Source: Candidatus Aminicenantota bacterium
Lineage (GTDB): Bacteria; Acidobacteriota; Aminicenantia; Aminicenantales; Saccharicenantaceae
Direction of reading: 5' to 3'
DNA length: 64,000 nt
Assembly: GCA_014360015.1 (NCBI GenBank)
Contig: JACIYJ010000007.1
Coordinates: 1-64,000 of the forward strand
The notes below the pieces were generated by a model. It was not told the DNA's origin. It made no database searches and was given only the letters and a program-made list of their open reading frames with translations. The translations under genes and the position numbers were made by a program. Shown here piece by piece: positions 1-64,000 of the stretch (the stretch's first letter is position 1; each line of letters begins with the position of its first letter).

Positions 1-774
1 GGGAAAAAGGATGATAAGTTCAGGCCGTTCCTCAAGCATCTGTATTTTCAACTGAGCAATCTGATTCCTGATTCTGACCTGAAAATTGGTCTGGCTGACA
101 CCATTACTTTCAAGCTGGCTGAAGACCGCTGGGGTTACCGCAGCGTGGCTAAAACTCTGCTCGATAATTTCAAAGATGTAACCGGAAAAGACATAGATGC
201 TTCGAGCGCTGACGTTGGAATAAGCCTCACCGGCAAAATCGCCCGCGAGCTCCGCTATGGTTTGATGCTGACCAACGGTGCTGGCTACAGCCACCCCGAA
301 GGAGACAAATACAAAAAGCTCATGACTCAGATTCACCTGATTCCCTTTGCCGGAATTTCGGTAGTCGGCTATACGGATTACGAAAAGCAGGGCCCTGGAG
401 CTAAGGCTTTAACTTACAAAGCCGACTTTTACTTGGAAGCAATCAAAAATCTGATTCTCGGCGCTGAATTCTTTGTTTACAGAAATGACCTTAATATTAC
501 CAGCACCGGCCAACGTTTCAACCGCTCTGGTTTTTCGGTGTTCGGCCGCTATGTTTTGCTACCAGACAGGCTCAACGCCTTTGCCCGCTTTGACCGCTAT
601 GAACCCAACACCAGCGTGGCTGAGGATGAAATATCCCTGACTATCGCCGGACTGGATTGGGCTCCGCTTCACAGTAGTCTCAGGCTTCAACCCAATATCT
701 GGTTCTACAATTACACTGACCCGGCCAAAAAAAATGATGTGATTTTTAATCTGACCTTTCTGATGACTTTTTAA
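1..774 (+). CDS. outer-membrane porin-like protein (5' partial)
   Basis: The reading frame is open from base 1, so the true start lies left of the window; the GTG at 145 is internal. The 257 visible residues are alternating amphipathic stretches rich in Tyr, Phe and Leu, and the protein ends in a terminal Phe after a hydrophobic strand (NLTFLMTF), the usual end of an outer-membrane beta-barrel. It stops 23 bases before pstS and probably shares its transcript. By context it is likely to pass phosphate into the periplasm, as OprO/OprP porins do. That role is inferred from position; the family was not recognised with certainty from the C-terminal half alone. Confidence 0.7.
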   Translation, partial: GKKDDKFRPFLKHLYFQLSNLIPDSDLKIGLADTITFKLAEDRWGYRSVAKTLLDNFKDVTGKDIDASSADVGISLTGKIARELRYGLMLTNGAGYSHPEGDKYKKLMTQIHLIPFAGISVVGYTDYEKQGPGAKALTYKADFYLEAIKNLILGAEFFVYRNDLNITSTGQRFNRSGFSVFGRYVLLPDRLNAFARFDRYEPNTSVAEDEISLTIAGLDWAPLHSSLRLQPNIWFYNYTDPAKKNDVIFNLTFLMTF

Positions 775-797
775 AAATTTAAAAAAAGGAGAAAAAA

Positions 798-1736
798 ATG
801 AAAAACCAAACTAAAAACAAAAATCTAAAAACCTTGGTGACTGGCTTTTTGAAAGCCGGCCTGGCCTTAATTCTGGTAGCTTTCTCCCTGATTTTACCTT
901 CAGCCGCCCAGAAAAAGATGATTCAAATTAAAGGCTCAGATACCATGGTCAACCTGGTCCAGATCCTGGCTGAAGAATACATGGCCAAAAAACCGGGCAC
1001 AGCCATAGCCGTTCTCGGCGGTGGCTCAGGAACTGGAATCACAGCCCTCATCAACGGCACCTGTGATTTAGCCAACCACTCTCGTGAATGGAAAACCAAA
1101 GAGCTCGACCTGGCTTATGAAAAGGGAGTAAAGCCCCGAATCTTCGCCATTGCCATAGACGCCCTAAGTATCGTGGTCAACGAGAAAAATCCGGTCAATA
1201 CCCTGACCATGGCCCAGGTGGGTTCCATCTTCTGCGGTGAAATCAAGAACTGGAAAGTTCTCGGCGGAGCAGACCAGAAAATTTCCCTTTACGGCCGACA
1301 ATCCAATTCTGGCACCTATTCCTTCCTCCAGGAACATGTGCTTAACAACAAAAATTATTCACCTGAGGTAAAGGAAATGAACGGAAATGCTCAGATAATC
1401 GAAGCGATAATCCAGGACCAGGCTGGAATTGGCTACGTTGGGGTGGGCTATCTTTTTGACCAGAACGGCCAGCTGAGGAAAGGAATAAAAGTATTGAAAA
1501 TTAAAAAGGATGAAGCTTCTCCTGAATATTCGCCGCTCGACAAAGAAGCTGTCTATTCAGCCCGATACCCGATTTCAAGACCACTGTACCAGTCAACTAA
1601 CGGGAAGCCCTCAGCTGCAGTGGCTGATTTTATCCGGTTTGAGCTCAGCCCGGAAGGTCAGGCCATAGTGGAAAAAGAAGGCTTTTTCCGAATCGGCAAA
1701 GAGCTCCAGGCTGAAAACGAGAAAAACCTGAAATGA
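798..1736 (+). CDS. pstS: phosphate-binding protein PstS (system 1)
   Basis: Periplasmic phosphate-binding component of a PstSCAB importer, 312 residues. A basic N-terminus and hydrophobic stretch (about 18-38) form a signal peptide. The PBP fold carries typical phosphate contacts: GSDTM at 46-50, GGGSGTG at 74-80, Asp90, and RQSNSGT at 167-173 (the R...SGT phosphate loop). An AAAGGAG ribosome site precedes the ATG. Followed by pstC, pstA, pstB and phoU in the same direction with short gaps or overlaps. Confidence 0.95.
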   Translation: MKNQTKNKNLKTLVTGFLKAGLALILVAFSLILPSAAQKKMIQIKGSDTMVNLVQILAEEYMAKKPGTAIAVLGGGSGTGITALINGTCDLANHSREWKTKELDLAYEKGVKPRIFAIAIDALSIVVNEKNPVNTLTMAQVGSIFCGEIKNWKVLGGADQKISLYGRQSNSGTYSFLQEHVLNNKNYSPEVKEMNGNAQIIEAIIQDQAGIGYVGVGYLFDQNGQLRKGIKVLKIKKDEASPEYSPLDKEAVYSARYPISRPLYQSTNGKPSAAVADFIRFELSPEGQAIVEKEGFFRIGKELQAENEKNLK

Positions 1737-1759
1737 ATCTGAGATGAGAAGGTAAGAAA

Positions 1760-2665
1760 ATGGCTTCTGTGAAGAAGAAGGGCCTAATTTCCGACCTGAA
1801 AGAAAGGCTTATACAGCATCTCTTCGAGATGAGCGGCTGGCTGGCGTTGGTGGTGCTGCTGGGGATTTTTGCCCTTCTTCTTACCACAGCCATTCCAGCT
1901 TTTAAAGAAATCAACCTTAAGGAATTCTTCACTTCCAGCCGCTGGGACCCGACCTCTCCCGAAAAACCTGAATACGGGATTCTGTCAATGGTAGTAAGCA
2001 CTATGCTGGTAACTGCTGGCGCTTTAGCCATTGCTTTCCCGCTCGGGCTTGGAGTTGCGGCTTATCTTTCCGATGTGGCCAGCCATAAGGTCAGAGAAAT
2101 TGTCAAACCGGTTGTCGAACTTCTGGCGGCCATTCCTTCGGTGGTGGTAGGTTTCATCGGGTTGACCCTGGTCGGGCCATTAATTGCCAGAATCTTTAAA
2201 CTGAGTAATGGCCTTAACGCCCTAAACGGCAGTCTGCTTTTAGCCATAATGGCCCTGCCCACCGTCATCAGCATCTCCGAAGATTCGCTCCAGGCTGTGC
2301 CTCAGGCTTATGTCGAAGCTTCCTTAGCTCTGGGCGCCAACCGCTGGCAGACTTTGGTCAGGGTTAAAATACCAGCAGCTATCTCTGGTATTGCCGCTTC
2401 CTTCATGCTGGGACTGGGCCGGGCTATCGGAGAAACTATGACCGTTTTAATGGCCACTGGCAATGCCCGGTCTTTTCCTCACGGTTTTCTGGATTCAGTC
2501 AGAACCCTTTCCGCCAACATCGCCATTGAGCTGGGTGAAGTCCCATATTATACGACTCATTACTATGCTCTTTTTGCCCTGGGCCTGATTCTTTTTGTTA
2601 TGACCTTTGTCATCAACTTGACAGCAGATCTTATCCTGGAAAAACAGAAGAGGAAACTCCAGTGA
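1760..2665 (+). CDS. pstC: phosphate ABC transporter permease PstC (system 1)
   Basis: Inner-membrane permease of the phosphate importer, 301 residues with about six hydrophobic helices. The periplasmic loop after helix 1 and the EAA-type cytoplasmic loop (EASLALGANRWQTLVRVKIP) that docks on PstB are visible, as is the GLGRAIGETMTVLMATGN segment typical of PstC. The GAAGG ribosome site sits just ahead of the ATG. The 3' end overlaps pstA by four bases (GTGA), so translation of the two is probably coupled. Confidence 0.95.
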   Translation: MASVKKKGLISDLKERLIQHLFEMSGWLALVVLLGIFALLLTTAIPAFKEINLKEFFTSSRWDPTSPEKPEYGILSMVVSTMLVTAGALAIAFPLGLGVAAYLSDVASHKVREIVKPVVELLAAIPSVVVGFIGLTLVGPLIARIFKLSNGLNALNGSLLLAIMALPTVISISEDSLQAVPQAYVEASLALGANRWQTLVRVKIPAAISGIAASFMLGLGRAIGETMTVLMATGNARSFPHGFLDSVRTLSANIAIELGEVPYYTTHYYALFALGLILFVMTFVINLTADLILEKQKRKLQ

Positions 2666-3546
2666 AAAGCTCGATCAAAAAAAATAGAAAAAATTTCAGA
2701 GCAGAGCTGAGTCAGCTTCTGGGCTTTTTATTTGTAAGGATTTCCGTTTACACCATCCTTCTGGTGTTGCTGTTTTTCTTCTACGATGTCAGTAACCGCG
2801 GTTTCAAAGTAATTTCCTGGGAGTTTTTGAGCGAGCCCCCTCGTCGCGGAATGACCGAAGGTGGAATTTTGCCAGCCATCGTTGGAACTTTTCTGGTGAC
2901 CCTGATCACGGCTTTGTTTGCCGTTCCAATAGGTATGGCTGCAGCTATTTACCTTCATGAATATGCCAGGCCGAACCGGTTGACCAGGTTGGTCAGGCTT
3001 TCCATAAGAAACCTGGCAGGAGTGCCTTCGATTGTCTATGGCCTTTTCGGAGTTATCCTTTTTGTCAATTGGCTTAAGTTTGGAACTTCGGTGCTTTCAG
3101 CCGGCCTGACTCTTGGTCTTCTTACTCTGCCCTGGACGATAACAGCCAGTGAGGAAGCTTTAAAATCTGTGCCCGACTCCTATCGCCATGGGGCCTTAGC
3201 TCTGGGAGCTACTAAATGGCAGATGATCAGAACCAACGTTTTGCCTTACGCCCTGCCCGGAATGCTGACCGGAGCCGTCCTGGGTCTGGCCAGAGCAGCC
3301 GGCGAAACCGCGCCCATTATGTTCACTGGAGCTGCCTTCTACCTTCCTTATCTTCCCCGTTCCTTTAAGGACCAATTTATGGCTCTACCTTATCATTTGT
3401 ACGTAATGGCTACTCAACATCATTCAATAGACCAGGCCAAACCGATTGCTTACGGCACCGCTTTGGTTTTGATTGTTTTTGTGGTGGTCTTCAACCTTGG
3501 AGCCATCCTCATTCGGGGCCGACTCAGGAACAAATGGAGGCATTAA
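2662..3546 (+). CDS. pstA: phosphate ABC transporter permease PstA (system 1)
   Basis: Second permease of the importer, 294 residues, pairing with PstC. It starts with GTG in the GTGA overlap with pstC. Six hydrophobic segments are visible; the coupling loop reads [20 protein letters not shown] and is followed by [19 protein letters not shown], a strong PstA signature. The stop codon lies two bases before the preferred pstB start. Confidence 0.95.
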
Positions 3547-3548
3547 CC

Positions 3549-4328
3549 ATGGACAGCCGATTATTCCCCGAAGCCCAAGCCAAAATTATCGTCCGCAACT
3601 TAAATCTCTATTATGGGAAAAAGCAGGTCCTTAAAAATCTTAACCTGGAGCTTCCAGAAAAACGAGTCACTGCCATCATCGGACCTTCCGGCTGCGGCAA
3701 ATCGAGTTTTGTTCGGGTGCTCAACCGAATGAATGATTTGATTCCAGAAGCCCGGGTTGAGGGGCAGGTGCTCATCGATGGCGAGAATATCTATGACTCC
3801 GATGTGGATTTGGCAGCCTTAAGAAAAAAAGTTGGTATGGTTTTCCAGAAGCCCAATCCCTTTCCCAAATCAATCTTCGATAATATCGCCTATGGTCTTA
3901 GAGTTGGAAACCATCGGAAACCGGCAGAAATTGAAGCCATCGTCGAAAGAAGTCTTAAGCAGGCCGCTCTCTGGGATGAAGTCAAAGACCGCCTTCATCA
4001 GAGTGCCCTGAGGCTTTCTGGTGGACAGCAGCAGCGGCTGTGCATCGCCAGGGCCCTGGCTGTAGAACCAGAGATAATCCTGTTTGATGAGCCCTGCTCG
4101 GCCATTGACCCCATCGCCACGGCCAAGGTGGAAGAGCTGATTCATCAGCTCAAAAAAGATTACACCGTAGTCATCGTCACCCACAACATGCAGCAGGCGG
4201 CTCGAGTTTCCGATTTCACGGCTTTTCTCTGGTTAGGCGAGTTGGTCGAGTTTGACCGAACAGAAAAGATTTTCACCAACCCTAAGAATAAGCTCACCGA
4301 AGACTACATAACCGGGCGATTTGGTTAA
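3549..4328 (+). CDS. pstB: phosphate ABC transporter ATPase PstB (system 1)
   Basis: ATP-binding subunit, 259 residues from the ATG at 3549. That start is preferred over the upstream ATG at 3534 because GGAGG at 3536-3540 lies 8 bases ahead of it. Walker A is GPSGCGKSS (45-53), the Q-loop is FQKPNPFP, the signature is LSGGQQQR, Walker B is [13 protein letters not shown], and the switch His is in VTHNMQQA. All catalytic motifs are intact. Matches PstB in length and in the FDNIAYGLR segment. Confidence 0.95.
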
Positions 4329-4347
4329 TCAAAAAAAGGATTTTAAC

Positions 4348-5022
4348 ATGGAAAGAAGCTTTGACCTCCAACTCCAAGAGCTTAAGGACATGGTCGTCCT
4401 CCTCGGAGAGATTACTAAAAAGGCGGTGCGCCTGGCCGCTGAGCTGACTACAGGAGAGAACCTATCAGTGATCGAAGAAATCGTCAGGCTGGAAAAAGAA
4501 TCCGACCAGCTGGAAACTGAATTGCAAAAGAGAGCCTCAACTTTGATGGCTCTGCATCAGCCAGTAGCCGGCGACCTGCGTTGGCTGCTCACTTCGATGA
4601 ATATTGCTCATGAGCTGGAAAGAATAGCTGACCAGTGCCTGAATATCGTCCAGAGAATTACTGAATCAAAGGAACTTCTTTTTTCCGCCACTTTACCCAT
4701 TGAACTGTTCGAGATGACCGCCAGAATGCAAGAAATGGTAGATGACGTGCACCAGGCTTACATCAGGCAGGATACCGAGCTGGCCCAGGAAATAATCGGC
4801 AGAGATATTTTCCTTGATGATCTGAAAACCAAGATTACTAATAAATATTTTGAGTTAATCACCAAAAATGAAGTTGAACCGGCGCTGGCCGTGGCTTATA
4901 TCCTGATAAGCCGACATATAGAAAAAATCGGCGATCTGGCCAAGAATGTGGCTGAAGAAGTCTTTTATCTGGTTCACGGGGAATTTATCAAACATAGGAA
5001 AGTTCCAGACATTTACAATTAG
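4348..5022 (+). CDS. phoU: phosphate signalling protein PhoU
   Basis: PhoU is the cytoplasmic modulator linking PstSCAB transport to the PhoR/PhoB signalling pair. The start chosen is the ATG at 4348, with AAAAAGGA upstream; a TTG at 4321 overlapping pstB is also open but lacks a good site. The 224 residues form two three-helix bundle repeats. Metal-binding ExxxD-type patterns are visible (HELERIADQCLNI and HIEKIGDLAKNVAEE), as in known PhoU proteins. It is the fifth gene of the pst operon. Only this Pst system has a phoU. Confidence 0.93.
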   Translation: MERSFDLQLQELKDMVVLLGEITKKAVRLAAELTTGENLSVIEEIVRLEKESDQLETELQKRASTLMALHQPVAGDLRWLLTSMNIAHELERIADQCLNIVQRITESKELLFSATLPIELFEMTARMQEMVDDVHQAYIRQDTELAQEIIGRDIFLDDLKTKITNKYFELITKNEVEPALAVAYILISRHIEKIGDLAKNVAEEVFYLVHGEFIKHRKVPDIYN

Positions 5023-5115
5023 TAGCCGAGGCTACATTAAGATAGAAGTGGACTCTGACCAGATTTTTCTGTATAAAAATAGTTGATAGTTGAAAGAAAG
5101 CAGGGGGAATAACTG

Positions 5116-5802
5116 ATGTCTAAGGTCATCGCCATATTAGATGATGAGGAAGATATCTTAGAGCTGGTTCGTACTCATCTGACCCGGGCTGGCTTCAAAG
5201 TTGAAGTCTTTGCTGATCCCGAAAAGTTTCTAAAATATCTTGACCACAACCGACCTGACCTGATTCTTCTCGATTTGATGCTGCCTGGCGCGGATGGCCT
5301 GGAAATCTGCCGTTACCTTAAAAAGATTCCGGAAAAGGCTTCGATTCCCATCATCATGCTGACTGCTAGATCCCAGGAAGCTGACCGGGTAACTGGGCTG
5401 GAGCTTGGGGCCGACGATTACGTCACCAAGCCGTTTTCCCTGCGAGAACTGGAAGCCAGAATCAAAGCCGTCCTCAGGCGTCAGGAAATCTCGGCCACAA
5501 CTGCGGCTAAAAAAACTTTGGCCGGAGGAAAGCTGGTTATTGATCCGGAAAGGTACGAAGTACAAATCTCCGGAAAACCGCTGGAGTTATCCTTAACCGA
5601 ATTTAAAATCCTGGAACTTCTTACTTCTCGACCGGGTCGGGTTTTTAGCCGCGATCAGATTCTGGATCACCTCTGGGGTCAGGAAAAAGTTGTTATTCCG
5701 CGAACGGTTGATGTCCACGTTCACCATCTGAGGGAAAAATTAGGCGAGCTGAACGGTCTGATTCAGAGCGTCAGGGGAATCGGTTACAAGTTTGAAGAGT
5801 AA
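5116..5802 (+). CDS. PhoB/OmpR-family response regulator
   Basis: DNA-binding response regulator of 228 residues. The receiver domain (1-120) has the acidic pocket at Asp9-Asp10, phosphoacceptor Asp53, Thr83 and Lys105. The C-terminal winged-helix domain (about 133-228) ends in the usual RGIGYKFEE hairpin. AGGGGG precedes the ATG. The 93-base gap after phoU may hold its own promoter, though no clear one was seen. Position after pstSCAB-phoU argues for a PhoB role in the phosphate-starvation response. No PhoR-type histidine kinase lies beside it: the next gene is convergent. Confidence 0.9.
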   Translation: MSKVIAILDDEEDILELVRTHLTRAGFKVEVFADPEKFLKYLDHNRPDLILLDLMLPGADGLEICRYLKKIPEKASIPIIMLTARSQEADRVTGLELGADDYVTKPFSLRELEARIKAVLRRQEISATTAAKKTLAGGKLVIDPERYEVQISGKPLELSLTEFKILELLTSRPGRVFSRDQILDHLWGQEKVVIPRTVDVHVHHLREKLGELNGLIQSVRGIGYKFEE

Positions 5803-5808
5803 ATCATA

Positions 5809-5904
5809 TCAGGAAGATTTTTTCCTGACTAACCGCCACAGAAGATAAATCAGGGCCCCAAAATTCAGACCAAGGATTATGACCATCCAGATGATTACAT
5901 CCAT
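5809..5904 (-). CDS. MetS-like small subunit of the sodium symporter
   Basis: A 31-residue frame read from an ATG directly after the transporter stop (TGA at 5906-5908). GAGGA lies five bases upstream of this ATG; an alternative ATG at 5916 would add four residues and overlap the transporter. The protein is one hydrophobic helix (VIIWMVIILGLNFGALIYLLW) ending in RLVRKKSS. Known MetP-type transporters of the SLC6/NSS family work with a tiny single-helix partner (MetS) encoded immediately downstream. Size, position, topology and the basic tail all fit. The role as transporter subunit is inferred from this pattern. Confidence 0.7.
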   Translation of the reverse strand: MDVIIWMVIILGLNFGALIYLLWRLVRKKSS

Positions 5905-5905
5905 T

Positions 5906-7372
5906 TCAGTCCTCATCTTCTAATAACGTTTTCTTCGTCCAGCGGACTAAGAATTTGTTGAGCAGAATCAAAACGACCAGCAACAACAGCCACTGAAAAA
6001 GTATAGTCCCGACGGAATTCACCTTGAACGGATGCCACCAGGTCTTTTTATCCCAGCCTATGGCCTGATAAAACCACCAGCCGGTGACGACAAGAAAGAT
6101 GAACGGAGAAACATATTTAAGGATAAAGGTCCACCAACCGCCCATCTTGATGTCGGCTCCAGGGTTGATGAGTTCCCGACGAATTTTCTCCACTCCGTAT
6201 TTTCTGGCCGCCAAGATTACCCAGAAGCCACTCACAAGCAAAGCCATACCCCAGACCCAGTCCTGGTTCAGAAGAAAAGAGGGAAAAGCTGCTGAAGGCA
6301 AACCCAGGACAAAACAAATCAGAATTACCGCTGAGGTGCTCTTTTTCCGGGTCCAACCAAAATCCATCAGAGCCCTGACTCCTAACTCCACCTCAGCGAT
6401 CAAAGAACTCAGGGCAGCAAACAGCATAGCTAAGAAAAAGAGAGGAGCGATGATCATTCCCCCCTTCATTCTTGGAAATAACCCGGCCAAAGAAATAAAA
6501 GTCAGGCCCATGTTGTCTTGAAGGGAAGCTTTAGCCACATCCAGGTTGGGAGAAAGAGCAAAGATGGTGGGAATGACCGCCATTCCGGCTAAGAGAGCCG
6601 CCGAATTATCACCAAAACCGACGATCAAACAATTCTGAGGAATATCATCTCCTTTCCTGGTATAGACCGCATAAGTTAAAAGCAGACCCCAGCCTGCACC
6701 CGTTGACCAGGCTGACTGGGTGAAGGCCTGAAGCCAGGTAGCCGGGTCCGCCAGTTTGGACCAGTCAGGGACAAAAAGATAGCGAAGACCGAGGCTGGCT
6801 CCAGGTAAAGTCACTGCCCGCACCGCCGCCACTATTAGGAAAAAGAAAAGGGCCGGTACCATAATCTTGTTTATCTTTTCAATACCTTTCTGAACCCCTT
6901 TATAGATAATCAGGCCACAGGCTCCGATGGCTAAAGCCTGATAAAAAACATTCTGCCAGGGATTGTGAAGAAAATTGTTCCAGAGGGAAGCGGTATCAAC
7001 ACCAGGCCGGAAAGCACCCTGAAGGGCCAGAACAAAATATTTAGCGCACCAACCGGTAATCACCGCATAATAAAAAGTGATGAGCAGACAGACAGCCACC
7101 ATCCAGCCACCCATCCAGGTGTACTTTTCTCTAAGGAAATCCCGGAAGCCGCCAATCGGACCCATCCTGGTTTTCCGGCCAATGGCCATTTCCACCATCA
7201 GCAGTGGAGCAGACCAGAGAAAAAGGGCCAGAATGTAGACCAAGACAAAAACCCCGCCACCGTACTGAGCCGCCATCCGTGGAAAACGCCAGATGTTGCC
7301 GGTGCCGACCGCCATACCGATGGCCGCCGCCACAAAACCTAAGCGGGAAAGAAACTGTTCTCTCCGAGCCAA
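5906..7372 (-). CDS. sodium-dependent transporter, NSS/SLC6 family
   Basis: Na+-coupled importer, probably of amino acids, 488 residues with about 11-12 membrane helices. The N-terminal GFVAAAIGMAVGTGNIWRFP segment is the family signature covering the Na+ sites of helix 1. AFTQSAWSTGAGWGLLLTYA (helix 6) and NSAAALLAG (helix 7) also match. The start is a TTG preceded by GGGGAGG with a six-base spacer; no ATG lies nearby. Substrate cannot be told from the sequence. The MetS-like gene downstream suggests the MetP branch, which carries methionine or alanine. Confidence 0.9.
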   Translation of the reverse strand: MARREQFLSRLGFVAAAIGMAVGTGNIWRFPRMAAQYGGGVFVLVYILALFLWSAPLLMVEMAIGRKTRMGPIGGFRDFLREKYTWMGGWMVAVCLLITFYYAVITGWCAKYFVLALQGAFRPGVDTASLWNNFLHNPWQNVFYQALAIGACGLIIYKGVQKGIEKINKIMVPALFFFLIVAAVRAVTLPGASLGLRYLFVPDWSKLADPATWLQAFTQSAWSTGAGWGLLLTYAVYTRKGDDIPQNCLIVGFGDNSAALLAGMAVIPTIFALSPNLDVAKASLQDNMGLTFISLAGLFPRMKGGMIIAPLFFLAMLFAALSSLIAEVELGVRALMDFGWTRKKSTSAVILICFVLGLPSAAFPSFLLNQDWVWGMALLVSGFWVILAARKYGVEKIRRELINPGADIKMGGWWTFILKYVSPFIFLVVTGWWFYQAIGWDKKTWWHPFKVNSVGTILFQWLLLLVVLILLNKFLVRWTKKTLLEDED

Positions 7373-7716
7373 ATTCTACCTCCCCGAGTGAATCTTTCTG
7401 ATTCCGAAACTTTCTTTTCTAAGCCACATCTTTAATTAAGGATTATAAAAAAATTCAGCTCTTCAGGGCAATCAATAATTTTTTGCTATCCCTTAATCGG
7501 ACCATGGCAAAACACCTCTTCATTAAACAAAGTCTATGATGATTTAATCTGTCTTCGGTTTTAACAGCACCTTCTTTCTTGATTTCCTGCAAAAAATGAG
7601 GACATCAAGGCAAAAGCAAATCTTGACTACGAAAACAAAATTCCTATTGAAGACAGCTTGATTGTTAACCAGATCAGGAATTGAAGCAGCGGAGAAAATA
7701 CAAGAAAAGTTCTCGT
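7373..7716. other. intergenic region between two minus-strand genes
   Basis: These 344 bases hold the candidate transporter promoter near 7442-7471. They also hold a short plus-strand open stretch at 7583-7684 that starts after a stop codon and has no start or ribosome site. No RNA gene or terminator with a T-run was found. Confidence 0.5.
7442..7471 (-). promoter_or_regulatory. possible sigma-70 promoter of the NSS transporter
   Basis: On the minus strand a perfect TATAAT (plus-strand 7442-7447) lies 18 bases from TTGCCC (7466-7471). It sits about 70 bases upstream of the TTG start of the transporter. The -10 is strong and the -35 is partial. Confidence 0.5.
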
Positions 7717-8928
7717 CTAAAATTTAAAATGAAGTCCGAGCTGAAGGCTGAACCCGGAAAAACTGATATCAGCTTTTCTTGGATTGATCACTCCCAGCTC
7801 CGAAGGAATCCGGTCACGGACAAAAAGAACCGGATAAGAGACATTAGAAGATACCTGAACCTGCCAGTAATAAAGGTCTCCTTTTTCAGTCTGCTCCAAT
7901 CCATCGGAATCCGCGTAAACATTTGTGCCGTGAAAATTCTTTATCCGGGCATAGCGATAAGAGCTTTCCAAAAAGAGCTGACACCAGGAGGTGGCTGACC
8001 ACTGCAGTCCGGCCGCTTCCACCCAACCCAAGGAATGTCCGGAGGTAGTCCCACTCCAGGAAGTCCAGCTCTCTTCCGGACTATTGACATATTGAGTTAC
8101 CAAATAAGAATAACGAGCCTTGGCTAAATGATACTCAATCCCGAGGCGCAGGTAAAAAAGTTTTGCCGGCTGATACATTAAAGAAATCCTCAGCGGGAGA
8201 TCTTTAATCCCAATGGTCGTCCGGACAGAATAATTATTATCGTTGACAGCAAAATCTGTGGGATTGGCTTTGGATCGCTGATAATAATCAAAGCCCAGGC
8301 CCAAGTAGAATCCGGAAGAAACCTGATAGAAGAAATCCATCCCGTAGGTAAAAGCGAGATGAAGCGGCGTGAGGTTGGCCCGTCCATTGTAGCCAAAAGC
8401 ATAAAAATAATAATTGGTTACACCTTCAGTAGCTTCATTCAACTCAGAGGCCGAGATATAAACACCACCACTGTGAACAGATATTGATAGTCTGTCAGAG
8501 ACGGCTCGAGCTATCCTGGCCTGTTCTGAGATCTTAACCTTAGCTCTGGACTCAGGTTTCTTTTCTACCCGAACCGGTTCCTGCTCTTTTGCTGGAACCG
8601 GTTGTTCCGGTTTAATGGGAGTAACCACGGTCGGCTTTCCTGGCGAGATCACTTCAACCAGGCTTTCGTGAACATAACCCCGACCCTTAGTCCCATCAGC
8701 CCGGTCGAAGACCACCAAAAACCACTCGCCCTCCTTTTTCTCGGCTTCCAGTTCGGTTCCTTCAGGAATCTGAAAGAGCATCTCACTGCTGATGTCCGGT
8801 TTGACTCTGATATTCGCCTGTTCGGTCACCACCCGGACCCGAAATTTCTGAACCTGAGCTTGCAGGCTTAAAGAAAAAAGACCTACCACCAGAACGATAA
8901 TTATCAAAACCCCGACCGTTTTTCTCAT
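7717..8928 (-). CDS. SH3-domain outer-membrane beta-barrel protein
   Basis: A secreted protein of 403 residues with three parts. A signal peptide (about 1-24, ending LQAQ) is followed by a bacterial SH3 domain (about 28-93: VVTEQANIRVKPDISSEML, then GEWFLVVF and GRGYVHESLVEV). A Pro/Lys/Glu-rich linker (about 94-140) leads to a C-terminal half of alternating amphipathic strands ending in LHFKF, as in outer-membrane barrels. The SH3 part could bind peptidoglycan, so the protein may anchor the outer membrane to the wall; this is inference. No specific family was recognised. It stands alone between the transporter and enolase genes. Confidence 0.7.
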   Translation of the reverse strand: MRKTVGVLIIIVLVVGLFSLSLQAQVQKFRVRVVTEQANIRVKPDISSEMLFQIPEGTELEAEKKEGEWFLVVFDRADGTKGRGYVHESLVEVISPGKPTVVTPIKPEQPVPAKEQEPVRVEKKPESRAKVKISEQARIARAVSDRLSISVHSGGVYISASELNEATEGVTNYYFYAFGYNGRANLTPLHLAFTYGMDFFYQVSSGFYLGLGFDYYQRSKANPTDFAVNDNNYSVRTTIGIKDLPLRISLMYQPAKLFYLRLGIEYHLAKARYSYLVTQYVNSPEESWTSWSGTTSGHSLGWVEAAGLQWSATSWCQLFLESSYRYARIKNFHGTNVYADSDGLEQTEKGDLYYWQVQVSSNVSYPVLFVRDRIPSELGVINPRKADISFSGFSLQLGLHFKF

Positions 8929-9147
8929 GTTTTGCCTTCTTTTTATTTTTTAATAAGTATAAGACAAAAAGGCAAAAATCAAAACAAAATAATTTTGGGC
9001 GAGCATAAAAGCGCTGAGTCGTCTCCTTCTTTAATTGATAATGTGATTTTTTTGAAACCTGATATTCCCGCCAGAATCAATTTAAAGAGAAGAGCCCGTC
9101 TTTTATCCAGAGACGAATAATCTACAACTTCTATTTTTGTTAATCTT

Positions 9148-10449
<1,302 letters not shown>

Positions 10450-10616
10450 TCAAAAATATCTTATTTCTGGTAAAGAATTTTAGCACAGAGCTTAAGACAA
10501 AGCTAACAGCCACTGCAATTTCTTTCTTCTTTTTTTGGGAATTTTTTAATAAAATTGAAACAGATAAATCAAAAAGAAGGGTAAGCTCGATTCCTGACAA
10601 GGAGAGGTAAGAAAAA

Positions 10617-11264
10617 ATGAACATTCTGGAAATAATCTTAAAATTAGTCCTGGCCGTAGCTTTGGGCGGACTCATCGGGATTGAAAGAGAAACCAGCCAG
10701 AAGCCAGCCGGGTTCAGGACAAACATTCTAGTCTGCATTGGTTCAGCCATGATGATGAGCATGGCCGTCGGTCTGATTCAGGGTAGCAATGCCACACCCG
10801 ACACTCTGGTCAGAATGGCCGCGGGGGTGGTCACTGGAATAGGTTTTCTCGGCGCTGGCACCATCATCCACGCCCGGGGCATGGTCATCGGCCTGACCAC
10901 AGCTTCAACCCTCTGGGTGGTGGCCGGACTGGGTCTGCTCGTCGGAGTTGGCTATTATATTCCAGCGCTCATCCTGACCGCCCTGATTATTGCCACCCTG
11001 GTGGCTTTTAGAAAAATCGAAGAAATTTATCTAAGGAAACACATTTTCCATTATCATCTGAAATTCAAGGAACAACCAGACCTGCTGTCCAAATTACGGA
11101 AAGTAAGCTTCCATCATGGAATAAAGCTGGAACGGCTCAGTATAAAAAAAGAAGGCGAGTCCTTGGTCATCAGCTTTTCGGCCGTAGGTTCTGAAGAAAA
11201 GGAACAGGAGTTCAATGAAGCTCTGATGAGCCTTGGCCAGCTGGAGGAATTCCGGATTGACTGA
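10617..11264 (+). CDS. MgtC/SapB-family membrane protein
   Basis: 215 residues with four or five hydrophobic helices in the first 140, then a soluble tail. The segments GGLIGIERE, GFRTNILVCIGSAMMMSM, GIGFLGAGTI and GLTTASTLWVVAGLGLLVG are the MgtC/SapB family pattern. The tail (about 145-215) has the size and beta-alpha pattern of an ACT-like domain, as in the longer MgtC proteins. Family members help cells survive low Mg2+ or modulate membrane energetics; the exact role here is unknown. AAGGAG lies ahead of the ATG. The 3' end overlaps the next gene by eight bases. Confidence 0.88.
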   Translation: MNILEIILKLVLAVALGGLIGIERETSQKPAGFRTNILVCIGSAMMMSMAVGLIQGSNATPDTLVRMAAGVVTGIGFLGAGTIIHARGMVIGLTTASTLWVVAGLGLLVGVGYYIPALILTALIIATLVAFRKIEEIYLRKHIFHYHLKFKEQPDLLSKLRKVSFHHGIKLERLSIKKEGESLVISFSAVGSEEKEQEFNEALMSLGQLEEFRID

Positions 11265-11925
11265 AAGACGTCTGCTCTTAGCCACCACTAACCAGGGCAA
11301 AGTTCGGGAAATCAAAAAGCTGCTACGTGGACTCGGTCTGCGCATAGAGAGCCTGAAAGATTATCCCGAGTATGGAAGCTTTGAAGAAACCGGAAACACT
11401 TTTGAAGAAAACAGCCGGGGTAAAAGCCTGTTTTACAGCCAGAAATATCCCGGACTGGTGCTAGCTGAAGACTCGGGCCTTGAAGTTGAAGCTTTAGGCG
11501 GAAAGCCTGGCGTCTATTCAGCCCGGTTTTCAGGTCCTGGAGCCACGGATGAAAAGAACATCAAAAGGCTCTTAAGCCTACTGGTTGATGTTCCTGAAAA
11601 CCAGAGGAAAGCCCGGTTTGTCTGTGTGGCCACACTTTCGCAGGGTGGAAAAGTATTAAAAATTTTTAAGGGAAAAGTGCAGGGAGTGATCATCCGGGAA
11701 CCAAGGGGAGCCAATGGCTTCGGCTACGACCCGGTTTTTTTCTATCCGCCTCTGAAAAAAACCTTTGCCCAACTCAGAGCCTCCGAAAAAAATCTGGTAA
11801 GCCACCGCGGCCAGGCTTTGAGAAAAGTCAGAAAATTTCTGGAAGAATATTTAAGGAAGAATTTTATTCAGGCAGCCAGGCCAAGAAAAAACAAATCCCG
11901 CCAGAAAAGAGTAAACAGCTGTTAA
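11257..11925 (+). CDS. rdgB: XTP/dITP pyrophosphatase (RdgB/Ham1 family)
   Basis: House-cleaning enzyme that hydrolyses non-canonical purine triphosphates (ITP, XTP, dITP) to monophosphates. The TTG at 11257 is preferred: GGAGG at 11243-11247 lies nine bases ahead and the protein then begins MTERRLLLATTNQGK, the normal N-terminus. A longer TTG start at 11233 would lack a site. Family motifs are ATTNQGKVREI, the catalytic EDSGLEVEALGG, PGVYSARFSG, GFGYDPVF and VSHRGQAL. The C-terminus has a basic tail of about 20 residues beyond the usual end. It overlaps the MgtC-like gene, so the two are likely cotranscribed. Confidence 0.93.
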   Translation: MTERRLLLATTNQGKVREIKKLLRGLGLRIESLKDYPEYGSFEETGNTFEENSRGKSLFYSQKYPGLVLAEDSGLEVEALGGKPGVYSARFSGPGATDEKNIKRLLSLLVDVPENQRKARFVCVATLSQGGKVLKIFKGKVQGVIIREPRGANGFGYDPVFFYPPLKKTFAQLRASEKNLVSHRGQALRKVRKFLEEYLRKNFIQAARPRKNKSRQKRVNSC

Positions 11926-12065
11926 CTTTCAGAGGGAAAAAGTAAAACTGTTTTGACCTCGAGTTGTAAAACTTACGTCAGTAACTTGTTGATAATTCAT
12001 ATTTTAAACGAGAGAAAGATTCTGGCACGGCCGTCGCAACAATAGCGGCTGAAAGGAGGCTCACC

Positions 12066-12380
12066 ATGAAAAGCTATTTTCAGAAATCCTTAGCCCTCGC
12101 CCTGGTAGCGTTTGTTTTCTTTTCGGCTTTTGGTCTGAGCTTTGGTCAGAATCAGACCCAGAACAAAGCCACCCCGGCCAAGATTAACATCAACACCGCT
12201 TCGGCGGCTGAGCTCCAGAATCTTCCCCGAATCGGACCGAAAGTGGCTCAGCGGATCGTTGATTATCGTACCCAGAATGGACCATTCAAAAAAGTCGAGG
12301 ACCTGATGAAGGTCAGGGGCATCGGCGAAAAAGTCTTCAATCAGATTAAAGATTTAATCACCGTGGGCGAGACGAAGTAA
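12066..12380 (+). CDS. ComEA-like helix-hairpin-helix DNA-binding protein
   Basis: A small exported protein of 104 residues. A signal peptide (about 1-28, ending SFGQ) is followed by a tandem helix-hairpin-helix domain: KININTASAAELQNLPRIG, then AQRIVDYRTQNGPF, then VRGIGEKVFNQIKDLI. This matches the DNA-binding domain of competence protein ComEA, which captures DNA in the periplasm. The N-terminal oligomerisation domain of classical ComEA is missing, as is common in Gram-negatives. AAAGGAGG precedes the ATG. No other competence uptake gene adjoins; dprA is 3.6 kb away on the other strand. Confidence 0.85.
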   Translation: MKSYFQKSLALALVAFVFFSAFGLSFGQNQTQNKATPAKININTASAAELQNLPRIGPKVAQRIVDYRTQNGPFKKVEDLMKVRGIGEKVFNQIKDLITVGETK

Positions 12381-12390
12381 GGTCAACCGA

Positions 12391-12436
12391 GAGCAGAAGA
12401 GAGAATTATTTCTCTCTTCTGCTCTTCTTTATTTTT
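12391..12436 (+). terminator. strong Rho-independent terminator
   Basis: A perfect 15-bp stem (12391-12405 with 12410-12424) closed by a four-base loop TTAT and followed by a T-rich tail (TTCTTTATTTTT). It lies 11 bases after the stop of the ComEA-like gene. Confidence 0.93.
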
Positions 12437-12708
12437 CAGAAATGCGTTCATCATTACTTATCCTACCGCTTATTGTTTCTCTTTCCAAAAAAATTTTTAT
12501 GCCCGAAAAAACTGCCAGCTGGCTGAGGCTGAATTTTTTTCATTTGATTGAATCAAATTCCTGGTTATAGAGAAAACAAAAAAGCAAAAATCTCCATCTT
12601 CTGCCAGAAATCTTTTTTCTTGCTTTTCTGACAAAAGTTTTTATCAAAATCTGAAAAAAGTCAGAGAAGATTCCCGTCACCCTCACCACTTAAATCAAAG
12701 CCCTGGCT
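12437..12708. other. AT-rich intergenic region between convergent genes
   Basis: It lies between the terminator and the 3' end of xerC. It has many A- and T-runs and one short palindrome (TTTGATT/AATCAAA at 12543-12557). A weak minus-strand hairpin near 12655-12670 (TCTGA...TCAGA around a T-run) might end the xerC transcript. No gene or RNA was recognised. Confidence 0.4.
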
Positions 12709-13596
12709 TCAGGACCTGGGATGAGCTTTGCGATAGACTTCAAGCAGATGACTCAGATCCAGATGGGTGTATTTCTGGGTGGTGGCTAAACTCTTGTGCC
12801 CAAGGAGTTCCTGGATGGCTCTGAGGTCTGCCCCACGACTCAGAAGATGGGAAGCGAAAGAATGGCGGAGGGAGTGCGGGCTGATTTTCCGAGCAACGGC
12901 AATTTGCTTAATCCGCTTCTGGACCAACCTCTGGACCGATCTCACTGTTAACCTTTCTCCACGATAATTGAGGAAGAGGGCCGGACCAGGCTGTTTCTTT
13001 AAAGCCAGAAGAGTCCTGATTGCCAGATATTCTCTCAGCCATTTTTCAGCCTGACGGCCAAAGGGCACTATTCTTTCTTTTTTACCCTTTCCTTTTACTC
13101 TGACTAACCTCTCTTTAAGGTGCAGGTCTTCAAGATCCAGCGAGACCAGCTCCGACACCCGCAGTCCCGAAGCATATAACAGTTCCAGGATGGCTTTATC
13201 TCTGATTTCCAGAGGGTCATCTCTACTGACCGGCCATTCGAGTAATTGAGCCGTTTCTTCTTCGGTCAGAAAGCTGGGAACCCTCTGTTCCTGTCGAGGA
13301 GTGGCTAAAGCGCTGGCGGGGTTGTCGTCTCGCCATTTCCTTCTCAGGCAAAAATCAAAAAAGGACCTCATCGAAGCCAGCTTGCGAATGATGGAGCTTT
13401 TTTTAAGCTTGAGCTCATGTAGATCTGCCAGAAATCCTCGAAGGGTTAATGTATCGGCTGTTCTCCAGGTGTGACCATTTTCTTTAAGATAGGCGGCTAA
13501 CTGGTTCAGGTCACGCTGGTAATTGGAGATAGTATGGGGAGAAGCATTCTTTTCGAACTTAAGAAAGTTCAAGAATTCTTCAATCTCTTTTTTCAT
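12709..13596 (-). CDS. xerC: tyrosine recombinase XerC/XerD
   Basis: Site-specific recombinase that resolves chromosome dimers at dif, 295 residues. The N-terminal SAM-like core-binding domain (1-90) is followed by a catalytic domain with the full active-site set: Arg146, Lys in KGKGKKER (168-175), His241 and Arg244 in HSLRHSF, His267 and nucleophile Tyr276 in QKYTHL. Length and lack of extra domains fit Xer rather than a phage or integron integrase. It follows topA, overlapping by 17 bases. The dprA-topA-xerC order occurs in many bacteria, which favours a housekeeping role. XerC versus XerD cannot be settled here. Confidence 0.9.
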   Translation of the reverse strand: MKKEIEEFLNFLKFEKNASPHTISNYQRDLNQLAAYLKENGHTWRTADTLTLRGFLADLHELKLKKSSIIRKLASMRSFFDFCLRRKWRDDNPASALATPRQEQRVPSFLTEEETAQLLEWPVSRDDPLEIRDKAILELLYASGLRVSELVSLDLEDLHLKERLVRVKGKGKKERIVPFGRQAEKWLREYLAIRTLLALKKQPGPALFLNYRGERLTVRSVQRLVQKRIKQIAVARKISPHSLRHSFASHLLSRGADLRAIQELLGHKSLATTQKYTHLDLSHLLEVYRKAHPRS

Positions 13597-15958
13597 CGGA
13601 CCCAGTTGAAGCCGGTTTTTCCGGAGCTTTTACCGGTTCGGCGCTGGCCCCGGGATTGTGTTCTGAAGACTTCCCGCTACCGGGCTCTGGCTGTTTATCT
13701 TCATCCAGATAAAGCACATAATCGCAGCTCTGGCAATAAAGATATGGCTTACCCTTAGCCGGAGCTTTCTTCAGCAAGTATTTTGCTCCGCATTTCGGAC
13801 AGCTCTGGTTAACCACTTCATCCCAGCTGGCAAATTTACATTTCGGATAGTTGCTGCAGCCATAGAAATATTTGCCTCTTTTTGTTTTCCGTTTGATGAT
13901 AGTCCCGCCGCAGCCCAGAGGGCAGGGTATTCCAGTATCAGAAATTTCCTTATGAACATATTTACATTTCGGATAATTGGAGCAGGCGATAAACATCCCG
14001 TAGCGGCTACGACGGTAAACTAAGGGTGAACCGCATAACGGACACTTAGTTTCTAAGGTTTTGGTCTCTTTTTTGACCAGCGGTTCACTGTAATCGCATT
14101 CAGGATAGCCGGAGCAAGCTTTAAACCGGCCATAGCGACCTTCCTTGATCACCAGATTCCGGCCGCATTTAGGACATTTATCTTCAACCGGAATGCCGTT
14201 CTTTTTAACCGATTCGGTTTCGTGTCCCTGTTCAAGATATCGCTGTAAAAGCTGATAGTACTGGCGCAAACTTTCCAGCCAGTCAGCTTCACCATCGCAG
14301 ATTCTATCCAGCTGTTCTTCCATCTTAGCTGTGAATTTGTAATCGAAAAGTTCGGTGAAATATTTGACCAGAAAATCGGTGACGAACATCCCCAGCTCAG
14401 TCGGCTTGAACCGGCCCTCTTCTTTAATCACATAAATCCTGTCCTGAAGGGTGGCAATGATGGGAGCATAGGTGCTTGGACGGCCGATGCCGCGGGCTTC
14501 CAGCTCTTTGACTAAGGTGGCTTCAGTATAGCGTGGCGGCGGCTGGGTAAAGTTCTGTTTACTCTGCAGGTCAACCAGAGTCAGGATTTCTCCTTCTTTA
14601 GCCGCAGGCAGCAGGCCTGCTTCTTCTTTTTCTTCGGCCTCCTCGGGCTCAGTCTTTTTATCAGAATTGATGGATTTGTCGAATACAAGATGCTGGTCTT
14701 CGTACAGGGCTAAAAAGCCTTTGAATTTAATCACTTCGCCCTTAGCCACGAAGCCATAACAGGAAACTCTGATCTCAAACTGCGTCTCTTCGATTTCAGC
14801 CGGGCTCATCTGAGAAGCTAAGAATCTGTTCCAGATTAATTTATAGAGCTCAAACTCATCCTTTTTCAAAAATGGTTTGACTTTTTCCGGAGGCAGGTCT
14901 AAATGCGTCGGCCTGATGGCTTCATGAGCTTCCTGAGCTGTTTTTCGGGATTTAAAAACATTCGGCTTGGGGGGTACGTATTCAGGACCAAAATGTTCTT
15001 CGATGTACTTTTTAGCTGCCTGCCGGGCGATATCAGCAATGCGCACTGAATCGGTTCTCATGTAGGTGATTAAGCCAACCGGCCCGAGCTCACCCAACTC
15101 CAGGCCTTCATACAATCGCTGAGCCACCGACATGGTTTTTTTCACCGGAAAGCGCAGGATTCGGTAAGCATCCTGCTGCATGGTTGAAGTAATGTAAGGA
15201 GGAGGTGGGTTCTTCTTTTTGGCTTTAACCTGGATTTTTTCCAGGATAAAAGGCTCCCGGCGACAGACTTCAAGAATCTCCTGGGCTTGCTTCTGGTCTT
15301 TGATCTTCGTTTTTTTACCGTCAATGGTGACTAAGGTAGCTTTAAATTCCGGCGGATTCTCTGCCCTGAGAATGGCGGCAATCGTCCAGTACTCTTCGGG
15401 AACAAAGTTTTTGATTTCCTTTTCCCGGTCGCAAATGAGCCTTAAAGCTACCGACTGCACCCGACCAGCACTCAAGCCTCGGCCGATTTTTTTCCAGAGA
15501 AGGGGACTTATGAGATAACCGACCAGCCGGTCCAGTATTCTTCTGGTCTGCTGGGCGTTGATTTTATTCTGGTCGAGAGGACCGAGTTTGGAAAAAGCTT
15601 CCTTGATGGCCTCTTCGGTTATTTCATGAAAAACTGCCCTGTAGATGTTGGGGTTCTCTTTTTCTACCAGCTGACTGATGTGCCAGGAGATGGCTTCACC
15701 TTCCCGATCCGGGTCAGCTGCCAGAATAACTTTCTCGCATTCCTTAGCTAATTTTCTGAGTTCAGCCACCAGGCGGCGGCGTTCTGGAATTATTTGATAA
15801 GTTGGCTTAAAATCGTTCTTGATGTCTACCCCCAACTTGGTCTTGGGCAGATCGCAGACGTGTCCCATTGAAGCTTTAACCAAATAACCAGAACCGAGGT
15901 AGCGGTTAACAGTTTTAGCTTTAGCTGGAGATTCAACGATGACTAAAGCTTTACCCAC
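13580..15958 (-). CDS. topA: DNA topoisomerase I (type IA)
   Basis: Relaxes negative supercoils by single-strand passage; 792 residues. The Toprim domain (1-120) has Glu9 and the DPDREGE metal site (82-88). The catalytic Tyr299 lies in LITYMRTDSVR. Four C-terminal Cys4 zinc ribbons follow from about residue 590 (CPKCGRNL, CPLCGSPL, CPLGCGGT, CPKCGAKY), then a Pro/Glu/Ser-rich tail. It starts with GTG directly after the dprA stop, with AGGAGAG upstream inside dprA. Confidence 0.97.
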   Translation of the reverse strand: MGKALVIVESPAKAKTVNRYLGSGYLVKASMGHVCDLPKTKLGVDIKNDFKPTYQIIPERRRLVAELRKLAKECEKVILAADPDREGEAISWHISQLVEKENPNIYRAVFHEITEEAIKEAFSKLGPLDQNKINAQQTRRILDRLVGYLISPLLWKKIGRGLSAGRVQSVALRLICDREKEIKNFVPEEYWTIAAILRAENPPEFKATLVTIDGKKTKIKDQKQAQEILEVCRREPFILEKIQVKAKKKNPPPPYITSTMQQDAYRILRFPVKKTMSVAQRLYEGLELGELGPVGLITYMRTDSVRIADIARQAAKKYIEEHFGPEYVPPKPNVFKSRKTAQEAHEAIRPTHLDLPPEKVKPFLKKDEFELYKLIWNRFLASQMSPAEIEETQFEIRVSCYGFVAKGEVIKFKGFLALYEDQHLVFDKSINSDKKTEPEEAEEKEEAGLLPAAKEGEILTLVDLQSKQNFTQPPPRYTEATLVKELEARGIGRPSTYAPIIATLQDRIYVIKEEGRFKPTELGMFVTDFLVKYFTELFDYKFTAKMEEQLDRICDGEADWLESLRQYYQLLQRYLEQGHETESVKKNGIPVEDKCPKCGRNLVIKEGRYGRFKACSGYPECDYSEPLVKKETKTLETKCPLCGSPLVYRRSRYGMFIACSNYPKCKYVHKEISDTGIPCPLGCGGTIIKRKTKRGKYFYGCSNYPKCKFASWDEVVNQSCPKCGAKYLLKKAPAKGKPYLYCQSCDYVLYLDEDKQPEPGSGKSSEHNPGASAEPVKAPEKPASTGSDEKRD

Positions 15959-17065
15959 TCAAACTCTCCTGCGAAAAAATTTCCCGGCTTCCTGAACGAC
16001 CAGTTCTTTCATTTCTAAGCTGAGCAGAATCGTCAGGAGCTCGGCCACAGCAATCTGAATTTTATCAGATAATTCATCTATATGAATAACTGAGTTTTCT
16101 GGCAGGGCCTCAAAAACTCTCTTTTCCCGGTCTTCAAGCTCTGGCACCGATTGTAGTCTTCGAGCCAGCCAGCTCAAAGCAGCTTCTTTCCAGGGAGAAG
16201 GCAATTCTGAGACTACGTCTTCAGCCGATTCCACCAGCTTGGCCCCATGTTTGATGAGATAATTCGTCCCCTGGCTCAAGTCTGAAGTCACCGGACCGGG
16301 AACAGCCAGAACTTCCCGACCCTGGTCCAGGGCTAAGCGAGCAGTTATTAAAGCACCGCTCTTCTGGCTGGCTTCAACCACCAAGCAGGCTAAGGACAGC
16401 CCGCTAATCACCCGGTTGCGCAGCGGAAAATGATAGCCCAGAGGCTCTGAGTCCAGCGGAAATTCGCTGACCACAGCTCCCTTTTCAGTGATTTTTTCTG
16501 CCAGCATTCTATTTTCCTTAGGATAAATCTTATCAAGTCCTGAACCCAGAACAGCCACTGTCCGACCGCTTCTCAAAGCTCCCCTGTGAGCCAGAGTATC
16601 AATCCCCCGGGCTAAGCCGCTTATTACCACAAGACCAGAAGCGGCCAGTTCATCAGCCAACTTCTCTGCCATCATCCGGCCATAGGCTGTCGGGCGCCTG
16701 GAACCTACCACAGCCACTGTGGCCCAGCTTAAAACCTCGGGCTGGCCATGGCAGTAGAGAACAAGCGGTGGTTCAACGATTTCCCGGAGAATCTGCGGAT
16801 ACCCGCTATCCTCAAAGGTTAAAAGAGTATACTCTTTTTCCCCGAGCTTCTCAAGTTCCTGGGCCGCGCGTTCCAGGAGCTCCCCGGATAGAATTTTTTG
16901 CCTGGTGGATTCACTCAGACTAATAGAATTCAGCCAGTCTTTATCAGGCTGGAATAATTTTTCAGGAGAATCAAAATACCGAAGGGCTTTCCCCACAGAT
17001 AGAAAGCCATCGGTCACCAGATAATTAAGCGCTAACCAGAAAACCCGACGTTCTTCTACCCTCAC
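15959..17065 (-). CDS. dprA: DNA-processing protein DprA
   Basis: Loads RecA onto incoming single-stranded DNA during transformation; 368 residues. An N-terminal helical domain (1-75) precedes the Rossmann-like core, with VAVVGSRRPTAYG, VISGLARGIDTLAHRGAL, GRTVAVLGSGLDKIYP and LPLRNRVISGLS. The C-terminal domain (about 300-368) looks like the winged helix common in DprA. It starts with GTG in a four-base GTGA overlap with the preceding stress-protein gene and is followed at once by topA. Confidence 0.95.
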   Translation of the reverse strand: MRVEERRVFWLALNYLVTDGFLSVGKALRYFDSPEKLFQPDKDWLNSISLSESTRQKILSGELLERAAQELEKLGEKEYTLLTFEDSGYPQILREIVEPPLVLYCHGQPEVLSWATVAVVGSRRPTAYGRMMAEKLADELAASGLVVISGLARGIDTLAHRGALRSGRTVAVLGSGLDKIYPKENRMLAEKITEKGAVVSEFPLDSEPLGYHFPLRNRVISGLSLACLVVEASQKSGALITARLALDQGREVLAVPGPVTSDLSQGTNYLIKHGAKLVESAEDVVSELPSPWKEAALSWLARRLQSVPELEDREKRVFEALPENSVIHIDELSDKIQIAVAELLTILLSLEMKELVVQEAGKFFRRRV

Positions 17066-17937
17066 TTTTTACAATAAACCGCTGGCAGCGCCAGAACAGG
17101 CATAGGAGCATAGGAGATGACCTTTTCCGTGGTGCTGCCTAAGAAAAATCTTTCAACCGGAGACACACAGGTTGACATCAAAATCAGGTCAAACTTGTGT
17201 CTGGCCGCATAAGTAACGATACCGGCCGAAGCGTTTAGGTCGCGCACAACCACTTCTTTAACTTCAAAATCAGCCCGTCTTTTCTTTCGATTCTTGAGCC
17301 GTTCCAAGGCTTCATCCATCATCTTCTTAATCTCTGCTGGAGAGAATTTGAAATCATAAAGCTCCAGGATATAGATTAGAGTCAGGTTGGCTTTGAGCTT
17401 TGAAGCTAAGGTCCAGGCATAATCTCTTTCCTTCTCTTCGTTTTCGGAAAAATCGGTCGGGACCAAGATGTTTTCGATTTTCGGAACTGCCTTACGCTTT
17501 GGCGTGACCAAAACCGGCACCTTTGACCGCCGCAACACCTGATTGGCCACACTACCCAGTAGAATTTTTTCTAAGGCTGACATTCCCTTCCGACCGATAG
17601 CAATAAGCTGGCATTTTTCTTTTTCGGCTATCTCAGGAATTTTTTTCCCGGCTGACCCGACTTCGACCATCGTCTTCGAAAACTTAATTCCTGTTTTCTC
17701 CGAGATTTTGTCGAGCTTTTTCTGCGCCTTAACCCGACTTTCTTCCTGCCTTTCCACGAGTTCAGCTACCACCACACCCCGGCTTTCATAAAGAGCCGGA
17801 GCAAAGTCAGGAACTACATGAAGAGCTTTAATCGAAGCGCCAAATTTTTTGGCCAGGTAATCGGCATAAGCTAAGGCGGTTTGAGCCTCAGCTGAAAAAT
17901 CAGTCGCCCAGAGGATGTTTTTGATTTGATAATTCAT
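17062..17937 (-). CDS. tandem universal stress protein (UspA family)
   Basis: Cytoplasmic protein of 291 residues made of two Usp domains (about 1-146 and 150-291). Domain 1 keeps the ATP-binding pattern (GRKGMSALEKILLGSVANQV). In domain 2 the first glycines are replaced (STCVSPVERFFLGSTTEKV), so it may not bind nucleotide normally. It is the first gene of a usp-dprA-topA-xerC run coupled by overlaps. The ligand and stress signal are unknown. Confidence 0.88.
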   Translation of the reverse strand: MNYQIKNILWATDFSAEAQTALAYADYLAKKFGASIKALHVVPDFAPALYESRGVVVAELVERQEESRVKAQKKLDKISEKTGIKFSKTMVEVGSAGKKIPEIAEKEKCQLIAIGRKGMSALEKILLGSVANQVLRRSKVPVLVTPKRKAVPKIENILVPTDFSENEEKERDYAWTLASKLKANLTLIYILELYDFKFSPAEIKKMMDEALERLKNRKKRRADFEVKEVVVRDLNASAGIVTYAARHKFDLILMSTCVSPVERFFLGSTTEKVISYAPMPVLALPAVYCKK

Positions 17938-18209
17938 TGATCTTTCTCCTTCTGAATCTTTTTTTCCATTCTACCACATCTGGGCTAACTATTGATAAAG
18001 ATTTCTCCGGTCAGCAATCTATTTAAAAAGACGGTTATGATTGAAAATATTCTCATTTCGGCCAGAATAATTTCGTCTTACTATTTTAAGTCTTCAAGCC
18101 CCATTCAATAACGACCGGCACCAATCCACCTGGCTAATTTAATTTTCTCTTCTCACATCAAATATGCTTCAGAAATAGCTCAAAGCGCAACAAAAATTGA
18201 TAGAGAAGT

Positions 18210-19520
18210 TCAGCGTCCGAAAAGCACCGAAGAACCGGTAGTAAAAATTCCAGCGACAGCTCCGGTGATGAGACAGGCTAAGGTAGCCGCTACTAAAGCT
18301 TTAAACCCGAGACGCGACAGGTCTTTTAAACGTGAAGGAGCCAGAGCCCCGATGCCGCCGACAAAAATGGCCAGGGAAGCCACATGAGCAAAACCGCAGA
18401 GAGCATAGGAGGCGATGATGGCTGAGCGCGGGTCAGAAAAAGCCCCGGCTTTTATCAGTTCTGCTAAATGCTGATAACTCACCAGCTCTGTAACCACAAC
18501 TCTTTCTCCCAGGAGTCTGGCTACCAGAGTGGCATCATGGGGGTTGACACCCATAGCTAAGGTAAACGGATAAAAAACATAGCTCAAGATGTTCGATAGC
18601 TTCCAGTTGAAACTCCAATCCAGAAGCTGGTTAAGCTCCCCACCGAACCAGCCCAAGACGAGGTCAACCAAAGCCAGCAGCCCAAGAAAAGCCAGGAGCA
18701 AAGCCACGATTCCGCCCAGTAGCTTGAGCCCTGAATTGGCGCCGTTGATGATGGCCATAATAAGATTATCTTCTCTTTCATAATAAGGTTTAACATTCAG
18801 GCCCAGGGTCAATGGCTGACCGGTTTCAGGGAAGATAAGCTTGGAAGTAAGAAGGGCAGCGGGGGCTGATAGGATGGAGGCTGAAATAAGATGTGCGGCA
18901 ATGGTGGGCAAACCGTCTTTAAGAACCATCACATAAATAGATAGAACGGAGGAAGCGATGGTGGCCATACCCGCAGTCAGGATGGTCCCGAGCTCTGAAA
19001 CGGTCATCTGTTCAAGATAGGGCCTGACTACAACCGATGATTCCACACCGACAAAAATATTGCTGGAGACGCAGAGTGACTCGGCTCCGCTCACTTTCAT
19101 TAACCGGGTAAAAATGCGGGCAAAAAGCTGAATTAAAAAGGGCATCACTTTTAGATAGTAGAGCGCTCCAACCAGGGCGGCAAAGAAGACCACCGTCGGC
19201 AGAGATTGAATGGCCAGGATGAACCCGAGCGATGGTTCACCCGCCTCACTCGTCGCCCCAGGCGGAATAGCCAGCCGGCCAAAAAGAAACTTTATACCGG
19301 CCGTGGCTGAATCCAGCACTTTGACCACCAAATTGTTTATTGCCAGAAAAATCTTTGTCCCGGCCGGAACCAAAAAGATGAAGAAAGCAAAGAGCAGCTG
19401 CAGCGTGATGCCCCAAAAGACCACCTTCCAGTTGATTATTTTTTTATGAGAAGAAAAAAGCCAGGCCACCAGAGTCAACACAAATATCCCGATAAAGCTC
19501 AAAATGTTCTGATAACTCAT
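18210..19520 (-). CDS. concentrative nucleoside transporter (NupC/CNT family)
   Basis: Inner-membrane Na+- or H+-coupled nucleoside importer, 436 residues with about 10 hydrophobic helices. CNT signatures include ESLCVSSNIFVGVESSVVVRPYL, GMATIASSVLSIYV, GVNPHDATLVARLLGERVVV and YALCGFAHVASLAIFVGGIG. A GAGGG site precedes the ATG. It stands alone with 270 bases after it and about 140 bases before it. No purine-riboswitch-like leader was seen. Confidence 0.92.
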   Translation of the reverse strand: MSYQNILSFIGIFVLTLVAWLFSSHKKIINWKVVFWGITLQLLFAFFIFLVPAGTKIFLAINNLVVKVLDSATAGIKFLFGRLAIPPGATSEAGEPSLGFILAIQSLPTVVFFAALVGALYYLKVMPFLIQLFARIFTRLMKVSGAESLCVSSNIFVGVESSVVVRPYLEQMTVSELGTILTAGMATIASSVLSIYVMVLKDGLPTIAAHLISASILSAPAALLTSKLIFPETGQPLTLGLNVKPYYEREDNLIMAIINGANSGLKLLGGIVALLLAFLGLLALVDLVLGWFGGELNQLLDWSFNWKLSNILSYVFYPFTLAMGVNPHDATLVARLLGERVVVTELVSYQHLAELIKAGAFSDPRSAIIASYALCGFAHVASLAIFVGGIGALAPSRLKDLSRLGFKALVAATLACLITGAVAGIFTTGSSVLFGR

Positions 19521-19658
19521 CGCCAGCCCTCAGCCACGAAGAATTTTTTCAATCTGATTTTAATAATAATCAGCTCAGCTAACAAGTTAGAATTGGAAGT
19601 TAATAAGTGGTTGGGAATTATTTAAGGTTAATTTATTTTAAAAATTATTTAGAGTTGA

Positions 19659-19928
19659 TTATCTGGATGGTCCTGTGAACTCAACTAACTTTGTCCTGGA
19701 AGTTTCACCCCGGATAATTCGCAGACTGGAAGGCGGCACTCCAAGATAATCAGCCAGAAGGTCGAGCAGCTCTTCATTGGCTTTACCTTTTTCTGGAGCT
19801 GAAGTCAGCCGGGCTCTGAATTCAGTCTCGGAAATTCTGACCAGTTCCTGCTTTGATGATTTCGGCTGGACTTTAACAGTAAAAATTTTCTTAGTTTCCC
19901 GACCAACTTTTCCCTGGCTACTGGCCAT
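19659..19928 (-). CDS. DUF167 (YggU) family protein
   Basis: A small basic protein of 89 residues with the family pattern FTVKVQPKSSKQELV, FRARLTSAPEKGKANEELLDLLA and LRIIRGETSRTKLVE. The family is widespread, its fold is known, and its function is not established. It lies 23 bases after the DUF1573 gene on the same strand and is probably cotranscribed with it. Confidence 0.85.
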   Translation of the reverse strand: MASSQGKVGRETKKIFTVKVQPKSSKQELVRISETEFRARLTSAPEKGKANEELLDLLADYLGVPPSSLRIIRGETSRTKLVEFTGPSR

Positions 19929-19951
19929 CTGTTTCCCTGGCTATCTCTGGA

Positions 19952-20737
19952 TTATTTTATCCCCAAAGTCTTTCCATATTTTTCAAAAAGCTTTCTGAGC
20001 TCTTCCTTAGTGATGACATAACGACTGATAAACACCGAAAGAGTCGGCCTCATCGGGTCATTGCTTTTTATGAGTAGATAATCCCGAAGAAGTCCTACTC
20101 TTCCTTCCTTTGATGGCAGGCGAACTTCAAGTTCGACGGATTTGCCGGCCGGTATTCTGTAAGGAAAGGAAATTTTCCGACCATCCACAAAGAAGGAAAT
20201 TTCCGGAGACTCTGTGTCTATCTTCAATTCCAGCTGACCGATGTTTTTGACCATGAGTTTAGCCGAAGCCTCTTCGCCCTCGAGAGAAATTCCTAAGTCG
20301 ATGTTATAACGGTCAAGCTCGATTCTGGCTGCCGGGCCAACTTCAACCTCAGCGGTTATAGTCAATTCTACCTGAGGAGTCTTGGGGTCGTTACTATCAA
20401 AATAAATGTATTTTATGACTTTATCGCTGTAGCCACGGGAATCAAAGGTGACTTTAAGCCGGCCCTCTTTTCCAGGCGCAATTTCTTTCTCTGAGACCAG
20501 GGCCGCGGTGCAGCCGCAGGAAGTTGTCACCCGGTTGATCTTAAGTGGAGCTGTCCCTTCATTGTGAAAGACAAACTCGTGGGTGACCACATCTCCCTGC
20601 TTTATTTTGCCGAAATCCCATTGTTTTTCCTTGAAAACAACTCTTGGGACGGCAGTCTGGGCCAAAACCCAATTGACGCTGACCAGAAAGAATACCAGAA
20701 ACCAGATGCCAGATGAAAATTCCAATCTGAACTTCAT
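19952..20737 (-). CDS. exported DUF1573 protein
   Basis: 261 residues with a signal peptide (about 1-26, ending VLAQ). The DUF1573 domain follows, with WDFGKIKQGDVVTHEFVFHN, the conserved TTSCGCTAA motif (about residue 67), and GRLKVTFDSRGYSD. A second Ig-like beta region (about 130-235) has the same layout (IELDRYNIDLG...KSNDPMRPTL), so two ASH/HYDIN-like modules are likely. Probably periplasmic. Function unknown; the fold suggests protein binding. Confidence 0.82.
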   Translation of the reverse strand: MKFRLEFSSGIWFLVFFLVSVNWVLAQTAVPRVVFKEKQWDFGKIKQGDVVTHEFVFHNEGTAPLKINRVTTSCGCTAALVSEKEIAPGKEGRLKVTFDSRGYSDKVIKYIYFDSNDPKTPQVELTITAEVEVGPAARIELDRYNIDLGISLEGEEASAKLMVKNIGQLELKIDTESPEISFFVDGRKISFPYRIPAGKSVELEVRLPSKEGRVGLLRDYLLIKSNDPMRPTLSVFISRYVITKEELRKLFEKYGKTLGIK

Positions 20738-20941
20738 CTCTGCCTCCTTTAGTATTAAATGATGTCACATTTTCCAGCCGATGGCAATTATCAAAGGTGA
20801 AAGACGAGGCTTTTTAATGAAGACGTGAGAGACTGACTATTTTTCTCTTTTTAAAATTAGGTTTATCAGCCCTCACCGCTTGAGATTGATTTAATTCATA
20901 ACATTCCTGACAGAACGGCTCAAGTCTCGAGAAAAAAGATC

Positions 20942-20972
20942 TTGACAAACAAAAGTCATTTTAATATATGAT
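20942..20972 (+). promoter_or_regulatory. sigma-70 promoter of the Rrf2-porin-pst2 operon
   Basis: TTGACA (20942-20947) is a perfect -35. A -10 follows as TATATG (20965-20970, 17-base spacer) or TATGAT (20967-20972, 19-base spacer). It lies about 50-80 bases upstream of the Rrf2 gene and abuts the palindrome at 20973-20997. Confidence 0.75.
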
Positions 20973-20997
20973 ATAGTTGATAGAAATAATCAACTAT
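20973..20997. promoter_or_regulatory. 25-bp palindrome, probable Rrf2/IscR-type operator
   Basis: Two perfect 9-base arms (ATAGTTGAT and ATCAACTAT) flank seven bases. Outer ATA...TAT and inner TTGA...TCAA match the layout of the 25-bp type 1 sites bound by the Fe-S form of IscR. It sits right after the -10, where a bound repressor would block transcription. It lies 23 bases ahead of the Rrf2 gene, so autoregulation is likely. Confidence 0.75.
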
Positions 20998-21020
20998 TCG
21001 AGATAAAAAAGGCTGCCAGA

Positions 21021-21470
21021 ATGAGATTGTCGACCAAGGGTGAATACGCCAGCCGGGCCATGGTCGAGCTGGCCGCCCGCTATGGTCATGGTCCTGTCCC
21101 TATAAAAATCATTGCTCTATCCCAGGCCATCCCCCAGCAATTTCTGGAACAAATCCTTCTTCTCCTCAAGCGGTCCGGCTATGTCAAAAGCAAAAAGGGA
21201 CCAAACGGCGGGTATTATCTATCGCGTCCACCAGAGCAAATCACTGTGGCTGAAGTTATCAGAGTCATGGATGGCCCCTTAGCTCCTATTAACTGCGTCA
21301 GCGTCATTGAGCACGAGCCCTGTCCCCTTGAAGATCGATGTGGCCTGCGACTTCTGTGGAAAGAAGTCCGGGACATGGTGGCCGAACACTTAGAAAAAAC
21401 GACCTTTGAGGACGTGCTTAAAAGGCAACAGCTGATAAATCGAAAACAAATCAAGGAGAAGAAAAAGTGA
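21021..21470 (+). CDS. Rrf2-family transcriptional regulator, probable Fe-S sensor
   Basis: A DNA-binding regulator of 149 residues. The winged helix (1-75) carries the Rrf2 pattern MRLSTKGEYASRAMVELA, IPQQFLEQILLLLKRSGYVKSKKG and GGYYLSRPPEQITVAEVIRVMDG. Three cysteines follow at about 92, 101 and 107 (NCVSVIEHEPCPLEDRC), the position of the Fe-S ligands in IscR/NsrR/RsrR-type members. A cluster is therefore likely but its spacing (C-x8-C-x5-C) differs from IscR. The gene leads an operon with an OprP-like porin and Pst-like genes and overlaps the porin gene by four bases. It probably senses iron-sulfur status, redox or nitric oxide and controls its own operon. Confidence 0.88.
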   Translation: MRLSTKGEYASRAMVELAARYGHGPVPIKIIALSQAIPQQFLEQILLLLKRSGYVKSKKGPNGGYYLSRPPEQITVAEVIRVMDGPLAPINCVSVIEHEPCPLEDRCGLRLLWKEVRDMVAEHLEKTTFEDVLKRQQLINRKQIKEKKK

Positions 21471-22477
21471 AGCGCTCTGTCTTTCTCATCTTTTTTCTCT
21501 CAGCCATTATTTTCAGTTTTTTATTCCAAGCAGGTGTAGCTCAAACAGGCAACGGAACAAAAGACGAAAAAAAAACAGAAACTCCGGCCGTTCAATCGTC
21601 GCTTCCTCTCAAGCTTTCCGGCTATGCCCAGCTTCAGGCCGTCGAAAGAAATGAGGCGGTAGACTCTTTTTCTATAAAAAGAGCCAGGTTAAGCCTTGGG
21701 GGGAATTTGCTCAAGAATCTGCGGTTCAAAATTCAGGTTGACCTGACCAAATCGCCAGCTCTTCTGGATGCCTTAGCTGAAGTAACTTTTCGCCCTGAAT
21801 TTAACCTTCGAGCGGGCCAGTTTCTGGTGCCCTTCAGCCTGGAAAACGTCACTCCAACCTCCGAACTTCTGACCATCAACCGTTCTCAGACTGTAGAAAA
21901 ACTGGCCCCCGGTAGAGACAACGGAGCCATTGGCCGGGATATCGGAATGGCCGTGTTCGGCTCATACTCGATATTTGAATACACGGCCGGTTTGGTTAAT
22001 GGCTCCGGCATAAACAAGACAGACAACAATGACCATAAAGATTTTGTTGGCCGGCTGGTAGCCAGGCCGCTAAAAGAAATTTCGATCGGCCTTTCTGTTT
22101 ATAACGGCCGGCAAACTGTTCCGGGAAATCCTACTAATTTACTAAGAAATAAACTTGGCCTGGAACTGGCCGTTAATTATCAGCGGTTCAATCTTATGGC
22201 CGAATTCATCCAGGCTAAAGACGACCTGATTAAAAAACAGGGCTGGTATGCTCTTGGAGCTTATTCTGTTATTAAGAAAAAGTTCCAGTTAATAGGAAGA
22301 ATAGATAGCATAAATTTGGACCATTCTCTCCCTGGCAAAAAGACTACCATCTGGACGGCCGGGGTCAACTGGTTACTGACCTCAAAATCCAAACTTCAGG
22401 CCAATTATGAATATTACCGGGAAGTAACAGCCCTTAACCATCATGCGGCTCTTGTTCAGCTTCAGGTTGGATTTTAA
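21467..22477 (+). CDS. OprP/OprO-like porin (second Pst cluster)
   Basis: 336 residues, starting with GTG in a GTGA overlap with the Rrf2 gene; AAGGAG is upstream. A signal peptide (about 1-26, ending VAQT) and a Lys/Glu-rich stretch lead into the barrel. LKLSGYAQLQAV, KRARLSLGGNLLKNLRFKIQVDL and FNLRAGQFLVPFSLENVTP are typical of the phosphate-selective porin O/P family. GRDNGAIGRDIGMAVFG resembles its conserved loop region. The final residue is Phe. It probably admits an anion to the periplasm for the ABC importer encoded next. Confidence 0.88.
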   Translation: MKRSVFLIFFLSAIIFSFLFQAGVAQTGNGTKDEKKTETPAVQSSLPLKLSGYAQLQAVERNEAVDSFSIKRARLSLGGNLLKNLRFKIQVDLTKSPALLDALAEVTFRPEFNLRAGQFLVPFSLENVTPTSELLTINRSQTVEKLAPGRDNGAIGRDIGMAVFGSYSIFEYTAGLVNGSGINKTDNNDHKDFVGRLVARPLKEISIGLSVYNGRQTVPGNPTNLLRNKLGLELAVNYQRFNLMAEFIQAKDDLIKKQGWYALGAYSVIKKKFQLIGRIDSINLDHSLPGKKTTIWTAGVNWLLTSKSKLQANYEYYREVTALNHHAALVQLQVGF

Positions 22478-22531
22478 TGATAAGAAGTCAAAAGAGAACA
22501 AACAATGAGAGCAATTCCTGAGATTTCGAAA

Positions 22532-22557
22532 GATCTGTTCAACAAAGAAAACAGATC
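22532..22557 (+). repeat. inverted repeat between porin and pstS2
   Basis: Two perfect 8-base arms (GATCTGTT and AACAGATC) flank ten bases in the 170-base gap after the porin gene. No T-run follows, so it is not a standard terminator. It could protect or process the porin mRNA. Confidence 0.4.
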
Positions 22558-22654
22558 CATCATAAATCACGCTCAGGCTGATAATCCTTGAAGGAGTTGA
22601 GTTCCAAAATGAATTCAAAAAAGAAGAATTTAAGAAAATTAAAAGGGGATGAAA

Positions 22655-23725
22655 ATGGCCTTAATTTCAGAACGGACAAAAAAAGATAAAAGGAAAAACA
22701 TATCTGTTGCCCAGATTAGAAATATTTTAAATCTCCCCGGGCCTTTAATTCTGCTTTTCGCTCTTAACTGTTTGATTTTCACTTTTGTTTTCTTTAGCGC
22801 CAGCTACTCTTTAACCATCAAGCCTGGTAAGAATTTCGTTTTTACCTCTCCTCAATCTCTGTCTGGTAAGCTCAGCATTTCCGGTGCCTGGGCCCTTTAT
22901 CCCCTGGCCGCACGCTGGGTTGAGGAATTTCAGAAAGAAAACCCTTCAGTCAAAATTGATCTTCAGGCCGGCGGCGCCGGTAAAGGCATTGCCGATGTTC
23001 TGGCCGGTCTGGTAGACATAGGAATGGTCTCTCGGGCAGTTTATCCGGAAGAACTCTCCAGAGGAGCAATCCCGATAGCCGTAGCCCGCGATGCTGTGGT
23101 GGCTACTTTCAATCAGAAAAATCCCATCATCAAGACCATTCTGGAAAAAGGTCTATCTGTAGAAATTTTTCGGGCCATCTGGATAGAAGGCCGGATTAAA
23201 TATTGGGAAGAAATTTATGGTCTTCCGGGCAAAACTCCGATTCATCTTTATACCCGTTCTGACGCCTGTGGGGCAGCTGAAACCTGGGCTGCTTTCCTTG
23301 GCGCTCATCAGGAAGACCTGAAAGGAATTGCCATTTACGGCGACCCGGGTCTGGCTGAAGCTGTGCGCCGCGACCCATTAGGAATCGGCTTCAACAACCT
23401 GAACTTTGCCTATAATCCGCAGACCGGAAAGCCACACCACGGGCTGGCCATCTGTCCTTTTGATCTGAATCATAACGGACGGCTCGACCCGGAAGAAAAT
23501 TTTTACAGCAACCGGGACCAGCTGATTTCCGCCATCTCTTCCGGGCTCTATCCTTCGCCACCGGCCCGAGATTTGTATTTAGTGGTAAAAAAGCCATTAA
23601 GCAATCCACTCATCAGAGCTTTTCTCGGATGGGTTCTGGACCGGGGCCAGAAGCTGGTTGAAGAAACAGGCTATGTGGCTCTGGATAAAAGGGTTATCGA
23701 GGCAGAAAAGCAGAAGCTTTTTTAA
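22655..23725 (+). CDS. PstS-like substrate-binding protein (system 2)
   Basis: Periplasmic binding protein of the second Pst-like importer, 356 residues from the ATG at 22655 (GGGG six bases upstream; an ATG at 22649 is also possible). One hydrophobic segment near residues 28-51 acts as signal or anchor. LSISGAWALYPLAARWVEEF, LQAGGAGKGIADVLAGLVDIGMVSR and RSDACGAAETWA replace the TGSST, GSG and RxxSGT phosphate loops of classical PstS. A 12-residue EF-hand-like loop, DLNHNGRLDPEE, lies in the C-terminal half. The ligand is probably a phosphate-like oxyanion, but these differences leave it open. Confidence 0.85.
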   Translation: MALISERTKKDKRKNISVAQIRNILNLPGPLILLFALNCLIFTFVFFSASYSLTIKPGKNFVFTSPQSLSGKLSISGAWALYPLAARWVEEFQKENPSVKIDLQAGGAGKGIADVLAGLVDIGMVSRAVYPEELSRGAIPIAVARDAVVATFNQKNPIIKTILEKGLSVEIFRAIWIEGRIKYWEEIYGLPGKTPIHLYTRSDACGAAETWAAFLGAHQEDLKGIAIYGDPGLAEAVRRDPLGIGFNNLNFAYNPQTGKPHHGLAICPFDLNHNGRLDPEENFYSNRDQLISAISSGLYPSPPARDLYLVVKKPLSNPLIRAFLGWVLDRGQKLVEETGYVALDKRVIEAEKQKLF

Positions 23726-23809
23726 AGTCATGGAGACAGAAAATATAGCCATCAAAAAAGTCAGCTGATAAACAATGCTTGAGATTTCAGGATAGCGCAG
23801 CTCAAAAGA

Positions 23810-24712
23810 ATGGAAAAAATAAGAAGTTCAAAAATAAAGAAAGAAAAATTTCAGCGGCTGGTGGGTGCTGCTTTTTCTCTTTTTCCCTTATTCCTTGCCG
23901 CCAACATTTTTTTCATTCTGCTGCTCAAAGCTTTTCCCCTTCTGACTTTCAAATCTCTTCCATCTCTGATTTTTTCGTCAGCTTGGCAGCCGGTCAAAGG
24001 ACAATTCGGTCTCTGGCCGTTTATCCTTGGCACCTTCTGGGTGACCATAACTGCCTTTGCCCTGGCTGTGCCCGTGTCAATTCTGACTTCTATTTATATC
24101 GCTGAATATGCTCCTGACCAGCTCAAAAAAATTCTTGTTCCTGTTATCGACCTTCTGGCCGGTTTGCCTTCAGTCATCTACGGGATGTGGGGCGTGCTGT
24201 TAATCGTTCCTCTGGTCGGGAAATACCTGGCCCCGCTTTTCGACACCTACAGTTCGGGCTACAGCATTTTAGCTGCCGGAATCGTCCTGGCCGTGATGAT
24301 CCTTCCGACCATCATTAACGTTTCGGTTGAAGTCCTGAACTCTGTCCCGATGGCCTTGAAAGAAGCCGCCCTTTCCCTGGGTGCCACCAGGTTCGAAGTC
24401 GTTCGGTATGTGGTCCTGAAAAAAGCTCTGCCTGGAATAGTAGCGGCCTGTGTTCTGGGTCTGTCCCGGGCTTTCGGTGAAACCATAGCTGTGCTTATGG
24501 TTGTGGGCAATGTGCCGGAAATCCCCCGTTCGCTTTTTTCTCCAGCTTATCCGCTTCCAGCACTTCTGGCCAATAACTACGGCGAGATGATGTCCATTCC
24601 GGGCTATGAATCTGCCCTTAATTTAGCGGCCTTTCTGCTTCTGCTCATAGTCCTGAGTTTCAACCTGTTGGCTCGCTGGTATCTGACTAAACTCAACCGG
24701 AGGACAGGATGA
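23810..24712 (+). CDS. pstC: PstC-like permease (system 2)
   Basis: 300 residues, about six membrane helices. PstC features are visible: GLPSVIYGMWGVL, the coupling loop EAALSLGATRFEVVRYVVLK, and LGLSRAFGETIAVLMVVGN. It lies 84 bases after pstS2 with a weak ribosome site, and its end overlaps pstA2 by four bases (ATGA). It shares only moderate similarity with PstC of system 1, so it is not a recent duplicate. Confidence 0.93.
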   Translation: MEKIRSSKIKKEKFQRLVGAAFSLFPLFLAANIFFILLLKAFPLLTFKSLPSLIFSSAWQPVKGQFGLWPFILGTFWVTITAFALAVPVSILTSIYIAEYAPDQLKKILVPVIDLLAGLPSVIYGMWGVLLIVPLVGKYLAPLFDTYSSGYSILAAGIVLAVMILPTIINVSVEVLNSVPMALKEAALSLGATRFEVVRYVVLKKALPGIVAACVLGLSRAFGETIAVLMVVGNVPEIPRSLFSPAYPLPALLANNYGEMMSIPGYESALNLAAFLLLLIVLSFNLLARWYLTKLNRRTG

Positions 24713-25596
24713 AAGATAAAATCACATCCAATCCAGGTCCAGGTTTACAGCGAAGGAAAAGAGTTGAATTTGTGTTCAGGGCACTGATGCTGACTTCTTC
24801 GCTCGTGGTTTCCCTGAGCCTGATTTTAATCTTAGTGTCCATTATCTGGAAAAGTCTGCCAGCACTGAAGCTTTCCATGATAACCAGAACCCCAGGCAGT
24901 GGCTATTATTTAGGAAAAGAAGGCGGAATCCTGAACGCCATCATCGGTTCTCTGCAACTTACTCTGGGCGCAACTTTAATAGCCCTGCTCATTGCCTTAC
25001 CAGCAGTCATTTACCTCAACACTTATCTCAGAAGCAAATCTTTTTTGGCTGAAGCCATCCGGTTCGCTCTGGACGTCCTCTGGGGAATTCCTTCCATCGT
25101 TTATGGAGCTTTTGGTTTTTTGGTCATGCTCTTTTTCCATCTGAGGGCTTCTCTTCTGGCCGGGATGATTACAGTGGCTCTGGTTGAGTTACCCATCCTC
25201 AGCCGGGTCATGGACGAGACCATCCGGCTGGTTCCGGCCGAACTTAAGGAAACGGCCTTCTCTCTTGGCGCCAACCGCTGGCAGACCACCACCCGAGTCG
25301 TTCTGCGACAGGTCTTTCCCGGCCTGGTTACAGCTGTGTTGATTGCCCTGGGTCGGGGCCTGGGAGATGCGGCTTCGGTGCTGTTCACCGCCGGCTACAC
25401 GGATCGCCTCACCACTTCCTTGCTTCAGCCTGTAGCCACTCTACCCTTAGCCATCTTTTTCCAGCTCAACTCGCCGTTTCCCGAAGTTCAGCAAAGAGCT
25501 TATGCTTCAGCCGCTGTTCTGACCTTATTAATTCTTTTGATAAGCTTGATTACCAGGAGTTTAAGCCGAAAATTAAGCCGGCATAAAATTTACTGA
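24709..25596 (+). CDS. pstA: PstA-like permease (system 2)
   Basis: 295 residues with six membrane helices. The motifs WGIPSIVYGAFGFLVM, the coupling loop ETAFSLGANRWQTTTRVVLR and LGRGLGDAASVLFTAGY identify the PstA family. In place of the usual GE(T/S)AP after the coupling loop it has GDAASVL. The start codon overlaps the pstC2 stop. Confidence 0.92.
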   Translation: MKDKITSNPGPGLQRRKRVEFVFRALMLTSSLVVSLSLILILVSIIWKSLPALKLSMITRTPGSGYYLGKEGGILNAIIGSLQLTLGATLIALLIALPAVIYLNTYLRSKSFLAEAIRFALDVLWGIPSIVYGAFGFLVMLFFHLRASLLAGMITVALVELPILSRVMDETIRLVPAELKETAFSLGANRWQTTTRVVLRQVFPGLVTAVLIALGRGLGDAASVLFTAGYTDRLTTSLLQPVATLPLAIFFQLNSPFPEVQQRAYASAAVLTLLILLISLITRSLSRKLSRHKIY

Positions 25597-25601
25597 TCAC
25601 T

Positions 25602-26375
25602 ATGGAGAAGATGATGGAAAGCCGAGGAAGATTGAGCCTCAAAAACCTGAATGTCTATTACGGGAAAAATCATGTCTTAAAAAATGTTAACTTAGAAATT
25701 CCTGAGAAAAAAATAACCGTAATTATTGGACCATCTGGCTGCGGCAAGACGACTCTGTTAAAGTGCCTCAATCGCCTTCTTGACGAAGGCGAAGAGGCCC
25801 GGGTTGAAGGTCAGATCATTGTCGACGGCCAGGATATCTATGCTCCAGAAATTGATGTGACTCTAATCAGAAAAAAAATGGGGCTTCTTTCTCAGAAGCC
25901 CCAGGTTTTACCGATGTCTATCTACGATAATGTGGCTTTTGGACCCAGGCTTTTCGGCCTGAAGCACCGGCCTCAGCTTGACCAGCTGGTCGAAAAATAT
26001 CTCAAGTTAGCTGGCCTCTGGGATGAAGTCAAAGACCGGCTTCACGAACCGGCCAGCCGCCTGTCCATTGGCCAGCAGCAGCGACTCTGCTTAGCCCGTG
26101 GCCTGGCGGTTGAGCCAGAGATTATCCTCGGCGACGAGCCAACCTCGGCCCTTGACCCGCAGTCGAGCCGGAACGTTGAGCAACAGCTTTTGCGCCTCAA
26201 ACAGGACTACACCATCGTCTTGGTGACTCACATCCTGCGGCAAGCCAGACGTCTGGCTGACTACGTGGCCTTTCTCTATCTCGGCGAGCTGGTCGAATTC
26301 GGACCCGCCTCCGAGATTTTCTCCAACCCGAAAGACCCGCGGACCATGGCCTACATCACCGGAGAAATCAGTTAG
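25602..26375 (+). CDS. pstB: PstB-like ATPase (system 2)
   Basis: ATP-binding subunit of 257 residues; the exact start among ATGs at 25602, 25611 and 25614 is unsure. Walker A is GPSGCGKTT, the Q-loop is LSQKPQVLP, Walker B is IILGDEPTSALDP and the switch His is in VTHILRQ. The ABC signature reads LSIGQQQR in place of LSGGQ, a change at a usually invariant glycine. No phoU follows. The stop region overlaps the convergent glutamate dehydrogenase gene by eight bases. Confidence 0.92.
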   Translation: MEKMMESRGRLSLKNLNVYYGKNHVLKNVNLEIPEKKITVIIGPSGCGKTTLLKCLNRLLDEGEEARVEGQIIVDGQDIYAPEIDVTLIRKKMGLLSQKPQVLPMSIYDNVAFGPRLFGLKHRPQLDQLVEKYLKLAGLWDEVKDRLHEPASRLSIGQQQRLCLARGLAVEPEIILGDEPTSALDPQSSRNVEQQLLRLKQDYTIVLVTHILRQARRLADYVAFLYLGELVEFGPASEIFSNPKDPRTMAYITGEIS

Positions 26376-29253
26376 CTTTTTTGAATTCTTCGATGAACTG
26401 GTAGAAGTCTACTTCGTTGGCATCCAGTCCATATTTATAGACGTAGCGACCGGCCAGACGGGAGGCAAAAAGCGCTCTAAGGTAGTTTTCCGGAACTCTG
26501 GTCAGGATGCGGTTGACTCCAACCAGCTGGACCAGAGATTTGGGAACGCCAACTTCGATAACTTTCTTCAGAAGAGCCTTATCGTTGAACAGGTCAGAAC
26601 GATTGATGGCGTCTTTGATCTGATTGATTTTCTCACTGATGAGGTCGGTGAGAATGGCTCTCGGGATTCCTTTTCTCTCGTTCTCTTTCCAGATGATTTC
26701 AAATTCCATTCGGGCGTTTTCTCTGATGATATCGATGATTTCCTTGACATACTGTTTACGGAACTCAGATTCTTCCCCGTTCTTAACGCACATCAGCTCA
26801 TCCCATTCCTTGTCGCTCATAGCTAAGCTGGCCAGAACTTCGAGCGAAGACGAAGTGACACCGCCTTTGTTGGCTGAAGCGTCTTTGTAGATGATGACGC
26901 CTTTTTCTTCCAGTCTAAGTCTGGCTTCCTGAGTCAGGAAGAGGTTGGCACCTTCAACGATTATCTTGAACCGTGGCTTGCCGTCTTCATCGAGCCAGGT
27001 CTTCCAGTTGTTGATGTTGATCGAAGCCGGCCGTCCACCACAGGGTACGAAGATATCAGCTTTGAATTTCGGATGGAGATGAAAAGTGTTGCGGAATTCC
27101 AGACCGTTTTCCACTTTCTCGCCATCGGGCAGAACCACATCGCGGTCTTTGATGGTAACGAGGAAGCCCTTTGGTGAAATCAGCGAGCGGTTAAAGTTCT
27201 CTATCATCTTTCTGGCTTTGGCCAGTCTGACGAGCTCCTTGCGGTTAATTCCTTCAGGGTCGTACAGAACGCCTGAACCATCGATGATGGCCAGAATCTT
27301 ATCTTTGGAAATCAGGATTTCGTTGGAGCCAAGGTCGCCATCGGGGCCACCGGTCATAACCTTGGTGATTTTTTCCTCTTTCAGACCGAGTTTTTCCAGG
27401 GCACCAAGAACGTATTCGTGGACAGAGTTGGTAGTCATACCATAACGGTCGTGCGGGATACCACCCATGCTGAGAGGCTTGCCGGTGGTAAAGGCTTTCC
27501 AGAATTTATACCCGCGAACCCTGGCTCTGTAGGCAGCCCATTCCATCAGGTCAGCCGTCCACTCATCAGGACCCAGGAATAGGATGACCTCTTTTCCATA
27601 ATAGTCCACGATGGTGTTATCGGGCATCATCAGGTCGAGCAGTCCGTCAATGTATTTCTTGAAGGCCACAGACATTTTATCGGTGAAACCCCAACGCAAC
27701 AAAATGGTGCCCTTGGAGCCACCTTCAGGAAGGTCCTTATTCTTTCTCTGCTGGGTTAAAGCCAAGTTGTAGTTTTCATCGAAGATGAAATCAGAATTGT
27801 TGAGATAGGTCTGGTAATTGACCGAGCGAACGATTCTGATTCCCCCGCGGGCGATGTCGCGGAAGCGGATATGGAAACCACGCAGTTCTCTGCCGATCAC
27901 ATGGAAAACTCCAAAAGGAGTAACCGGATAATCAACTTTGTTCAGGAACTCAGGGTTGTACATGTAAGCAATGGAAACTTTTTCTTTCTTGTAGAAGTTG
28001 GTTCTCAGGATGGAATTGATGAACTTGATAACTGTTAACAGAATGATTCTGTCCGCTTCCACCTGGACTTCCCTGGAAATCTCTCTGGTTAGAGCCTGGA
28101 CCTGGTCCTCGATCTTACGATCTTTGAACAAAGGATTGAATTTTTTGTCGAAAAGCACAAATAGCTTCTTAACATACTGGTAGTTGTCGATGAGAGCATC
28201 CCAGACTCGATCTTCAGTAAAGGTTTCTTTGGCCAGTCTGATTTTCAGGTCGCGCAGCAGGCCCAGAAGCTCAGGTGAATCTTTTAAAGCCTGAGACAGC
28301 TTGAGATATTCTTCATTGAAGCTACTCAAAAATTGATGACAGAAACTCCAGGCCGAAACACCAAAAACTGTTTCCTGCGCAGTTAGCTTACCTTCCCGGA
28401 AAAGTGCGGACAGCGGGCTTTCAGGAATGACATAAATCAGGCTAATGTCGGAAATCAGGTCGTGAAGTTTTTCCTCGTCGGTGATGTCATCAACGTAGAA
28501 GGTGAAAATCGTTTTACCATTAGCGAAATGTTCAACGTATTTACGTTTGGAAACCAAGCCGTGAGAATTGATCACATCAGAAACATTGATGAAGAAACGC
28601 GGAATGGAATCGCTCTTGCAGACAACTGAAATCCGCAGGGTTTTGTCCTTATCTACATGATTGACTTCGATGTAGGGACTTTCAGAATCTTTGGCCTTTT
28701 TGATAAGGTTCTGATACCGCTCGAAGGTTTCTTTGGGAATCGAAGCTAAGAATTCTTTGTCGGCAATTTTCTTAAGGTCAGTTTCTTCTGGCAGAACGTC
28801 CTGGCTGGCAAACTCTGGTTTGCAGACCACATACCAGCGCAGGTATTCAGCTCCACGCAGCTTTTTGGCTGAACGGTAAGATTGAATGCGAAAATTGGGG
28901 TACTTTTTCTCGATTCTTTCTTCAATCTCGATGGCCCGATAATGATTGTCTTCAACTAAGTACAGAGCTTCATCCTCATGTTCTGTAGCGAAATCGACTC
29001 TGACTTCCTTTTCTCCGCGAAGAGTAGCCAGAATTTCAGCTGACCTCAAAGCTTCAATATGCTTAGCAATGGTTTCAAGTGGTGTTGCCTGGAAATACTG
29101 CTCACTCAAACCAAGGTCGGTACAGAAAAGTTCAATTTCATTCCTGACAGATTCAGCCGGGAAGAAATTGTCTTTGAGAATGATGGCCTCAATTTTCTGA
29201 AGCTGATCTTCAGACAGAAAAGATTTTTCAGCAATTTCTTTTAAAGACTTCAT
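26368..29253 (-). CDS. large NAD-dependent glutamate dehydrogenase
   Basis: Oxidises L-glutamate to 2-oxoglutarate and ammonia with NAD+; 961 residues, close to the 115-kDa class and far larger than the 450-residue hexameric enzymes. The N-terminal 400 residues are a regulatory region. The catalytic part begins near residue 440 with GFHIRFRDIARGGIRIVRS, then LPEGGSKGTILL, PHDRYGMTTNSVHEYV, TGGPDGDLGSNEIL (nucleotide-binding domain), FVPCGGRPASININN and IVEGANLFLTQEAR. ANKGGVTSSSLEVLASLAMS near the C-terminus is strongly conserved in the class. A good ribosome site (AAAGGAG) precedes the ATG. It stands alone and points to amino-acid fermentation or glutamate catabolism. Confidence 0.93.
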   Translation of the reverse strand: MKSLKEIAEKSFLSEDQLQKIEAIILKDNFFPAESVRNEIELFCTDLGLSEQYFQATPLETIAKHIEALRSAEILATLRGEKEVRVDFATEHEDEALYLVEDNHYRAIEIEERIEKKYPNFRIQSYRSAKKLRGAEYLRWYVVCKPEFASQDVLPEETDLKKIADKEFLASIPKETFERYQNLIKKAKDSESPYIEVNHVDKDKTLRISVVCKSDSIPRFFINVSDVINSHGLVSKRKYVEHFANGKTIFTFYVDDITDEEKLHDLISDISLIYVIPESPLSALFREGKLTAQETVFGVSAWSFCHQFLSSFNEEYLKLSQALKDSPELLGLLRDLKIRLAKETFTEDRVWDALIDNYQYVKKLFVLFDKKFNPLFKDRKIEDQVQALTREISREVQVEADRIILLTVIKFINSILRTNFYKKEKVSIAYMYNPEFLNKVDYPVTPFGVFHVIGRELRGFHIRFRDIARGGIRIVRSVNYQTYLNNSDFIFDENYNLALTQQRKNKDLPEGGSKGTILLRWGFTDKMSVAFKKYIDGLLDLMMPDNTIVDYYGKEVILFLGPDEWTADLMEWAAYRARVRGYKFWKAFTTGKPLSMGGIPHDRYGMTTNSVHEYVLGALEKLGLKEEKITKVMTGGPDGDLGSNEILISKDKILAIIDGSGVLYDPEGINRKELVRLAKARKMIENFNRSLISPKGFLVTIKDRDVVLPDGEKVENGLEFRNTFHLHPKFKADIFVPCGGRPASININNWKTWLDEDGKPRFKIIVEGANLFLTQEARLRLEEKGVIIYKDASANKGGVTSSSLEVLASLAMSDKEWDELMCVKNGEESEFRKQYVKEIIDIIRENARMEFEIIWKENERKGIPRAILTDLISEKINQIKDAINRSDLFNDKALLKKVIEVGVPKSLVQLVGVNRILTRVPENYLRALFASRLAGRYVYKYGLDANEVDFYQFIEEFKKAN

Positions 29254-29422
29254 TTAAAACTCCTTTCTTAAAAGAATTTCTCCCTCTTCAGAAGAGTAGG
29301 TTTCTTTCCCCGTTTTAGATATTTTAATTGCTGTTTTTTTATATGGAGCTAAGAAACTATACTCCCCTGAATTAGGACAAATTATATCAAATTAAAGAAA
29401 ATTAGGCAAAAAGATGATCAAA

Positions 29423-29905
29423 TCACTCTGTGTGTCCTACCAGAGCAACTGTCCAGCAGGCGATGGCCTGGCTCTGGCCTATTTCCCCCAGCTTTTCAGC
29501 GGTTTTGGCTTTGATTCCCAGATTCTCTGGCTGGATACCCAGAATTGGGCAGAGACTCGTCTTCATCTCCGGAATAAATGGCGCCAATTTTGGCTTTTCC
29601 AGAATGACCACCGAATCCACGTTGACCACTGAAAACCCGGCTTCTTTGATTTCTTGCATTACCTGACGTAAAAGTTCTAAGCTGGAAATATCTTTATAAG
29701 CCGGATCCGAATCAGGGAATTTCTGACCGATATCTCCCTCTCCTTTTATCCCCAGCAGGGCATCGATGAGGGAATGCACCAGAACATCGCCATCAGAGTG
29801 AGCTAAGCAGCCGAGCTCAAAAGGAATTTTTACTCCACCAATGATCAAAGGTCTTCCCGGCACCAGTCGGTGAAGATCATAGCCCAAACCAACTTTGAGG
29901 TTCAT
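29423..29905 (-). CDS. ispF: 2-C-methyl-D-erythritol 2,4-cyclodiphosphate synthase
   Basis: Fifth step of the MEP isoprenoid pathway. From the ATG at 29905 the protein is 160 residues and begins MNLKVGLGYDLHRL, the normal N-terminus; a GTG at 29914 is also possible. Metal ligands are in GYDLHRL (Asp and His) and the later AHSDGDVLVHSLIDALLG block, followed by DIGQKFPDSDPAYKDISS. It follows the PIN-TRAM gene by a short gap, a pairing seen in other bacteria near ispD. The other MEP gene here, ispE, is at 40.2 kb. Confidence 0.95.
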   Translation of the reverse strand: MNLKVGLGYDLHRLVPGRPLIIGGVKIPFELGCLAHSDGDVLVHSLIDALLGIKGEGDIGQKFPDSDPAYKDISSLELLRQVMQEIKEAGFSVVNVDSVVILEKPKLAPFIPEMKTSLCPILGIQPENLGIKAKTAEKLGEIGQSQAIACWTVALVGHTE

Positions 29906-29919
29906 TAAATTCACCCGAG

Positions 29920-30909
29920 TTAATGCAACTCGCCGTTATAACGGCCGAAAATCATCTTGCCCACCGTCGTTTGAAGGACTGAAGTCACGGTAATGTCAAC
30001 GGTCTGGCCGATCATCCTTCTGGCATTGTCCACCACGACCATGGTTCCGTCGTCCAAGTAAGCCACGCCCTGGTCCTTTTCTTTACCTTCTTTCAGGATG
30101 AAGACCCGCATGGTTTCGCCAGGCAGCACTACCGGCTTAAGGGCATTGGCCAGCTCGTTGATGTTCAATACCTCTATCCCCTGAAGTTTGGCAATCTTAT
30201 TCAGGTTAAAATCGTTGGTTATAATCTTGGCTTTCAAGCTCTTGGCACACTCAATCAACTTGGAATCCACATCCTTGATTTCAGGAAAATCCAGCTCAGA
30301 AATGACCACTCTGACTTTGGAAGTCTTTTGGAGTCTGTCTAAGACTTCCAATCCGCGGCGGCCTCGCTGACGTTTTAAGGGATCGGGAGAGTCGGCCACC
30401 AGCTGCAACTCTTTGAGAATGAATTGGGGCACCACTAAGGCTCCGTCAATGAAACCGGTGTCGCAGACTTCTGCGATACGACCATCTATGATGACCGAAG
30501 TATCCAGCAATTTATAGATATGATCTTCGCCTTTACTCCGGAAAAAATTCACGAAATACCCGGGCTCCAACCACTCGGGTTTTTTTATTCCCAGCAAAAA
30601 GCCAATGTAAGGGAAGGCTATCAGGAAAAAGATGCGGATAAAGGTGGCCATCTCTAAGGTCTGGACAACTGTATGGTAGATGGAACCGAGCAGCCAGCCA
30701 ACCAGAACACCAAGCAGAGTTCCAATCGAAGCAGTCCAGATTATCCTGAACTGAGCCCGGCGCACTCTGGTTTCCAGCAGGATGATTAAAAGCCCAAGGA
30801 CAAAACCAGTCAGAGCACCAGCCTGCCGGCTCAGAATAAAAGGCGGATAAAAATAGCCCGCCGTTGAAATTAAAACAAGGATGGTTAATCTGAATATTAT
30901 AAGTCCCAT
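29920..30909 (-). CDS. membrane PIN-TRAM protein (YacL-like)
   Basis: 329 residues. Four hydrophobic helices (about 1-110) are followed by a PIN nuclease-like domain (about 130-250). Acidic active-site residues appear in [41 protein letters not shown] and [12 protein letters not shown]. The C-terminus (about 260-325) is a TRAM domain ([21 protein letters not shown]...[14 protein letters not shown]). This layout matches Bacillus YacL. A membrane-bound RNase role is likely but unproven. Confidence 0.9.
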
Positions 30910-30959
30910 ATTAATCCTTCCTTCAGGTTTGTCTTTATTTTACAAAATCGGCAGGAAAA

Positions 30960-32315
30960 TTAAAATACTTCGGCCAGAGCCTTTCTGACTGAGCTCACTC
31001 CGATACACTTTATGCCCTTAAGATTTTCGGTTTCCAGTTGCTGAAGATTGCCTTCAGGCATCAACACCGTTTCAAAACCGAGAGATTTAGCTTCTCTGAC
31101 TCTGGCTAAAGGTTGACTTACCGACCTGATTTCACCACTCAGCCCGACTTCACCAAACACGGCCACTTCTCGCGGCAAAGGCAAATTCTTGACTGAGGAA
31201 ATGACGGCCAAAACGACACCCAGGTCAGCTGCCGGTTCATCTATGGTCAAGCCACCAGCCACATTGAGATAGATATCTTCACCGGCAAAGCTGTAACCTA
31301 CCTTTTTCTCCACCAAGGCAAGTAGCATGGATACTCGATAATGATCCAATCCAATGGACATACGCCGCGGATTGCCCATAAAAAGAGTGGAAGAGACCAG
31401 AGCCTGAATTTCTACCAGCAGCGGCCTCGAGCCTTTGATGGTGGATACTACTACACTGCCGGGTTCGTTCTGAGGTCTTTCTCTCAGGAAAAAAGCTGAG
31501 GGGTTGTCAATGGCCCGGAGACCCGCTTGGCTCATCTCAAAAATGGCCAGCTCCGAAACCGGCCCGAACCGATTTTTGAGCACTCGAAGAACCCGGTGGT
31601 TGTGATCTCTTTCTCCCTCAAACAGGAGCACCACATCAACCATATGCTCGAGCGATTTTGGCCCGGCTAAGGTCCCGTCTTTGGTAATATGGCCGATGAG
31701 AAACACAGGCACCTGATTCTTTTTGGCAAAGCGAAAGACCTGGTTGGTCACTTCTCTGACCTGACTGATGGTCCCAGGGCTTGAAGTCAGATGAGCCGAA
31801 AACATGGTCTGAACAGAATCAATGACCAGGACTCTGGGTTTCATTCGGTCAGCGGCATTGACAATTCTTTCTAAGCTGGTCTCAGCCAGAAGATAAACCT
31901 TCTCGCTTTTAAGACCCAGTCTATCTCCCCTGATTTTAATCTGTTCTAAGGATTCTTCGCCAGAAACGTAAAGCACAGGTTCGTTGCCACTGGCTAAATC
32001 GCGAGACACTTGAAGGAGAAGCGTTGATTTACCGATTCCTGGCTCCCCACCTATTAGTACCACAGAACCCAGGACTAGGCCGCCGCCCAGGACATTGTTT
32101 AACTGCTCAATGCCGACCGGAATTCTCTGGCTGGTGGTTTCTTTAATCTGTTGATACAGGACCGGCTCGCTACTGCCTTCGGGTAATTCCACCAAAGCTT
32201 CATCTTCCAGTTCTTCCATCATGGTGTTCCACTCACCACACTGGCTGCAGCGACCGAGCCACTTGGGCGAGTGGAAACCGCAGTTCTGACAGACAAAGAC
32301 TGTTCTTTTTTTCAT
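30960..32315 (-). CDS. radA: DNA repair protein RadA (Sms)
   Basis: Branch-migration ATPase acting with RecA in recombination, 451 residues. The N-terminal zinc ribbon uses Cys9, 12, 23 and 26 (CQNC...CSQC). The RecA-like core has Walker A GEPGIGKST (90-98), VLVIDSVQTMF (Walker B) and the RadA-specific LKNRFG motif. The last 150 residues are the Lon-protease-like domain (MSIGLDHYRVSMLLALVEKK...VFGEVGLSGEIRSV). It lies 50 bases upstream of the PIN-TRAM gene; radA next to PIN-TRAM occurs elsewhere. Confidence 0.96.
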   Translation of the reverse strand: MKKRTVFVCQNCGFHSPKWLGRCSQCGEWNTMMEELEDEALVELPEGSSEPVLYQQIKETTSQRIPVGIEQLNNVLGGGLVLGSVVLIGGEPGIGKSTLLLQVSRDLASGNEPVLYVSGEESLEQIKIRGDRLGLKSEKVYLLAETSLERIVNAADRMKPRVLVIDSVQTMFSAHLTSSPGTISQVREVTNQVFRFAKKNQVPVFLIGHITKDGTLAGPKSLEHMVDVVLLFEGERDHNHRVLRVLKNRFGPVSELAIFEMSQAGLRAIDNPSAFFLRERPQNEPGSVVVSTIKGSRPLLVEIQALVSSTLFMGNPRRMSIGLDHYRVSMLLALVEKKVGYSFAGEDIYLNVAGGLTIDEPAADLGVVLAVISSVKNLPLPREVAVFGEVGLSGEIRSVSQPLARVREAKSLGFETVLMPEGNLQQLETENLKGIKCIGVSSVRKALAEVF

Positions 32316-32340
32316 TTCAATATCTTTTCATCCTGATTTC

Positions 32341-33654
32341 TCATCTTAGTTCAAAGCCGAGACCAAAGAAAAACTCCCGCTTCGAGGCTAAGGTAAAATC
32401 ATCCAGACCTAAAAGCAAATAAATGTTTTTAGTGGGATAAATTCGGCCGTAAGCTCTGAACTGCGGTCGCGGTTGCCGGTTAAAGTCAAAGCCCTCGGCA
32501 CTAAGAACCAATCTGTTTTTTAAAAGAAACCAATCAAAACCAGATCCAAACTTTGATTCAATCACACCCATTCTGAGCACCAGATTCCTGAACTTCCAGC
32601 CACCCTGAACTGAGTAGACAAATTTATCCTGCCAGGGATTATGAATGACTCCGGCGGTGAAAATTGCCTGATTCTTCCAGATCAAGCCTCCATATAGTCC
32701 ACCTTTAAACAATTCACTTTCGCCATAATAAGTGCCCTGGACTCCTGCCACCGGCTGTATAGATGAAATAGATGAAGCGATTTTTCGAACCTGCTCCACA
32801 GTTGTTCTGGTTTCATCATAAAGGCTTGGTTCATTAACCAGCTTCCCCACAGTACCCTCACCCTTTTCTATTTTTTCTAAAGTGCTGTTCAGACTTTCCA
32901 GTGTTTGTTCTAATTTATTTAGAGCTTCTCTTAGTCTGTTCAGATTGTCTTTTACCCCGGCTCTATTATCGCTGACCAGGCCCTGAATTTCCTTCAAGGT
33001 CTCCTGGACGCTGGCGGAAACTTTGTCTACCTCCTGATTCAAATTGTCGAAGGCTTTGCCAGAATTTTCAATCGTCTGGTGGACCGAAGTTTTATTTTCT
33101 CTAACCAGACTATCAAGTTCAGTGGTCAAGGATTCCAGATGCTCGAGCGTTTTTCTTAGATTTGGCCCAAGGTCTTTACTGAGAACACTATTGATAGAAT
33201 TGCTGACCTTCTTAATCTCTTCACCCATCGATAGAAAAAGTGTCCCAAGCTGATCAAAGCTGATGGGTGGGAGAGAATCCATGATTTCTTCTGGTTCATA
33301 AAAAGTCTCTTCTTTCCCTGGAACTATTTCTACATACTTTTCTCCAAGAATTCCGAGGGAAGCTAAGGTGGCTCTCGAACCGTGTGGAATTCGGTAATTG
33401 GGATAGATGCTCATAGTGACTTTGGCTCGGCGACCATCAAGAGCTATGTCTTTAACCAGCCCGATTTTGATCCCGGCCATTTTGACCGCCGCATTTTTTT
33501 CCAGTCCGAGAGCTGAATCAAAAACCGCATAGACCCTGTATCCTTGTTTTCTGAACAGTTCCTGAACATCTCCGACAAAAAGAATCAACAAGGCCAGGAT
33601 TAAGAATACCCCTGAAAGGAAAATCCCGACTCTTACTTCTCTCTTCATAATCAT
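32341..33654 (-). CDS. mlaD: MlaD/MCE-domain lipid transport protein with long C-terminal region
   Basis: Substrate-binding part of an Mla-type phospholipid transporter, 437 residues. One N-terminal helix (about 8-27) anchors it in the inner membrane. A single MCE domain (about 38-115) follows, with VYAVFDSALGLEKNAAVKMAG, GLVKDIAL and GILGEKYVEIVPG. Residues 130-290 are a long coiled coil rich in Leu, Glu and Asn. The last 130 residues are alternating amphipathic strands ending FFFGLGFELR, like a membrane beta-sheet. The coil could bridge the periplasm. The gene is last in the mlaE-mlaF-mlaD run. Confidence 0.88.
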   Translation of the reverse strand: MIMKREVRVGIFLSGVFLILALLILFVGDVQELFRKQGYRVYAVFDSALGLEKNAAVKMAGIKIGLVKDIALDGRRAKVTMSIYPNYRIPHGSRATLASLGILGEKYVEIVPGKEETFYEPEEIMDSLPPISFDQLGTLFLSMGEEIKKVSNSINSVLSKDLGPNLRKTLEHLESLTTELDSLVRENKTSVHQTIENSGKAFDNLNQEVDKVSASVQETLKEIQGLVSDNRAGVKDNLNRLREALNKLEQTLESLNSTLEKIEKGEGTVGKLVNEPSLYDETRTTVEQVRKIASSISSIQPVAGVQGTYYGESELFKGGLYGGLIWKNQAIFTAGVIHNPWQDKFVYSVQGGWKFRNLVLRMGVIESKFGSGFDWFLLKNRLVLSAEGFDFNRQPRPQFRAYGRIYPTKNIYLLLGLDDFTLASKREFFFGLGFELR

Positions 33655-33664
33655 AGCTTGCTCC

Positions 33665-34417
33665 TCACCATTCGGCGATGGGGCCGGTGGCCCGACCGTG
33701 AATAAACTGTTGAACCACCGGGTTGGCTGAATTTTTTATCTCTTCGGGTGTGCCGACCTCGATAATCCGACCATCATACAGCATGGCAATCCGGTCCGCG
33801 ACTTTATAAGTGGTATTCATGTCGTGAGTAATGACTATCGACGTTACCTTCAGATCTTTTTTCAACTGCAGGATCAAATCATTGATGGCATCGGCTCTGA
33901 TAGGGTCAAGCCCGGTAGTCGGTTCATCATAAAGAATAATCTCTGGGCTGTAGGCAATGGCCCTGGCTAAACCGACTCTTTTTTTCATTCCGCCAGAGAG
34001 CTCATAAGGGAGCAGATTTTCCACACCTCGTAATCCCACTCTTTCCAGACTGGCGGTTACCATCTCCTTAATCTCCTCCTCAGAAAGATTGGTGTGCCGC
34101 CTTAAACCAAAAGCCACATTCTCAGCCACAGTCAATGAATCAAACAGTGCCGCTCCCTGAAAAAGCATACCAAATTTCCGGCTGAGCTTCATCATTTCCT
34201 CGCTCGAAAGTGAGGTAATCTCCTGCCCGTCAACGAAGATTTTCCCACTATCCGGCTTCATGATGCCGATGATATGTTTGAGCAAAACACTTTTGCCTGA
34301 ACCGCTCTGACCAATGATGACCATGGTCTCACCTGGCTGAATCTCCAGATTAACCCCTTTCAGCACTTTTTTTTCGCCAAAGGATTTATGAAGGTCGACT
34401 ATCTTGATCTTGCTCAT
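33665..34417 (-). CDS. mlaF: Mla-type ABC transporter ATPase
   Basis: ATPase of the lipid transporter, 250 residues. Walker A is GQSGSGKSVLL, the Q-loop is FQGAALFDSLTV, the signature is LSGGMKKR (typical of MlaF/Mkl) and Walker B is IILYDEPTTGLDP. The switch His is in VITHDMNTTYKVADR. The gene sits between the permease and MCE genes with about 10-base gaps, one operon. Confidence 0.95.
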   Translation of the reverse strand: MSKIKIVDLHKSFGEKKVLKGVNLEIQPGETMVIIGQSGSGKSVLLKHIIGIMKPDSGKIFVDGQEITSLSSEEMMKLSRKFGMLFQGAALFDSLTVAENVAFGLRRHTNLSEEEIKEMVTASLERVGLRGVENLLPYELSGGMKKRVGLARAIAYSPEIILYDEPTTGLDPIRADAINDLILQLKKDLKVTSIVITHDMNTTYKVADRIAMLYDGRIIEVGTPEEIKNSANPVVQQFIHGRATGPIAEW

Positions 34418-34429
34418 TTTTTTATTTTT

Positions 34430-35215
34430 TTATTTCAAGGTTGCCGGGAGAATCTTGCTGAGGAAGAAATTAAGAATGAGAATAGAGATGCTGGCCACCA
34501 CCACTGATTTGGTCGTTGCCCGGCCCACGCCTTCAGCTCCACCTTCAGTCGTCATCCCCTGCCAGCAGCCCACAATGGCGATAACCAAACCGAAGACCAC
34601 AGCTTTGATCAATCCAACCGATACGTCCCAAATCTCAAAATACTTTAAGGTATTTTGAACGTATAATGTCTGATTGACGTGCATCAAATAAACATTGTAA
34701 GTAAAACCACCAAATATCCCGATAACATCTCCATATAGGGTGAGACAGGGGACCATGATCAAACTGGCCAGAACCCGTGGTACCACCAGATATTTGATAG
34801 GACTGGCTCCAAGACTTAATAGGGCGTCTATCTGCTCGGTTATTTTCATCGTCCCGATTTCGGCAGCCATGGCTGAACCAACCCGGCCAGCCACCATCAA
34901 GCCGACTAAAATAGGAATTAACTCGCGACAGAGACCAACAGCGATGATCGGTCCACCCTGAGATTCAGAACCTGGACCGATATAGCGATGAAAGGCTAAA
35001 TAAGTCTGAAGGCCAAAAACCAGTCCACCAAAAGCGGCGGTCAGAGATACCACCGGTAGAGAATTAACCCCGACTTCTTCCAGTTGCTGAAGAAAAATCC
35101 TTTTTTCAAAAGGCTTCTGAAAGATACCTTTTACTGCTTGAACCGTGAGCTCAAAGACCTGGCCGAGTTCATAAAAAAAGTTATTCAGAAAAGGTATCCA
35201 GATCTGCTTTTCCAT
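34430..35215 (-). CDS. mlaE: MlaE-family lipid transporter permease
   Basis: Inner-membrane permease of 261 residues with five or six hydrophobic segments. The MlaE family blocks GGLVFGLQTYL, LIPILVGLMVAGRVGSAMAAEIGTMKITEQIDAL and the C-terminal GCWQGMTTEGGAEGVGRATTKSVVVAS are all present. It is the first of the three mla genes and starts ten bases after dnaB ends, so it may be read from the dnaB transcript. Direction of lipid flow cannot be told. Confidence 0.95.
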   Translation of the reverse strand: MEKQIWIPFLNNFFYELGQVFELTVQAVKGIFQKPFEKRIFLQQLEEVGVNSLPVVSLTAAFGGLVFGLQTYLAFHRYIGPGSESQGGPIIAVGLCRELIPILVGLMVAGRVGSAMAAEIGTMKITEQIDALLSLGASPIKYLVVPRVLASLIMVPCLTLYGDVIGIFGGFTYNVYLMHVNQTLYVQNTLKYFEIWDVSVGLIKAVVFGLVIAIVGCWQGMTTEGGAEGVGRATTKSVVVASISILILNFFLSKILPATLK

Positions 35216-35224
35216 CTTGCTAAC

Positions 35225-36589
35225 TCAAGCTTCCTCTTCGCCCTTATAGCTGAAATCCATGTTTACAAATTTGGCATATTCTCTGAGGAATACCAGTGGC
35301 ACTGTTCCCAGAGGACCGTTTCTCTGCTTGGCCACGCTGACTTCGGCTATTCCTTTGATGGCTTCATCTTCAGGATGATAGTATTCCGGACGATAGATAA
35401 AGATGACCACATCGGCATCCTGCTCAATGGCTCCGGATTCTCTGAGGTCAGAAAGCATCGGTTTGGGTTCTTTTCTCATTTTCTCCGGAGCCCGGCTCAG
35501 CTGGGAAATGCCAACTACCGGAATTTGCAGCTCCTTGGCCAGCTCTTTGAGCGACCTGGAGATAAACGACATTTCCTGGTTACGGTTTTCAAACCGGCCT
35601 CCAGTTCTCATCAGCTGGATGTAATCGACAAAGACGATGTCCAGATGGCCTTCCATTTTCAATCGACGGCACTTGGCCTTCATCTCCATCACGGTTAAAG
35701 CTGGAGATTCGTCGATGTAAATCCTGGCCTGGGAAAGGGTTTCGGCAGCCAGCCTCAGCCTTTCAAATTCTCTTTCACTGATAAAACCCGACCTGGCTTT
35801 CTTGATGTCTACCTGGGCTTCAGAGCAGAGCAAGCGCAAAACCACCTGCTCTTTGGCCATTTCTATCGAAAAGAACCCAGCATAATATTCCGTTCTTAAG
35901 CCAACATGCTGGGCAATGTTCAGGGCTAACGCGGTTTTTCCCATTGATGGACGAGCGGCCAGAACGATGAATTCTGAAGGATGGAAGCCAGCCGTAAGGT
36001 TGTCGAGGTCGATAAAGCCCGTAGGTATTCCGGTAACCGCTTCCCGGCGCTCAGCTAATTTCCTGATGGTCTCCAGCATGGAGGGTGCCAGGGCGCTGAC
36101 TGGGACAAAGCCGGGCTTGATCTTTTCTTCAGCAATTTCCACAATCGCTTGCTGAGCTTCGCTGATCAGGGTGTCTGGGTCAACCTGCTGTTCATAAGAA
36201 GTGTTGATGATTTTAGCTGAAGACAGGATAAGTTTTCTCAGTAAAGATTTCTCTTTGATGATCTGAACATAGTATTCGATGTTCAGGCTGCGAGGAACTC
36301 CATCCATCAACGAGGCTAAATAAGCGGCACCTCCGATTTCCTCCAAGGAACCCGATTTCTGGATTTCTTCGCTCAAAGTCAGAAGGTCTATGGGTTGACC
36401 TTTGTCCATCAGAGCAATCATCTTTTCCAGAATCAGGCGATGGGCGTCTTTGTAAAAATCTTCTGGAGTCAGCAAAGACAGGACCACGTTCAGGTAGCTG
36501 TTGTTAACCAGTATCCCACCCAGAACAGTTTTTTCCGCTTCCAGGCTGTGAGGCGGGGTCTTCTTGAGGACGGTTAAATCTACTTCCAT
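35225..36589 (-). CDS. dnaB: replicative DNA helicase DnaB
   Basis: Hexameric helicase that unwinds DNA at the replication fork, 454 residues. N-terminal helical domain (PHSLEAEKTVLGGILVN), linker, and RecA-like ATPase with Walker A ARPSMGKTALALNIA. Later motifs include FSIEMAKEQVVLRLL, IVFVDYIQLMRTGG and DLRESGAIEQDADVVIFIYRPEYY. No intein. It follows rplI, the common rpsF-rpsR-rplI-dnaB order. Confidence 0.97.
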   Translation of the reverse strand: MEVDLTVLKKTPPHSLEAEKTVLGGILVNNSYLNVVLSLLTPEDFYKDAHRLILEKMIALMDKGQPIDLLTLSEEIQKSGSLEEIGGAAYLASLMDGVPRSLNIEYYVQIIKEKSLLRKLILSSAKIINTSYEQQVDPDTLISEAQQAIVEIAEEKIKPGFVPVSALAPSMLETIRKLAERREAVTGIPTGFIDLDNLTAGFHPSEFIVLAARPSMGKTALALNIAQHVGLRTEYYAGFFSIEMAKEQVVLRLLCSEAQVDIKKARSGFISEREFERLRLAAETLSQARIYIDESPALTVMEMKAKCRRLKMEGHLDIVFVDYIQLMRTGGRFENRNQEMSFISRSLKELAKELQIPVVGISQLSRAPEKMRKEPKPMLSDLRESGAIEQDADVVIFIYRPEYYHPEDEAIKGIAEVSVAKQRNGPLGTVPLVFLREYAKFVNMDFSYKGEEEA

Positions 36590-36602
36590 GCTCGCTCTCT
36601 TT

Positions 36603-36624
36603 TCAAGAGGTCAAGACCTCTTGA
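36603..36624. repeat. perfect inverted repeat between rplI and dnaB
   Basis: Ten-base arms (TCAAGAGGTC and GACCTCTTGA) around two bases, just ahead of the dnaB start on the minus strand. No T-run follows in the transcribed direction, so it is more likely a processing hairpin or protein site than a terminator. Confidence 0.5.
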
Positions 36625-36665
36625 TTTATCTCTATGAAGAGACGTAATTTAAGACTTTCCCGTTC

Positions 36666-37160
36666 TCAAGCCCTGTCTTTGGTCTGGTCTTCAGGCGTGG
36701 AGGTAGCGGCCGGAGCTTCTTCTTTGACCACCACCACTTTTATTTCTGCTCTATCTTCATGATAGACTTTTATCGGAACGGTAAAGGTTCCCAACCTTTT
36801 GATGGGTTCATCCAGAAGAATTTTTTTCTTGTCTATTTCAAAACCAAGTTTGGTCAACTCTTCGTGAATGTCGGCTGCTGAGACCGAGCCAAAGATGATG
36901 TCTTTTTCGCTGGACTTGCGGACAAAGGTCAGGGTAACTTCGTTCAGCTTCTTAATCAGCTCCTGATAGGTCAATCGCTCCTTTTCCAGTCTTTTCTTCA
37001 AAGCCTTCTGCTGGATCTCAACCATCTTCAGGTTAGAGGGAGTGACTTCCATGGCCAGCTTCCTGGGAATGAGATAATTCCTGGCAAAGCCTGGAGCTAC
37101 CTCGATAATATCACCTTTCCTTCCAACCTTTTCCACGTTCTCTAAGAGGATTATTTTCAT
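36666..37160 (-). CDS. rplI: 50S ribosomal protein L9
   Basis: 164 residues. The N-terminal rRNA-binding domain reads MKIILLENVEKVGRKGDIIEV and APGFARNYLIPRKLA, the family signature. A central helix links to the C-terminal domain (FGSVSAADIHEEL, VKVYHEDRAEIKVVVV). About 15 residues of Pro/Glu/Thr-rich tail extend beyond the usual end. AAGGAGG precedes the ATG. Confidence 0.97.
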   Translation of the reverse strand: MKIILLENVEKVGRKGDIIEVAPGFARNYLIPRKLAMEVTPSNLKMVEIQQKALKKRLEKERLTYQELIKKLNEVTLTFVRKSSEKDIIFGSVSAADIHEELTKLGFEIDKKKILLDEPIKRLGTFTVPIKVYHEDRAEIKVVVVKEEAPAATSTPEDQTKDRA

Positions 37161-37177
37161 CTGCTGCCTCCTTCTGC

Positions 37178-37444
37178 TCAGTCTTCAACAAATGGGAGTA
37201 AAGCCATGATTCGAGCTCTTTTGATGGCTCTGGCCAGCTTTCTCTGATGATAGGCACAGGTACCGGTCACCCGACGGGGAGCAATCTTGCCCCGGTCCGG
37301 AATGTATTTGCGCAGAATCTCTACGGCTTTATAATCGATATCCCTTAGGTTTCTCTCACAGAAACGACAGACTTTTTTCTTCGGTGGGAAAAATTTTCTG
37401 GCCGGAGTTTTTTCAGTTTTTTCTCTTTCTTCTTTGGTAGTCAT
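37178..37444 (-). CDS. rpsR: 30S ribosomal protein S18
   Basis: 88 residues. [21 protein letters not shown] then [27 protein letters not shown] is the S18 pattern. The Cys set (CxxC plus TCAYH) is the zinc-binding C+ form. It begins one base after rpsF ends, with GAGGAGG inside the rpsF end. Confidence 0.97.
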
Positions 37445-37445
37445 C

Positions 37446-37841
37446 TCACTTTACCTCCTCAGTTGAAGTCTCCTCTGGCTGAGTCGCAACTTCGACCTGT
37501 TCGACAGGTGCTGGCTCTTCAGCTTTAACTTTTTTCTTGCCTTTGACCAGGCCCCGGGGGTCTTTCTTGATAGTCATGAAGCGTAGGATAGAATCAGTCT
37601 GCTTAAATTTTCTTTCGAGCTCAGCTGGAACAGCCGGCGTGCCTTCATAGGTGAAGAAAACATAAAAACCTTCATTGAACCTTTTGATGGGGTAAGCCAG
37701 CTTTCTTTTCCCCCAGAGGTCTTGCTTGATCATTTTGCCCTTCTTGGCAGAAACTACTTCAGCCATCTGATTGATCAGGGTTGAAGTTTCTTCTTCTGAG
37801 AGGTTGGGGGCAATAATGAAGCCTGTTTCGTATTGATTCAT
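37446..37841 (-). CDS. rpsF: 30S ribosomal protein S6
   Basis: 131 residues. [48 protein letters not shown] and [18 protein letters not shown] match S6. An acidic, Glu-rich tail of about 30 residues extends the C-terminus. AAGGAGG precedes the ATG. First of the rpsF-rpsR-rplI-dnaB operon. Confidence 0.97.
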
Positions 37842-37865
37842 TTTATCCTCCTTATGGATTTATAG

Positions 37866-37887
37866 CCCCTCCGCTCAAGCGAAGGAG
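37866..37887 (-). promoter_or_regulatory. leader hairpin upstream of rpsF
   Basis: Read on the minus strand, CTCCTTCGC and GCGGAGGGG pair as a 9-bp stem (two or three G-U pairs) around TTGA, about 25 bases ahead of the rpsF start. rpsF leaders in many bacteria bind the S6:S18 complex for feedback control. This hairpin is in the right place, but the CCG bulge of that motif was not seen. Confidence 0.35.
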
Positions 37888-37928
37888 CAAGGAGTTGAAT
37901 TCCTATTTTAAACTATTTTAATAAAAAA

Positions 37929-38498
37929 TCAAACCTTTTTTCGGTTAAAAGAATTCATCGCCCGGCTGATCTGTCCCTCGATAATCATTTCCACCGCCTG
38001 ACAGGCTTTGTCCAGTGCCAGCTGGAGTTGTTCCTTTTCCTTATCAGAAAATTCTGAAAGAACATAACGAGCTGCATCCTGCCCTTCAGGTTTAGGCCCA
38101 ATGCCTACCCTGACTCTCGGGAAAATCCGGGTGCCGATTTCCTGAACAATGGACTTCATTCCTTTGTGGCTGCCAGGACCTCCCTGAGGACGAACCCGAA
38201 TTTCACCCAACTCTATATCCAGGTCATCATAAATGACTATGAGGTTCTCAGGATTAACTTTATAGCCAGCCAGTAACTCTTTGACCGCCAGCCCGCTCAG
38301 GTTCATATATGTTTGAGGCAGCGCCAGGACTATTTTGACTCCATCTTTTTTAGTTTCGGTCAGCTTCGACCTGAAAGCTTCGATCTTAAGCTGCAGGCCC
38401 CAGCTTCTGGCTAAGGATTTAACCACTAAGAAGCCGGCGTTGTGTCGGGTGTGGGCGTACTCAGAACCCGGATTGCCCAGACCGACAACCAGCCACAC
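37929..38498 (-). CDS. pth: peptidyl-tRNA hydrolase
   Basis: Recycles peptidyl-tRNA released from stalled ribosomes; 189 residues. VVGLGNPGSEYAHTRHNAGF contains the catalytic His, and VIYDDLDIELGEIRVRPQGGPGSHKGMKSI carries the Asp and tRNA-binding residues. It starts with GTG three bases after rplY ends. The rplY-pth order is conserved in many bacteria. Confidence 0.97.
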   Translation of the reverse strand: MWLVVGLGNPGSEYAHTRHNAGFLVVKSLARSWGLQLKIEAFRSKLTETKKDGVKIVLALPQTYMNLSGLAVKELLAGYKVNPENLIVIYDDLDIELGEIRVRPQGGPGSHKGMKSIVQEIGTRIFPRVRVGIGPKPEGQDAARYVLSEFSDKEKEQLQLALDKACQAVEMIIEGQISRAMNSFNRKKV

Positions 38499-38501
38499 AC
38501 C

Positions 38502-39170
38502 TCACCCCTTGCTTTCTTCTTCCTTTTCTTCTTTCTTGCGTTCTTTCTTAATGACCTCAGGTTCTTTCATCTCGGCGGCTTCAACCGCTTCTTCGGTCGT
38601 GGCAACCTCGGCTTCTTCAGCCACACTGCTAATAACCACGATAGCCGCATGCGGGTCGTGGAGAACTTTGATTCCAGCCGGTAGCTCAAGATTCTGGACT
38701 TTAAAGGATTGATGAAGGTGCAAATTGCTGATATCGACCTTGATGGCTTCGGGAATTTCTCGCGGCAAGCATTCAATGTCCAACTCTCTCAACAGGAAGT
38801 CAACTATACCACCTTCAGCCTTAACTCCAATCGGCTCACCCACCAGTTCCACAGGCACAGAAACCCGGACTGGTTTATCCATAGAAATCTGGATTAGGTC
38901 AACATGAGTCAGCTCATCAGTAATCGGATTAATCTGGACTTCTTTGATCATCACATCTCTTTCCTCAGAATCAAAAGCGACTTTGAAGATGGTGTTTTCA
39001 CCAGTCTCTGACTTGAGAATCTCGATGATGTCTTTTTTCCTTAGAGTCAGAGGAACATTGGCCACTGACTCACCATACAGAATAGCCGGGACAAAGCCTT
39101 GCCGTCTTAGCCGACCAGAAGCATTCTTTCCGAGCTGAGTTCTTTTTTCAGCTTTAATCACAAAAGTCAT
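38502..39170 (-). CDS. rplY: 50S ribosomal protein L25 (CTC family)
   Basis: 5S-rRNA-binding protein of 222 residues. The ATG at 39170 is preferred since AGGAGG lies just upstream; a TTG at 39191 would place that site inside the gene. The N-terminal L25 domain (KNASGRLRRQGFVPAILYG) is followed by the CTC beta-domain (THVDLIQISMDKPVRVSVPVEL) and a Glu/Lys-rich tail of about 40 residues. Confidence 0.95.
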   Translation of the reverse strand: MTFVIKAEKRTQLGKNASGRLRRQGFVPAILYGESVANVPLTLRKKDIIEILKSETGENTIFKVAFDSEERDVMIKEVQINPITDELTHVDLIQISMDKPVRVSVPVELVGEPIGVKAEGGIVDFLLRELDIECLPREIPEAIKVDISNLHLHQSFKVQNLELPAGIKVLHDPHAAIVVISSVAEEAEVATTEEAVEAAEMKEPEVIKKERKKEEKEEESKG

Positions 39171-39183
39171 TTCTTTCCTCCTC

Positions 39184-40113
39184 TTAAGCAAAAAGGGAAC
39201 TTACCGAGCTACCCTCGTTTATTCTTCTAATGGCTTCGCCAAAAAGCTCAGCCACTGATAGCACCTGGAATTTCTGACTGTTTCTGGCCTTTTCTTTGAG
39301 CGGAATGGTGTTAGTCACAAAGATTTTCTCTAGCCCTGACCTTTCGATCCGGTCTACCGCTTCACCTGAAAGAACCGGGTGAGTGCAGGCAGCAAAAATT
39401 CTTCTGGCGCCTTGCTGCTTCAAGGCATCCACTCCCAGAGTCAGAGTACCCGCTGTATCAACCATATCATCAAAAATCACCACGTCCTGGCCTCTGACAT
39501 CTCCGATCACATGGAGCACCTGGGCTACGTTGGGAGCGGGACGTCTTTTGTCGATGATGGCCAGCTTGGCATCCAGTCTCTTGGCAAAGACTCTGGCCCG
39601 TCCCACACCGCCAGCGTCCGGAGAGACAATGGTCAGATTTTCCAAGTTCAGGGTTCTGATATGATTGGCGATGACCGGCGCGGCCATCAGGTTATCCACG
39701 GGAATTGAGAAAAAACCCTGAATCTGCGGAGAATGCAGGTCCATGGTCAAGACCCGGTTAGCGCCAGCGGTCTCGAGAAGATCAGCGATCAGTCGGGCTG
39801 AAATCGGAACACGCGGCCGGTCCTTCCAGTCCTGCCGGGCATAAGCAAAATAAGGAATGACCGCAGTTATTCGACCGGCTGAAGCCCGCTTGAAAGCATC
39901 CAGCATGACAAAAAGTTCCATCAGGTGGAAATTTGCATCATAACAGCCGGATTGAATCACAAAAACATCTTCCCCGCGGACGTTCTCGTCAATGTAAAAG
40001 TGAATCTCACCATCAGAAAAACGGTCAAGCACACACCGACCCAGCTCGATTTTAAGATAGCTGGCTATTTCTCTGGCCAGTTGCGGGTTGGAAGATCCCG
40101 AAAATACTTTCAT
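39184..40113 (-). CDS. prs: ribose-phosphate pyrophosphokinase
   Basis: Makes PRPP from ribose 5-phosphate and ATP; 309 residues. FSDGEIHFYIDENVRGEDVFVIQS, FAYARQDWKDRPRVPISARLIADLL (flexible loop with catalytic Arg/Lys region), MDLHSPQIQGFF, SPDAGGVGRARVFAKRL and the PRPP loop IFDDMVDTAGTLT are all present. AAGGA precedes the ATG. Only 31 bases separate it from the tRNA-Gln gene upstream. Confidence 0.97.
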   Translation of the reverse strand: MKVFSGSSNPQLAREIASYLKIELGRCVLDRFSDGEIHFYIDENVRGEDVFVIQSGCYDANFHLMELFVMLDAFKRASAGRITAVIPYFAYARQDWKDRPRVPISARLIADLLETAGANRVLTMDLHSPQIQGFFSIPVDNLMAAPVIANHIRTLNLENLTIVSPDAGGVGRARVFAKRLDAKLAIIDKRRPAPNVAQVLHVIGDVRGQDVVIFDDMVDTAGTLTLGVDALKQQGARRIFAACTHPVLSGEAVDRIERSGLEKIFVTNTIPLKEKARNSQKFQVLSVAELFGEAIRRINEGSSVSSLFA

Positions 40114-40144
40114 AGCTCAATCCTTCTTAAGATTTTCAGCAAAG

Positions 40145-40217
40145 CTGGGGCGGGAGGACTCGAACCTCCAAATGACGGATCCAAAGTCCGTTGCCTTACC
40201 AGTTTGGCGACGCCCCA
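40145..40217 (-). tRNA. tRNA-Gln (anticodon TTG)
   Basis: Folds as a full cloverleaf of 73 bases: acceptor stem TGGGGCG/CGCCCCA, D-stem GCC/GGC, anticodon stem ACGGA/TCCGT with loop CTTTGGA, T-stem GGAGG/CCTCC with loop TTCGAGT, discriminator G. The 3' CCA is not encoded. Its 5' 22 bases overlap the end of ispE on the same strand. An ispE-tRNA-Gln-prs order is also known from pseudomonads. Confidence 0.96.
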
Positions 40218-41101
40218 GTAATGAGCTTTCGCCTATACAACTCCCTTCCAACTGTCTCCACCAGAAACACCTGGTATCTGGTCTGAAATCTATCCACAGC
40301 CTGTTGAGCCTGGCTTCTGTCAGTAAAGAGTCCGTATACTGCTGACCCGGAACCGCTCATCATAGATAATTCAGCTCCGCTGTTGGCCATCTCTTGTTTA
40401 ATCTCAGCCAGCTGCGGATATATTTTAAAAGTAACAAGTTCTAAATCATTTTCAAGGTGCCTAATTAACGAAATATCTTTAGCTTCTGAAAACTGAATAA
40501 TTTTACTTGCTTTATCCCTTGAAGTCAAGAATTCCTCCTGCCGGTCTAATTCCCTGTAAACCATGGCCGTGGAGACAGGAAAATCAGGAATGACCAGAAG
40601 TACCCAGCACTGTGGAAGGTCAGGAAGAGGATCAAGCTTTTCTCCTTTTCCCCGACCTAAGCAGAGTCCACCATAAAAAAAGTAAGGGATATCAGCTCCA
40701 AGAGAAGCCGCCAGAAAAAGCAACCGTTCGACCGAAAGGTTCAACTGCCAGAGACGGTTGAGGACCAGAATGGTCAGAGCAGCATTACTGCTACCCCCGG
40801 CCAGGCCGCGGCCGGGCGGAATATTCTTGTTAACCTCAATCTCCACTCCCTTCGGCGAACCACTTTCGTTTTTCAAAAGCAGAGCAGCTCTATAGATCAG
40901 ATTGGATTCATCCCAGGGCAAATCTGTCCGGTCACCCGAAACAAATATTTGGCCATCTGCACGCAGCCTGAAGACCAGACGATCCCTCAGGTCAACCGTC
41001 TGGAAAAGGGTGATGATTTCGTGATAACCGTCTTCTCTAAGTCCCAGAACTTCCAGCCCCAGGTTGATTTTGGCCAGCGAATTTAAAATTACCTCTTCCA
41101 T
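40196..41101 (-). CDS. ispE: 4-diphosphocytidyl-2-C-methyl-D-erythritol kinase
   Basis: GHMP kinase of the MEP isoprenoid pathway, 301 residues. LNSLAKINLGLEVLGLREDGYHEI is the N-terminal signature; the ATP loop reads PPGRGLAGGSSNAA; GSGSAVYGLF is the third GHMP motif. Its stop codon TAA (40196-40198) lies in the D-loop of tRNA-Gln, so the last seven codons are also tRNA sequence. It overlaps the lolB-like gene by 13 bases. Confidence 0.96.
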   Translation of the reverse strand: MEEVILNSLAKINLGLEVLGLREDGYHEIITLFQTVDLRDRLVFRLRADGQIFVSGDRTDLPWDESNLIYRAALLLKNESGSPKGVEIEVNKNIPPGRGLAGGSSNAALTILVLNRLWQLNLSVERLLFLAASLGADIPYFFYGGLCLGRGKGEKLDPLPDLPQCWVLLVIPDFPVSTAMVYRELDRQEEFLTSRDKASKIIQFSEAKDISLIRHLENDLELVTFKIYPQLAEIKQEMANSGAELSMMSGSGSAVYGLFTDRSQAQQAVDRFQTRYQVFLVETVGRELYRRKLITGASPNW

Positions 41102-41826
41102 AGCTCTGAGATTTCTCCCCAGGATAGCTGCTTAGTGCCCGCAGGAAAAGAAGGAGTAAAGAAATTCTCTTTCCATCGCTGATTGAATCGAAGCTTCAAC
41201 AACCTAACCCTGACTTTAAAATTTTCGGCTTCAAAATAGACTGTCTTGGGCATTTCGGTTCCCGGAAAAGTCTCTTTAATTTCAAATTTCAACCCGCCTT
41301 TCTTTCCACCCAAAACCCGCCCCTCCTCATCACGAAATACTTCCCAGCCATCATCAGGGGTAAAAACTGACCATCGGGCAGAAAAAACACCGACCAGCTC
41401 TGAAGCCTCCATTTCTCCACCCAGAAAATCGGCCGTTATCCACCGGCTCTCTCCCCGCCAAAAAACTTTCTCTTTCGGAATATAGAGAATTGCTTGCCTA
41501 CCGTTTAACCAGAGAAGCGATTCCAGGCCCCCAAAGGGATTAAAAATTTCCAGCCTCACCCTGTCTGGCAATTCAAAATAAAAACCGAGGCGCGACCGGC
41601 CTTCTCTTTCCGGACTCCGGACATAGAATGTAGCTTCTCCACCAAGATTATTGATTTCAGCAGGAAGAATTATTCTGGGAGATCGAGGGAGACAGGAAAC
41701 GGTCAGAAAAATATTCAGTAAGATGAAAAATGATAGAATAATTATGGAACCACCAACACTCCTTTGCTCAAAAGGCCGGTCAATCGAGCTTGAATCCGTA
41801 ATCTTCGACTTTTTTCTTTTTATCAT
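41089..41826 (-). CDS. LolB-like outer-membrane lipoprotein
   Basis: From the ATG at 41826 it is 245 residues; the start is unsure because no strong ribosome site is visible. A long basic stretch precedes a hydrophobic segment ending in the lipobox LTVSC. The mature part begins with PAEINNLGGEATFYVRSPER and has beta-rich repeats (RLGFYFELPDRVRLEIFNPFGG, ILYIPKEKVFWRGE) like the LolA/LolB fold. In proteobacteria lolB sits just before ispE, as here, which supports the call. If correct, it inserts lipoproteins into the outer membrane. Confidence 0.6.
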   Translation of the reverse strand: MIKRKKSKITDSSSIDRPFEQRSVGGSIIILSFFILLNIFLTVSCLPRSPRIILPAEINNLGGEATFYVRSPEREGRSRLGFYFELPDRVRLEIFNPFGGLESLLWLNGRQAILYIPKEKVFWRGESRWITADFLGGEMEASELVGVFSARWSVFTPDDGWEVFRDEEGRVLGGKKGGLKFEIKETFPGTEMPKTVYFEAENFKVRVRLLKLRFNQRWKENFFTPSFPAGTKQLSWGEISELWKR

Positions 41827-42037
41827 CTTCTGAAAGAGCTGTCTCTCCAGGTTTTTTCGCCTGACCCCCAAGATCGAATTTATAATCCCTGGATATAGCT
41901 TTTATTTTCTTCTTTCTGGTCACCGGATAGAAAGGTGAACGAATCCTCTTACCAAAACAGGAAAGGTTGGGATTGATGATCATCAGGAGAATAAATAATC
42001 CAAAGATGATCAGAATAACATAAATCGTCCAGCTCAT
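41780..42037 (-). CDS. small single-helix membrane protein
   Basis: 85 residues: a hydrophobic helix (about 4-24, IYVILIIFGLFILLMIINPN), then a basic region (KRIRSPFYPVTRKKKIK) and a charged C-terminus with several Lys and Asp. Its end overlaps the start of the lolB-like gene by 47 bases, so the two are likely cotranslated. No family was recognised. Confidence 0.65.
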   Translation of the reverse strand: MSWTIYVILIIFGLFILLMIINPNLSCFGKRIRSPFYPVTRKKKIKAISRDYKFDLGGQAKKPGETALSEDDKKKKVEDYGFKLD

Positions 42038-42100
42038 TTTTGCCTTCCCTCAGTTATTATAAATTTATCGCCGCGATTTAGCAACCAAACAGCCTGAAAA

Positions 42101-43546
42101 TTATTCATGAAAAACCACAGCTTCAAATTTATAGAGCGAACCAGGTTTTTTCCAGGCGTTATCCGGCAATCCGGCTTTGCGGCAAACCTCTTTAAGGAAA
42201 GTGTCTCGGTTCCAGCCAAATTCAGTAGCCACCTGTGGCAGAAGTAGCCCACTCCGTCCCCCCTGTTTAATCACCAGGCCGTGCTGTCCGACCCTTATTT
42301 CTGAGACATTATTGACCGGCTCCAGAGGGCTCAACACAGAAATTTCTATTTCCACTTTCGGCAGCTCGTTTTTTTGTAATGGAGGAAACCTCGGGTCCTG
42401 GGTGGCCGCATAAACTGCTGCCTGGATGATGCTCTGATAGAGCGGGAATATCGGTTCTATAAAACCGATGCAGCCCCGAAGCTCTCCATTTTCTTTAATG
42501 GTGACGAAGGCTCCCTTTTTTTCAAAAAATTTTGGATTGGTGGGAGTATAAATCAGCAGTTCTCCAGTCTTCAGATAATTTTCAATCGCCTTTCTGGCCA
42601 GGGATAGAAGCTCTTTTTTCTCATCAGCGGTGAGGTCAAACGTCCCGGCTTTTTTTCCTATATAAACAGCAGCCGATAGATAACCCACCACCTGAGTTGT
42701 TGGTCCGCCGGCAGCCGTGGAGTCACCATATTCAAGCACCTCTACCTTAGCCGGTCCGAGTTTTTGAGCATAGAGAAGCAGGGCCAGGACCGGACCGCCT
42801 CCGCACATGATGTTTTCCGCTCGTTCTACTTTACGCATCAGTGTCTTCGTGTCCAGAGCTTTTATCAAGTTAATGGTCCGGCTATCCAGATCATTGGCTT
42901 CATTTTTGGAAAGAAAATGAGACATATCAGTTGAAGCCACCACCATGGCTTTTTTCCCAGCCAGGACCTTAGCCAGGGCTGCAGCCAGAGCTCTAATTGT
43001 TCTCTCAGTTTGAAAGCCCATCACCACAGGCACAATCCGGGCTTGGGGAAAAATCTTCTGGATGAAAGGTATCTGAACTTCTATCGAGTGTTCTTTCTGG
43101 TGAGCCTCCGGGATATAACCAAATCCCGAAACCCTGGATAACTCCCGAGCCAGTTGTTCATCAACTTCAGTCACTCCCAAGGGAGTTTCAAACCCTCCTT
43201 TTAAATAAATAGAACAGCCCTCAAAGCCGTATTGATGTGAAGGGCCGATGATGACCACAGTGGAGACCTCCTGGTTTTTAATCGGGCGATAACCGCAGGC
43301 AGCTATCCGGCCGGAATAAACGTATCCAGCATGTGGAGAGATAATACCCACGACTTCACCGGACACTGGCTTCACTTCTGCCGACTCGAGGTAAATATCG
43401 AGCAGGCGTGAAAGACGAGCGGGATCAGCTTCATAGAACTGTCCAGCCCAGACCGCTTTTCTGATTCCCTGGGCTTCAGCTAAAACCGAGAACGAAAAAA
43501 TCCAGACAAATAATAAAAGTCCGGAAAGCCAGAGTTGCCTTTTCAT
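42101..43546 (-). CDS. exported Memo-AMMECR1 fusion protein
   Basis: 481 residues from the ATG at 43546, chosen because GGAGG lies five bases ahead and a clean signal peptide follows (MKRQLWLSGLLLFVWIFSFS...EAQ). The Memo domain (about 25-285) has SPHAGYVYSGRIAACGYR, VVIIGPSHQYGF, KEHSIEVQIPFI, STDMSHFLS and MCGGGPVLALLL, the His and Cys pocket of the family. The C-terminal AMMECR1 domain (about 305-481) has LRGCIGFIEPIFPLYQ. This is the B and A part of the AmmeMemoRadiSam system joined in one chain. The radical-SAM partner is not in the window. Function in bacteria is unknown. Confidence 0.88.
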   Translation of the reverse strand: MKRQLWLSGLLLFVWIFSFSVLAEAQGIRKAVWAGQFYEADPARLSRLLDIYLESAEVKPVSGEVVGIISPHAGYVYSGRIAACGYRPIKNQEVSTVVIIGPSHQYGFEGCSIYLKGGFETPLGVTEVDEQLARELSRVSGFGYIPEAHQKEHSIEVQIPFIQKIFPQARIVPVVMGFQTERTIRALAAALAKVLAGKKAMVVASTDMSHFLSKNEANDLDSRTINLIKALDTKTLMRKVERAENIMCGGGPVLALLLYAQKLGPAKVEVLEYGDSTAAGGPTTQVVGYLSAAVYIGKKAGTFDLTADEKKELLSLARKAIENYLKTGELLIYTPTNPKFFEKKGAFVTIKENGELRGCIGFIEPIFPLYQSIIQAAVYAATQDPRFPPLQKNELPKVEIEISVLSPLEPVNNVSEIRVGQHGLVIKQGGRSGLLLPQVATEFGWNRDTFLKEVCRKAGLPDNAWKKPGSLYKFEAVVFHE

Positions 43547-43689
43547 CGTTGCCTCCACAGAATAAATATTAATCTTTTGTGGGGCTTGTGGCAAATAAAC
43601 AAAAAATTTTTAAAAATCTTGTAAAAATTATCACCTTAAATGTTGACAATTAATAAAATTTAGTGAAAAATTTATCAAAGAAGGCAGAG

Positions 43690-43824
43690 ATGAAAAGATT
43701 TCTAAAATTCCTGTTAATCGTTCTCAGCATCTTTTCTACTTTTTTGATTGGCTTCCACTTTGGTAAAGAAAAAGAAAGAGCCCGAATCCCCAAGTTCCAG
43801 GACGACTCAGAAAAAACTTTTTAA
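43690..43824 (+). CDS. possible small secreted or membrane protein
   Basis: A 44-residue frame with ATG start: MKRFLKFLLIVLSIFSTFLI forms a basic N-terminus and hydrophobic helix, followed by a charged tail (GKEKERARIPKFQDDSEKTF). The spacing and base use look like a real small gene, with an AAGGCAGAG purine run ahead of the ATG. No family recognised. It could be chance, since the region is AT-rich. Confidence 0.4.
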   Translation: MKRFLKFLLIVLSIFSTFLIGFHFGKEKERARIPKFQDDSEKTF

Positions 43825-43916
43825 AAAATAATTTTTACTATAAATTTAAGGGGGGTAAGGCAAATTTCCAGGAAGCCGGGGTTGAAGTCTGTCTGGGTTA
43901 GTTCAAAGCTGAATTC

Positions 43917-43945
43917 TTACCCGTAAGCTATTTTTCTGCTATAAT
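43917..43945 (+). promoter_or_regulatory. probable promoter of fmdB
   Basis: A perfect TATAAT (43940-43945) with TTACCC (43917-43922) 17 bases upstream. It lies 35 bases before the fmdB start. The -35 is weak and overlaps a short palindrome (CTTAC/GTAAG). Confidence 0.55.
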
Positions 43946-43979
43946 AAATGCTTAAAATCTGGTTCGAGGAGATGCGACC

Positions 43980-44273
43980 ATGCCGATCTACGAGTACCGA
44001 TGTAAAAAATGTCATCGCCAGTTTGAGATTTTACAAAAACTCAATGAAAAAAGTCTTGATAAATGCCCCGAGTGCGGTGGCCAGCTGACCAAGTTGATTT
44101 CTTCTCCCGCTATCCAGTTCAAAGGGTCTGGCTGGTACATCACCGATTATGCTCATAAAAACTCGCCATCGGGTGGGAATGGCCACAACGGCCATAAGAA
44201 TGGGAAAGAAGCAACCACCAGTTCTTCTAAAAAACTTGAAAAGAAAGAAGAAAGCCGGGCTGCGGACAAATGA
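43980..44273 (+). CDS. FmdB-family zinc ribbon protein
   Basis: 97 residues. The N-terminal 45 residues form the Cys4 ribbon of the FmdB/CxxC_CXXC_SSSS family (MPIYEYRCKKCHRQFEI and CPECGGQLTKLIS), followed by AIQFKGSGWYITDY, also typical. The tail is Ser/Lys/Gly/Asn-rich and disordered. GAGGAG lies upstream of the ATG. Role unknown; often called a putative regulatory protein. Confidence 0.9.
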   Translation: MPIYEYRCKKCHRQFEILQKLNEKSLDKCPECGGQLTKLISSPAIQFKGSGWYITDYAHKNSPSGGNGHNGHKNGKEATTSSSKKLEKKEESRAADK

Positions 44274-44315
44274 ATCTTTTTGACATCCACCCGGCCCGAG
44301 TTTAGAATTAATTTG

Positions 44316-45314
44316 ATGAAAATCCTGGTTTATCTCCCCCGCCCCCTTGGAGCTGCAGTTTTATCAATTCCCTTTCTCCGAGCCTTGCAGGACAATTTCC
44401 CGGCCAGCCAGATATCGCTCGTCACCAATGAAAAATTCGACCCTTTCTTCAGGACTATTCTTCCTGAATACAGCCAGATTCCTCTACCAGAAATCAAAGA
44501 TATTCCCAGGCTTAAAACTGCTTCTTCCCGGCTCAAAAAGATGGGCTTCGATGTGGGTATTCTCCTCGACGATTCTTTTCCCTCAGCCCTTCTCTTTTAT
44601 CTGGCCAGGATTCCTGATCGCTGGGGCTACGACCGCGAAGGCCGGGGTTTTATGCTGACCAGGAGAATGTCAATCAAAGCCACAGACCCTCAGCTTCATC
44701 TCAAAGATTATTACCTAAACATTCTTAATAAACTCGGCTTAAAGGTCGAAGACAAGGACTCAAGGCTACATCTTCCGGAAGACTGTCTTTCCCGGGCCAG
44801 TGAAAAACTGAAACAGGCTGGACTTAATCTGGAAAAGCCAATAATAGCGGTTAAGCCTGGGTCAAGTTATGGTCGGGCCAGAGTCTGGCCGGTTGACCAT
44901 CAAATTGAGCTCATAAAAAAACTGGCCGACCTATCGGTTCAGGTGATCCTAATAGGCTCGGCGGCCAGCCAGGAAGTCAGCCAAAAAATCAGCGCCCGGC
45001 TGGATGGTCGGGTGGTTGACCTAAGCGGTCAAATAAGCCTTCAAGAGATTCCAGGAATCATCGCTAAAGCCCGAATTTACCTGGGCAACGACAGCGGCTT
45101 AACTCATTTAGCCAATTTTCTCGGCGTGCCGGTAGTCGGGCTTTATGGACCGACTGACCCCCAGGTTTGTGGCCCCGTCCGACAGCCTTCTGTGGTCTTA
45201 AAAAAACCGGTACCTTGTTCTCCCTGCTCTTATAAAACCTGTCCCTATGACCATCGCTGCCTTAATAACATCACCGTCGAAGAAGTATTACAGGCAATAT
45301 CTGCCTATCTTTGA
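44316..45314 (+). CDS. glycosyltransferase family 9, heptosyltransferase-like
   Basis: 332 residues from the ATG at 44316, where the protein begins MKILVYLPRPLGAAVLSIPFLRAL, the usual GT9 N-terminus; a TTG at 44280 is less likely. Later blocks include IIAVKPGSSYGRARVWPV (nucleotide-sugar side) and NDSGLTHLANFLGVPVVGLYGPTDP, the strongest GT9 signature. CSPCSYKTCPYDHRCL is the Cys-rich stretch seen in WaaF enzymes. It probably adds ADP-heptose to LPS core on the cytoplasmic face. No other LPS gene is nearby. Confidence 0.88.
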   Translation: MKILVYLPRPLGAAVLSIPFLRALQDNFPASQISLVTNEKFDPFFRTILPEYSQIPLPEIKDIPRLKTASSRLKKMGFDVGILLDDSFPSALLFYLARIPDRWGYDREGRGFMLTRRMSIKATDPQLHLKDYYLNILNKLGLKVEDKDSRLHLPEDCLSRASEKLKQAGLNLEKPIIAVKPGSSYGRARVWPVDHQIELIKKLADLSVQVILIGSAASQEVSQKISARLDGRVVDLSGQISLQEIPGIIAKARIYLGNDSGLTHLANFLGVPVVGLYGPTDPQVCGPVRQPSVVLKKPVPCSPCSYKTCPYDHRCLNNITVEEVLQAISAYL

Positions 45315-45358
45315 AAGCTATGGGGCAACCGATAGGCTGAATTCATCCTGGCAAGTAA

Positions 45359-47518
45359 ATGATTCGATTTGATGATATAGTCGAAAAAATTCAGGGCAAA
45401 TACTCGGAAAAAGATATCCGTCTCCTTCAAAAAGCCTACATTTTTGCCGCCCGAGCTCACAAAGGTCAGACCCGGCGCTCTGGTGAACCATACCTGAGCC
45501 ATCCGCTTGAGGTTACCAATATTCTAGCCGAGATGAACCTCGACTTGACGACCCTGATCGCCGGGCTGCTTCACGACGTTCCGGAAGACACCGACGTTAC
45601 TATCGCTGAGATCAGAGAAAATTTCGGGAAAGAAGTGGCTACCTTAGTCGAAGGCGTGACCAAAATCGGTCGGGTCGAAGATGCCTCCCCTGAAGAAACC
45701 AGAGCCGAGACCATCAGAAAAATCATTCTGGCCATGACTGATGACCTGCGCGTGATTTTCATCAAACTGGCCGACCGCTGGCACAACCTGAAGACTCTCC
45801 ATTTTCTGAGTGAAGAGAAGCAAAAAAGAATCGCCCAGGAAACTCTGGAAATCTATGCGCCCATTGCCAATCGGCTGGGCATGGGCCGAATCCGGGCTGA
45901 GCTGGAAGACCTTGCCTTCCGCTATGTTGAGCCGGATGAATACTTCAGGATGGTAGCGCTCGTTGAACCGGAACTAAAAAAGGGCGAAAAACAACTGAAA
46001 AAGCTGAAAAAAGAAATGGAACAGCTGATGAAAGAAAACGGCATCCCCGCCGAAATTCAATCCCGAATAAAAAGGCTTTACAGCGTTTACTCCAAGATGA
46101 AGAAAAAGGGTGTGGACTTTGACCAGGTCTATGATTTCCTGGCTTTAAGGATAATCACGGATTCCGTCAAAAACTGCTATGCCGCCTTAGGCATCATCCA
46201 CCAGAGATGGCCGCATCTGCCGCAGAGATTCAGAGACTTCATCGCCATGCCCAAGCCCAACCTTTACCAATCGCTTCACACCACCATCATCACTGAAAAT
46301 AAGCAAACCTTTGAAATCCAGATCAGAACCAGAGAGATGCATGAGCTAGCCGAAAATGGAATTGCCGCCCATTGGAAATACAAAGAAGGTGCTCCGACCG
46401 GACTGGACAGTGAAGACCAGAGACTCCAGTGGCTCAGAGAAATAGCTGCACTGTTCAGCGAGCAGAAAAACCCGAAGGAATTTCTGAAAAACCTGAAAAT
46501 CAACTTGATCCCTGAAGAAATCTATGCTTTTACTCCGAAAGGAAAGGTCATCAATCTGCCGCCCGGGGCCACAGCCCTGGATTTTGCCTTTAAAATTCAT
46601 ACCGAAATTGGTTTGAAGGCCAAAGAAGCCAAGATAAATGGTGAAGTGATGCCGCTCAAGACCCCACTTAGAACCGGTGACATCGTCGAGATCATCACTT
46701 CGCCTGACAGAATTCCCCATCGCAGCTGGCTCAACTGGGTAGCCACAGCATCGGCCAGACAGAGCATCAAAAAGTATCTCAATCTCAAGAGTAGGAGCAA
46801 GGCCATCGCTCTGGGAAAAAAACTCTGGGAAAAAGAATCCAGGAAGTATGAGTTTCCTCCTGAGCTTCGGTCGGAGGAAGCACTGAAAGAAAAAATTTCC
46901 CGGGAGTTCAAGCTTCGTCTGCACAGCCTGGAAGATTTTTATCTTCTGGCTGGTCTGGGCAAATTGGTCATCAACGGAAAATTTATGGAAAGAATCATCT
47001 CCGGGGCGACTCCAGCAACTGAAGGTCAGCCCGGGTTTCTGAAAAAAGTGGTTGACCGGATTACCGGGAGAAGCCCTTCATCCGGGCTGGTGATTAAAAA
47101 CCCGGAAGATCAGATGATCAGCCTGGCCCGCTGCTGCACCCCGATCAAGGGCGAACCGGTAGTTGGCTATCTGACTGCAGGCAAAGGGTTGACTATCCAT
47201 GCCCAGCGCTGCTATTTGGTTAACAAAGAAATTCTGGACAGTCAGCGGCTGGTAGAAGTTTCCTGGGACCCTGACTACCAGGGCACCTTCAAAGCCCGGT
47301 TGCTAGTCAGATCTCAGGATTCCCCAGGGGTTCTGGCCAGGGTGGCCACCGCTGTGGCTGAGCTCAGAGGAAATATTTCCAGGGCAGAAGTCAACACTAC
47401 CAGCGATGGAAAAGCCACAATTTCCTTAGAAATAGTGATAAACGACATCAATCATCTGGATGCGATCATAAAGAAGATTTCCCGGTTAAAAGAAATTTAT
47501 TCCGTAGAAAGAGATTAA
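45359..47518 (+). CDS. rel: (p)ppGpp synthetase/hydrolase (Rel/SpoT)
   Basis: Master enzyme of the stringent response, 719 residues. The hydrolase HD domain is intact (His34, His48, and HDVPED at 72-77). The synthetase domain has RFRDFIAMPKPNLYQSLHT and EIQIRTREMHELAENGIAAHWKYK. Then come the TGS domain (IYAFTPKGKVINLPPGATALDFAF), the zinc-finger region (RCCTPIKGEPVVGYLTAGKGLTIH) and a C-terminal ACT domain. Both activities should be present. It converges on rpmB, the stops being two bases apart. Confidence 0.96.
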   Translation: MIRFDDIVEKIQGKYSEKDIRLLQKAYIFAARAHKGQTRRSGEPYLSHPLEVTNILAEMNLDLTTLIAGLLHDVPEDTDVTIAEIRENFGKEVATLVEGVTKIGRVEDASPEETRAETIRKIILAMTDDLRVIFIKLADRWHNLKTLHFLSEEKQKRIAQETLEIYAPIANRLGMGRIRAELEDLAFRYVEPDEYFRMVALVEPELKKGEKQLKKLKKEMEQLMKENGIPAEIQSRIKRLYSVYSKMKKKGVDFDQVYDFLALRIITDSVKNCYAALGIIHQRWPHLPQRFRDFIAMPKPNLYQSLHTTIITENKQTFEIQIRTREMHELAENGIAAHWKYKEGAPTGLDSEDQRLQWLREIAALFSEQKNPKEFLKNLKINLIPEEIYAFTPKGKVINLPPGATALDFAFKIHTEIGLKAKEAKINGEVMPLKTPLRTGDIVEIITSPDRIPHRSWLNWVATASARQSIKKYLNLKSRSKAIALGKKLWEKESRKYEFPPELRSEEALKEKISREFKLRLHSLEDFYLLAGLGKLVINGKFMERIISGATPATEGQPGFLKKVVDRITGRSPSSGLVIKNPEDQMISLARCCTPIKGEPVVGYLTAGKGLTIHAQRCYLVNKEILDSQRLVEVSWDPDYQGTFKARLLVRSQDSPGVLARVATAVAELRGNISRAEVNTTSDGKATISLEIVINDINHLDAIIKKISRLKEIYSVERD

Positions 47519-47520
47519 CC

Positions 47521-47712
47521 TCAAACTGCTTTCTGAACACGACCCGAGCGAAGGCACCGAGTGCAAACCCAGATTCTTCTGACTCCGTTATCGGTCTTGG
47601 CTTTGACTCTTTGGAGATTGACACTCCACTTCCTCCGAGAAGCTTTGTTAGAATGGCTGATGCTATGACCGAATATCGGTCCTTTATGACAGATATCGCA
47701 GGCTCTTGGCAT
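47521..47712 (-). CDS. rpmB: 50S ribosomal protein L28
   Basis: 63 residues: MPRACDICHKGPIFGHSISHSNKASRRKW then VKAKTDNGVRRIWVCTRCLRSGRV. CxxC pairs at each end make it the zinc-binding form. It is single-gene and convergent with rel. Confidence 0.97.
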   Translation of the reverse strand: MPRACDICHKGPIFGHSISHSNKASRRKWSVNLQRVKAKTDNGVRRIWVCTRCLRSGRVQKAV

Positions 47713-47778
47713 CGTCTTTCTCTCTTTCCTCAGAATTTTCAGTAAGTTATTGAACTAATTGTATAGCATAATTTTAAT

Positions 47779-47811
47779 CTGAAAGCAACTTTCAGTCTTT
47801 TTTTTCTTTTT
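47779..47811 (+). terminator. Rho-independent terminator on the plus strand
   Basis: A 7-bp stem (CTGAAAG/CTTTCAG) with a three-base loop is followed by a run of T (TCTTTTTTTTTC). It lies beyond rpmB, so it would end a rel transcript that runs antisense through all of rpmB. On the minus strand the tail is not T-rich. Confidence 0.65.
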
Positions 47812-47869
47812 AAGAATAGGTATGATTATATCTGTGTAAGGGAAAATCAACCATCTGCAGTCAGAACCG

Positions 47870-48253
47870 ATGAACACCAGGAGAGGTTTTGGAGTCAGGG
47901 TCGGGGTAACCCTGATCATCATTCTGGTCTCTTTTGGCTGTCACCAAAATCCTGTTAAAACCCACCTTCAGGTCGGAGTGTGGGCTGCCCAGAACGACCT
48001 CTGGGAAGAAGCCATTTTCCACTGGCAAAAAGTCTTAGAGATAAAGCCCGAATCCGCTGCTGCTCATAACAACCTGGGGGTAGCCTATGAGAAAAAGGGG
48101 TTATGGGAGGAAGCTCTGAAGGAATATGAACAGGCCCTAAAATTAGCTCCCAAAAACACCCACATCGAATCAAACTTGAAAAAACTCAAAGAAAAAATGA
48201 AGAGTGCCCCCCAGACTGAATCAAAGGAAAAAACTTCAGGGAAAGACAGTTAA
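47870..48253 (+). CDS. TPR lipoprotein
   Basis: 127 residues with a signal peptide and lipobox VSFGC (Cys24). Two tetratricopeptide repeats follow (about 38-105), with NDLWEEAIFHWQKVLEIKPES, AAHNNLGVAYEKKGLWEEALKEYE and QALKLAPKN. The C-terminus is Lys/Ser-rich. It is probably an outer-membrane scaffold protein. Its stop shares one base with the next start (TAATG). Confidence 0.85.
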   Translation: MNTRRGFGVRVGVTLIIILVSFGCHQNPVKTHLQVGVWAAQNDLWEEAIFHWQKVLEIKPESAAAHNNLGVAYEKKGLWEEALKEYEQALKLAPKNTHIESNLKKLKEKMKSAPQTESKEKTSGKDS

Positions 48254-48942
48254 TGAGGCCTCGATTCAAATTAATTTTTCTTTTTATCGTTTTAAGCTGC
48301 AGCCTTTCCTCCCTGACTTCCTGTCTTTCAGAAAATGCGCTTAAGATTAAAGCTGACTTTCCGCGATACACAAACCTGAAACTCGACGACTTTCCGGCTG
48401 TTGTCCTGACCAATTTTCTGGTAGAGCAGAGCCCGCCCGGCTTTGACCTAAACCAGGAACTTATCACTTACTTTCTGGCAGAATTAAAACAGAAATACCG
48501 TGGCCAGCTAACTCAGAAAAATATCGTCTGGCCAGAAGAAAAAAAGTGGGATGACCCTCAGTTCTGGCACAATCTGCTCGGAAATGATAGCCAAGGGCTG
48601 GTTCTCACCGGGACGGCCTCCTTCAAACAAGAGCTCCGGAAAACCCTTGGCTCTAAGGATTACCGGGAAATTGATGGGCCTTTTAGACTGGGTCAACCAT
48701 CGCTCGAAGAAAGAACGGTCTCAACGCTGACCGTCAGGTTTTTTCTGGTCAGGCCGGAGGATGGTCAGGTGCTGCTGAAAAAAGAATACAAAGAAACCAG
48801 AACGGCAGAGAACTTTCGAGAACCGGCGGGCATCGCTTTCTTCGAACTCGTCCAGCTGGTCAAGACAAAATTTTTCAACCTGCTTTTTGCCAGAGAATTG
48901 CCAGAAGAGCGCTACCTTCTGGTCAGGGATTCTGAACAATGA
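48253..48942 (+). CDS. lipoprotein of unknown function
   Basis: 229 residues with a signal peptide and lipobox SLTSC (Cys24). The mature part has mixed alpha/beta elements (DDFPAVVLTNFLVEQ, NQELITYFLAELKQK, GLVLTGTASFKQEL, STLTVRFFLVRPEDGQVLLKKEY), which resembles the CsgG/TolB N-terminal style of fold. The family was not recognised. Start and stop overlap both neighbours, so it belongs to a three-gene operon with the TPR lipoprotein and the large protease-like protein. Confidence 0.7.
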   Translation: MRPRFKLIFLFIVLSCSLSSLTSCLSENALKIKADFPRYTNLKLDDFPAVVLTNFLVEQSPPGFDLNQELITYFLAELKQKYRGQLTQKNIVWPEEKKWDDPQFWHNLLGNDSQGLVLTGTASFKQELRKTLGSKDYREIDGPFRLGQPSLEERTVSTLTVRFFLVRPEDGQVLLKKEYKETRTAENFREPAGIAFFELVQLVKTKFFNLLFARELPEERYLLVRDSEQ

Positions 48943-51911
48943 AAAAAATGTTCAGCCAATCAGTCATCTTTTACCTGGCGCTGGGACTGTTGATGCTCAG
49001 TTCAATACCTTCTTTATTTTCTCAGATTGCTTTTACCCGGTTTTACGGAAAGAACAAAGTTCAGTACAGCCATTTTCGCTGGAATTATCTAACCACCGAC
49101 CATTTCAAGATTTATTTTTATTCCCGGAACGACGACACCCTGAAACTGCTGATCTCAATTACTGAATCTGCATATAAAAAGCTCAGTCAGTTATTGAAAC
49201 ACGAATTGAAAGAAAAGGTCCCGCTGATTTTTTATGAAACATATACTGACTTCGAGCAAACCAACCTCTTTCAGGTGTCAGAAGGAGTGCTCGGAGTTGC
49301 CGAGCCGGTCCTTCACCGGATCGCCATCCACGGAGACCTGCCTCCGGACGAGCTGCAGACTCTGATTGAACATGAGCTGTCGCACATCTTCCAGTTCGAT
49401 TTCCTCTGGGGCAAGCAGGAAGGCTCTCTCTATGCTCTGCGCGAACCACCGCTCTGGACGATGGAAGGACTTTCTGAATTCATTACCGGAAAATGGTCTT
49501 CCTGGTCAAAGATGATTGTCAGGGATGCCGTTTTAAACGACCGGGTGCCGGAGTTTTCGGAAAGCGGAGAACTGGTTTCCCGTTATCCATTGCCTCGCGA
49601 ACCGGCATATGACTTCGGCCATGCCCTATATGAGTTCATTCAGGAAAAATTCGGCCCGAATGCCATCAACGAATTCTGGAGGGCTCTTAAAAATTTTCCA
49701 AGGGTTTCTCTGTTCACCAGGTCAGACCCATGGAAAAGATCCTTTGGAATAACTCTAAAAGAATTCTCTCAGGCGTTCAGGAGATACTTAAGAGAAAAGC
49801 ATAGGAAATTTTATTTAAGAGAAAATCCCGCTGATTACAGTCAGCCGCTGGGACCTGAGTTTCCGTCGAATCCTTATTATTTTGCCTTTTCTGCAGCCCT
49901 GTCGCCTTCGGGAGAGTTGGCCGCGGTCCTGACTTACAATGCCAGAAATTACGACCTGAACATTGTTCTGGTTTCAATCAAAGATGGCCGGATAGTCAAG
50001 AATCTCACCCCTGGTTACACTACCCGATACCAGTCCATAAAATTTCAGATAGACCCTTCCTATGGCCAGAACCTCTCCTGGTCAAAAGACGGAAAAACTA
50101 TCGCCTTCTTCGTCAGAAAAGGACAAAAATATGCTCTGGCCCTGATGGATGCTTTTTCGGGGAAAATTTTGCGCCAGATAAAAATTCCTCTGGATGAACC
50201 GGCTTCACCTTCTTTCCATCCAACAGAAGAAGCTTTAATTTTTACCGCCTTCAAAGCCGGCCGAAGGGATATTTTCCGGATAGACTTGAAGTCCGGAGAG
50301 CTCAGGAACCTGACCGATGATAAGGTTTATGAAAAATCAGCCGAATACTCGCCAGACGGCAAGACAATTGTTTACACCATAAAAGATGGAGAATATGACC
50401 GGATAGTAATTTCACCGGCATTAAATCTCCAAGAAAAAACCAAGCTGACTTCGGGCCTGGAGAATGCTATCTGTCCTCATTTTTCGCCAGACGGGCAAAG
50501 AATCTTCTATTCCGGCGATGGACTTGAAGCTTTTAACATCTATTCCATCGACCTGAAGACCGGAGAAAGGCGGCGTTATACTGATGTCCAGACTGGAAAT
50601 TTCTTCCCATCTCCGGTTCCGGGAAAAGACAGACTTTTGGTTTTTTGCTCATTCAACAAAGGAAGTTTTCAATTGTTCAAAGCTGAGCCGGAAGGAGTAC
50701 CCGAAACTCCCGTTACGCCTGAACCATTTGAACCGGCAACTAATTCTCTTCTTAGCCAAGCAGAAAAAATTCAACTCGACCCGAACAAGTTTTCCTCATA
50801 TCAGGGTATCGGCAAACTTTATCTGACATACAGACCACCAATTCAGGCCATCCTGACTTCAGACGGTTCATTCTATGGCTCTTCAGCAATGGCTTTTTCC
50901 GACCTGCTGGCTGACCATAACTTTATCTTTACCTTTTCCCAGTTCCGGGAATTCAGATCTTACTATTTTTCTTATCTTAACCAGAAAAGGCGATTTCAGT
51001 ATATGTTAACTGCTTTTCAATACAACTTGTTCTACTATCCACCGCTCTACTATTATGACCCGATGCTTTATGAATATCTGACCTACCGCGATGCCCTGGC
51101 TGTTAGAAGCTTAAGCGGCCTAAGCTTTGATGCCTACTATCCCTTTTCTCTTTATTATCGAGCCGAATTCAGTCTGAGCTTCAGCCGTTATTCAGAAGAC
51201 TTTTTCAACCCAGCTTTGCTGGCATTTTATGGACGCGGCTCTTACGGCTATTTCACTAATGGCAATTATCTATCTGCCTCCCTCGCCCTGGTCGGCGAAA
51301 CAACTTTTTTTAAAGAATTCGGACCTCTTGACGGACACACTTTCCGGCTGGCCATAACTCAGTCCATTCCGCTCACCAGCAGTTACATAAGTAATACCAC
51401 CGTCACCGCAGATGTCAGAAAATATTTTTATTTAGGAGCTGATTCTCTGATAGCCCTGCGCTGGGAAGGTTTTCTCAGCCGGGGAAAGACACCCTTTGCC
51501 TTTTACTGGGGTGGAAACAATCAGGTTCGCTCAGCCAATTTCTACAACATCATCGGCAACGAAGGCTGGTATTTCAATGCCGAACTTCGCTTTCCTCTGA
51601 TCAACTATGCCTCAACCATTATCGGCACGCTCGGACCGGTGCGTGGAGTTGTCTTTTTTGATTTGACCAGAGCCAGGGTGAAAGGTTACCCGGCCCTCTT
51701 CTATGAATACATAATTGACGAAAACCAGCTCCGCCTTCAGAGCTACGAGGCTATAGGTTCGCTGGGCTATGGCTTTCAGGTATTTTTTCTTGGCCTGCCG
51801 CTCCATTTTGACCTGGTCAAGCCTTTAGTCCTGGAAAAAATGAGCGAATTGACAGGGCTTAAGTCAAAAGGAAACCTCCGGTTGCGTTTCTGGATCGGCT
51901 ACGATTTCTAA
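48939..51911 (+). CDS. gluzincin peptidase-like, beta-propeller, beta-barrel protein
   Basis: 990 residues in three parts after a signal peptide (1-29). The peptidase region (about 40-300) has HELSH at 145-149 and a second metal site EGLSE at 176-180, the gluzincin pattern of the MA clan. Residues 310-600 hold TolB/PD40 propeller repeats (SWSKDGKTIAFFV, EYSPDGKTIVYTI, HFSPDGQRIFYSG). The last 370 residues are aromatic-rich amphipathic strands ending FWIGYDF, like an outer-membrane barrel. This layout is seen in other Gram-negatives; its substrate is unknown. It overlaps the lipoprotein gene by four bases (ATGA). Confidence 0.85.
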   Translation: MKKMFSQSVIFYLALGLLMLSSIPSLFSQIAFTRFYGKNKVQYSHFRWNYLTTDHFKIYFYSRNDDTLKLLISITESAYKKLSQLLKHELKEKVPLIFYETYTDFEQTNLFQVSEGVLGVAEPVLHRIAIHGDLPPDELQTLIEHELSHIFQFDFLWGKQEGSLYALREPPLWTMEGLSEFITGKWSSWSKMIVRDAVLNDRVPEFSESGELVSRYPLPREPAYDFGHALYEFIQEKFGPNAINEFWRALKNFPRVSLFTRSDPWKRSFGITLKEFSQAFRRYLREKHRKFYLRENPADYSQPLGPEFPSNPYYFAFSAALSPSGELAAVLTYNARNYDLNIVLVSIKDGRIVKNLTPGYTTRYQSIKFQIDPSYGQNLSWSKDGKTIAFFVRKGQKYALALMDAFSGKILRQIKIPLDEPASPSFHPTEEALIFTAFKAGRRDIFRIDLKSGELRNLTDDKVYEKSAEYSPDGKTIVYTIKDGEYDRIVISPALNLQEKTKLTSGLENAICPHFSPDGQRIFYSGDGLEAFNIYSIDLKTGERRRYTDVQTGNFFPSPVPGKDRLLVFCSFNKGSFQLFKAEPEGVPETPVTPEPFEPATNSLLSQAEKIQLDPNKFSSYQGIGKLYLTYRPPIQAILTSDGSFYGSSAMAFSDLLADHNFIFTFSQFREFRSYYFSYLNQKRRFQYMLTAFQYNLFYYPPLYYYDPMLYEYLTYRDALAVRSLSGLSFDAYYPFSLYYRAEFSLSFSRYSEDFFNPALLAFYGRGSYGYFTNGNYLSASLALVGETTFFKEFGPLDGHTFRLAITQSIPLTSSYISNTTVTADVRKYFYLGADSLIALRWEGFLSRGKTPFAFYWGGNNQVRSANFYNIIGNEGWYFNAELRFPLINYASTIIGTLGPVRGVVFFDLTRARVKGYPALFYEYIIDENQLRLQSYEAIGSLGYGFQVFFLGLPLHFDLVKPLVLEKMSELTGLKSKGNLRLRFWIGYDF

Positions 51912-51956
51912 GGCTTAACCTAAAGTTTTTTCTGATAGAATTTTAAAACTTTTTTC

Positions 51957-51985
51957 TTGAAATTCGCTATGGAGAGTGGTAATAT
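51957..51985 (+). promoter_or_regulatory. promoter of dnaA
   Basis: TTGAAA (51957-51962), a 17-base spacer, and TAATAT (51980-51985). Transcription would begin near 51992, after the TTG at 51957 and the ATG at 51969. This supports the dnaA start at 52071. Confidence 0.7.
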
Positions 51986-52024
51986 TTTGACGCCTCTCCC
52001 CAACCAGAAACCGAGCAAGGGGAG

Positions 52025-52057
52025 TTTTTCCACAATTGTGGAAAAATCTGTGGAAAT
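52025..52057. promoter_or_regulatory. DnaA-box cluster in the dnaA leader
   Basis: A perfect 22-bp palindrome (52025-52046) made of two opposed boxes: TTTTCCACA (52026-52034) and TGTGGAAAA (52037-52045). Both fit the DnaA consensus TTWTNCACA. A third box, TGTGGAAAT (52049-52057), has one mismatch. They lie between the promoter and the start codon, where bound DnaA would repress its own gene. They could also be part of an origin. Confidence 0.75.
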
Positions 52058-52070
52058 CTTTCGGGATAAC

Positions 52071-53402
52071 ATGAAGATAGAAGATAAAACCAATGCCTGG
52101 AATAAGATACTTTCTGAAGTCAAAAGCCGGATCGAAGATAGCGCCTTTGAGACCTGGTTTGAACCGACTTCTTACATAGGAGAAGAAGGTGATACCCTGT
52201 ACATCAAGGTTCCGAATTCATATTTTAAAGACTGGCTCAGTTTCCATTATTCCCGCCTGATCAACGAGTGCTCCCAGCAACTGTTCAATAAAATTTTTGA
52301 TATCAAGTATATCTACGACGAGACGCCAACCTCCTTCCTGCGGAATTCTCCAGAAGAAAGAAAGGTTCAGCAGGCGATAATTCAAACGGCTAATCTCAAT
52401 CCCAACTATACTTTTGAGAATTTTGTGGTTGGTTCTTGCAATCAGTTCGCTCATGCTGCGGCAGTGGCTGTGGCCAAGAATCCAGCTAAATCCTACAACC
52501 CGCTTTTCATTTATGGCGGAGCCGGGCTGGGAAAAACCCATCTGATGAACGCCATCGGTCATTACATAATGCATAACAACGCCAGACTGAAAGTGCTTTA
52601 CGTAACCACCGAGCGTTTCATGAACGAACTGATCAACCATCTGCAGTACGGAAAAATTCTGGAATTCCGGCAGAAATACCGAGCAGTTGATGTCCTGTTG
52701 ATGGACGATATTCATTATATTTCTGGAAGAGAGAGAACTAAGGAAGAATTTTTCCACACTTTTAATCATCTTTATGACAGTCAGAAACAGATAGTCATTT
52801 CCAGTGATTGTCCACCTAAGGATATTCCTCATCTTGAAGACCGTTTTCGTTCGCGATTTGAATGGGGACTCATCGCTGACCTGAAACCGCCGGATATAGA
52901 GACCAGAATTGCCATTCTGAAGAAAAAAGCCGAGCTTGAAAATATTTTCCTTCCGGAGGCGGTGGCTCTTTATATCGCCGACAAAGTCCAATCCAACATC
53001 AGAGAGTTAGAAGGTTATCTCAGAAGGGTGATTGCGTATGCTTCTTTAAAAGGAACTAAAATCGACTTAGAGCTGGCCAAGGAAGCTTTGAAAGGATTAC
53101 TCGATGCCTCTGCCAATGTAATCACCGTGGAAAAAATACAGAAGGTTGTTAGTAATCATTTTAAGATTAAACTCTCTGAACTCAAATCAAAAAATAATTC
53201 TCCAAAAGTAGCCTTTCCCAGACAGATTGCCATGTACTTAGCCAAGGAGTTAACCGACAGTTCTTTACCAGAAATCGGAAAAAAGTTTGGTGGCAAACAT
53301 CATACAACGGTACTTCATAGCATTCGGAAAATTGAGAAATTAAGAGAACAAGACCCAGAATTCAACAAAGAAATCAACAACCTGATCAATCTTTTACAGT
53401 GA
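52071..53402 (+). CDS. dnaA: replication initiator DnaA
   Basis: 443 residues from the ATG at 52071. The frame is open farther left but that part would contain the promoter and DnaA boxes, and the protein then starts MKIEDKTNAWNKILSEVKSRI, the normal domain I. The AAA+ core has YNPLFIYGGAGLGKTHLMNA (Walker A), LLMDDIHYI (Walker B) and the arginine finger region RFRSRFEWGLIADL. Domain IV ends with the DNA-binding helix-turn-helix (IGKKFGGKHHTTVLHSIRKI). It forms dnaA-dnaN with the next gene. Confidence 0.97.
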   Translation: MKIEDKTNAWNKILSEVKSRIEDSAFETWFEPTSYIGEEGDTLYIKVPNSYFKDWLSFHYSRLINECSQQLFNKIFDIKYIYDETPTSFLRNSPEERKVQQAIIQTANLNPNYTFENFVVGSCNQFAHAAAVAVAKNPAKSYNPLFIYGGAGLGKTHLMNAIGHYIMHNNARLKVLYVTTERFMNELINHLQYGKILEFRQKYRAVDVLLMDDIHYISGRERTKEEFFHTFNHLYDSQKQIVISSDCPPKDIPHLEDRFRSRFEWGLIADLKPPDIETRIAILKKKAELENIFLPEAVALYIADKVQSNIRELEGYLRRVIAYASLKGTKIDLELAKEALKGLLDASANVITVEKIQKVVSNHFKIKLSELKSKNNSPKVAFPRQIAMYLAKELTDSSLPEIGKKFGGKHHTTVLHSIRKIEKLREQDPEFNKEINNLINLLQ

Positions 53403-53450
53403 TGTTTTTCAATAAGATAGAAAAGATTTGCACATTTACACCGGGCTTTC

Positions 53451-53479
53451 TTGTATTATTTATATTGCATACTTATAAT
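53451..53479 (+). promoter_or_regulatory. promoter of dnaN
   Basis: TTGTAT (53451-53456), a 17-base spacer, and a perfect TATAAT (53474-53479), 40 bases ahead of the dnaN start. A near DnaA box (ATTTGCACA, one mismatch) lies about 25 bases upstream. Confidence 0.7.
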
Positions 53480-53518
53480 TAAAAATTATATTATTGATTT
53501 TGAAGAAAGGTGGAAAAA

Positions 53519-54616
53519 ATGAAGTTTTCAACCAGTAAGAACAATATTATTAATGAATTAGGGCTTCTTCAGGGGATTGTAGAAAAAAGGACCACCATGC
53601 CTATCCTGTCAAATGTTTTAATGAAAGCAGAAAAGGGCAGAGTGGAAATTATGGGTACAGACCTGGAAGTAGGTCTAAGGACTTATTTTGAGGCTGAAGT
53701 TAAAGAGGAAGGTCTGGCTGCGGTCAATGGAAGGAAATTGTTTGATTTTATCAAATTATTACCAGAAGACCAGGATATTGATTTTATCAAAAAAGATGAC
53801 CATCTGATTGTTAAATGCGGAGAAAGCGAGATAAAGATTGTTACCGCTTCTGAAGATGATTTTCCTCCCATTCAGGAATGTAACTTTGAGAAAAATATCT
53901 CCTTCTCTCTGAATGATTTTAAGGAAATGATTGATTGTGTTTTCTATGCTATTACCCAGGAGCAGAGGTATTATTTAAGCGGGGCTCTCCTGTCGATAAA
54001 AAATAATCAATTAGAACTGGTTAGTACTGATGGTCACCGGCTCTCTTACACCAGAAGAGAATTTGAAGATTTAAAGGTTGAAAGAGAAATAAATCAAATA
54101 GTTTCTAAAAAAACTCTGAACGAACTAAGGAAATTCGAAAACGAAAAAATTGATTTTGATTTTGACGAAAACAGTTTATTTTTTAGAGTCAAAAACCGGG
54201 TCCTTATTTCCAGAATTATCGAAAGCAAATTCCCGAATTATCAGGCAGTAATTCCAAAGGACAATCCCAACAAGCTTTTAATCAATAAGGATGATTTAAT
54301 CTCAGCGATTAAAAGAGTCTCGATCCTGTCAGCAGAAAAATCAAAGGGGATTAAATTCGATATTAAGCAGGGAGAGCTAAGGTTATTTTCCTCCAATCCA
54401 GAGATGGGTGAAGCCAGAGATAAGCTGGATATTGAGTATCAGGGTAAAGAGTTGGAAATAGGCTTTAACTCTCAATACCTGCTGGATTTTCTGGCCACGG
54501 TAAATTGCGAAAAAGTTCGTTTTGAAATCAAGGATGAAAACAGTGCTGTCTTGATAAAACCAGAAGAAGAAGAGAAAGGCATTTACCTATATATTCTAAT
54601 GCCAATGAAAATCTGA
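53519..54616 (+). CDS. dnaN: DNA polymerase III beta clamp
   Basis: 365 residues from the ATG at 53519, with GAAAGG eight bases ahead; a GTG at 53510 would overlap that site. MKFSTSKNNIINELGLLQGIVEKRTTMPILSNVLM is the usual start. The three-domain clamp fold, STDGHRLSYTRREF (domain 2) and LMPMKI at the C-terminus match the family. Confidence 0.96.
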   Translation: MKFSTSKNNIINELGLLQGIVEKRTTMPILSNVLMKAEKGRVEIMGTDLEVGLRTYFEAEVKEEGLAAVNGRKLFDFIKLLPEDQDIDFIKKDDHLIVKCGESEIKIVTASEDDFPPIQECNFEKNISFSLNDFKEMIDCVFYAITQEQRYYLSGALLSIKNNQLELVSTDGHRLSYTRREFEDLKVEREINQIVSKKTLNELRKFENEKIDFDFDENSLFFRVKNRVLISRIIESKFPNYQAVIPKDNPNKLLINKDDLISAIKRVSILSAEKSKGIKFDIKQGELRLFSSNPEMGEARDKLDIEYQGKELEIGFNSQYLLDFLATVNCEKVRFEIKDENSAVLIKPEEEEKGIYLYILMPMKI

Positions 54617-54629
54617 ATGATTTATCTTT

Positions 54630-55136
54630 TCAGACAGGCTTTCTGGGGACAAGCTGGGAAATAAAATCCACAATCTGCCGTGAAGCTTCTTTTATGGCCG
54701 GGGTGATGGGATGACCAAAATCTAAGGTCTCAGGTTGAATCCCTATCAAATATATTTTACAGGAAGCTTCAGCTGATAGCTTTTCCAGAAAAGCATAGAA
54801 TTCTCCCCCGATCTTTTTCTTTCTTTTTCTTTCAGGATCGATTCTGGTAGCGATGATAGTTCCTGGTTTTCGTCCAACGTCTATGGCATCGATGATAATT
54901 AGATGGGATGGTTTAATCCTTTTGATTTTTCTTAGATAAAGGTCGATTATTTCGTAGGCTCTCAGGATTTTTATCTTAGACTTCTGAAAGCGACTCAGGT
55001 GATTATCGAGCATACTGGCCACCAGCAGCCCGGCGGCGTCGTCAGCTTTAAGAGCATTTCCTGTCCCCAGGACAACTATTTTATCAAGCCTGTCCAACTC
55101 TTTTTTTAGAAAATTTTGCCACTTCTCTTTCATCAA
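54630..55136 (-). CDS. hydrogenase maturation protease (HycI-like)
   Basis: 168 residues. The N-terminus has IVVLGTGNALKADDAAGLL, the family motif with the nickel-ligand DD seen in HycI of group 4 hydrogenases. LIIIDAIDVGRKPGT and IGIQPETLDFGHPITPAIKEA follow the family. It probably trims the large subunit encoded at 56573-57775 once nickel is inserted. It is the last gene of the hydrogenase cluster, 85 bases after the ferredoxin subunit, and converges on dnaN. Confidence 0.9.
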   Translation of the reverse strand: MMKEKWQNFLKKELDRLDKIVVLGTGNALKADDAAGLLVASMLDNHLSRFQKSKIKILRAYEIIDLYLRKIKRIKPSHLIIIDAIDVGRKPGTIIATRIDPERKRKKKIGGEFYAFLEKLSAEASCKIYLIGIQPETLDFGHPITPAIKEASRQIVDFISQLVPRKPV

Positions 55137-55221
55137 TGTCAGCTCTTTTTAAAATTTCCCCTTTAATTTAGGATTTATATTTAAAAAATTCAAGTCAGCT
55201 CTGATTTATGTTTAATAACTT

Positions 55222-55617
55222 TCAGGTTTTAGGCTCGGACTTGAGCTTGACCACAGCCCGAACATATTCCCATTCCATTTTCAGGTTATGGCGATCATAG
55301 TCAGAGATTTCAAACCTGGTGTCCATGAGCATGGCTTCGGTTGGACAGGAATCCACACACTGAGCGCAGTGGATACAGCGGTCGTTGTGGATAATCATCT
55401 TAAATCTCTTTTCAGCTTCGTTTACTGAAGTTATCTCGATAGCTTCAGCCGGACAATCTCTTTCGCAGGCCCGGCAGACAATGCATAGTTCCGGCCTGAG
55501 GTATGGTGAACCCCGGAAGTCCTTCGGCACTTCCAGCTTTTCAAAAGGATAGTCAACGGTTGCCGGTTTTTTAAATAGATGGCGGAGGAGTTCCGGAATA
55601 AAAACGCCTATCTTCAT
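55222..55617 (-). CDS. two-[4Fe-4S] ferredoxin subunit (NuoI-like)
   Basis: 131 residues. Two cluster motifs are seen: CIVCRACERDCPAEAI and CIHCAQCVDSCPTEAM. This matches NuoI/MbhN/HycF, which hand electrons from the electron donor to the small subunit. It overlaps the NuoH-like gene by four bases (ATGA). A typical NuoI extension is present at the C-terminus. Confidence 0.92.
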   Translation of the reverse strand: MKIGVFIPELLRHLFKKPATVDYPFEKLEVPKDFRGSPYLRPELCIVCRACERDCPAEAIEITSVNEAEKRFKMIIHNDRCIHCAQCVDSCPTEAMLMDTRFEISDYDRHNLKMEWEYVRAVVKLKSEPKT

Positions 55618-56585
55618 GAGATTAACCCCTTAACCAGAATGACGATTAAAAGCTGCAGGACAGCTAAGGGAGCCAGATATTTCCAGGAAAAGGACACCAC
55701 CTGGTCCACCCTGATTCTGGAAGTGGTGGCTCTGATAAGAGTCAGGAAAAAGATGACGAAAAGCGTTTTAATAACAAAATTGATCAAACCAACCAGCGGA
55801 CCACCCGGGAAACCACCAAGAAAAACTGTCGCCAGCAAGCCTGCCGCTACCACCATTTCTACATCCTGCATCAGGCGGAAGAGAGCCAACTTTTTCCCTG
55901 AATATTCAGTAAAAGTTCCACCGACGATTTCGGTTTCAGCATGCGGAATGTCAAATGGTGTTCTTTCCAGTTTGGCCTGGACACAGATTAGAGCGATTAG
56001 AAAGCCCAACAAGTTAACCAGGATGAGCAGTGGGTGCTGCCGGTAAAAGGCAGCAATTTCAGCCAGGCGCCAGGAATTGGCCAGAACAGCTGGGCTCAAC
56101 ACCGATAGAAAAAGCGGAACTTCGTAACCGAACAGCATGGTCAGGACCCGGGCAGCGCCGACGGTTGAAAACAGGTTGGTGGATGACCAGCCAGCCAGGA
56201 AGAAAATGAAGGTCGGCAGGCTCAGCAGGTAAAGAAGGACGATAATATCACCATTGAAAGAAGTCAAGGAAGGTCGGTCAAGACTGTAATTCCAGACCGG
56301 CAGGAGCAACATCGCGGTTGAAACTATGGCCAGTCCGAACGCAGGCAGGGCTGAGAACATACCTTTGTCCGCTCTTTCTGGAACGATGTCTTCTTTGGCC
56401 ATCAGCTTGAAGAAATCAGCAATCGGCTGGAGGAGGCCCCAGCGACCGGTATGGGTTGGGCCCATGCGATTCTGGAATCTGGCATAGAGCTTTCGGTCAT
56501 ACCATTCGCAAAAAGTGGAATAGATGAATAAAAAGAGGAGTCCAGGATAGATAACCAGATAAATCAGGGTTTTCAGAGTGGCCAT
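55614..56585 (-). CDS. NuoH/HycD-like membrane subunit
   Basis: 323 residues with about eight membrane helices. YARFQNRMGPTHTGRWGLLQPIADFFKLMAKED and ERTPFDIPHAETEIVGGTFTEYSGKKLALF are the complex I subunit 1 signatures; the second is the acidic loop facing the quinone or heel cavity. It anchors the hydrophilic arm to the membrane. It overlaps the large subunit by 13 bases. Confidence 0.94.
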   Translation of the reverse strand: MATLKTLIYLVIYPGLLFLFIYSTFCEWYDRKLYARFQNRMGPTHTGRWGLLQPIADFFKLMAKEDIVPERADKGMFSALPAFGLAIVSTAMLLLPVWNYSLDRPSLTSFNGDIIVLLYLLSLPTFIFFLAGWSSTNLFSTVGAARVLTMLFGYEVPLFLSVLSPAVLANSWRLAEIAAFYRQHPLLILVNLLGFLIALICVQAKLERTPFDIPHAETEIVGGTFTEYSGKKLALFRLMQDVEMVVAAGLLATVFLGGFPGGPLVGLINFVIKTLFVIFFLTLIRATTSRIRVDQVVSFSWKYLAPLAVLQLLIVILVKGLIS

Positions 56586-57775
56586 TCTGCTTCCCTCTTT
56601 CTTTCTTTATTAGCCGAAATTTTCTGGCTGATTTGTTTTAATATATTCATCGGAACGACTTTTTCCTGTCCGGTTCTGGCGTCAACTATGGCCACGGCTC
56701 TTTCCGCGCAGCAGATACAGGGGTCGATGGCCGCAAAAATCAGGGGCACGTCAGCGATGAACCCGTTTTTGAGCATTTTGATGGTAGCCGCATAGTTAGC
56801 CAGCGTCGGAGCTCTGACTTTGAGCCTTTCTGGCTTATCGGTGCCGTTGCTTTTGATGTAGTGGATGTTTTCCCCGCGCGGAGCTTCGTAACGGCTGACC
56901 ACCTCATTGGGTTTGGCTCTTCTCGGAGCTTTGACCGCAATCTCACCAGCCGGAAGGTTTTTCAGCAGGTATTCTATGATGTTGTAGCTCTGAAAGAGCT
57001 CTTTGATTCTAACCACGGCCCGGCCCAGAACATCGCAGGTATCAGCGGTGCAGACCTCAAACGGCACTTCATCGTAAACAGCATATGGGTCGTCTTTGCG
57101 AACATCCATCGGGACGCCGGAAGCCCTGAGCGTAGGCCCGACGGCACACAAAGCAATGGCATCTTCCTTAGACAGATAACCAACACCGGCCAGCCTAGCC
57201 ACAAAACTCGGTTCAGTAGTCCCCAGGTTTTTGTAGTATTCGCTTCTTTTCCTTAAAATCTCAAGAGAATCGAGGATGTATTTAACCTGAAGCTCGTCCA
57301 GGTCTCGTCGGACACCGCCAATCGTGTTTATTCCATAATGCACCCGGTTGCCGCTGATCCTTTCCAGAATATCCATTACGATTTCGCGGTCGCGCCAAGT
57401 ATACATAAAGAAGCTGTCAAACCCGGCTTCGTGTCCGGCTACCCCGAGCCACAACAGGTGGCTGTGGACTCTTTCCAATTCAGCTACTAAGGTCCTGATA
57501 TAAAGGCCCCGTTTGGGTGGCTGAAGCTCCATCAGTTTTTCCACGCCCTGAACATAACAGGTGGTGTGAGAATGGGAGCAAATTCCACAGATGCGTTCGG
57601 TTAGGTAGATATTCTGAATCCAAGTCTTCTGTTCAGCCAGTTTTTCTATACCACGGTGATTGTAACCGAGTCTGATATCGGCATCGCGGATAATTTCGCC
57701 CTCAACAGTTATCCTTAGGCCGATTGGTTCTTTTAAAGCTGGATGTTGAGGACCTATGGGAATTTGAAACCTCAT
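56573..57775 (-). CDS. group 4 [NiFe]-hydrogenase large subunit (NuoD-like)
   Basis: 400 residues, catalytic subunit. The L1 motif RICGIC (61-66) supplies Cys63 and Cys66. The L2 motif DPCICC (351-356) supplies Cys353 and Cys356, followed by AER. Complex I NuoD has lost these cysteines, so this is a true hydrogenase. After Arg359 there is a 41-residue tail that fits the peptide removed by HycI-type proteases (HycE is cut after its DPCxxCxxR). PQHPALKEPIGL at the N-terminus is the complex I 49-kDa signature. It overlaps the NuoC-like gene by four bases. Confidence 0.95.
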   Translation of the reverse strand: MRFQIPIGPQHPALKEPIGLRITVEGEIIRDADIRLGYNHRGIEKLAEQKTWIQNIYLTERICGICSHSHTTCYVQGVEKLMELQPPKRGLYIRTLVAELERVHSHLLWLGVAGHEAGFDSFFMYTWRDREIVMDILERISGNRVHYGINTIGGVRRDLDELQVKYILDSLEILRKRSEYYKNLGTTEPSFVARLAGVGYLSKEDAIALCAVGPTLRASGVPMDVRKDDPYAVYDEVPFEVCTADTCDVLGRAVVRIKELFQSYNIIEYLLKNLPAGEIAVKAPRRAKPNEVVSRYEAPRGENIHYIKSNGTDKPERLKVRAPTLANYAATIKMLKNGFIADVPLIFAAIDPCICCAERAVAIVDARTGQEKVVPMNILKQISQKISANKERKREAEWPL

Positions 57776-58245
57776 TTCTTCCCTCCTGGAATAACCTCGG
57801 GCGGTCGTTCGTACTTCCAGTCTTTTCTTAAAGGGTAATTACCCACGGGCCAATCATCGGGAAGAAGCAGCGGCCGCGGGTCAGGAATGTTCTGGATGGT
57901 TATACCGAACATATCCTGGAGCTCTCGCTCATAAAGGATGGCGCCGGGAATTAACTCACAGATGCTGGGAAGCTGGGGATTGTCTCTGGGGATTTCGGTG
58001 CGGATAGTAAAGGAACAGTAATTATTAGCAAAATGATAAAGAATCTCAAAAGATTGACCCAGGTCCACCCCGCTGATGGTAGAAAGATGGGTAAAACCCA
58101 GGTCTTTCTTCAACCAGTTAACGGCCTCCAGAAGATTTTCCACGGCCACTTTCAGAAAAATCCGGCGTGGGGCAGGGTTGGTGATGGCCAGAACCTTGTC
58201 TTTTAAACTTTCGTTAGCCTTGTCTATCAAAGCCTGGTCGTTCAT
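57772..58245 (-). CDS. NuoC-like (30-kDa) subunit
   Basis: 157 residues from the ATG at 58245 with GAGG ahead; a TTG at 58263 is also open. ERELQDMFGITIQNIPDPRPLLLPDDWPVGNYPLRKDW is the family's C-terminal block. In formate hydrogenlyase it is fused to the large subunit, while here it is separate, as in complex I and Mbh. It links the small and large subunits. Confidence 0.93.
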   Translation of the reverse strand: MNDQALIDKANESLKDKVLAITNPAPRRIFLKVAVENLLEAVNWLKKDLGFTHLSTISGVDLGQSFEILYHFANNYCSFTIRTEIPRDNPQLPSICELIPGAILYERELQDMFGITIQNIPDPRPLLLPDDWPVGNYPLRKDWKYERPPEVIPGGKK

Positions 58246-58259
58246 CTTGACCTCAAAAA

Positions 58260-58679
58260 TCAAAGTTTATTAAGAAGTTTAACCACGCCATCGATGACTG
58301 CATCAGGTCTGACCGGACATCCAGGGATATAGACATCCACCGGAATGACCTGGTCAATGCCACCGATGACATTATAAGCACCCCGGTAAACACAACCGGA
58401 CATGGCACAGGCGCCGACAGCGATGACGAACTTGGGTTCAGGAGTCTGTTCATAAATCCTAATCAATCTATCTTTCATCTGCCGGGTAGCCGGACCGGTG
58501 CAGATGATTACATCAGCATGACGCGGAGTGGCTTTGAGCAAAATGCCGAACCTTTCTACGTCAAACCGCGGAGTTAATGCGGCCACCACTTCAATATCGC
58601 AGGCATTGCACGCACCTGTATTTAGGTGGAGAATCCAGGGTGATTTAAGACGAGACCAGCGAGTCAATTTCGTCAGCAT
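58260..58679 (-). CDS. [NiFe]-hydrogenase small subunit (NuoB-like)
   Basis: 139 residues carrying the proximal [4Fe-4S] cluster. Cluster ligands are Cys24 and Cys27 (GACNACDIE), Cys91 (GACAMSGC) and Cys121 (GCPVRP). The CxxC at the first site is hydrogenase-like; complex I NuoB has a CC pair there. It therefore supports the hydrogenase reading of the large subunit. GAGGAG lies upstream of the ATG. Confidence 0.94.
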   Translation of the reverse strand: MLTKLTRWSRLKSPWILHLNTGACNACDIEVVAALTPRFDVERFGILLKATPRHADVIICTGPATRQMKDRLIRIYEQTPEPKFVIAVGACAMSGCVYRGAYNVIGGIDQVIPVDVYIPGCPVRPDAVIDGVVKLLNKL

Positions 58680-58680
58680 C

Positions 58681-59013
58681 TTAGCTCCTCGAAATCAAGG
58701 CCATGATCGATAGAAAAATCATGGCTAAATAGATTATAGCCAAATAGACTATTTTCCCTATCGGAATTGTAGCAATTACCAGGGCGGCTACATGCATAAT
58801 AGTAAAGAACAGGGCAAAAGTGTAGAACAGACGAAAACCGAATTGAACTTTAACCCCAGGTATATTTTCACCGCAGGCATAAGTGGTCAGCTTGCCGCCC
58901 GTCCGGTTGAGCTTGGGAGCCATCCCATTGCCCAGAGCATAGAGTAAATAGGCAATGGCCAGGAAGAAAAAGAAAGCCACCGGCGGTGAGAGCAAAAATT
59001 CTAATCCTTTCAT
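58681..59013 (-). CDS. NuoA-like membrane subunit
   Basis: 110 residues with three hydrophobic helices. GGKLTTYACGENIPG and FGFRLFYTFALFF align with the YECG and FR(F/L)F blocks of complex I subunit 3. The conserved acidic FDVE of NuoA helix 2 is replaced by TIMH. It lies one base before the small-subunit gene. Minimal Ech/Hyc hydrogenases have no such subunit. Confidence 0.8.
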   Translation of the reverse strand: MKGLEFLLSPPVAFFFFLAIAYLLYALGNGMAPKLNRTGGKLTTYACGENIPGVKVQFGFRLFYTFALFFTIMHVAALVIATIPIGKIVYLAIIYLAMIFLSIMALISRS

Positions 59014-59016
59014 AGC

Positions 59017-59325
59017 TTATCCCTTCAGTTTAGAAAGTAAACGAACATCGAGGCTTTTATTCTTTTTATAAATGTTTATGATCAAAGCTAAGGCCGTAGC
59101 CACCAGGCTGACTTCGACCACAATATAGGTAATAGCCAAGCTTTGGGCCAGGAGGACTGAATTTTTAACAGCTCCCGTGGCTACGATGGCTAAGCTAACG
59201 CCTTTGCTGATGATTTCGACCGCGATGAACAGCTTGATCAGATTGCGCATGGTTAAGAGACAGTAAATACCAATGAAAATTAAAAGGGCTGAAAAGAATA
59301 AATATAAAAACCACAGATTACTCAT
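59017..59325 (-). CDS. NuoK/MrpC-like membrane subunit
   Basis: 102 residues from the ATG at 59325, chosen because it starts inside the end of the NuoJ-like gene (ATGAGTAA overlap) and gives the usual length. Three helices are present. The membrane glutamates are kept in FIAVEIISKG and IVVEVSLVATALAL, matching the two conserved Glu of NuoK. These are thought to lie on the ion path. Confidence 0.85.
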   Translation of the reverse strand: MSNLWFLYLFFSALLIFIGIYCLLTMRNLIKLFIAVEIISKGVSLAIVATGAVKNSVLLAQSLAITYIVVEVSLVATALALIINIYKKNKSLDVRLLSKLKG

Positions 59326-59806
59326 CTTTATCATCTTCCTTTTTTCGGAATAAAGCCAGAACGGCCAGGACTCCGGCGAAGATGACGCCAATCTGAGCCA
59401 CCAAATCGAAGGTCCTTTGTTTCCAAAGAACTTCACCGAAAGTGCCGGCCTCGGGCCCCGATGGGAGGGACGGAACTTTCTGGAGAAGAGATTTCATCAC
59501 TAAGCCATCGATTATTAAAAACAGAATGAAAAACAGCGGGAAGACAACCTTGGCCAGCTTAGCTTCTTCAACTTCACCTTCTTTTTTGGTCAGGGCAATG
59601 GTCAGGATGAACAGAACTGTAATCAGTCCAGCGACCACCGAAATCTCAAAAACACCGGCATAGGGGGCATTGAGGCGGAAGAAAATTATTCCCAGAAACA
59701 GGCTGGCCACAGCTAAGGACAAAGCCGCTTTTAGCAGGTCCTTAAACAAAATGGCCAGACCAGAAAAAATTATCAAGCCGCATAGTAACAGAATTTGTAT
59801 TACCAT
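59318..59806 (-). CDS. NuoJ-like membrane subunit
   Basis: 162 residues, five hydrophobic helices: a first block (ILLLCGLIIFSGLAILFK), then APYAGVFEISVVAGLITVLFILTIALTKKE, then one after a Lys/Glu loop. The GxxxVLF-type helix resembles NuoJ and MbhD/E. A C-terminal helix pair ends in a charged tail. It lies one base before the antiporter-like gene. Confidence 0.8.
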   Translation of the reverse strand: MVIQILLLCGLIIFSGLAILFKDLLKAALSLAVASLFLGIIFFRLNAPYAGVFEISVVAGLITVLFILTIALTKKEGEVEEAKLAKVVFPLFFILFLIIDGLVMKSLLQKVPSLPSGPEAGTFGEVLWKQRTFDLVAQIGVIFAGVLAVLALFRKKEDDKDE

Positions 59807-59807
59807 C

Positions 59808-61286
59808 TCATATTCCCCACATTAACACCTGCTGGATTCCTTTGGCCAGCGCCTCGGCGGCTGGGGAAATCCAGGTCTTAAAAACAGGAGTAAAGAAAAT
59901 TCCTACGAAGATGCAAATCAGAGCCAGGATGACATTGGCCGCTGACATCCAGAAAGGGGCTTCTTTGATGTGCAGCCATTTCTCGCTGATTTTGCCAAAG
60001 AAAGCTTTTCTCTGAATGAGCAGATAGTACCAGAGTGTCAGAATGCTGGCCAGAATGGCCACGAGGGCATAGCCGAATTGTTTGGCTTGGATTAGAGCAA
60101 TGACGATGATGAGTTTGCTCCAGAATCCAGCTAAGGGCGGAACTCCAGCAATAGACAGAGCCCCAACCAGGTTGGTTCCGGCGGTGATGGGTACCCGTTT
60201 GCCCAGTCCACCCAGCTCGTCTAAGTTTCTGGTGCCAGTGATATGTTGAATCGAGCCTGAATTCAAGAACAGAAGTCCTTTGGCCACCGCATGATTGAAA
60301 AGATGAAACAGGCCTCCAGCAATACCCAACGGCGTTCCCAGGGCCAACCCGAGAACGATGTAGCCAACCTGGCTAATGGAAGAATAAGCCAGCATTCTCT
60401 TGACATCCTTCTGCCCGAGTGCCAAGAGCGCGGCCACGACCATAGAGATTGTGCCTAAGGCCATAAGCACCTGAGACAGGACTGGAGTCATTCCGATAAC
60501 ACTGTAAATGATTCTGAAAAGCGCATATACTCCGGAAACTTTAATCAGGAGGCCCGACAGCATGGCTGAAATAGGAGCCGGAGCCGAAGGATGAGCATCG
60601 GGCAACCAGGCATGGAACGGGACCAGGGCCGCTTTCAGACCAAAGCCCATGATGAAGAAAGCCACACAGACTCCGACCACATATCGAGCGTTAAGGTCCT
60701 GAAGCCCCTGGGCCACAGCTTGGAAACTCAGGCTGCCGGTCATCCCGAAGAGGATGGTGATGCCGAGCAGGGCAAAGGCTGAAGCCACAACTGAAAGCAT
60801 CAGATACTTGAACGAAGCTTCGAGCTCATCATAGCCGAGCCCGAAAGCTACCAGAGCGTATGAAGCTACTGCGGCCACTTCCAGGAACAGGTAGATGGAG
60901 AAAAGATCCGGCACTAAGACCAGTCCGTTCATCCCGGCAATCATCACCAAGAGCAGCGCATAAAAGTTAGCTTTATGTCCGTAATGTTCAAGATAATCGA
61001 TGGAGAAAAGGCTGATGCACAGGCTGACCAAGGAGATGGTGAACAGCATGAACAGGTTAAAACCGTCAAGAGCTACCTGAAGATTGACTTTTTCACCGAA
61101 CCAGTTGACGTTCTGAACGATAGTCCCCTGGTTAAAAATCGGTTTAACCAGGAGGATAGAGTTGAACAGGAGAAAAGCCAGAGCGGCGTTGGTCAGAACG
61201 TCAGGGACTAATTTTTTCGAAAACTTACCTATAATAGGCAGAAAAGCAGCTACCAATAACGGTATCACAATGAATGAAAAAACCAC
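59808..61286 (-). CDS. antiporter-like subunit (NuoN/MrpD-type)
   Basis: 492 residues with about 14 membrane helices. Key ion-path residues are present: Glu in LFLEVAAVASYAL, Lys in GFGLKAALVPFHAWLPDAHPSAPAP, Lys in LIKVSGVYALF, and the FHLFNHAVAKGLLFL block. It likely pumps H+ or Na+ as electrons pass to the NiFe site. It ends one base before the NuoJ-like gene. Confidence 0.93.
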   Translation of the reverse strand: MVFSFIVIPLLVAAFLPIIGKFSKKLVPDVLTNAALAFLLFNSILLVKPIFNQGTIVQNVNWFGEKVNLQVALDGFNLFMLFTISLVSLCISLFSIDYLEHYGHKANFYALLLVMIAGMNGLVLVPDLFSIYLFLEVAAVASYALVAFGLGYDELEASFKYLMLSVVASAFALLGITILFGMTGSLSFQAVAQGLQDLNARYVVGVCVAFFIMGFGLKAALVPFHAWLPDAHPSAPAPISAMLSGLLIKVSGVYALFRIIYSVIGMTPVLSQVLMALGTISMVVAALLALGQKDVKRMLAYSSISQVGYIVLGLALGTPLGIAGGLFHLFNHAVAKGLLFLNSGSIQHITGTRNLDELGGLGKRVPITAGTNLVGALSIAGVPPLAGFWSKLIIVIALIQAKQFGYALVAILASILTLWYYLLIQRKAFFGKISEKWLHIKEAPFWMSAANVILALICIFVGIFFTPVFKTWISPAAEALAKGIQQVLMWGI

Positions 61287-61296
61287 CGCTCCTCCT

Positions 61297-63174
61297 CTAT
61301 TTTAATAACTGAAGTATTATCCAAATGACGACCACCAGGCCGCCGATTGTCCAGGCCAAATAGTTGGCATACTGACCATTGTGAGCTTTCTGCAAAATAC
61401 CGGTGAAAGTCCGGCCGACAGCTGTGACCACTTTTTCGTAGAGATAATCTATGGGCCGATCGATGAACCGGAACAAGACCTTAGACAGCCACTGCAGTAA
61501 CTTAACGCCCTGTTCGTACAGGTCGAAAAACCGGGCTTCGGACAGGTCGTAAAGTTTTCTCAGCCCGGGGAGTTGATGAATCGGTTCAGAGGCTAAGTAA
61601 GCTTTCTTGCCGCTGCGGTTCCATCCGTACAGGTGAATTCCCAGAGCGATAATAAGACAGAGAATTGAAACAGCGGCTACCGGGTTGAACAGGCTGAGGG
61701 CGTGGGCGGTGAAATCTAGGTGCTCACCAGCTTCTACATGGCCTTCAAGGATGGGCTGAATGAAAGTTTGCAGGGGTAGTTTGTTGTAAACACCGAAGGT
61801 GATGCAGAGGGCAGCTAAGATTAAAATTGGCAGAACTATCGGAGCTTCGCTCTCTTTGGTTTTCGGGACATCGGTTGATCTCGCTCCAAAGAACACAGAA
61901 TGTCCAGCTTTCAGGAACGAAGCAAAAGTGAAAATGGCTCCGACCCAGGCGGCTATGGCAAAAATGGGATAGCCAGTTTCTAAGGCACCGTGGAAAACCA
62001 TTTCTTTAGAGACAAATCCGTTGAGCGGCCAAACTCCAGAAATGGCTAAGGCGCACACTGTAAAGCCCAGAGCTGTCCAGGGCATTTCCCGACTCAAGCC
62101 GCCGAGTTTTTTAAGCTCAGTGGTTCCAGTGCGGTGCTCGACCGAGCCAGCGCTCAGGAACAAGCCGCACTTGTACATGGCGTGGTTGATCATATGGAAA
62201 ATCCCGCCGGCAATGCCGATGGGAATGGCTGTACCGATACCGAGAATCATATAACCGACCTGGCTGACGGCGTGGAAAGACAAAAGTTTTTTGAAATCCT
62301 TCTGGATGAGGGCCATGAAGACAGCCAGGACGATGGTAGCCGCGCCTATAATCATTAAAATTATGGCTAAGGTGCTGCCGACTTTAAGCTCGAAGAAATC
62401 TAAGGTAATCCTCGCCAGAAGATAAATTCCAAGGAGTTTTTCGAACGAAGCCGGCATGAAAGCCATAAAACTGACCGGAGCGTCAAGGGCAGCGTCAGGA
62501 ATCCAGGTGTGGAAAGGCATGGCCCCGGCTTTGCCGATGGCCCCGATCATCATCAGGATGAAAGCCGCAGCGGCCAGACCATGCGGCTCAACATGAATTT
62601 TGTCCATGGTCAGGGTGCCTGTTGAAGCCCAGAGAAGGCCGATTCCCAGAATCATGGAAAAATCGCAGAATCCGCCTATAATCAACGACTTAACTGCGGT
62701 CCGGTGAGAGGTGGGCTTGAGGCCCAAGGTTATCAAAGCGTAAGTGGTAATGAGTAGGGCTTCCCAGAAGAAAACCAGCAGGATAAAATTATTGGCTAAG
62801 ACTGCTCCGTTGGAAAAGGCGGCTGCTAAGAAAACATATCCATAATATTCCCGGACCCGCGGATGGTCTTTCATCTTGACCGCAGAGTAAAGACAGATCA
62901 GAAAGAGGAAGCCAGAAAGAGCCAGGAGGATGAAGGATGAGAAATGATACAATCTGAGGTCAAAATTAATCCCCATCCCCAGCCAGTCGGTGACCAGAGA
63001 AAGATTTTTCTGAGAAAACAGCGAAAAACCGAGATAAAGGACAACCAGTGAGCTCAGAACTGCCAGAACTTCCCGCACGACTTTAATTCTGGACGGGATG
63101 AGGAAAAGGATGATTGCCGCCGCAGCCGGAAAAACGATTGGCCATAATAATGTCGTTGCCGTCATTTTAGCCAC
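61297..63174 (-). CDS. antiporter-like subunit with C-terminal extension (NuoL/HyfB-type)
   Basis: 625 residues, about 14 core helices. Ion-path residues appear in FFWEALLITTYALI, GAIGKAGAMPFHTWIPDAALDAP, EKLLGIYLLAR and FHMINHAMYKCGLFLSAGSV. After the core, about 140 residues hold a further helix, a basic soluble stretch and a last helix, similar to the lateral arm of NuoL. It overlaps the preceding gene by 13 bases. Confidence 0.92.
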   Translation of the reverse strand: MAKMTATTLLWPIVFPAAAAIILFLIPSRIKVVREVLAVLSSLVVLYLGFSLFSQKNLSLVTDWLGMGINFDLRLYHFSSFILLALSGFLFLICLYSAVKMKDHPRVREYYGYVFLAAAFSNGAVLANNFILLVFFWEALLITTYALITLGLKPTSHRTAVKSLIIGGFCDFSMILGIGLLWASTGTLTMDKIHVEPHGLAAAAFILMMIGAIGKAGAMPFHTWIPDAALDAPVSFMAFMPASFEKLLGIYLLARITLDFFELKVGSTLAIILMIIGAATIVLAVFMALIQKDFKKLLSFHAVSQVGYMILGIGTAIPIGIAGGIFHMINHAMYKCGLFLSAGSVEHRTGTTELKKLGGLSREMPWTALGFTVCALAISGVWPLNGFVSKEMVFHGALETGYPIFAIAAWVGAIFTFASFLKAGHSVFFGARSTDVPKTKESEAPIVLPILILAALCITFGVYNKLPLQTFIQPILEGHVEAGEHLDFTAHALSLFNPVAAVSILCLIIALGIHLYGWNRSGKKAYLASEPIHQLPGLRKLYDLSEARFFDLYEQGVKLLQWLSKVLFRFIDRPIDYLYEKVVTAVGRTFTGILQKAHNGQYANYLAWTIGGLVVVIWIILQLLK

Positions 63175-64000
63175 CAGCTGATGTGAGTTGTTGCCATCTG
63201 GACGAGTTTCATCGGATAAGAAACGAACAGGCCGGCCAGGACTGAGAGTACAGCTAAAATCGCCACCACCCCAACCATGGAGGGTGTTTTTTCAGGAGCA
63301 GCGATTTTGAGTTCACCGAGGAAAACCATGGCGAAAACTCGCATGAGGTAAAACATGGTCAGTACCGCGGTGAACAGGGCCAGAGCTGCTACCCAGACCT
63401 GATTAGCCTGGACCGTACCCATGATGACTAACAGCTTGGAAAAGAAACCGCCCAGTGGCGGAAGACCGATTACTGAAAAGGCGCAGATTAAGAAAGAAAT
63501 AGCAGTAACGGGCATGGTTTTTATCAGCCCGCCCATTTCTCGTATATCCCTTTTGTGTGTGGCATGGAGGACTATACCGGCACAGAGGAACAACCCAGCT
63601 TTGGCTAAACCGTGCATCAGGATGAACAGCAGAGAGCCGGAAATAGCCGTGGGTGTAGCCACACTCAAGCCAAGGAAGATATAACCAATCTGGCTCACCG
63701 TGGAGTAGGCTAAGATTCTTTTGAAATCATTCTCAACAGTGGCTGCTCCAGCCGCTATCAGACTGGAAAGCACTGCCATGATGATAATCGCCTGCTGCCA
63801 GACATCTGGTATCTTAAAGGTATAAAGGAAGAGACGGGCATAGGCATAAACACCGATCTTAACCAGCACAGCAGCGTGGAGAAGGGCGGTAACTGTGGTC
63901 GGGGCCACACCGGCATCAGGCAGCCAGGTGTGGAGGGGAACAGTGGCTGATTTGGAAAACATCCCGAAGAGGATCAACAGAACAGCTGTTCCTGAAATGG
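63162..64000 (-). CDS. antiporter-like subunit (5' partial at window edge)
   Basis: The frame is open to base 64000, so the N-terminal part is outside the window. The visible 278 residues include FSKSATVPLHTWLPDAGVAPTT, VLVKIGVYAYARL and FILMHGLAKAGLFLCAGIV, the proton-conducting transporter family core with its Lys and His. Hydrophobic helices continue to the C-terminus. It is the third antiporter-like gene; more hydrogenase genes may lie to the right. Confidence 0.9.
   Translation of the reverse strand, partial: ISGTAVLLILFGMFSKSATVPLHTWLPDAGVAPTTVTALLHAAVLVKIGVYAYARLFLYTFKIPDVWQQAIIIMAVLSSLIAAGAATVENDFKRILAYSTVSQIGYIFLGLSVATPTAISGSLLFILMHGLAKAGLFLCAGIVLHATHKRDIREMGGLIKTMPVTAISFLICAFSVIGLPPLGGFFSKLLVIMGTVQANQVWVAALALFTAVLTMFYLMRVFAMVFLGELKIAAPEKTPSMVGVVAILAVLSVLAGLFVSYPMKLVQMATTHISWWLK

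Follow-up and report, generated by a model that had tools for sequence, protein, structure and literature searches.

A Memo-AMMECR1 fusion with a signal peptide as a likely part of an exported AmmeMemoRadiSam variant

Memo and AMMECR1 are proteins whose conservation extends from prokaryotes to humans. In the DNA analysed here (the window, a stretch of 64,000 nucleotides), one open reading frame encodes both behind an N-terminus that reads as a signal peptide, which raises the question of where the fused protein works and with which partners. The features concerned all lie on the minus strand:

42101..43546, minus strand: predicted exported Memo-AMMECR1 fusion, 481 aa plus stop, from the ATG at 43546 to the stop at 42101
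43552..43556, minus strand: GGAGG, Shine-Dalgarno-like, five bases upstream of the ATG
43472..43546, minus strand: Sec-type signal peptide, residues 1-25, ending in AEA (read from the sequence; a separate helix, 2-25, in the AlphaFold2 model)
42671..43453, minus strand: Memo domain, residues 32-292 (Pfam), in which H72, H104 and C248 align with the MEMO1 iron ligands
42110..42604, minus strand: AMMECR1 domain, residues 315-479, with the LRGCIG motif (Pfam and alignment)

The union of the two domains in one reading frame, claimed in the preliminary description, was confirmed by Pfam matches to Memo (PF01875, E 5.7e-67) and AMMECR1 (PF01871, E 5e-58) and by scores above the cut-off for both NCBIfam AmmeMemoSam_B and AmmeMemoSam_A; in the AMMECR1 half, the domain match and the LRGCIG motif are both present. 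The signal peptide claimed with it also held. The N-terminus, MKRQLWLSGLLLFVWIFSFSVLAEAQG, has a basic start, then a hydrophobic core, then a site between AEA and Q (signal and site were assigned by eye), with GGAGG placed for the ATG. A longer form of the frame, starting at TTG (42101-43594), is in the open reading frame list as well. We consider it very improbable that the hydrophobic segment reflects a mis-called start and that the protein is cytoplasmic. Fusions without a signal do exist, numbering 18 of 75 in named genomes with 2 more truncated (best 80 of at least 592 stretches), but the segment is present in 43 of 43 fusions from the phylum, and a start downstream of it, the case raised earlier as the one that would overturn export, is disfavoured: the first ATG, GTG or TTG after the initial ATG is a GTG at codon 58. 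Such a start would truncate the Memo domain, since R29, G35 and Y38, residues that never vary among 30 aligned fusions, all precede codon 58.

The AlphaFold2 model (480 of 481 residues) had a mean pLDDT of 93.6 and a pTM of 0.65, the latter leaving the mutual packing of the two domains unsure. Foldseek matched it to MEMO1 (E 1e-23) and AMMECR1 structures and, more weakly, to extradiol dioxygenases. Human MEMO1 (PDB 7kq8, 3bcz) shares the Memo fold and is reported to bind iron through H49, H81 and C244 (PMC11081632); H72, H104 and C248 of the fusion align with these residues, given an inferred chain-numbering offset of 3, and are invariant across the 30 aligned fusions. The fusion differs from MEMO1 in its low identity (~24% by Foldseek), its export and its attached AMMECR1. 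Among 56 Memo positions conserved at 95% in the cytosolic set, 25 are kept in exported proteins, including the metal ligands, D207 and H210. The fused pair is not rare: among named loci (the best 80 of at least 592), 75 encode it in one open reading frame.

A radical-SAM partner had been described as absent locally. This is correct for the part of the window that was read (36000-50000), but not for the genome (30 contigs, 94.4% complete), where two radical-SAM proteins exceed the TIGR04337 cut-off and one, at C12:39616-40743, bears a Tat-type signal; the idea that the genome lacks the partner was rejected. The C12 enzyme has 375 aa and the N-terminus MDRRDFLKCSLAGCSLFLVGKG, with the Tat-type signal MDRRDFLK, in which R3 and R4 precede the hydrophobic stretch and are conserved at 90% or more in 30 aligned enzymes. 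Initiation at a TTG, codon 23, could yield a form without most of the signal. Judged by sequence, the protein is a member of the radical SAM superfamily (PF04055 match) with an intact CxxxCxxC for a 4Fe-4S cluster, its cysteines C122, C126 and C129 being invariant in the 30 aligned enzymes. The nearest solved relative by sequence is pyruvate formate-lyase activating enzyme (PDB 3c8f, E 2.5e-6), a cytosolic protein, from which the partner differs in having a Tat-type signal and, at either end, additional Cys motifs. The gene is part of an apparent operon: 17 bases separate it from DUF362 on one side, and on the other it overlaps, by 43 bases as called, the gene of a 730-aa membrane protein. The second radical-SAM protein (339 aa) has no N-terminal extension, and the genome also encodes one Memo (268 aa) and one AMMECR1, both without a signal, so two sets apparently coexist. 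The window gene accounts for one half of an exported set whose genes are separated in this lineage.

How closely fusion and enzyme are tied was assessed in 119 genomes of the phylum, searched with both. Full-length fusions and exported-type enzymes were counted by hand from the search tables; the count includes the fusion of G093 and two contig-end enzyme fragments (G021, G086) and excludes G074, where the match contains stops and the Memo has no signal. Both proteins were found in 40 genomes, the fusion alone in 3 (G007, G045, G096), the enzyme alone in 1 (G021) and neither in 75 (Fisher p 6e-27, kinship ignored). With genes placed by tblastn, both lay in one fetched stretch in 30 of these 40 genomes (28 scored and 2 truncated), which makes the tie a tight one, where a loose one was first supposed. 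Gene orders included fusion-DUF362-enzyme and enzyme-fusion-membrane protein; in the window's own genome and its close relatives the two genes are apart. Of 134 loci searched, the fusion was present in 125, the enzyme in 79, the membrane protein in 48 and DUF362 in 28. Other frequent neighbour clusters were mostly antisense-looking or scattered, and the substrate is therefore not readable from gene context.

We scored Memo signals by a hydropathy peak of at least 1.75, and enzyme signals by an RR or KR motif with a hydrophobic stretch or by a hydropathy peak of 2.2. The Memo rule was satisfied by every one of the 43 fusions held by the 54 phylum loci, and the enzyme rule by 26 of 28 linked enzymes, the others, L076 (RRDALKF) and L096 (RRRF, at a contig edge), being assigned by eye. 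Among controls from the same survey's genomes, 1 of 21 enzymes (L223) and 1 of 21 unfused Memos (L237) satisfied the rules. L223, from genome G005, is a second radical-SAM protein on a long tree branch, and its RREF Tat-type signal reads as real.

Beyond the phylum survey, we scanned named genomes with the 30 aligned fusions and analysed the best 80 of at least 592 confirmed stretches. Signals occur on 55 of the 75 fusions among these 80, under 21 origin labels, some of which are unranked titles. A named strain noticed among the 80, Pontiella sulfatireligans (L187), carries a fusion that the rule scores as signal-less. Of 37 scored adjacent pairs in the same best 80, 29 have signals on both proteins (28 by rule and L182 by inspection), 7 on neither and 1 is discordant (L172); the truncated enzymes L179 and L184 were left out. 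The 28 rule-exported enzymes of these best 80 comprise 14 RR, 9 KR and 5 Sec/TM types, and the N-termini of L140 (RR by rule) and L191 (KR by rule) resemble Sec/TM; at least 8 linked enzymes have KR instead of RR, a group drawn mostly from Bacteroidota. The regex and hydropathy rules overlooked L182 in addition to L076 and L096, while L172 remained discordant on inspection. Combining the phylum set with these best 80 of at least 592, signals agree in 64 of 65 pairs. On the Memo tree this co-variation amounts to 2 contrasts (starred branches) or 3 (all), with a sign test p of 0.5. Four signal-less Bacteroidota pairs cluster on both trees, within or beside exported pairs, as if both proteins had lost their signals jointly. 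The tendency of the two signals to be present or absent jointly suggests a common pool on which the fusion and the enzyme act. One record titled Altiarchaeota archaeon (L170) holds an exported pair with the membrane protein, perhaps through a binning error.

A tree of 98 enzymes set 75 rows opposite 23 (SH-aLRT 92), exported opposite cytosolic. The larger side comprises 64 enzymes labelled exported, 10 labelled without a signal and the control L223, and the smaller side 20 controls plus L193, L199 and L200. The 10 unsignalled labels include L011, unscored by the script, the rule misses L076, L096 and L182, and, where present, the truncated or unscored ends of L179 and L184; the remainder are signal-less or discordant. 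Of 56 enzyme positions conserved at 95% in the 23 cytosolic sequences, 68 exported ones retain 50 at 90%. A starred clade of 16 enzymes carries CxxCH in all 15 untruncated members, after the Tat signal and before the first Cys motif, while the motif appears in 0 of 82 other enzyme N-regions and arises in 0.16% of trials with shuffled linkers. Of 32 genomes tested for cytochrome c assembly genes (PF01578), 31 have them, among them all 10 haem-clade genomes in that set. Attachment of haem c normally takes place outside the cytoplasm. With CxxCH, an exported protein and the assembly genes, this enzyme clade has, on sequence grounds, the marks of a c-type cytochrome; the enzyme of the window's own genome lies outside it.

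Of 56 exported pairs, 32 have the gene for the membrane protein encoded beside the enzyme within the fetched locus, against 0 of 7 signal-less pairs (Fisher p 0.005, with kinship ignored, contig ends uncorrected and the duplicate L158 removed); among enzyme loci of the window's class it was present in 9 of 9 tested, own genome included. AlphaFold2 predicted seven helices, a domain and seven further helices (pLDDT 92.3, pTM 0.92). In VIA-align, human SV2A (9okg) aligned over residues 1-727 (Z 26.8, rmsd 4.4, 341 aligned) and spermidine synthases (3anx) gave Z 29.3; SV2A is, we take it, an MFS protein, and from these rows the partner is predicted to be MFS-like. Its middle domain also matches spermidine synthases in sequence (E 1e-18). 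Lys plus Arg averages 16.1 in the N-terminal-side loops and 2.8 in the others (domain excluded, 32 relatives), with the same direction of bias in 32 of 32 aligned proteins, so by the positive-inside rule the SAM-type domain is predicted to lie outside. The nucleoside-pocket acids E309 and D340 are each kept in 31 of 32 sequences, whereas the acids of the DxxDP segment, which are presumably catalytic in spermidine synthase, are mostly replaced (D at the first position in 4 of 32; E in 16 and D in 3 of 32 at the second). Polyamine aminopropyltransferases (SpeE and PRK03612-like membrane forms) resemble this middle domain (fold Z 29) and are its best NCBIfam matches, all below cut-off, but the partner differs from them in its fourteen helices around the domain, its mostly replaced DxxDP acids and its tie to an exported radical-SAM enzyme. 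We infer that it carries or presents SAM. None of the 14 haem-clade pairs has DUF362 nearby, against 17 of the 42 others, a difference that clade structure alone may explain. A role for DUF362 as electron carrier is unsupported; the copy in the window's genome has 3 Cys in 309 aa.

Taken together, we think it probable that the window gene is a component of an exported AmmeMemoRadiSam variant that runs outside the cytoplasm. The extracytoplasmic location, as the preliminary description had it, we judge likely, short of proof. The fusion would cross by Sec and mature in the periplasm, where its Memo site may bind iron; the radical-SAM enzyme would fold with its iron-sulfur cluster in the cytoplasm, be exported by Tat, and outside make the 5'-deoxyadenosyl radical, acting with or on the fusion, while the signal-less paralogous set of the same genome would do the ordinary job inside. 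Points against this reading are the discordant pair L172, the 2-3 independent contrasts, the 3 phylum genomes in which the fusion was found and an exported-type enzyme was not, the Sec/TM-like or KR N-termini, the TTG at codon 23 in the enzyme of the window's genome, and the Tat machinery: TatC was found in 31 of 32 genomes of a tested set that includes the window's own assembly and in 14 of 14 congeners, but not in that assembly itself (94.4% complete), where TatA is present.

The Sec/TM-like N-termini, found on five to seven linked enzymes, together with KR in place of RR in a mostly Bacteroidota group, would suit a different arrangement: the N-terminal segments would anchor the proteins in the membrane, with the catalytic parts kept at the cytoplasmic face for ordinary but membrane-bound radical-SAM chemistry. 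For some enzymes such an anchor could mean an orientation towards the cytoplasm, but as a general account we find this quite improbable: RR motifs predominate elsewhere, CxxCH is located past the signal, export is indicated by the AEA site of the fusion and, in some relatives, by lipobox-like ends, and the SAM-type domain of the membrane partner is predicted outside. Somewhat better placed, though still unlikely in our estimation, is an arrangement in which the fusion alone acts outside as a metal-binding or dioxygenase-like protein, with the enzyme modifying or loading it before export or merely travelling along. The kept Memo metal ligands, the iron reported to be bound by MEMO1 (PMC11081632), the fold match to extradiol dioxygenases and the three phylum genomes with a fusion and no exported-type enzyme found all fit it. 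Yet the enzyme bears its own export signal, with a haem-c motif in one clade, and an exported-type enzyme is present in 40 of the 43 fusion-bearing phylum genomes. Moreover, Sec substrates cross the membrane unfolded, which makes loading of the fusion before export awkward.

Within the exported-system reading, we tentatively entertain a full radical-SAM pathway outside, comprising an MFS-type carrier, the Tat-exported enzyme and the secreted fusion as partner or substrate. The carrier's periplasmic SAM-binding domain might supply SAM or clear nucleoside products, and the exported enzyme would make its radical outside, with its own c-haem as a possible electron entry in one clade. To our knowledge, radical-SAM chemistry is commonly taken as cytoplasmic. 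If the enzyme works outside, SAM and electrons need routes across the membrane, and the candidates for both are those named here; export also confines the search for a substrate to the envelope.

The known AmmeMemoRadiSam system (NCBIfam TIGR04335, TIGR04336, TIGR04337) is named for the co-occurrence of its three proteins, and all three components score over cut-off in the window's genome. The set described here differs in that Memo and AMMECR1 are fused, fusion and enzyme have export signals, the enzyme is joined by DUF362 and a membrane protein, and one enzyme clade has CxxCH. In the open-access literature we found no shared function for the trio and nothing relevant on exported or periplasmic radical-SAM enzymes, which is weak evidence of absence since the search covered open-access papers only. 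As far as these searches go, this is a widespread, undescribed exported variant of a known three-protein system, and the export signals on fusion and enzyme suggest that many bacteria run a known intracellular chemistry outside the inner membrane.

Further Memo-family proteins are encoded elsewhere in the window's genome. One on contig C25 (L008:1288-2451, plus strand; 387 aa as called) has a hydrophobic N-terminal segment and no AMMECR1, and another on C26 (L007:1159-3388, plus strand) has an additional N-terminal part and is followed by an open reading frame that we take to be agmatinase-like. Divergent from the DUF362/enzyme/membrane-protein operon is the gene of an exported-looking protein (L011:11760-12701, plus strand), relatives of which occupy the equivalent place in L114, L115 and L116.
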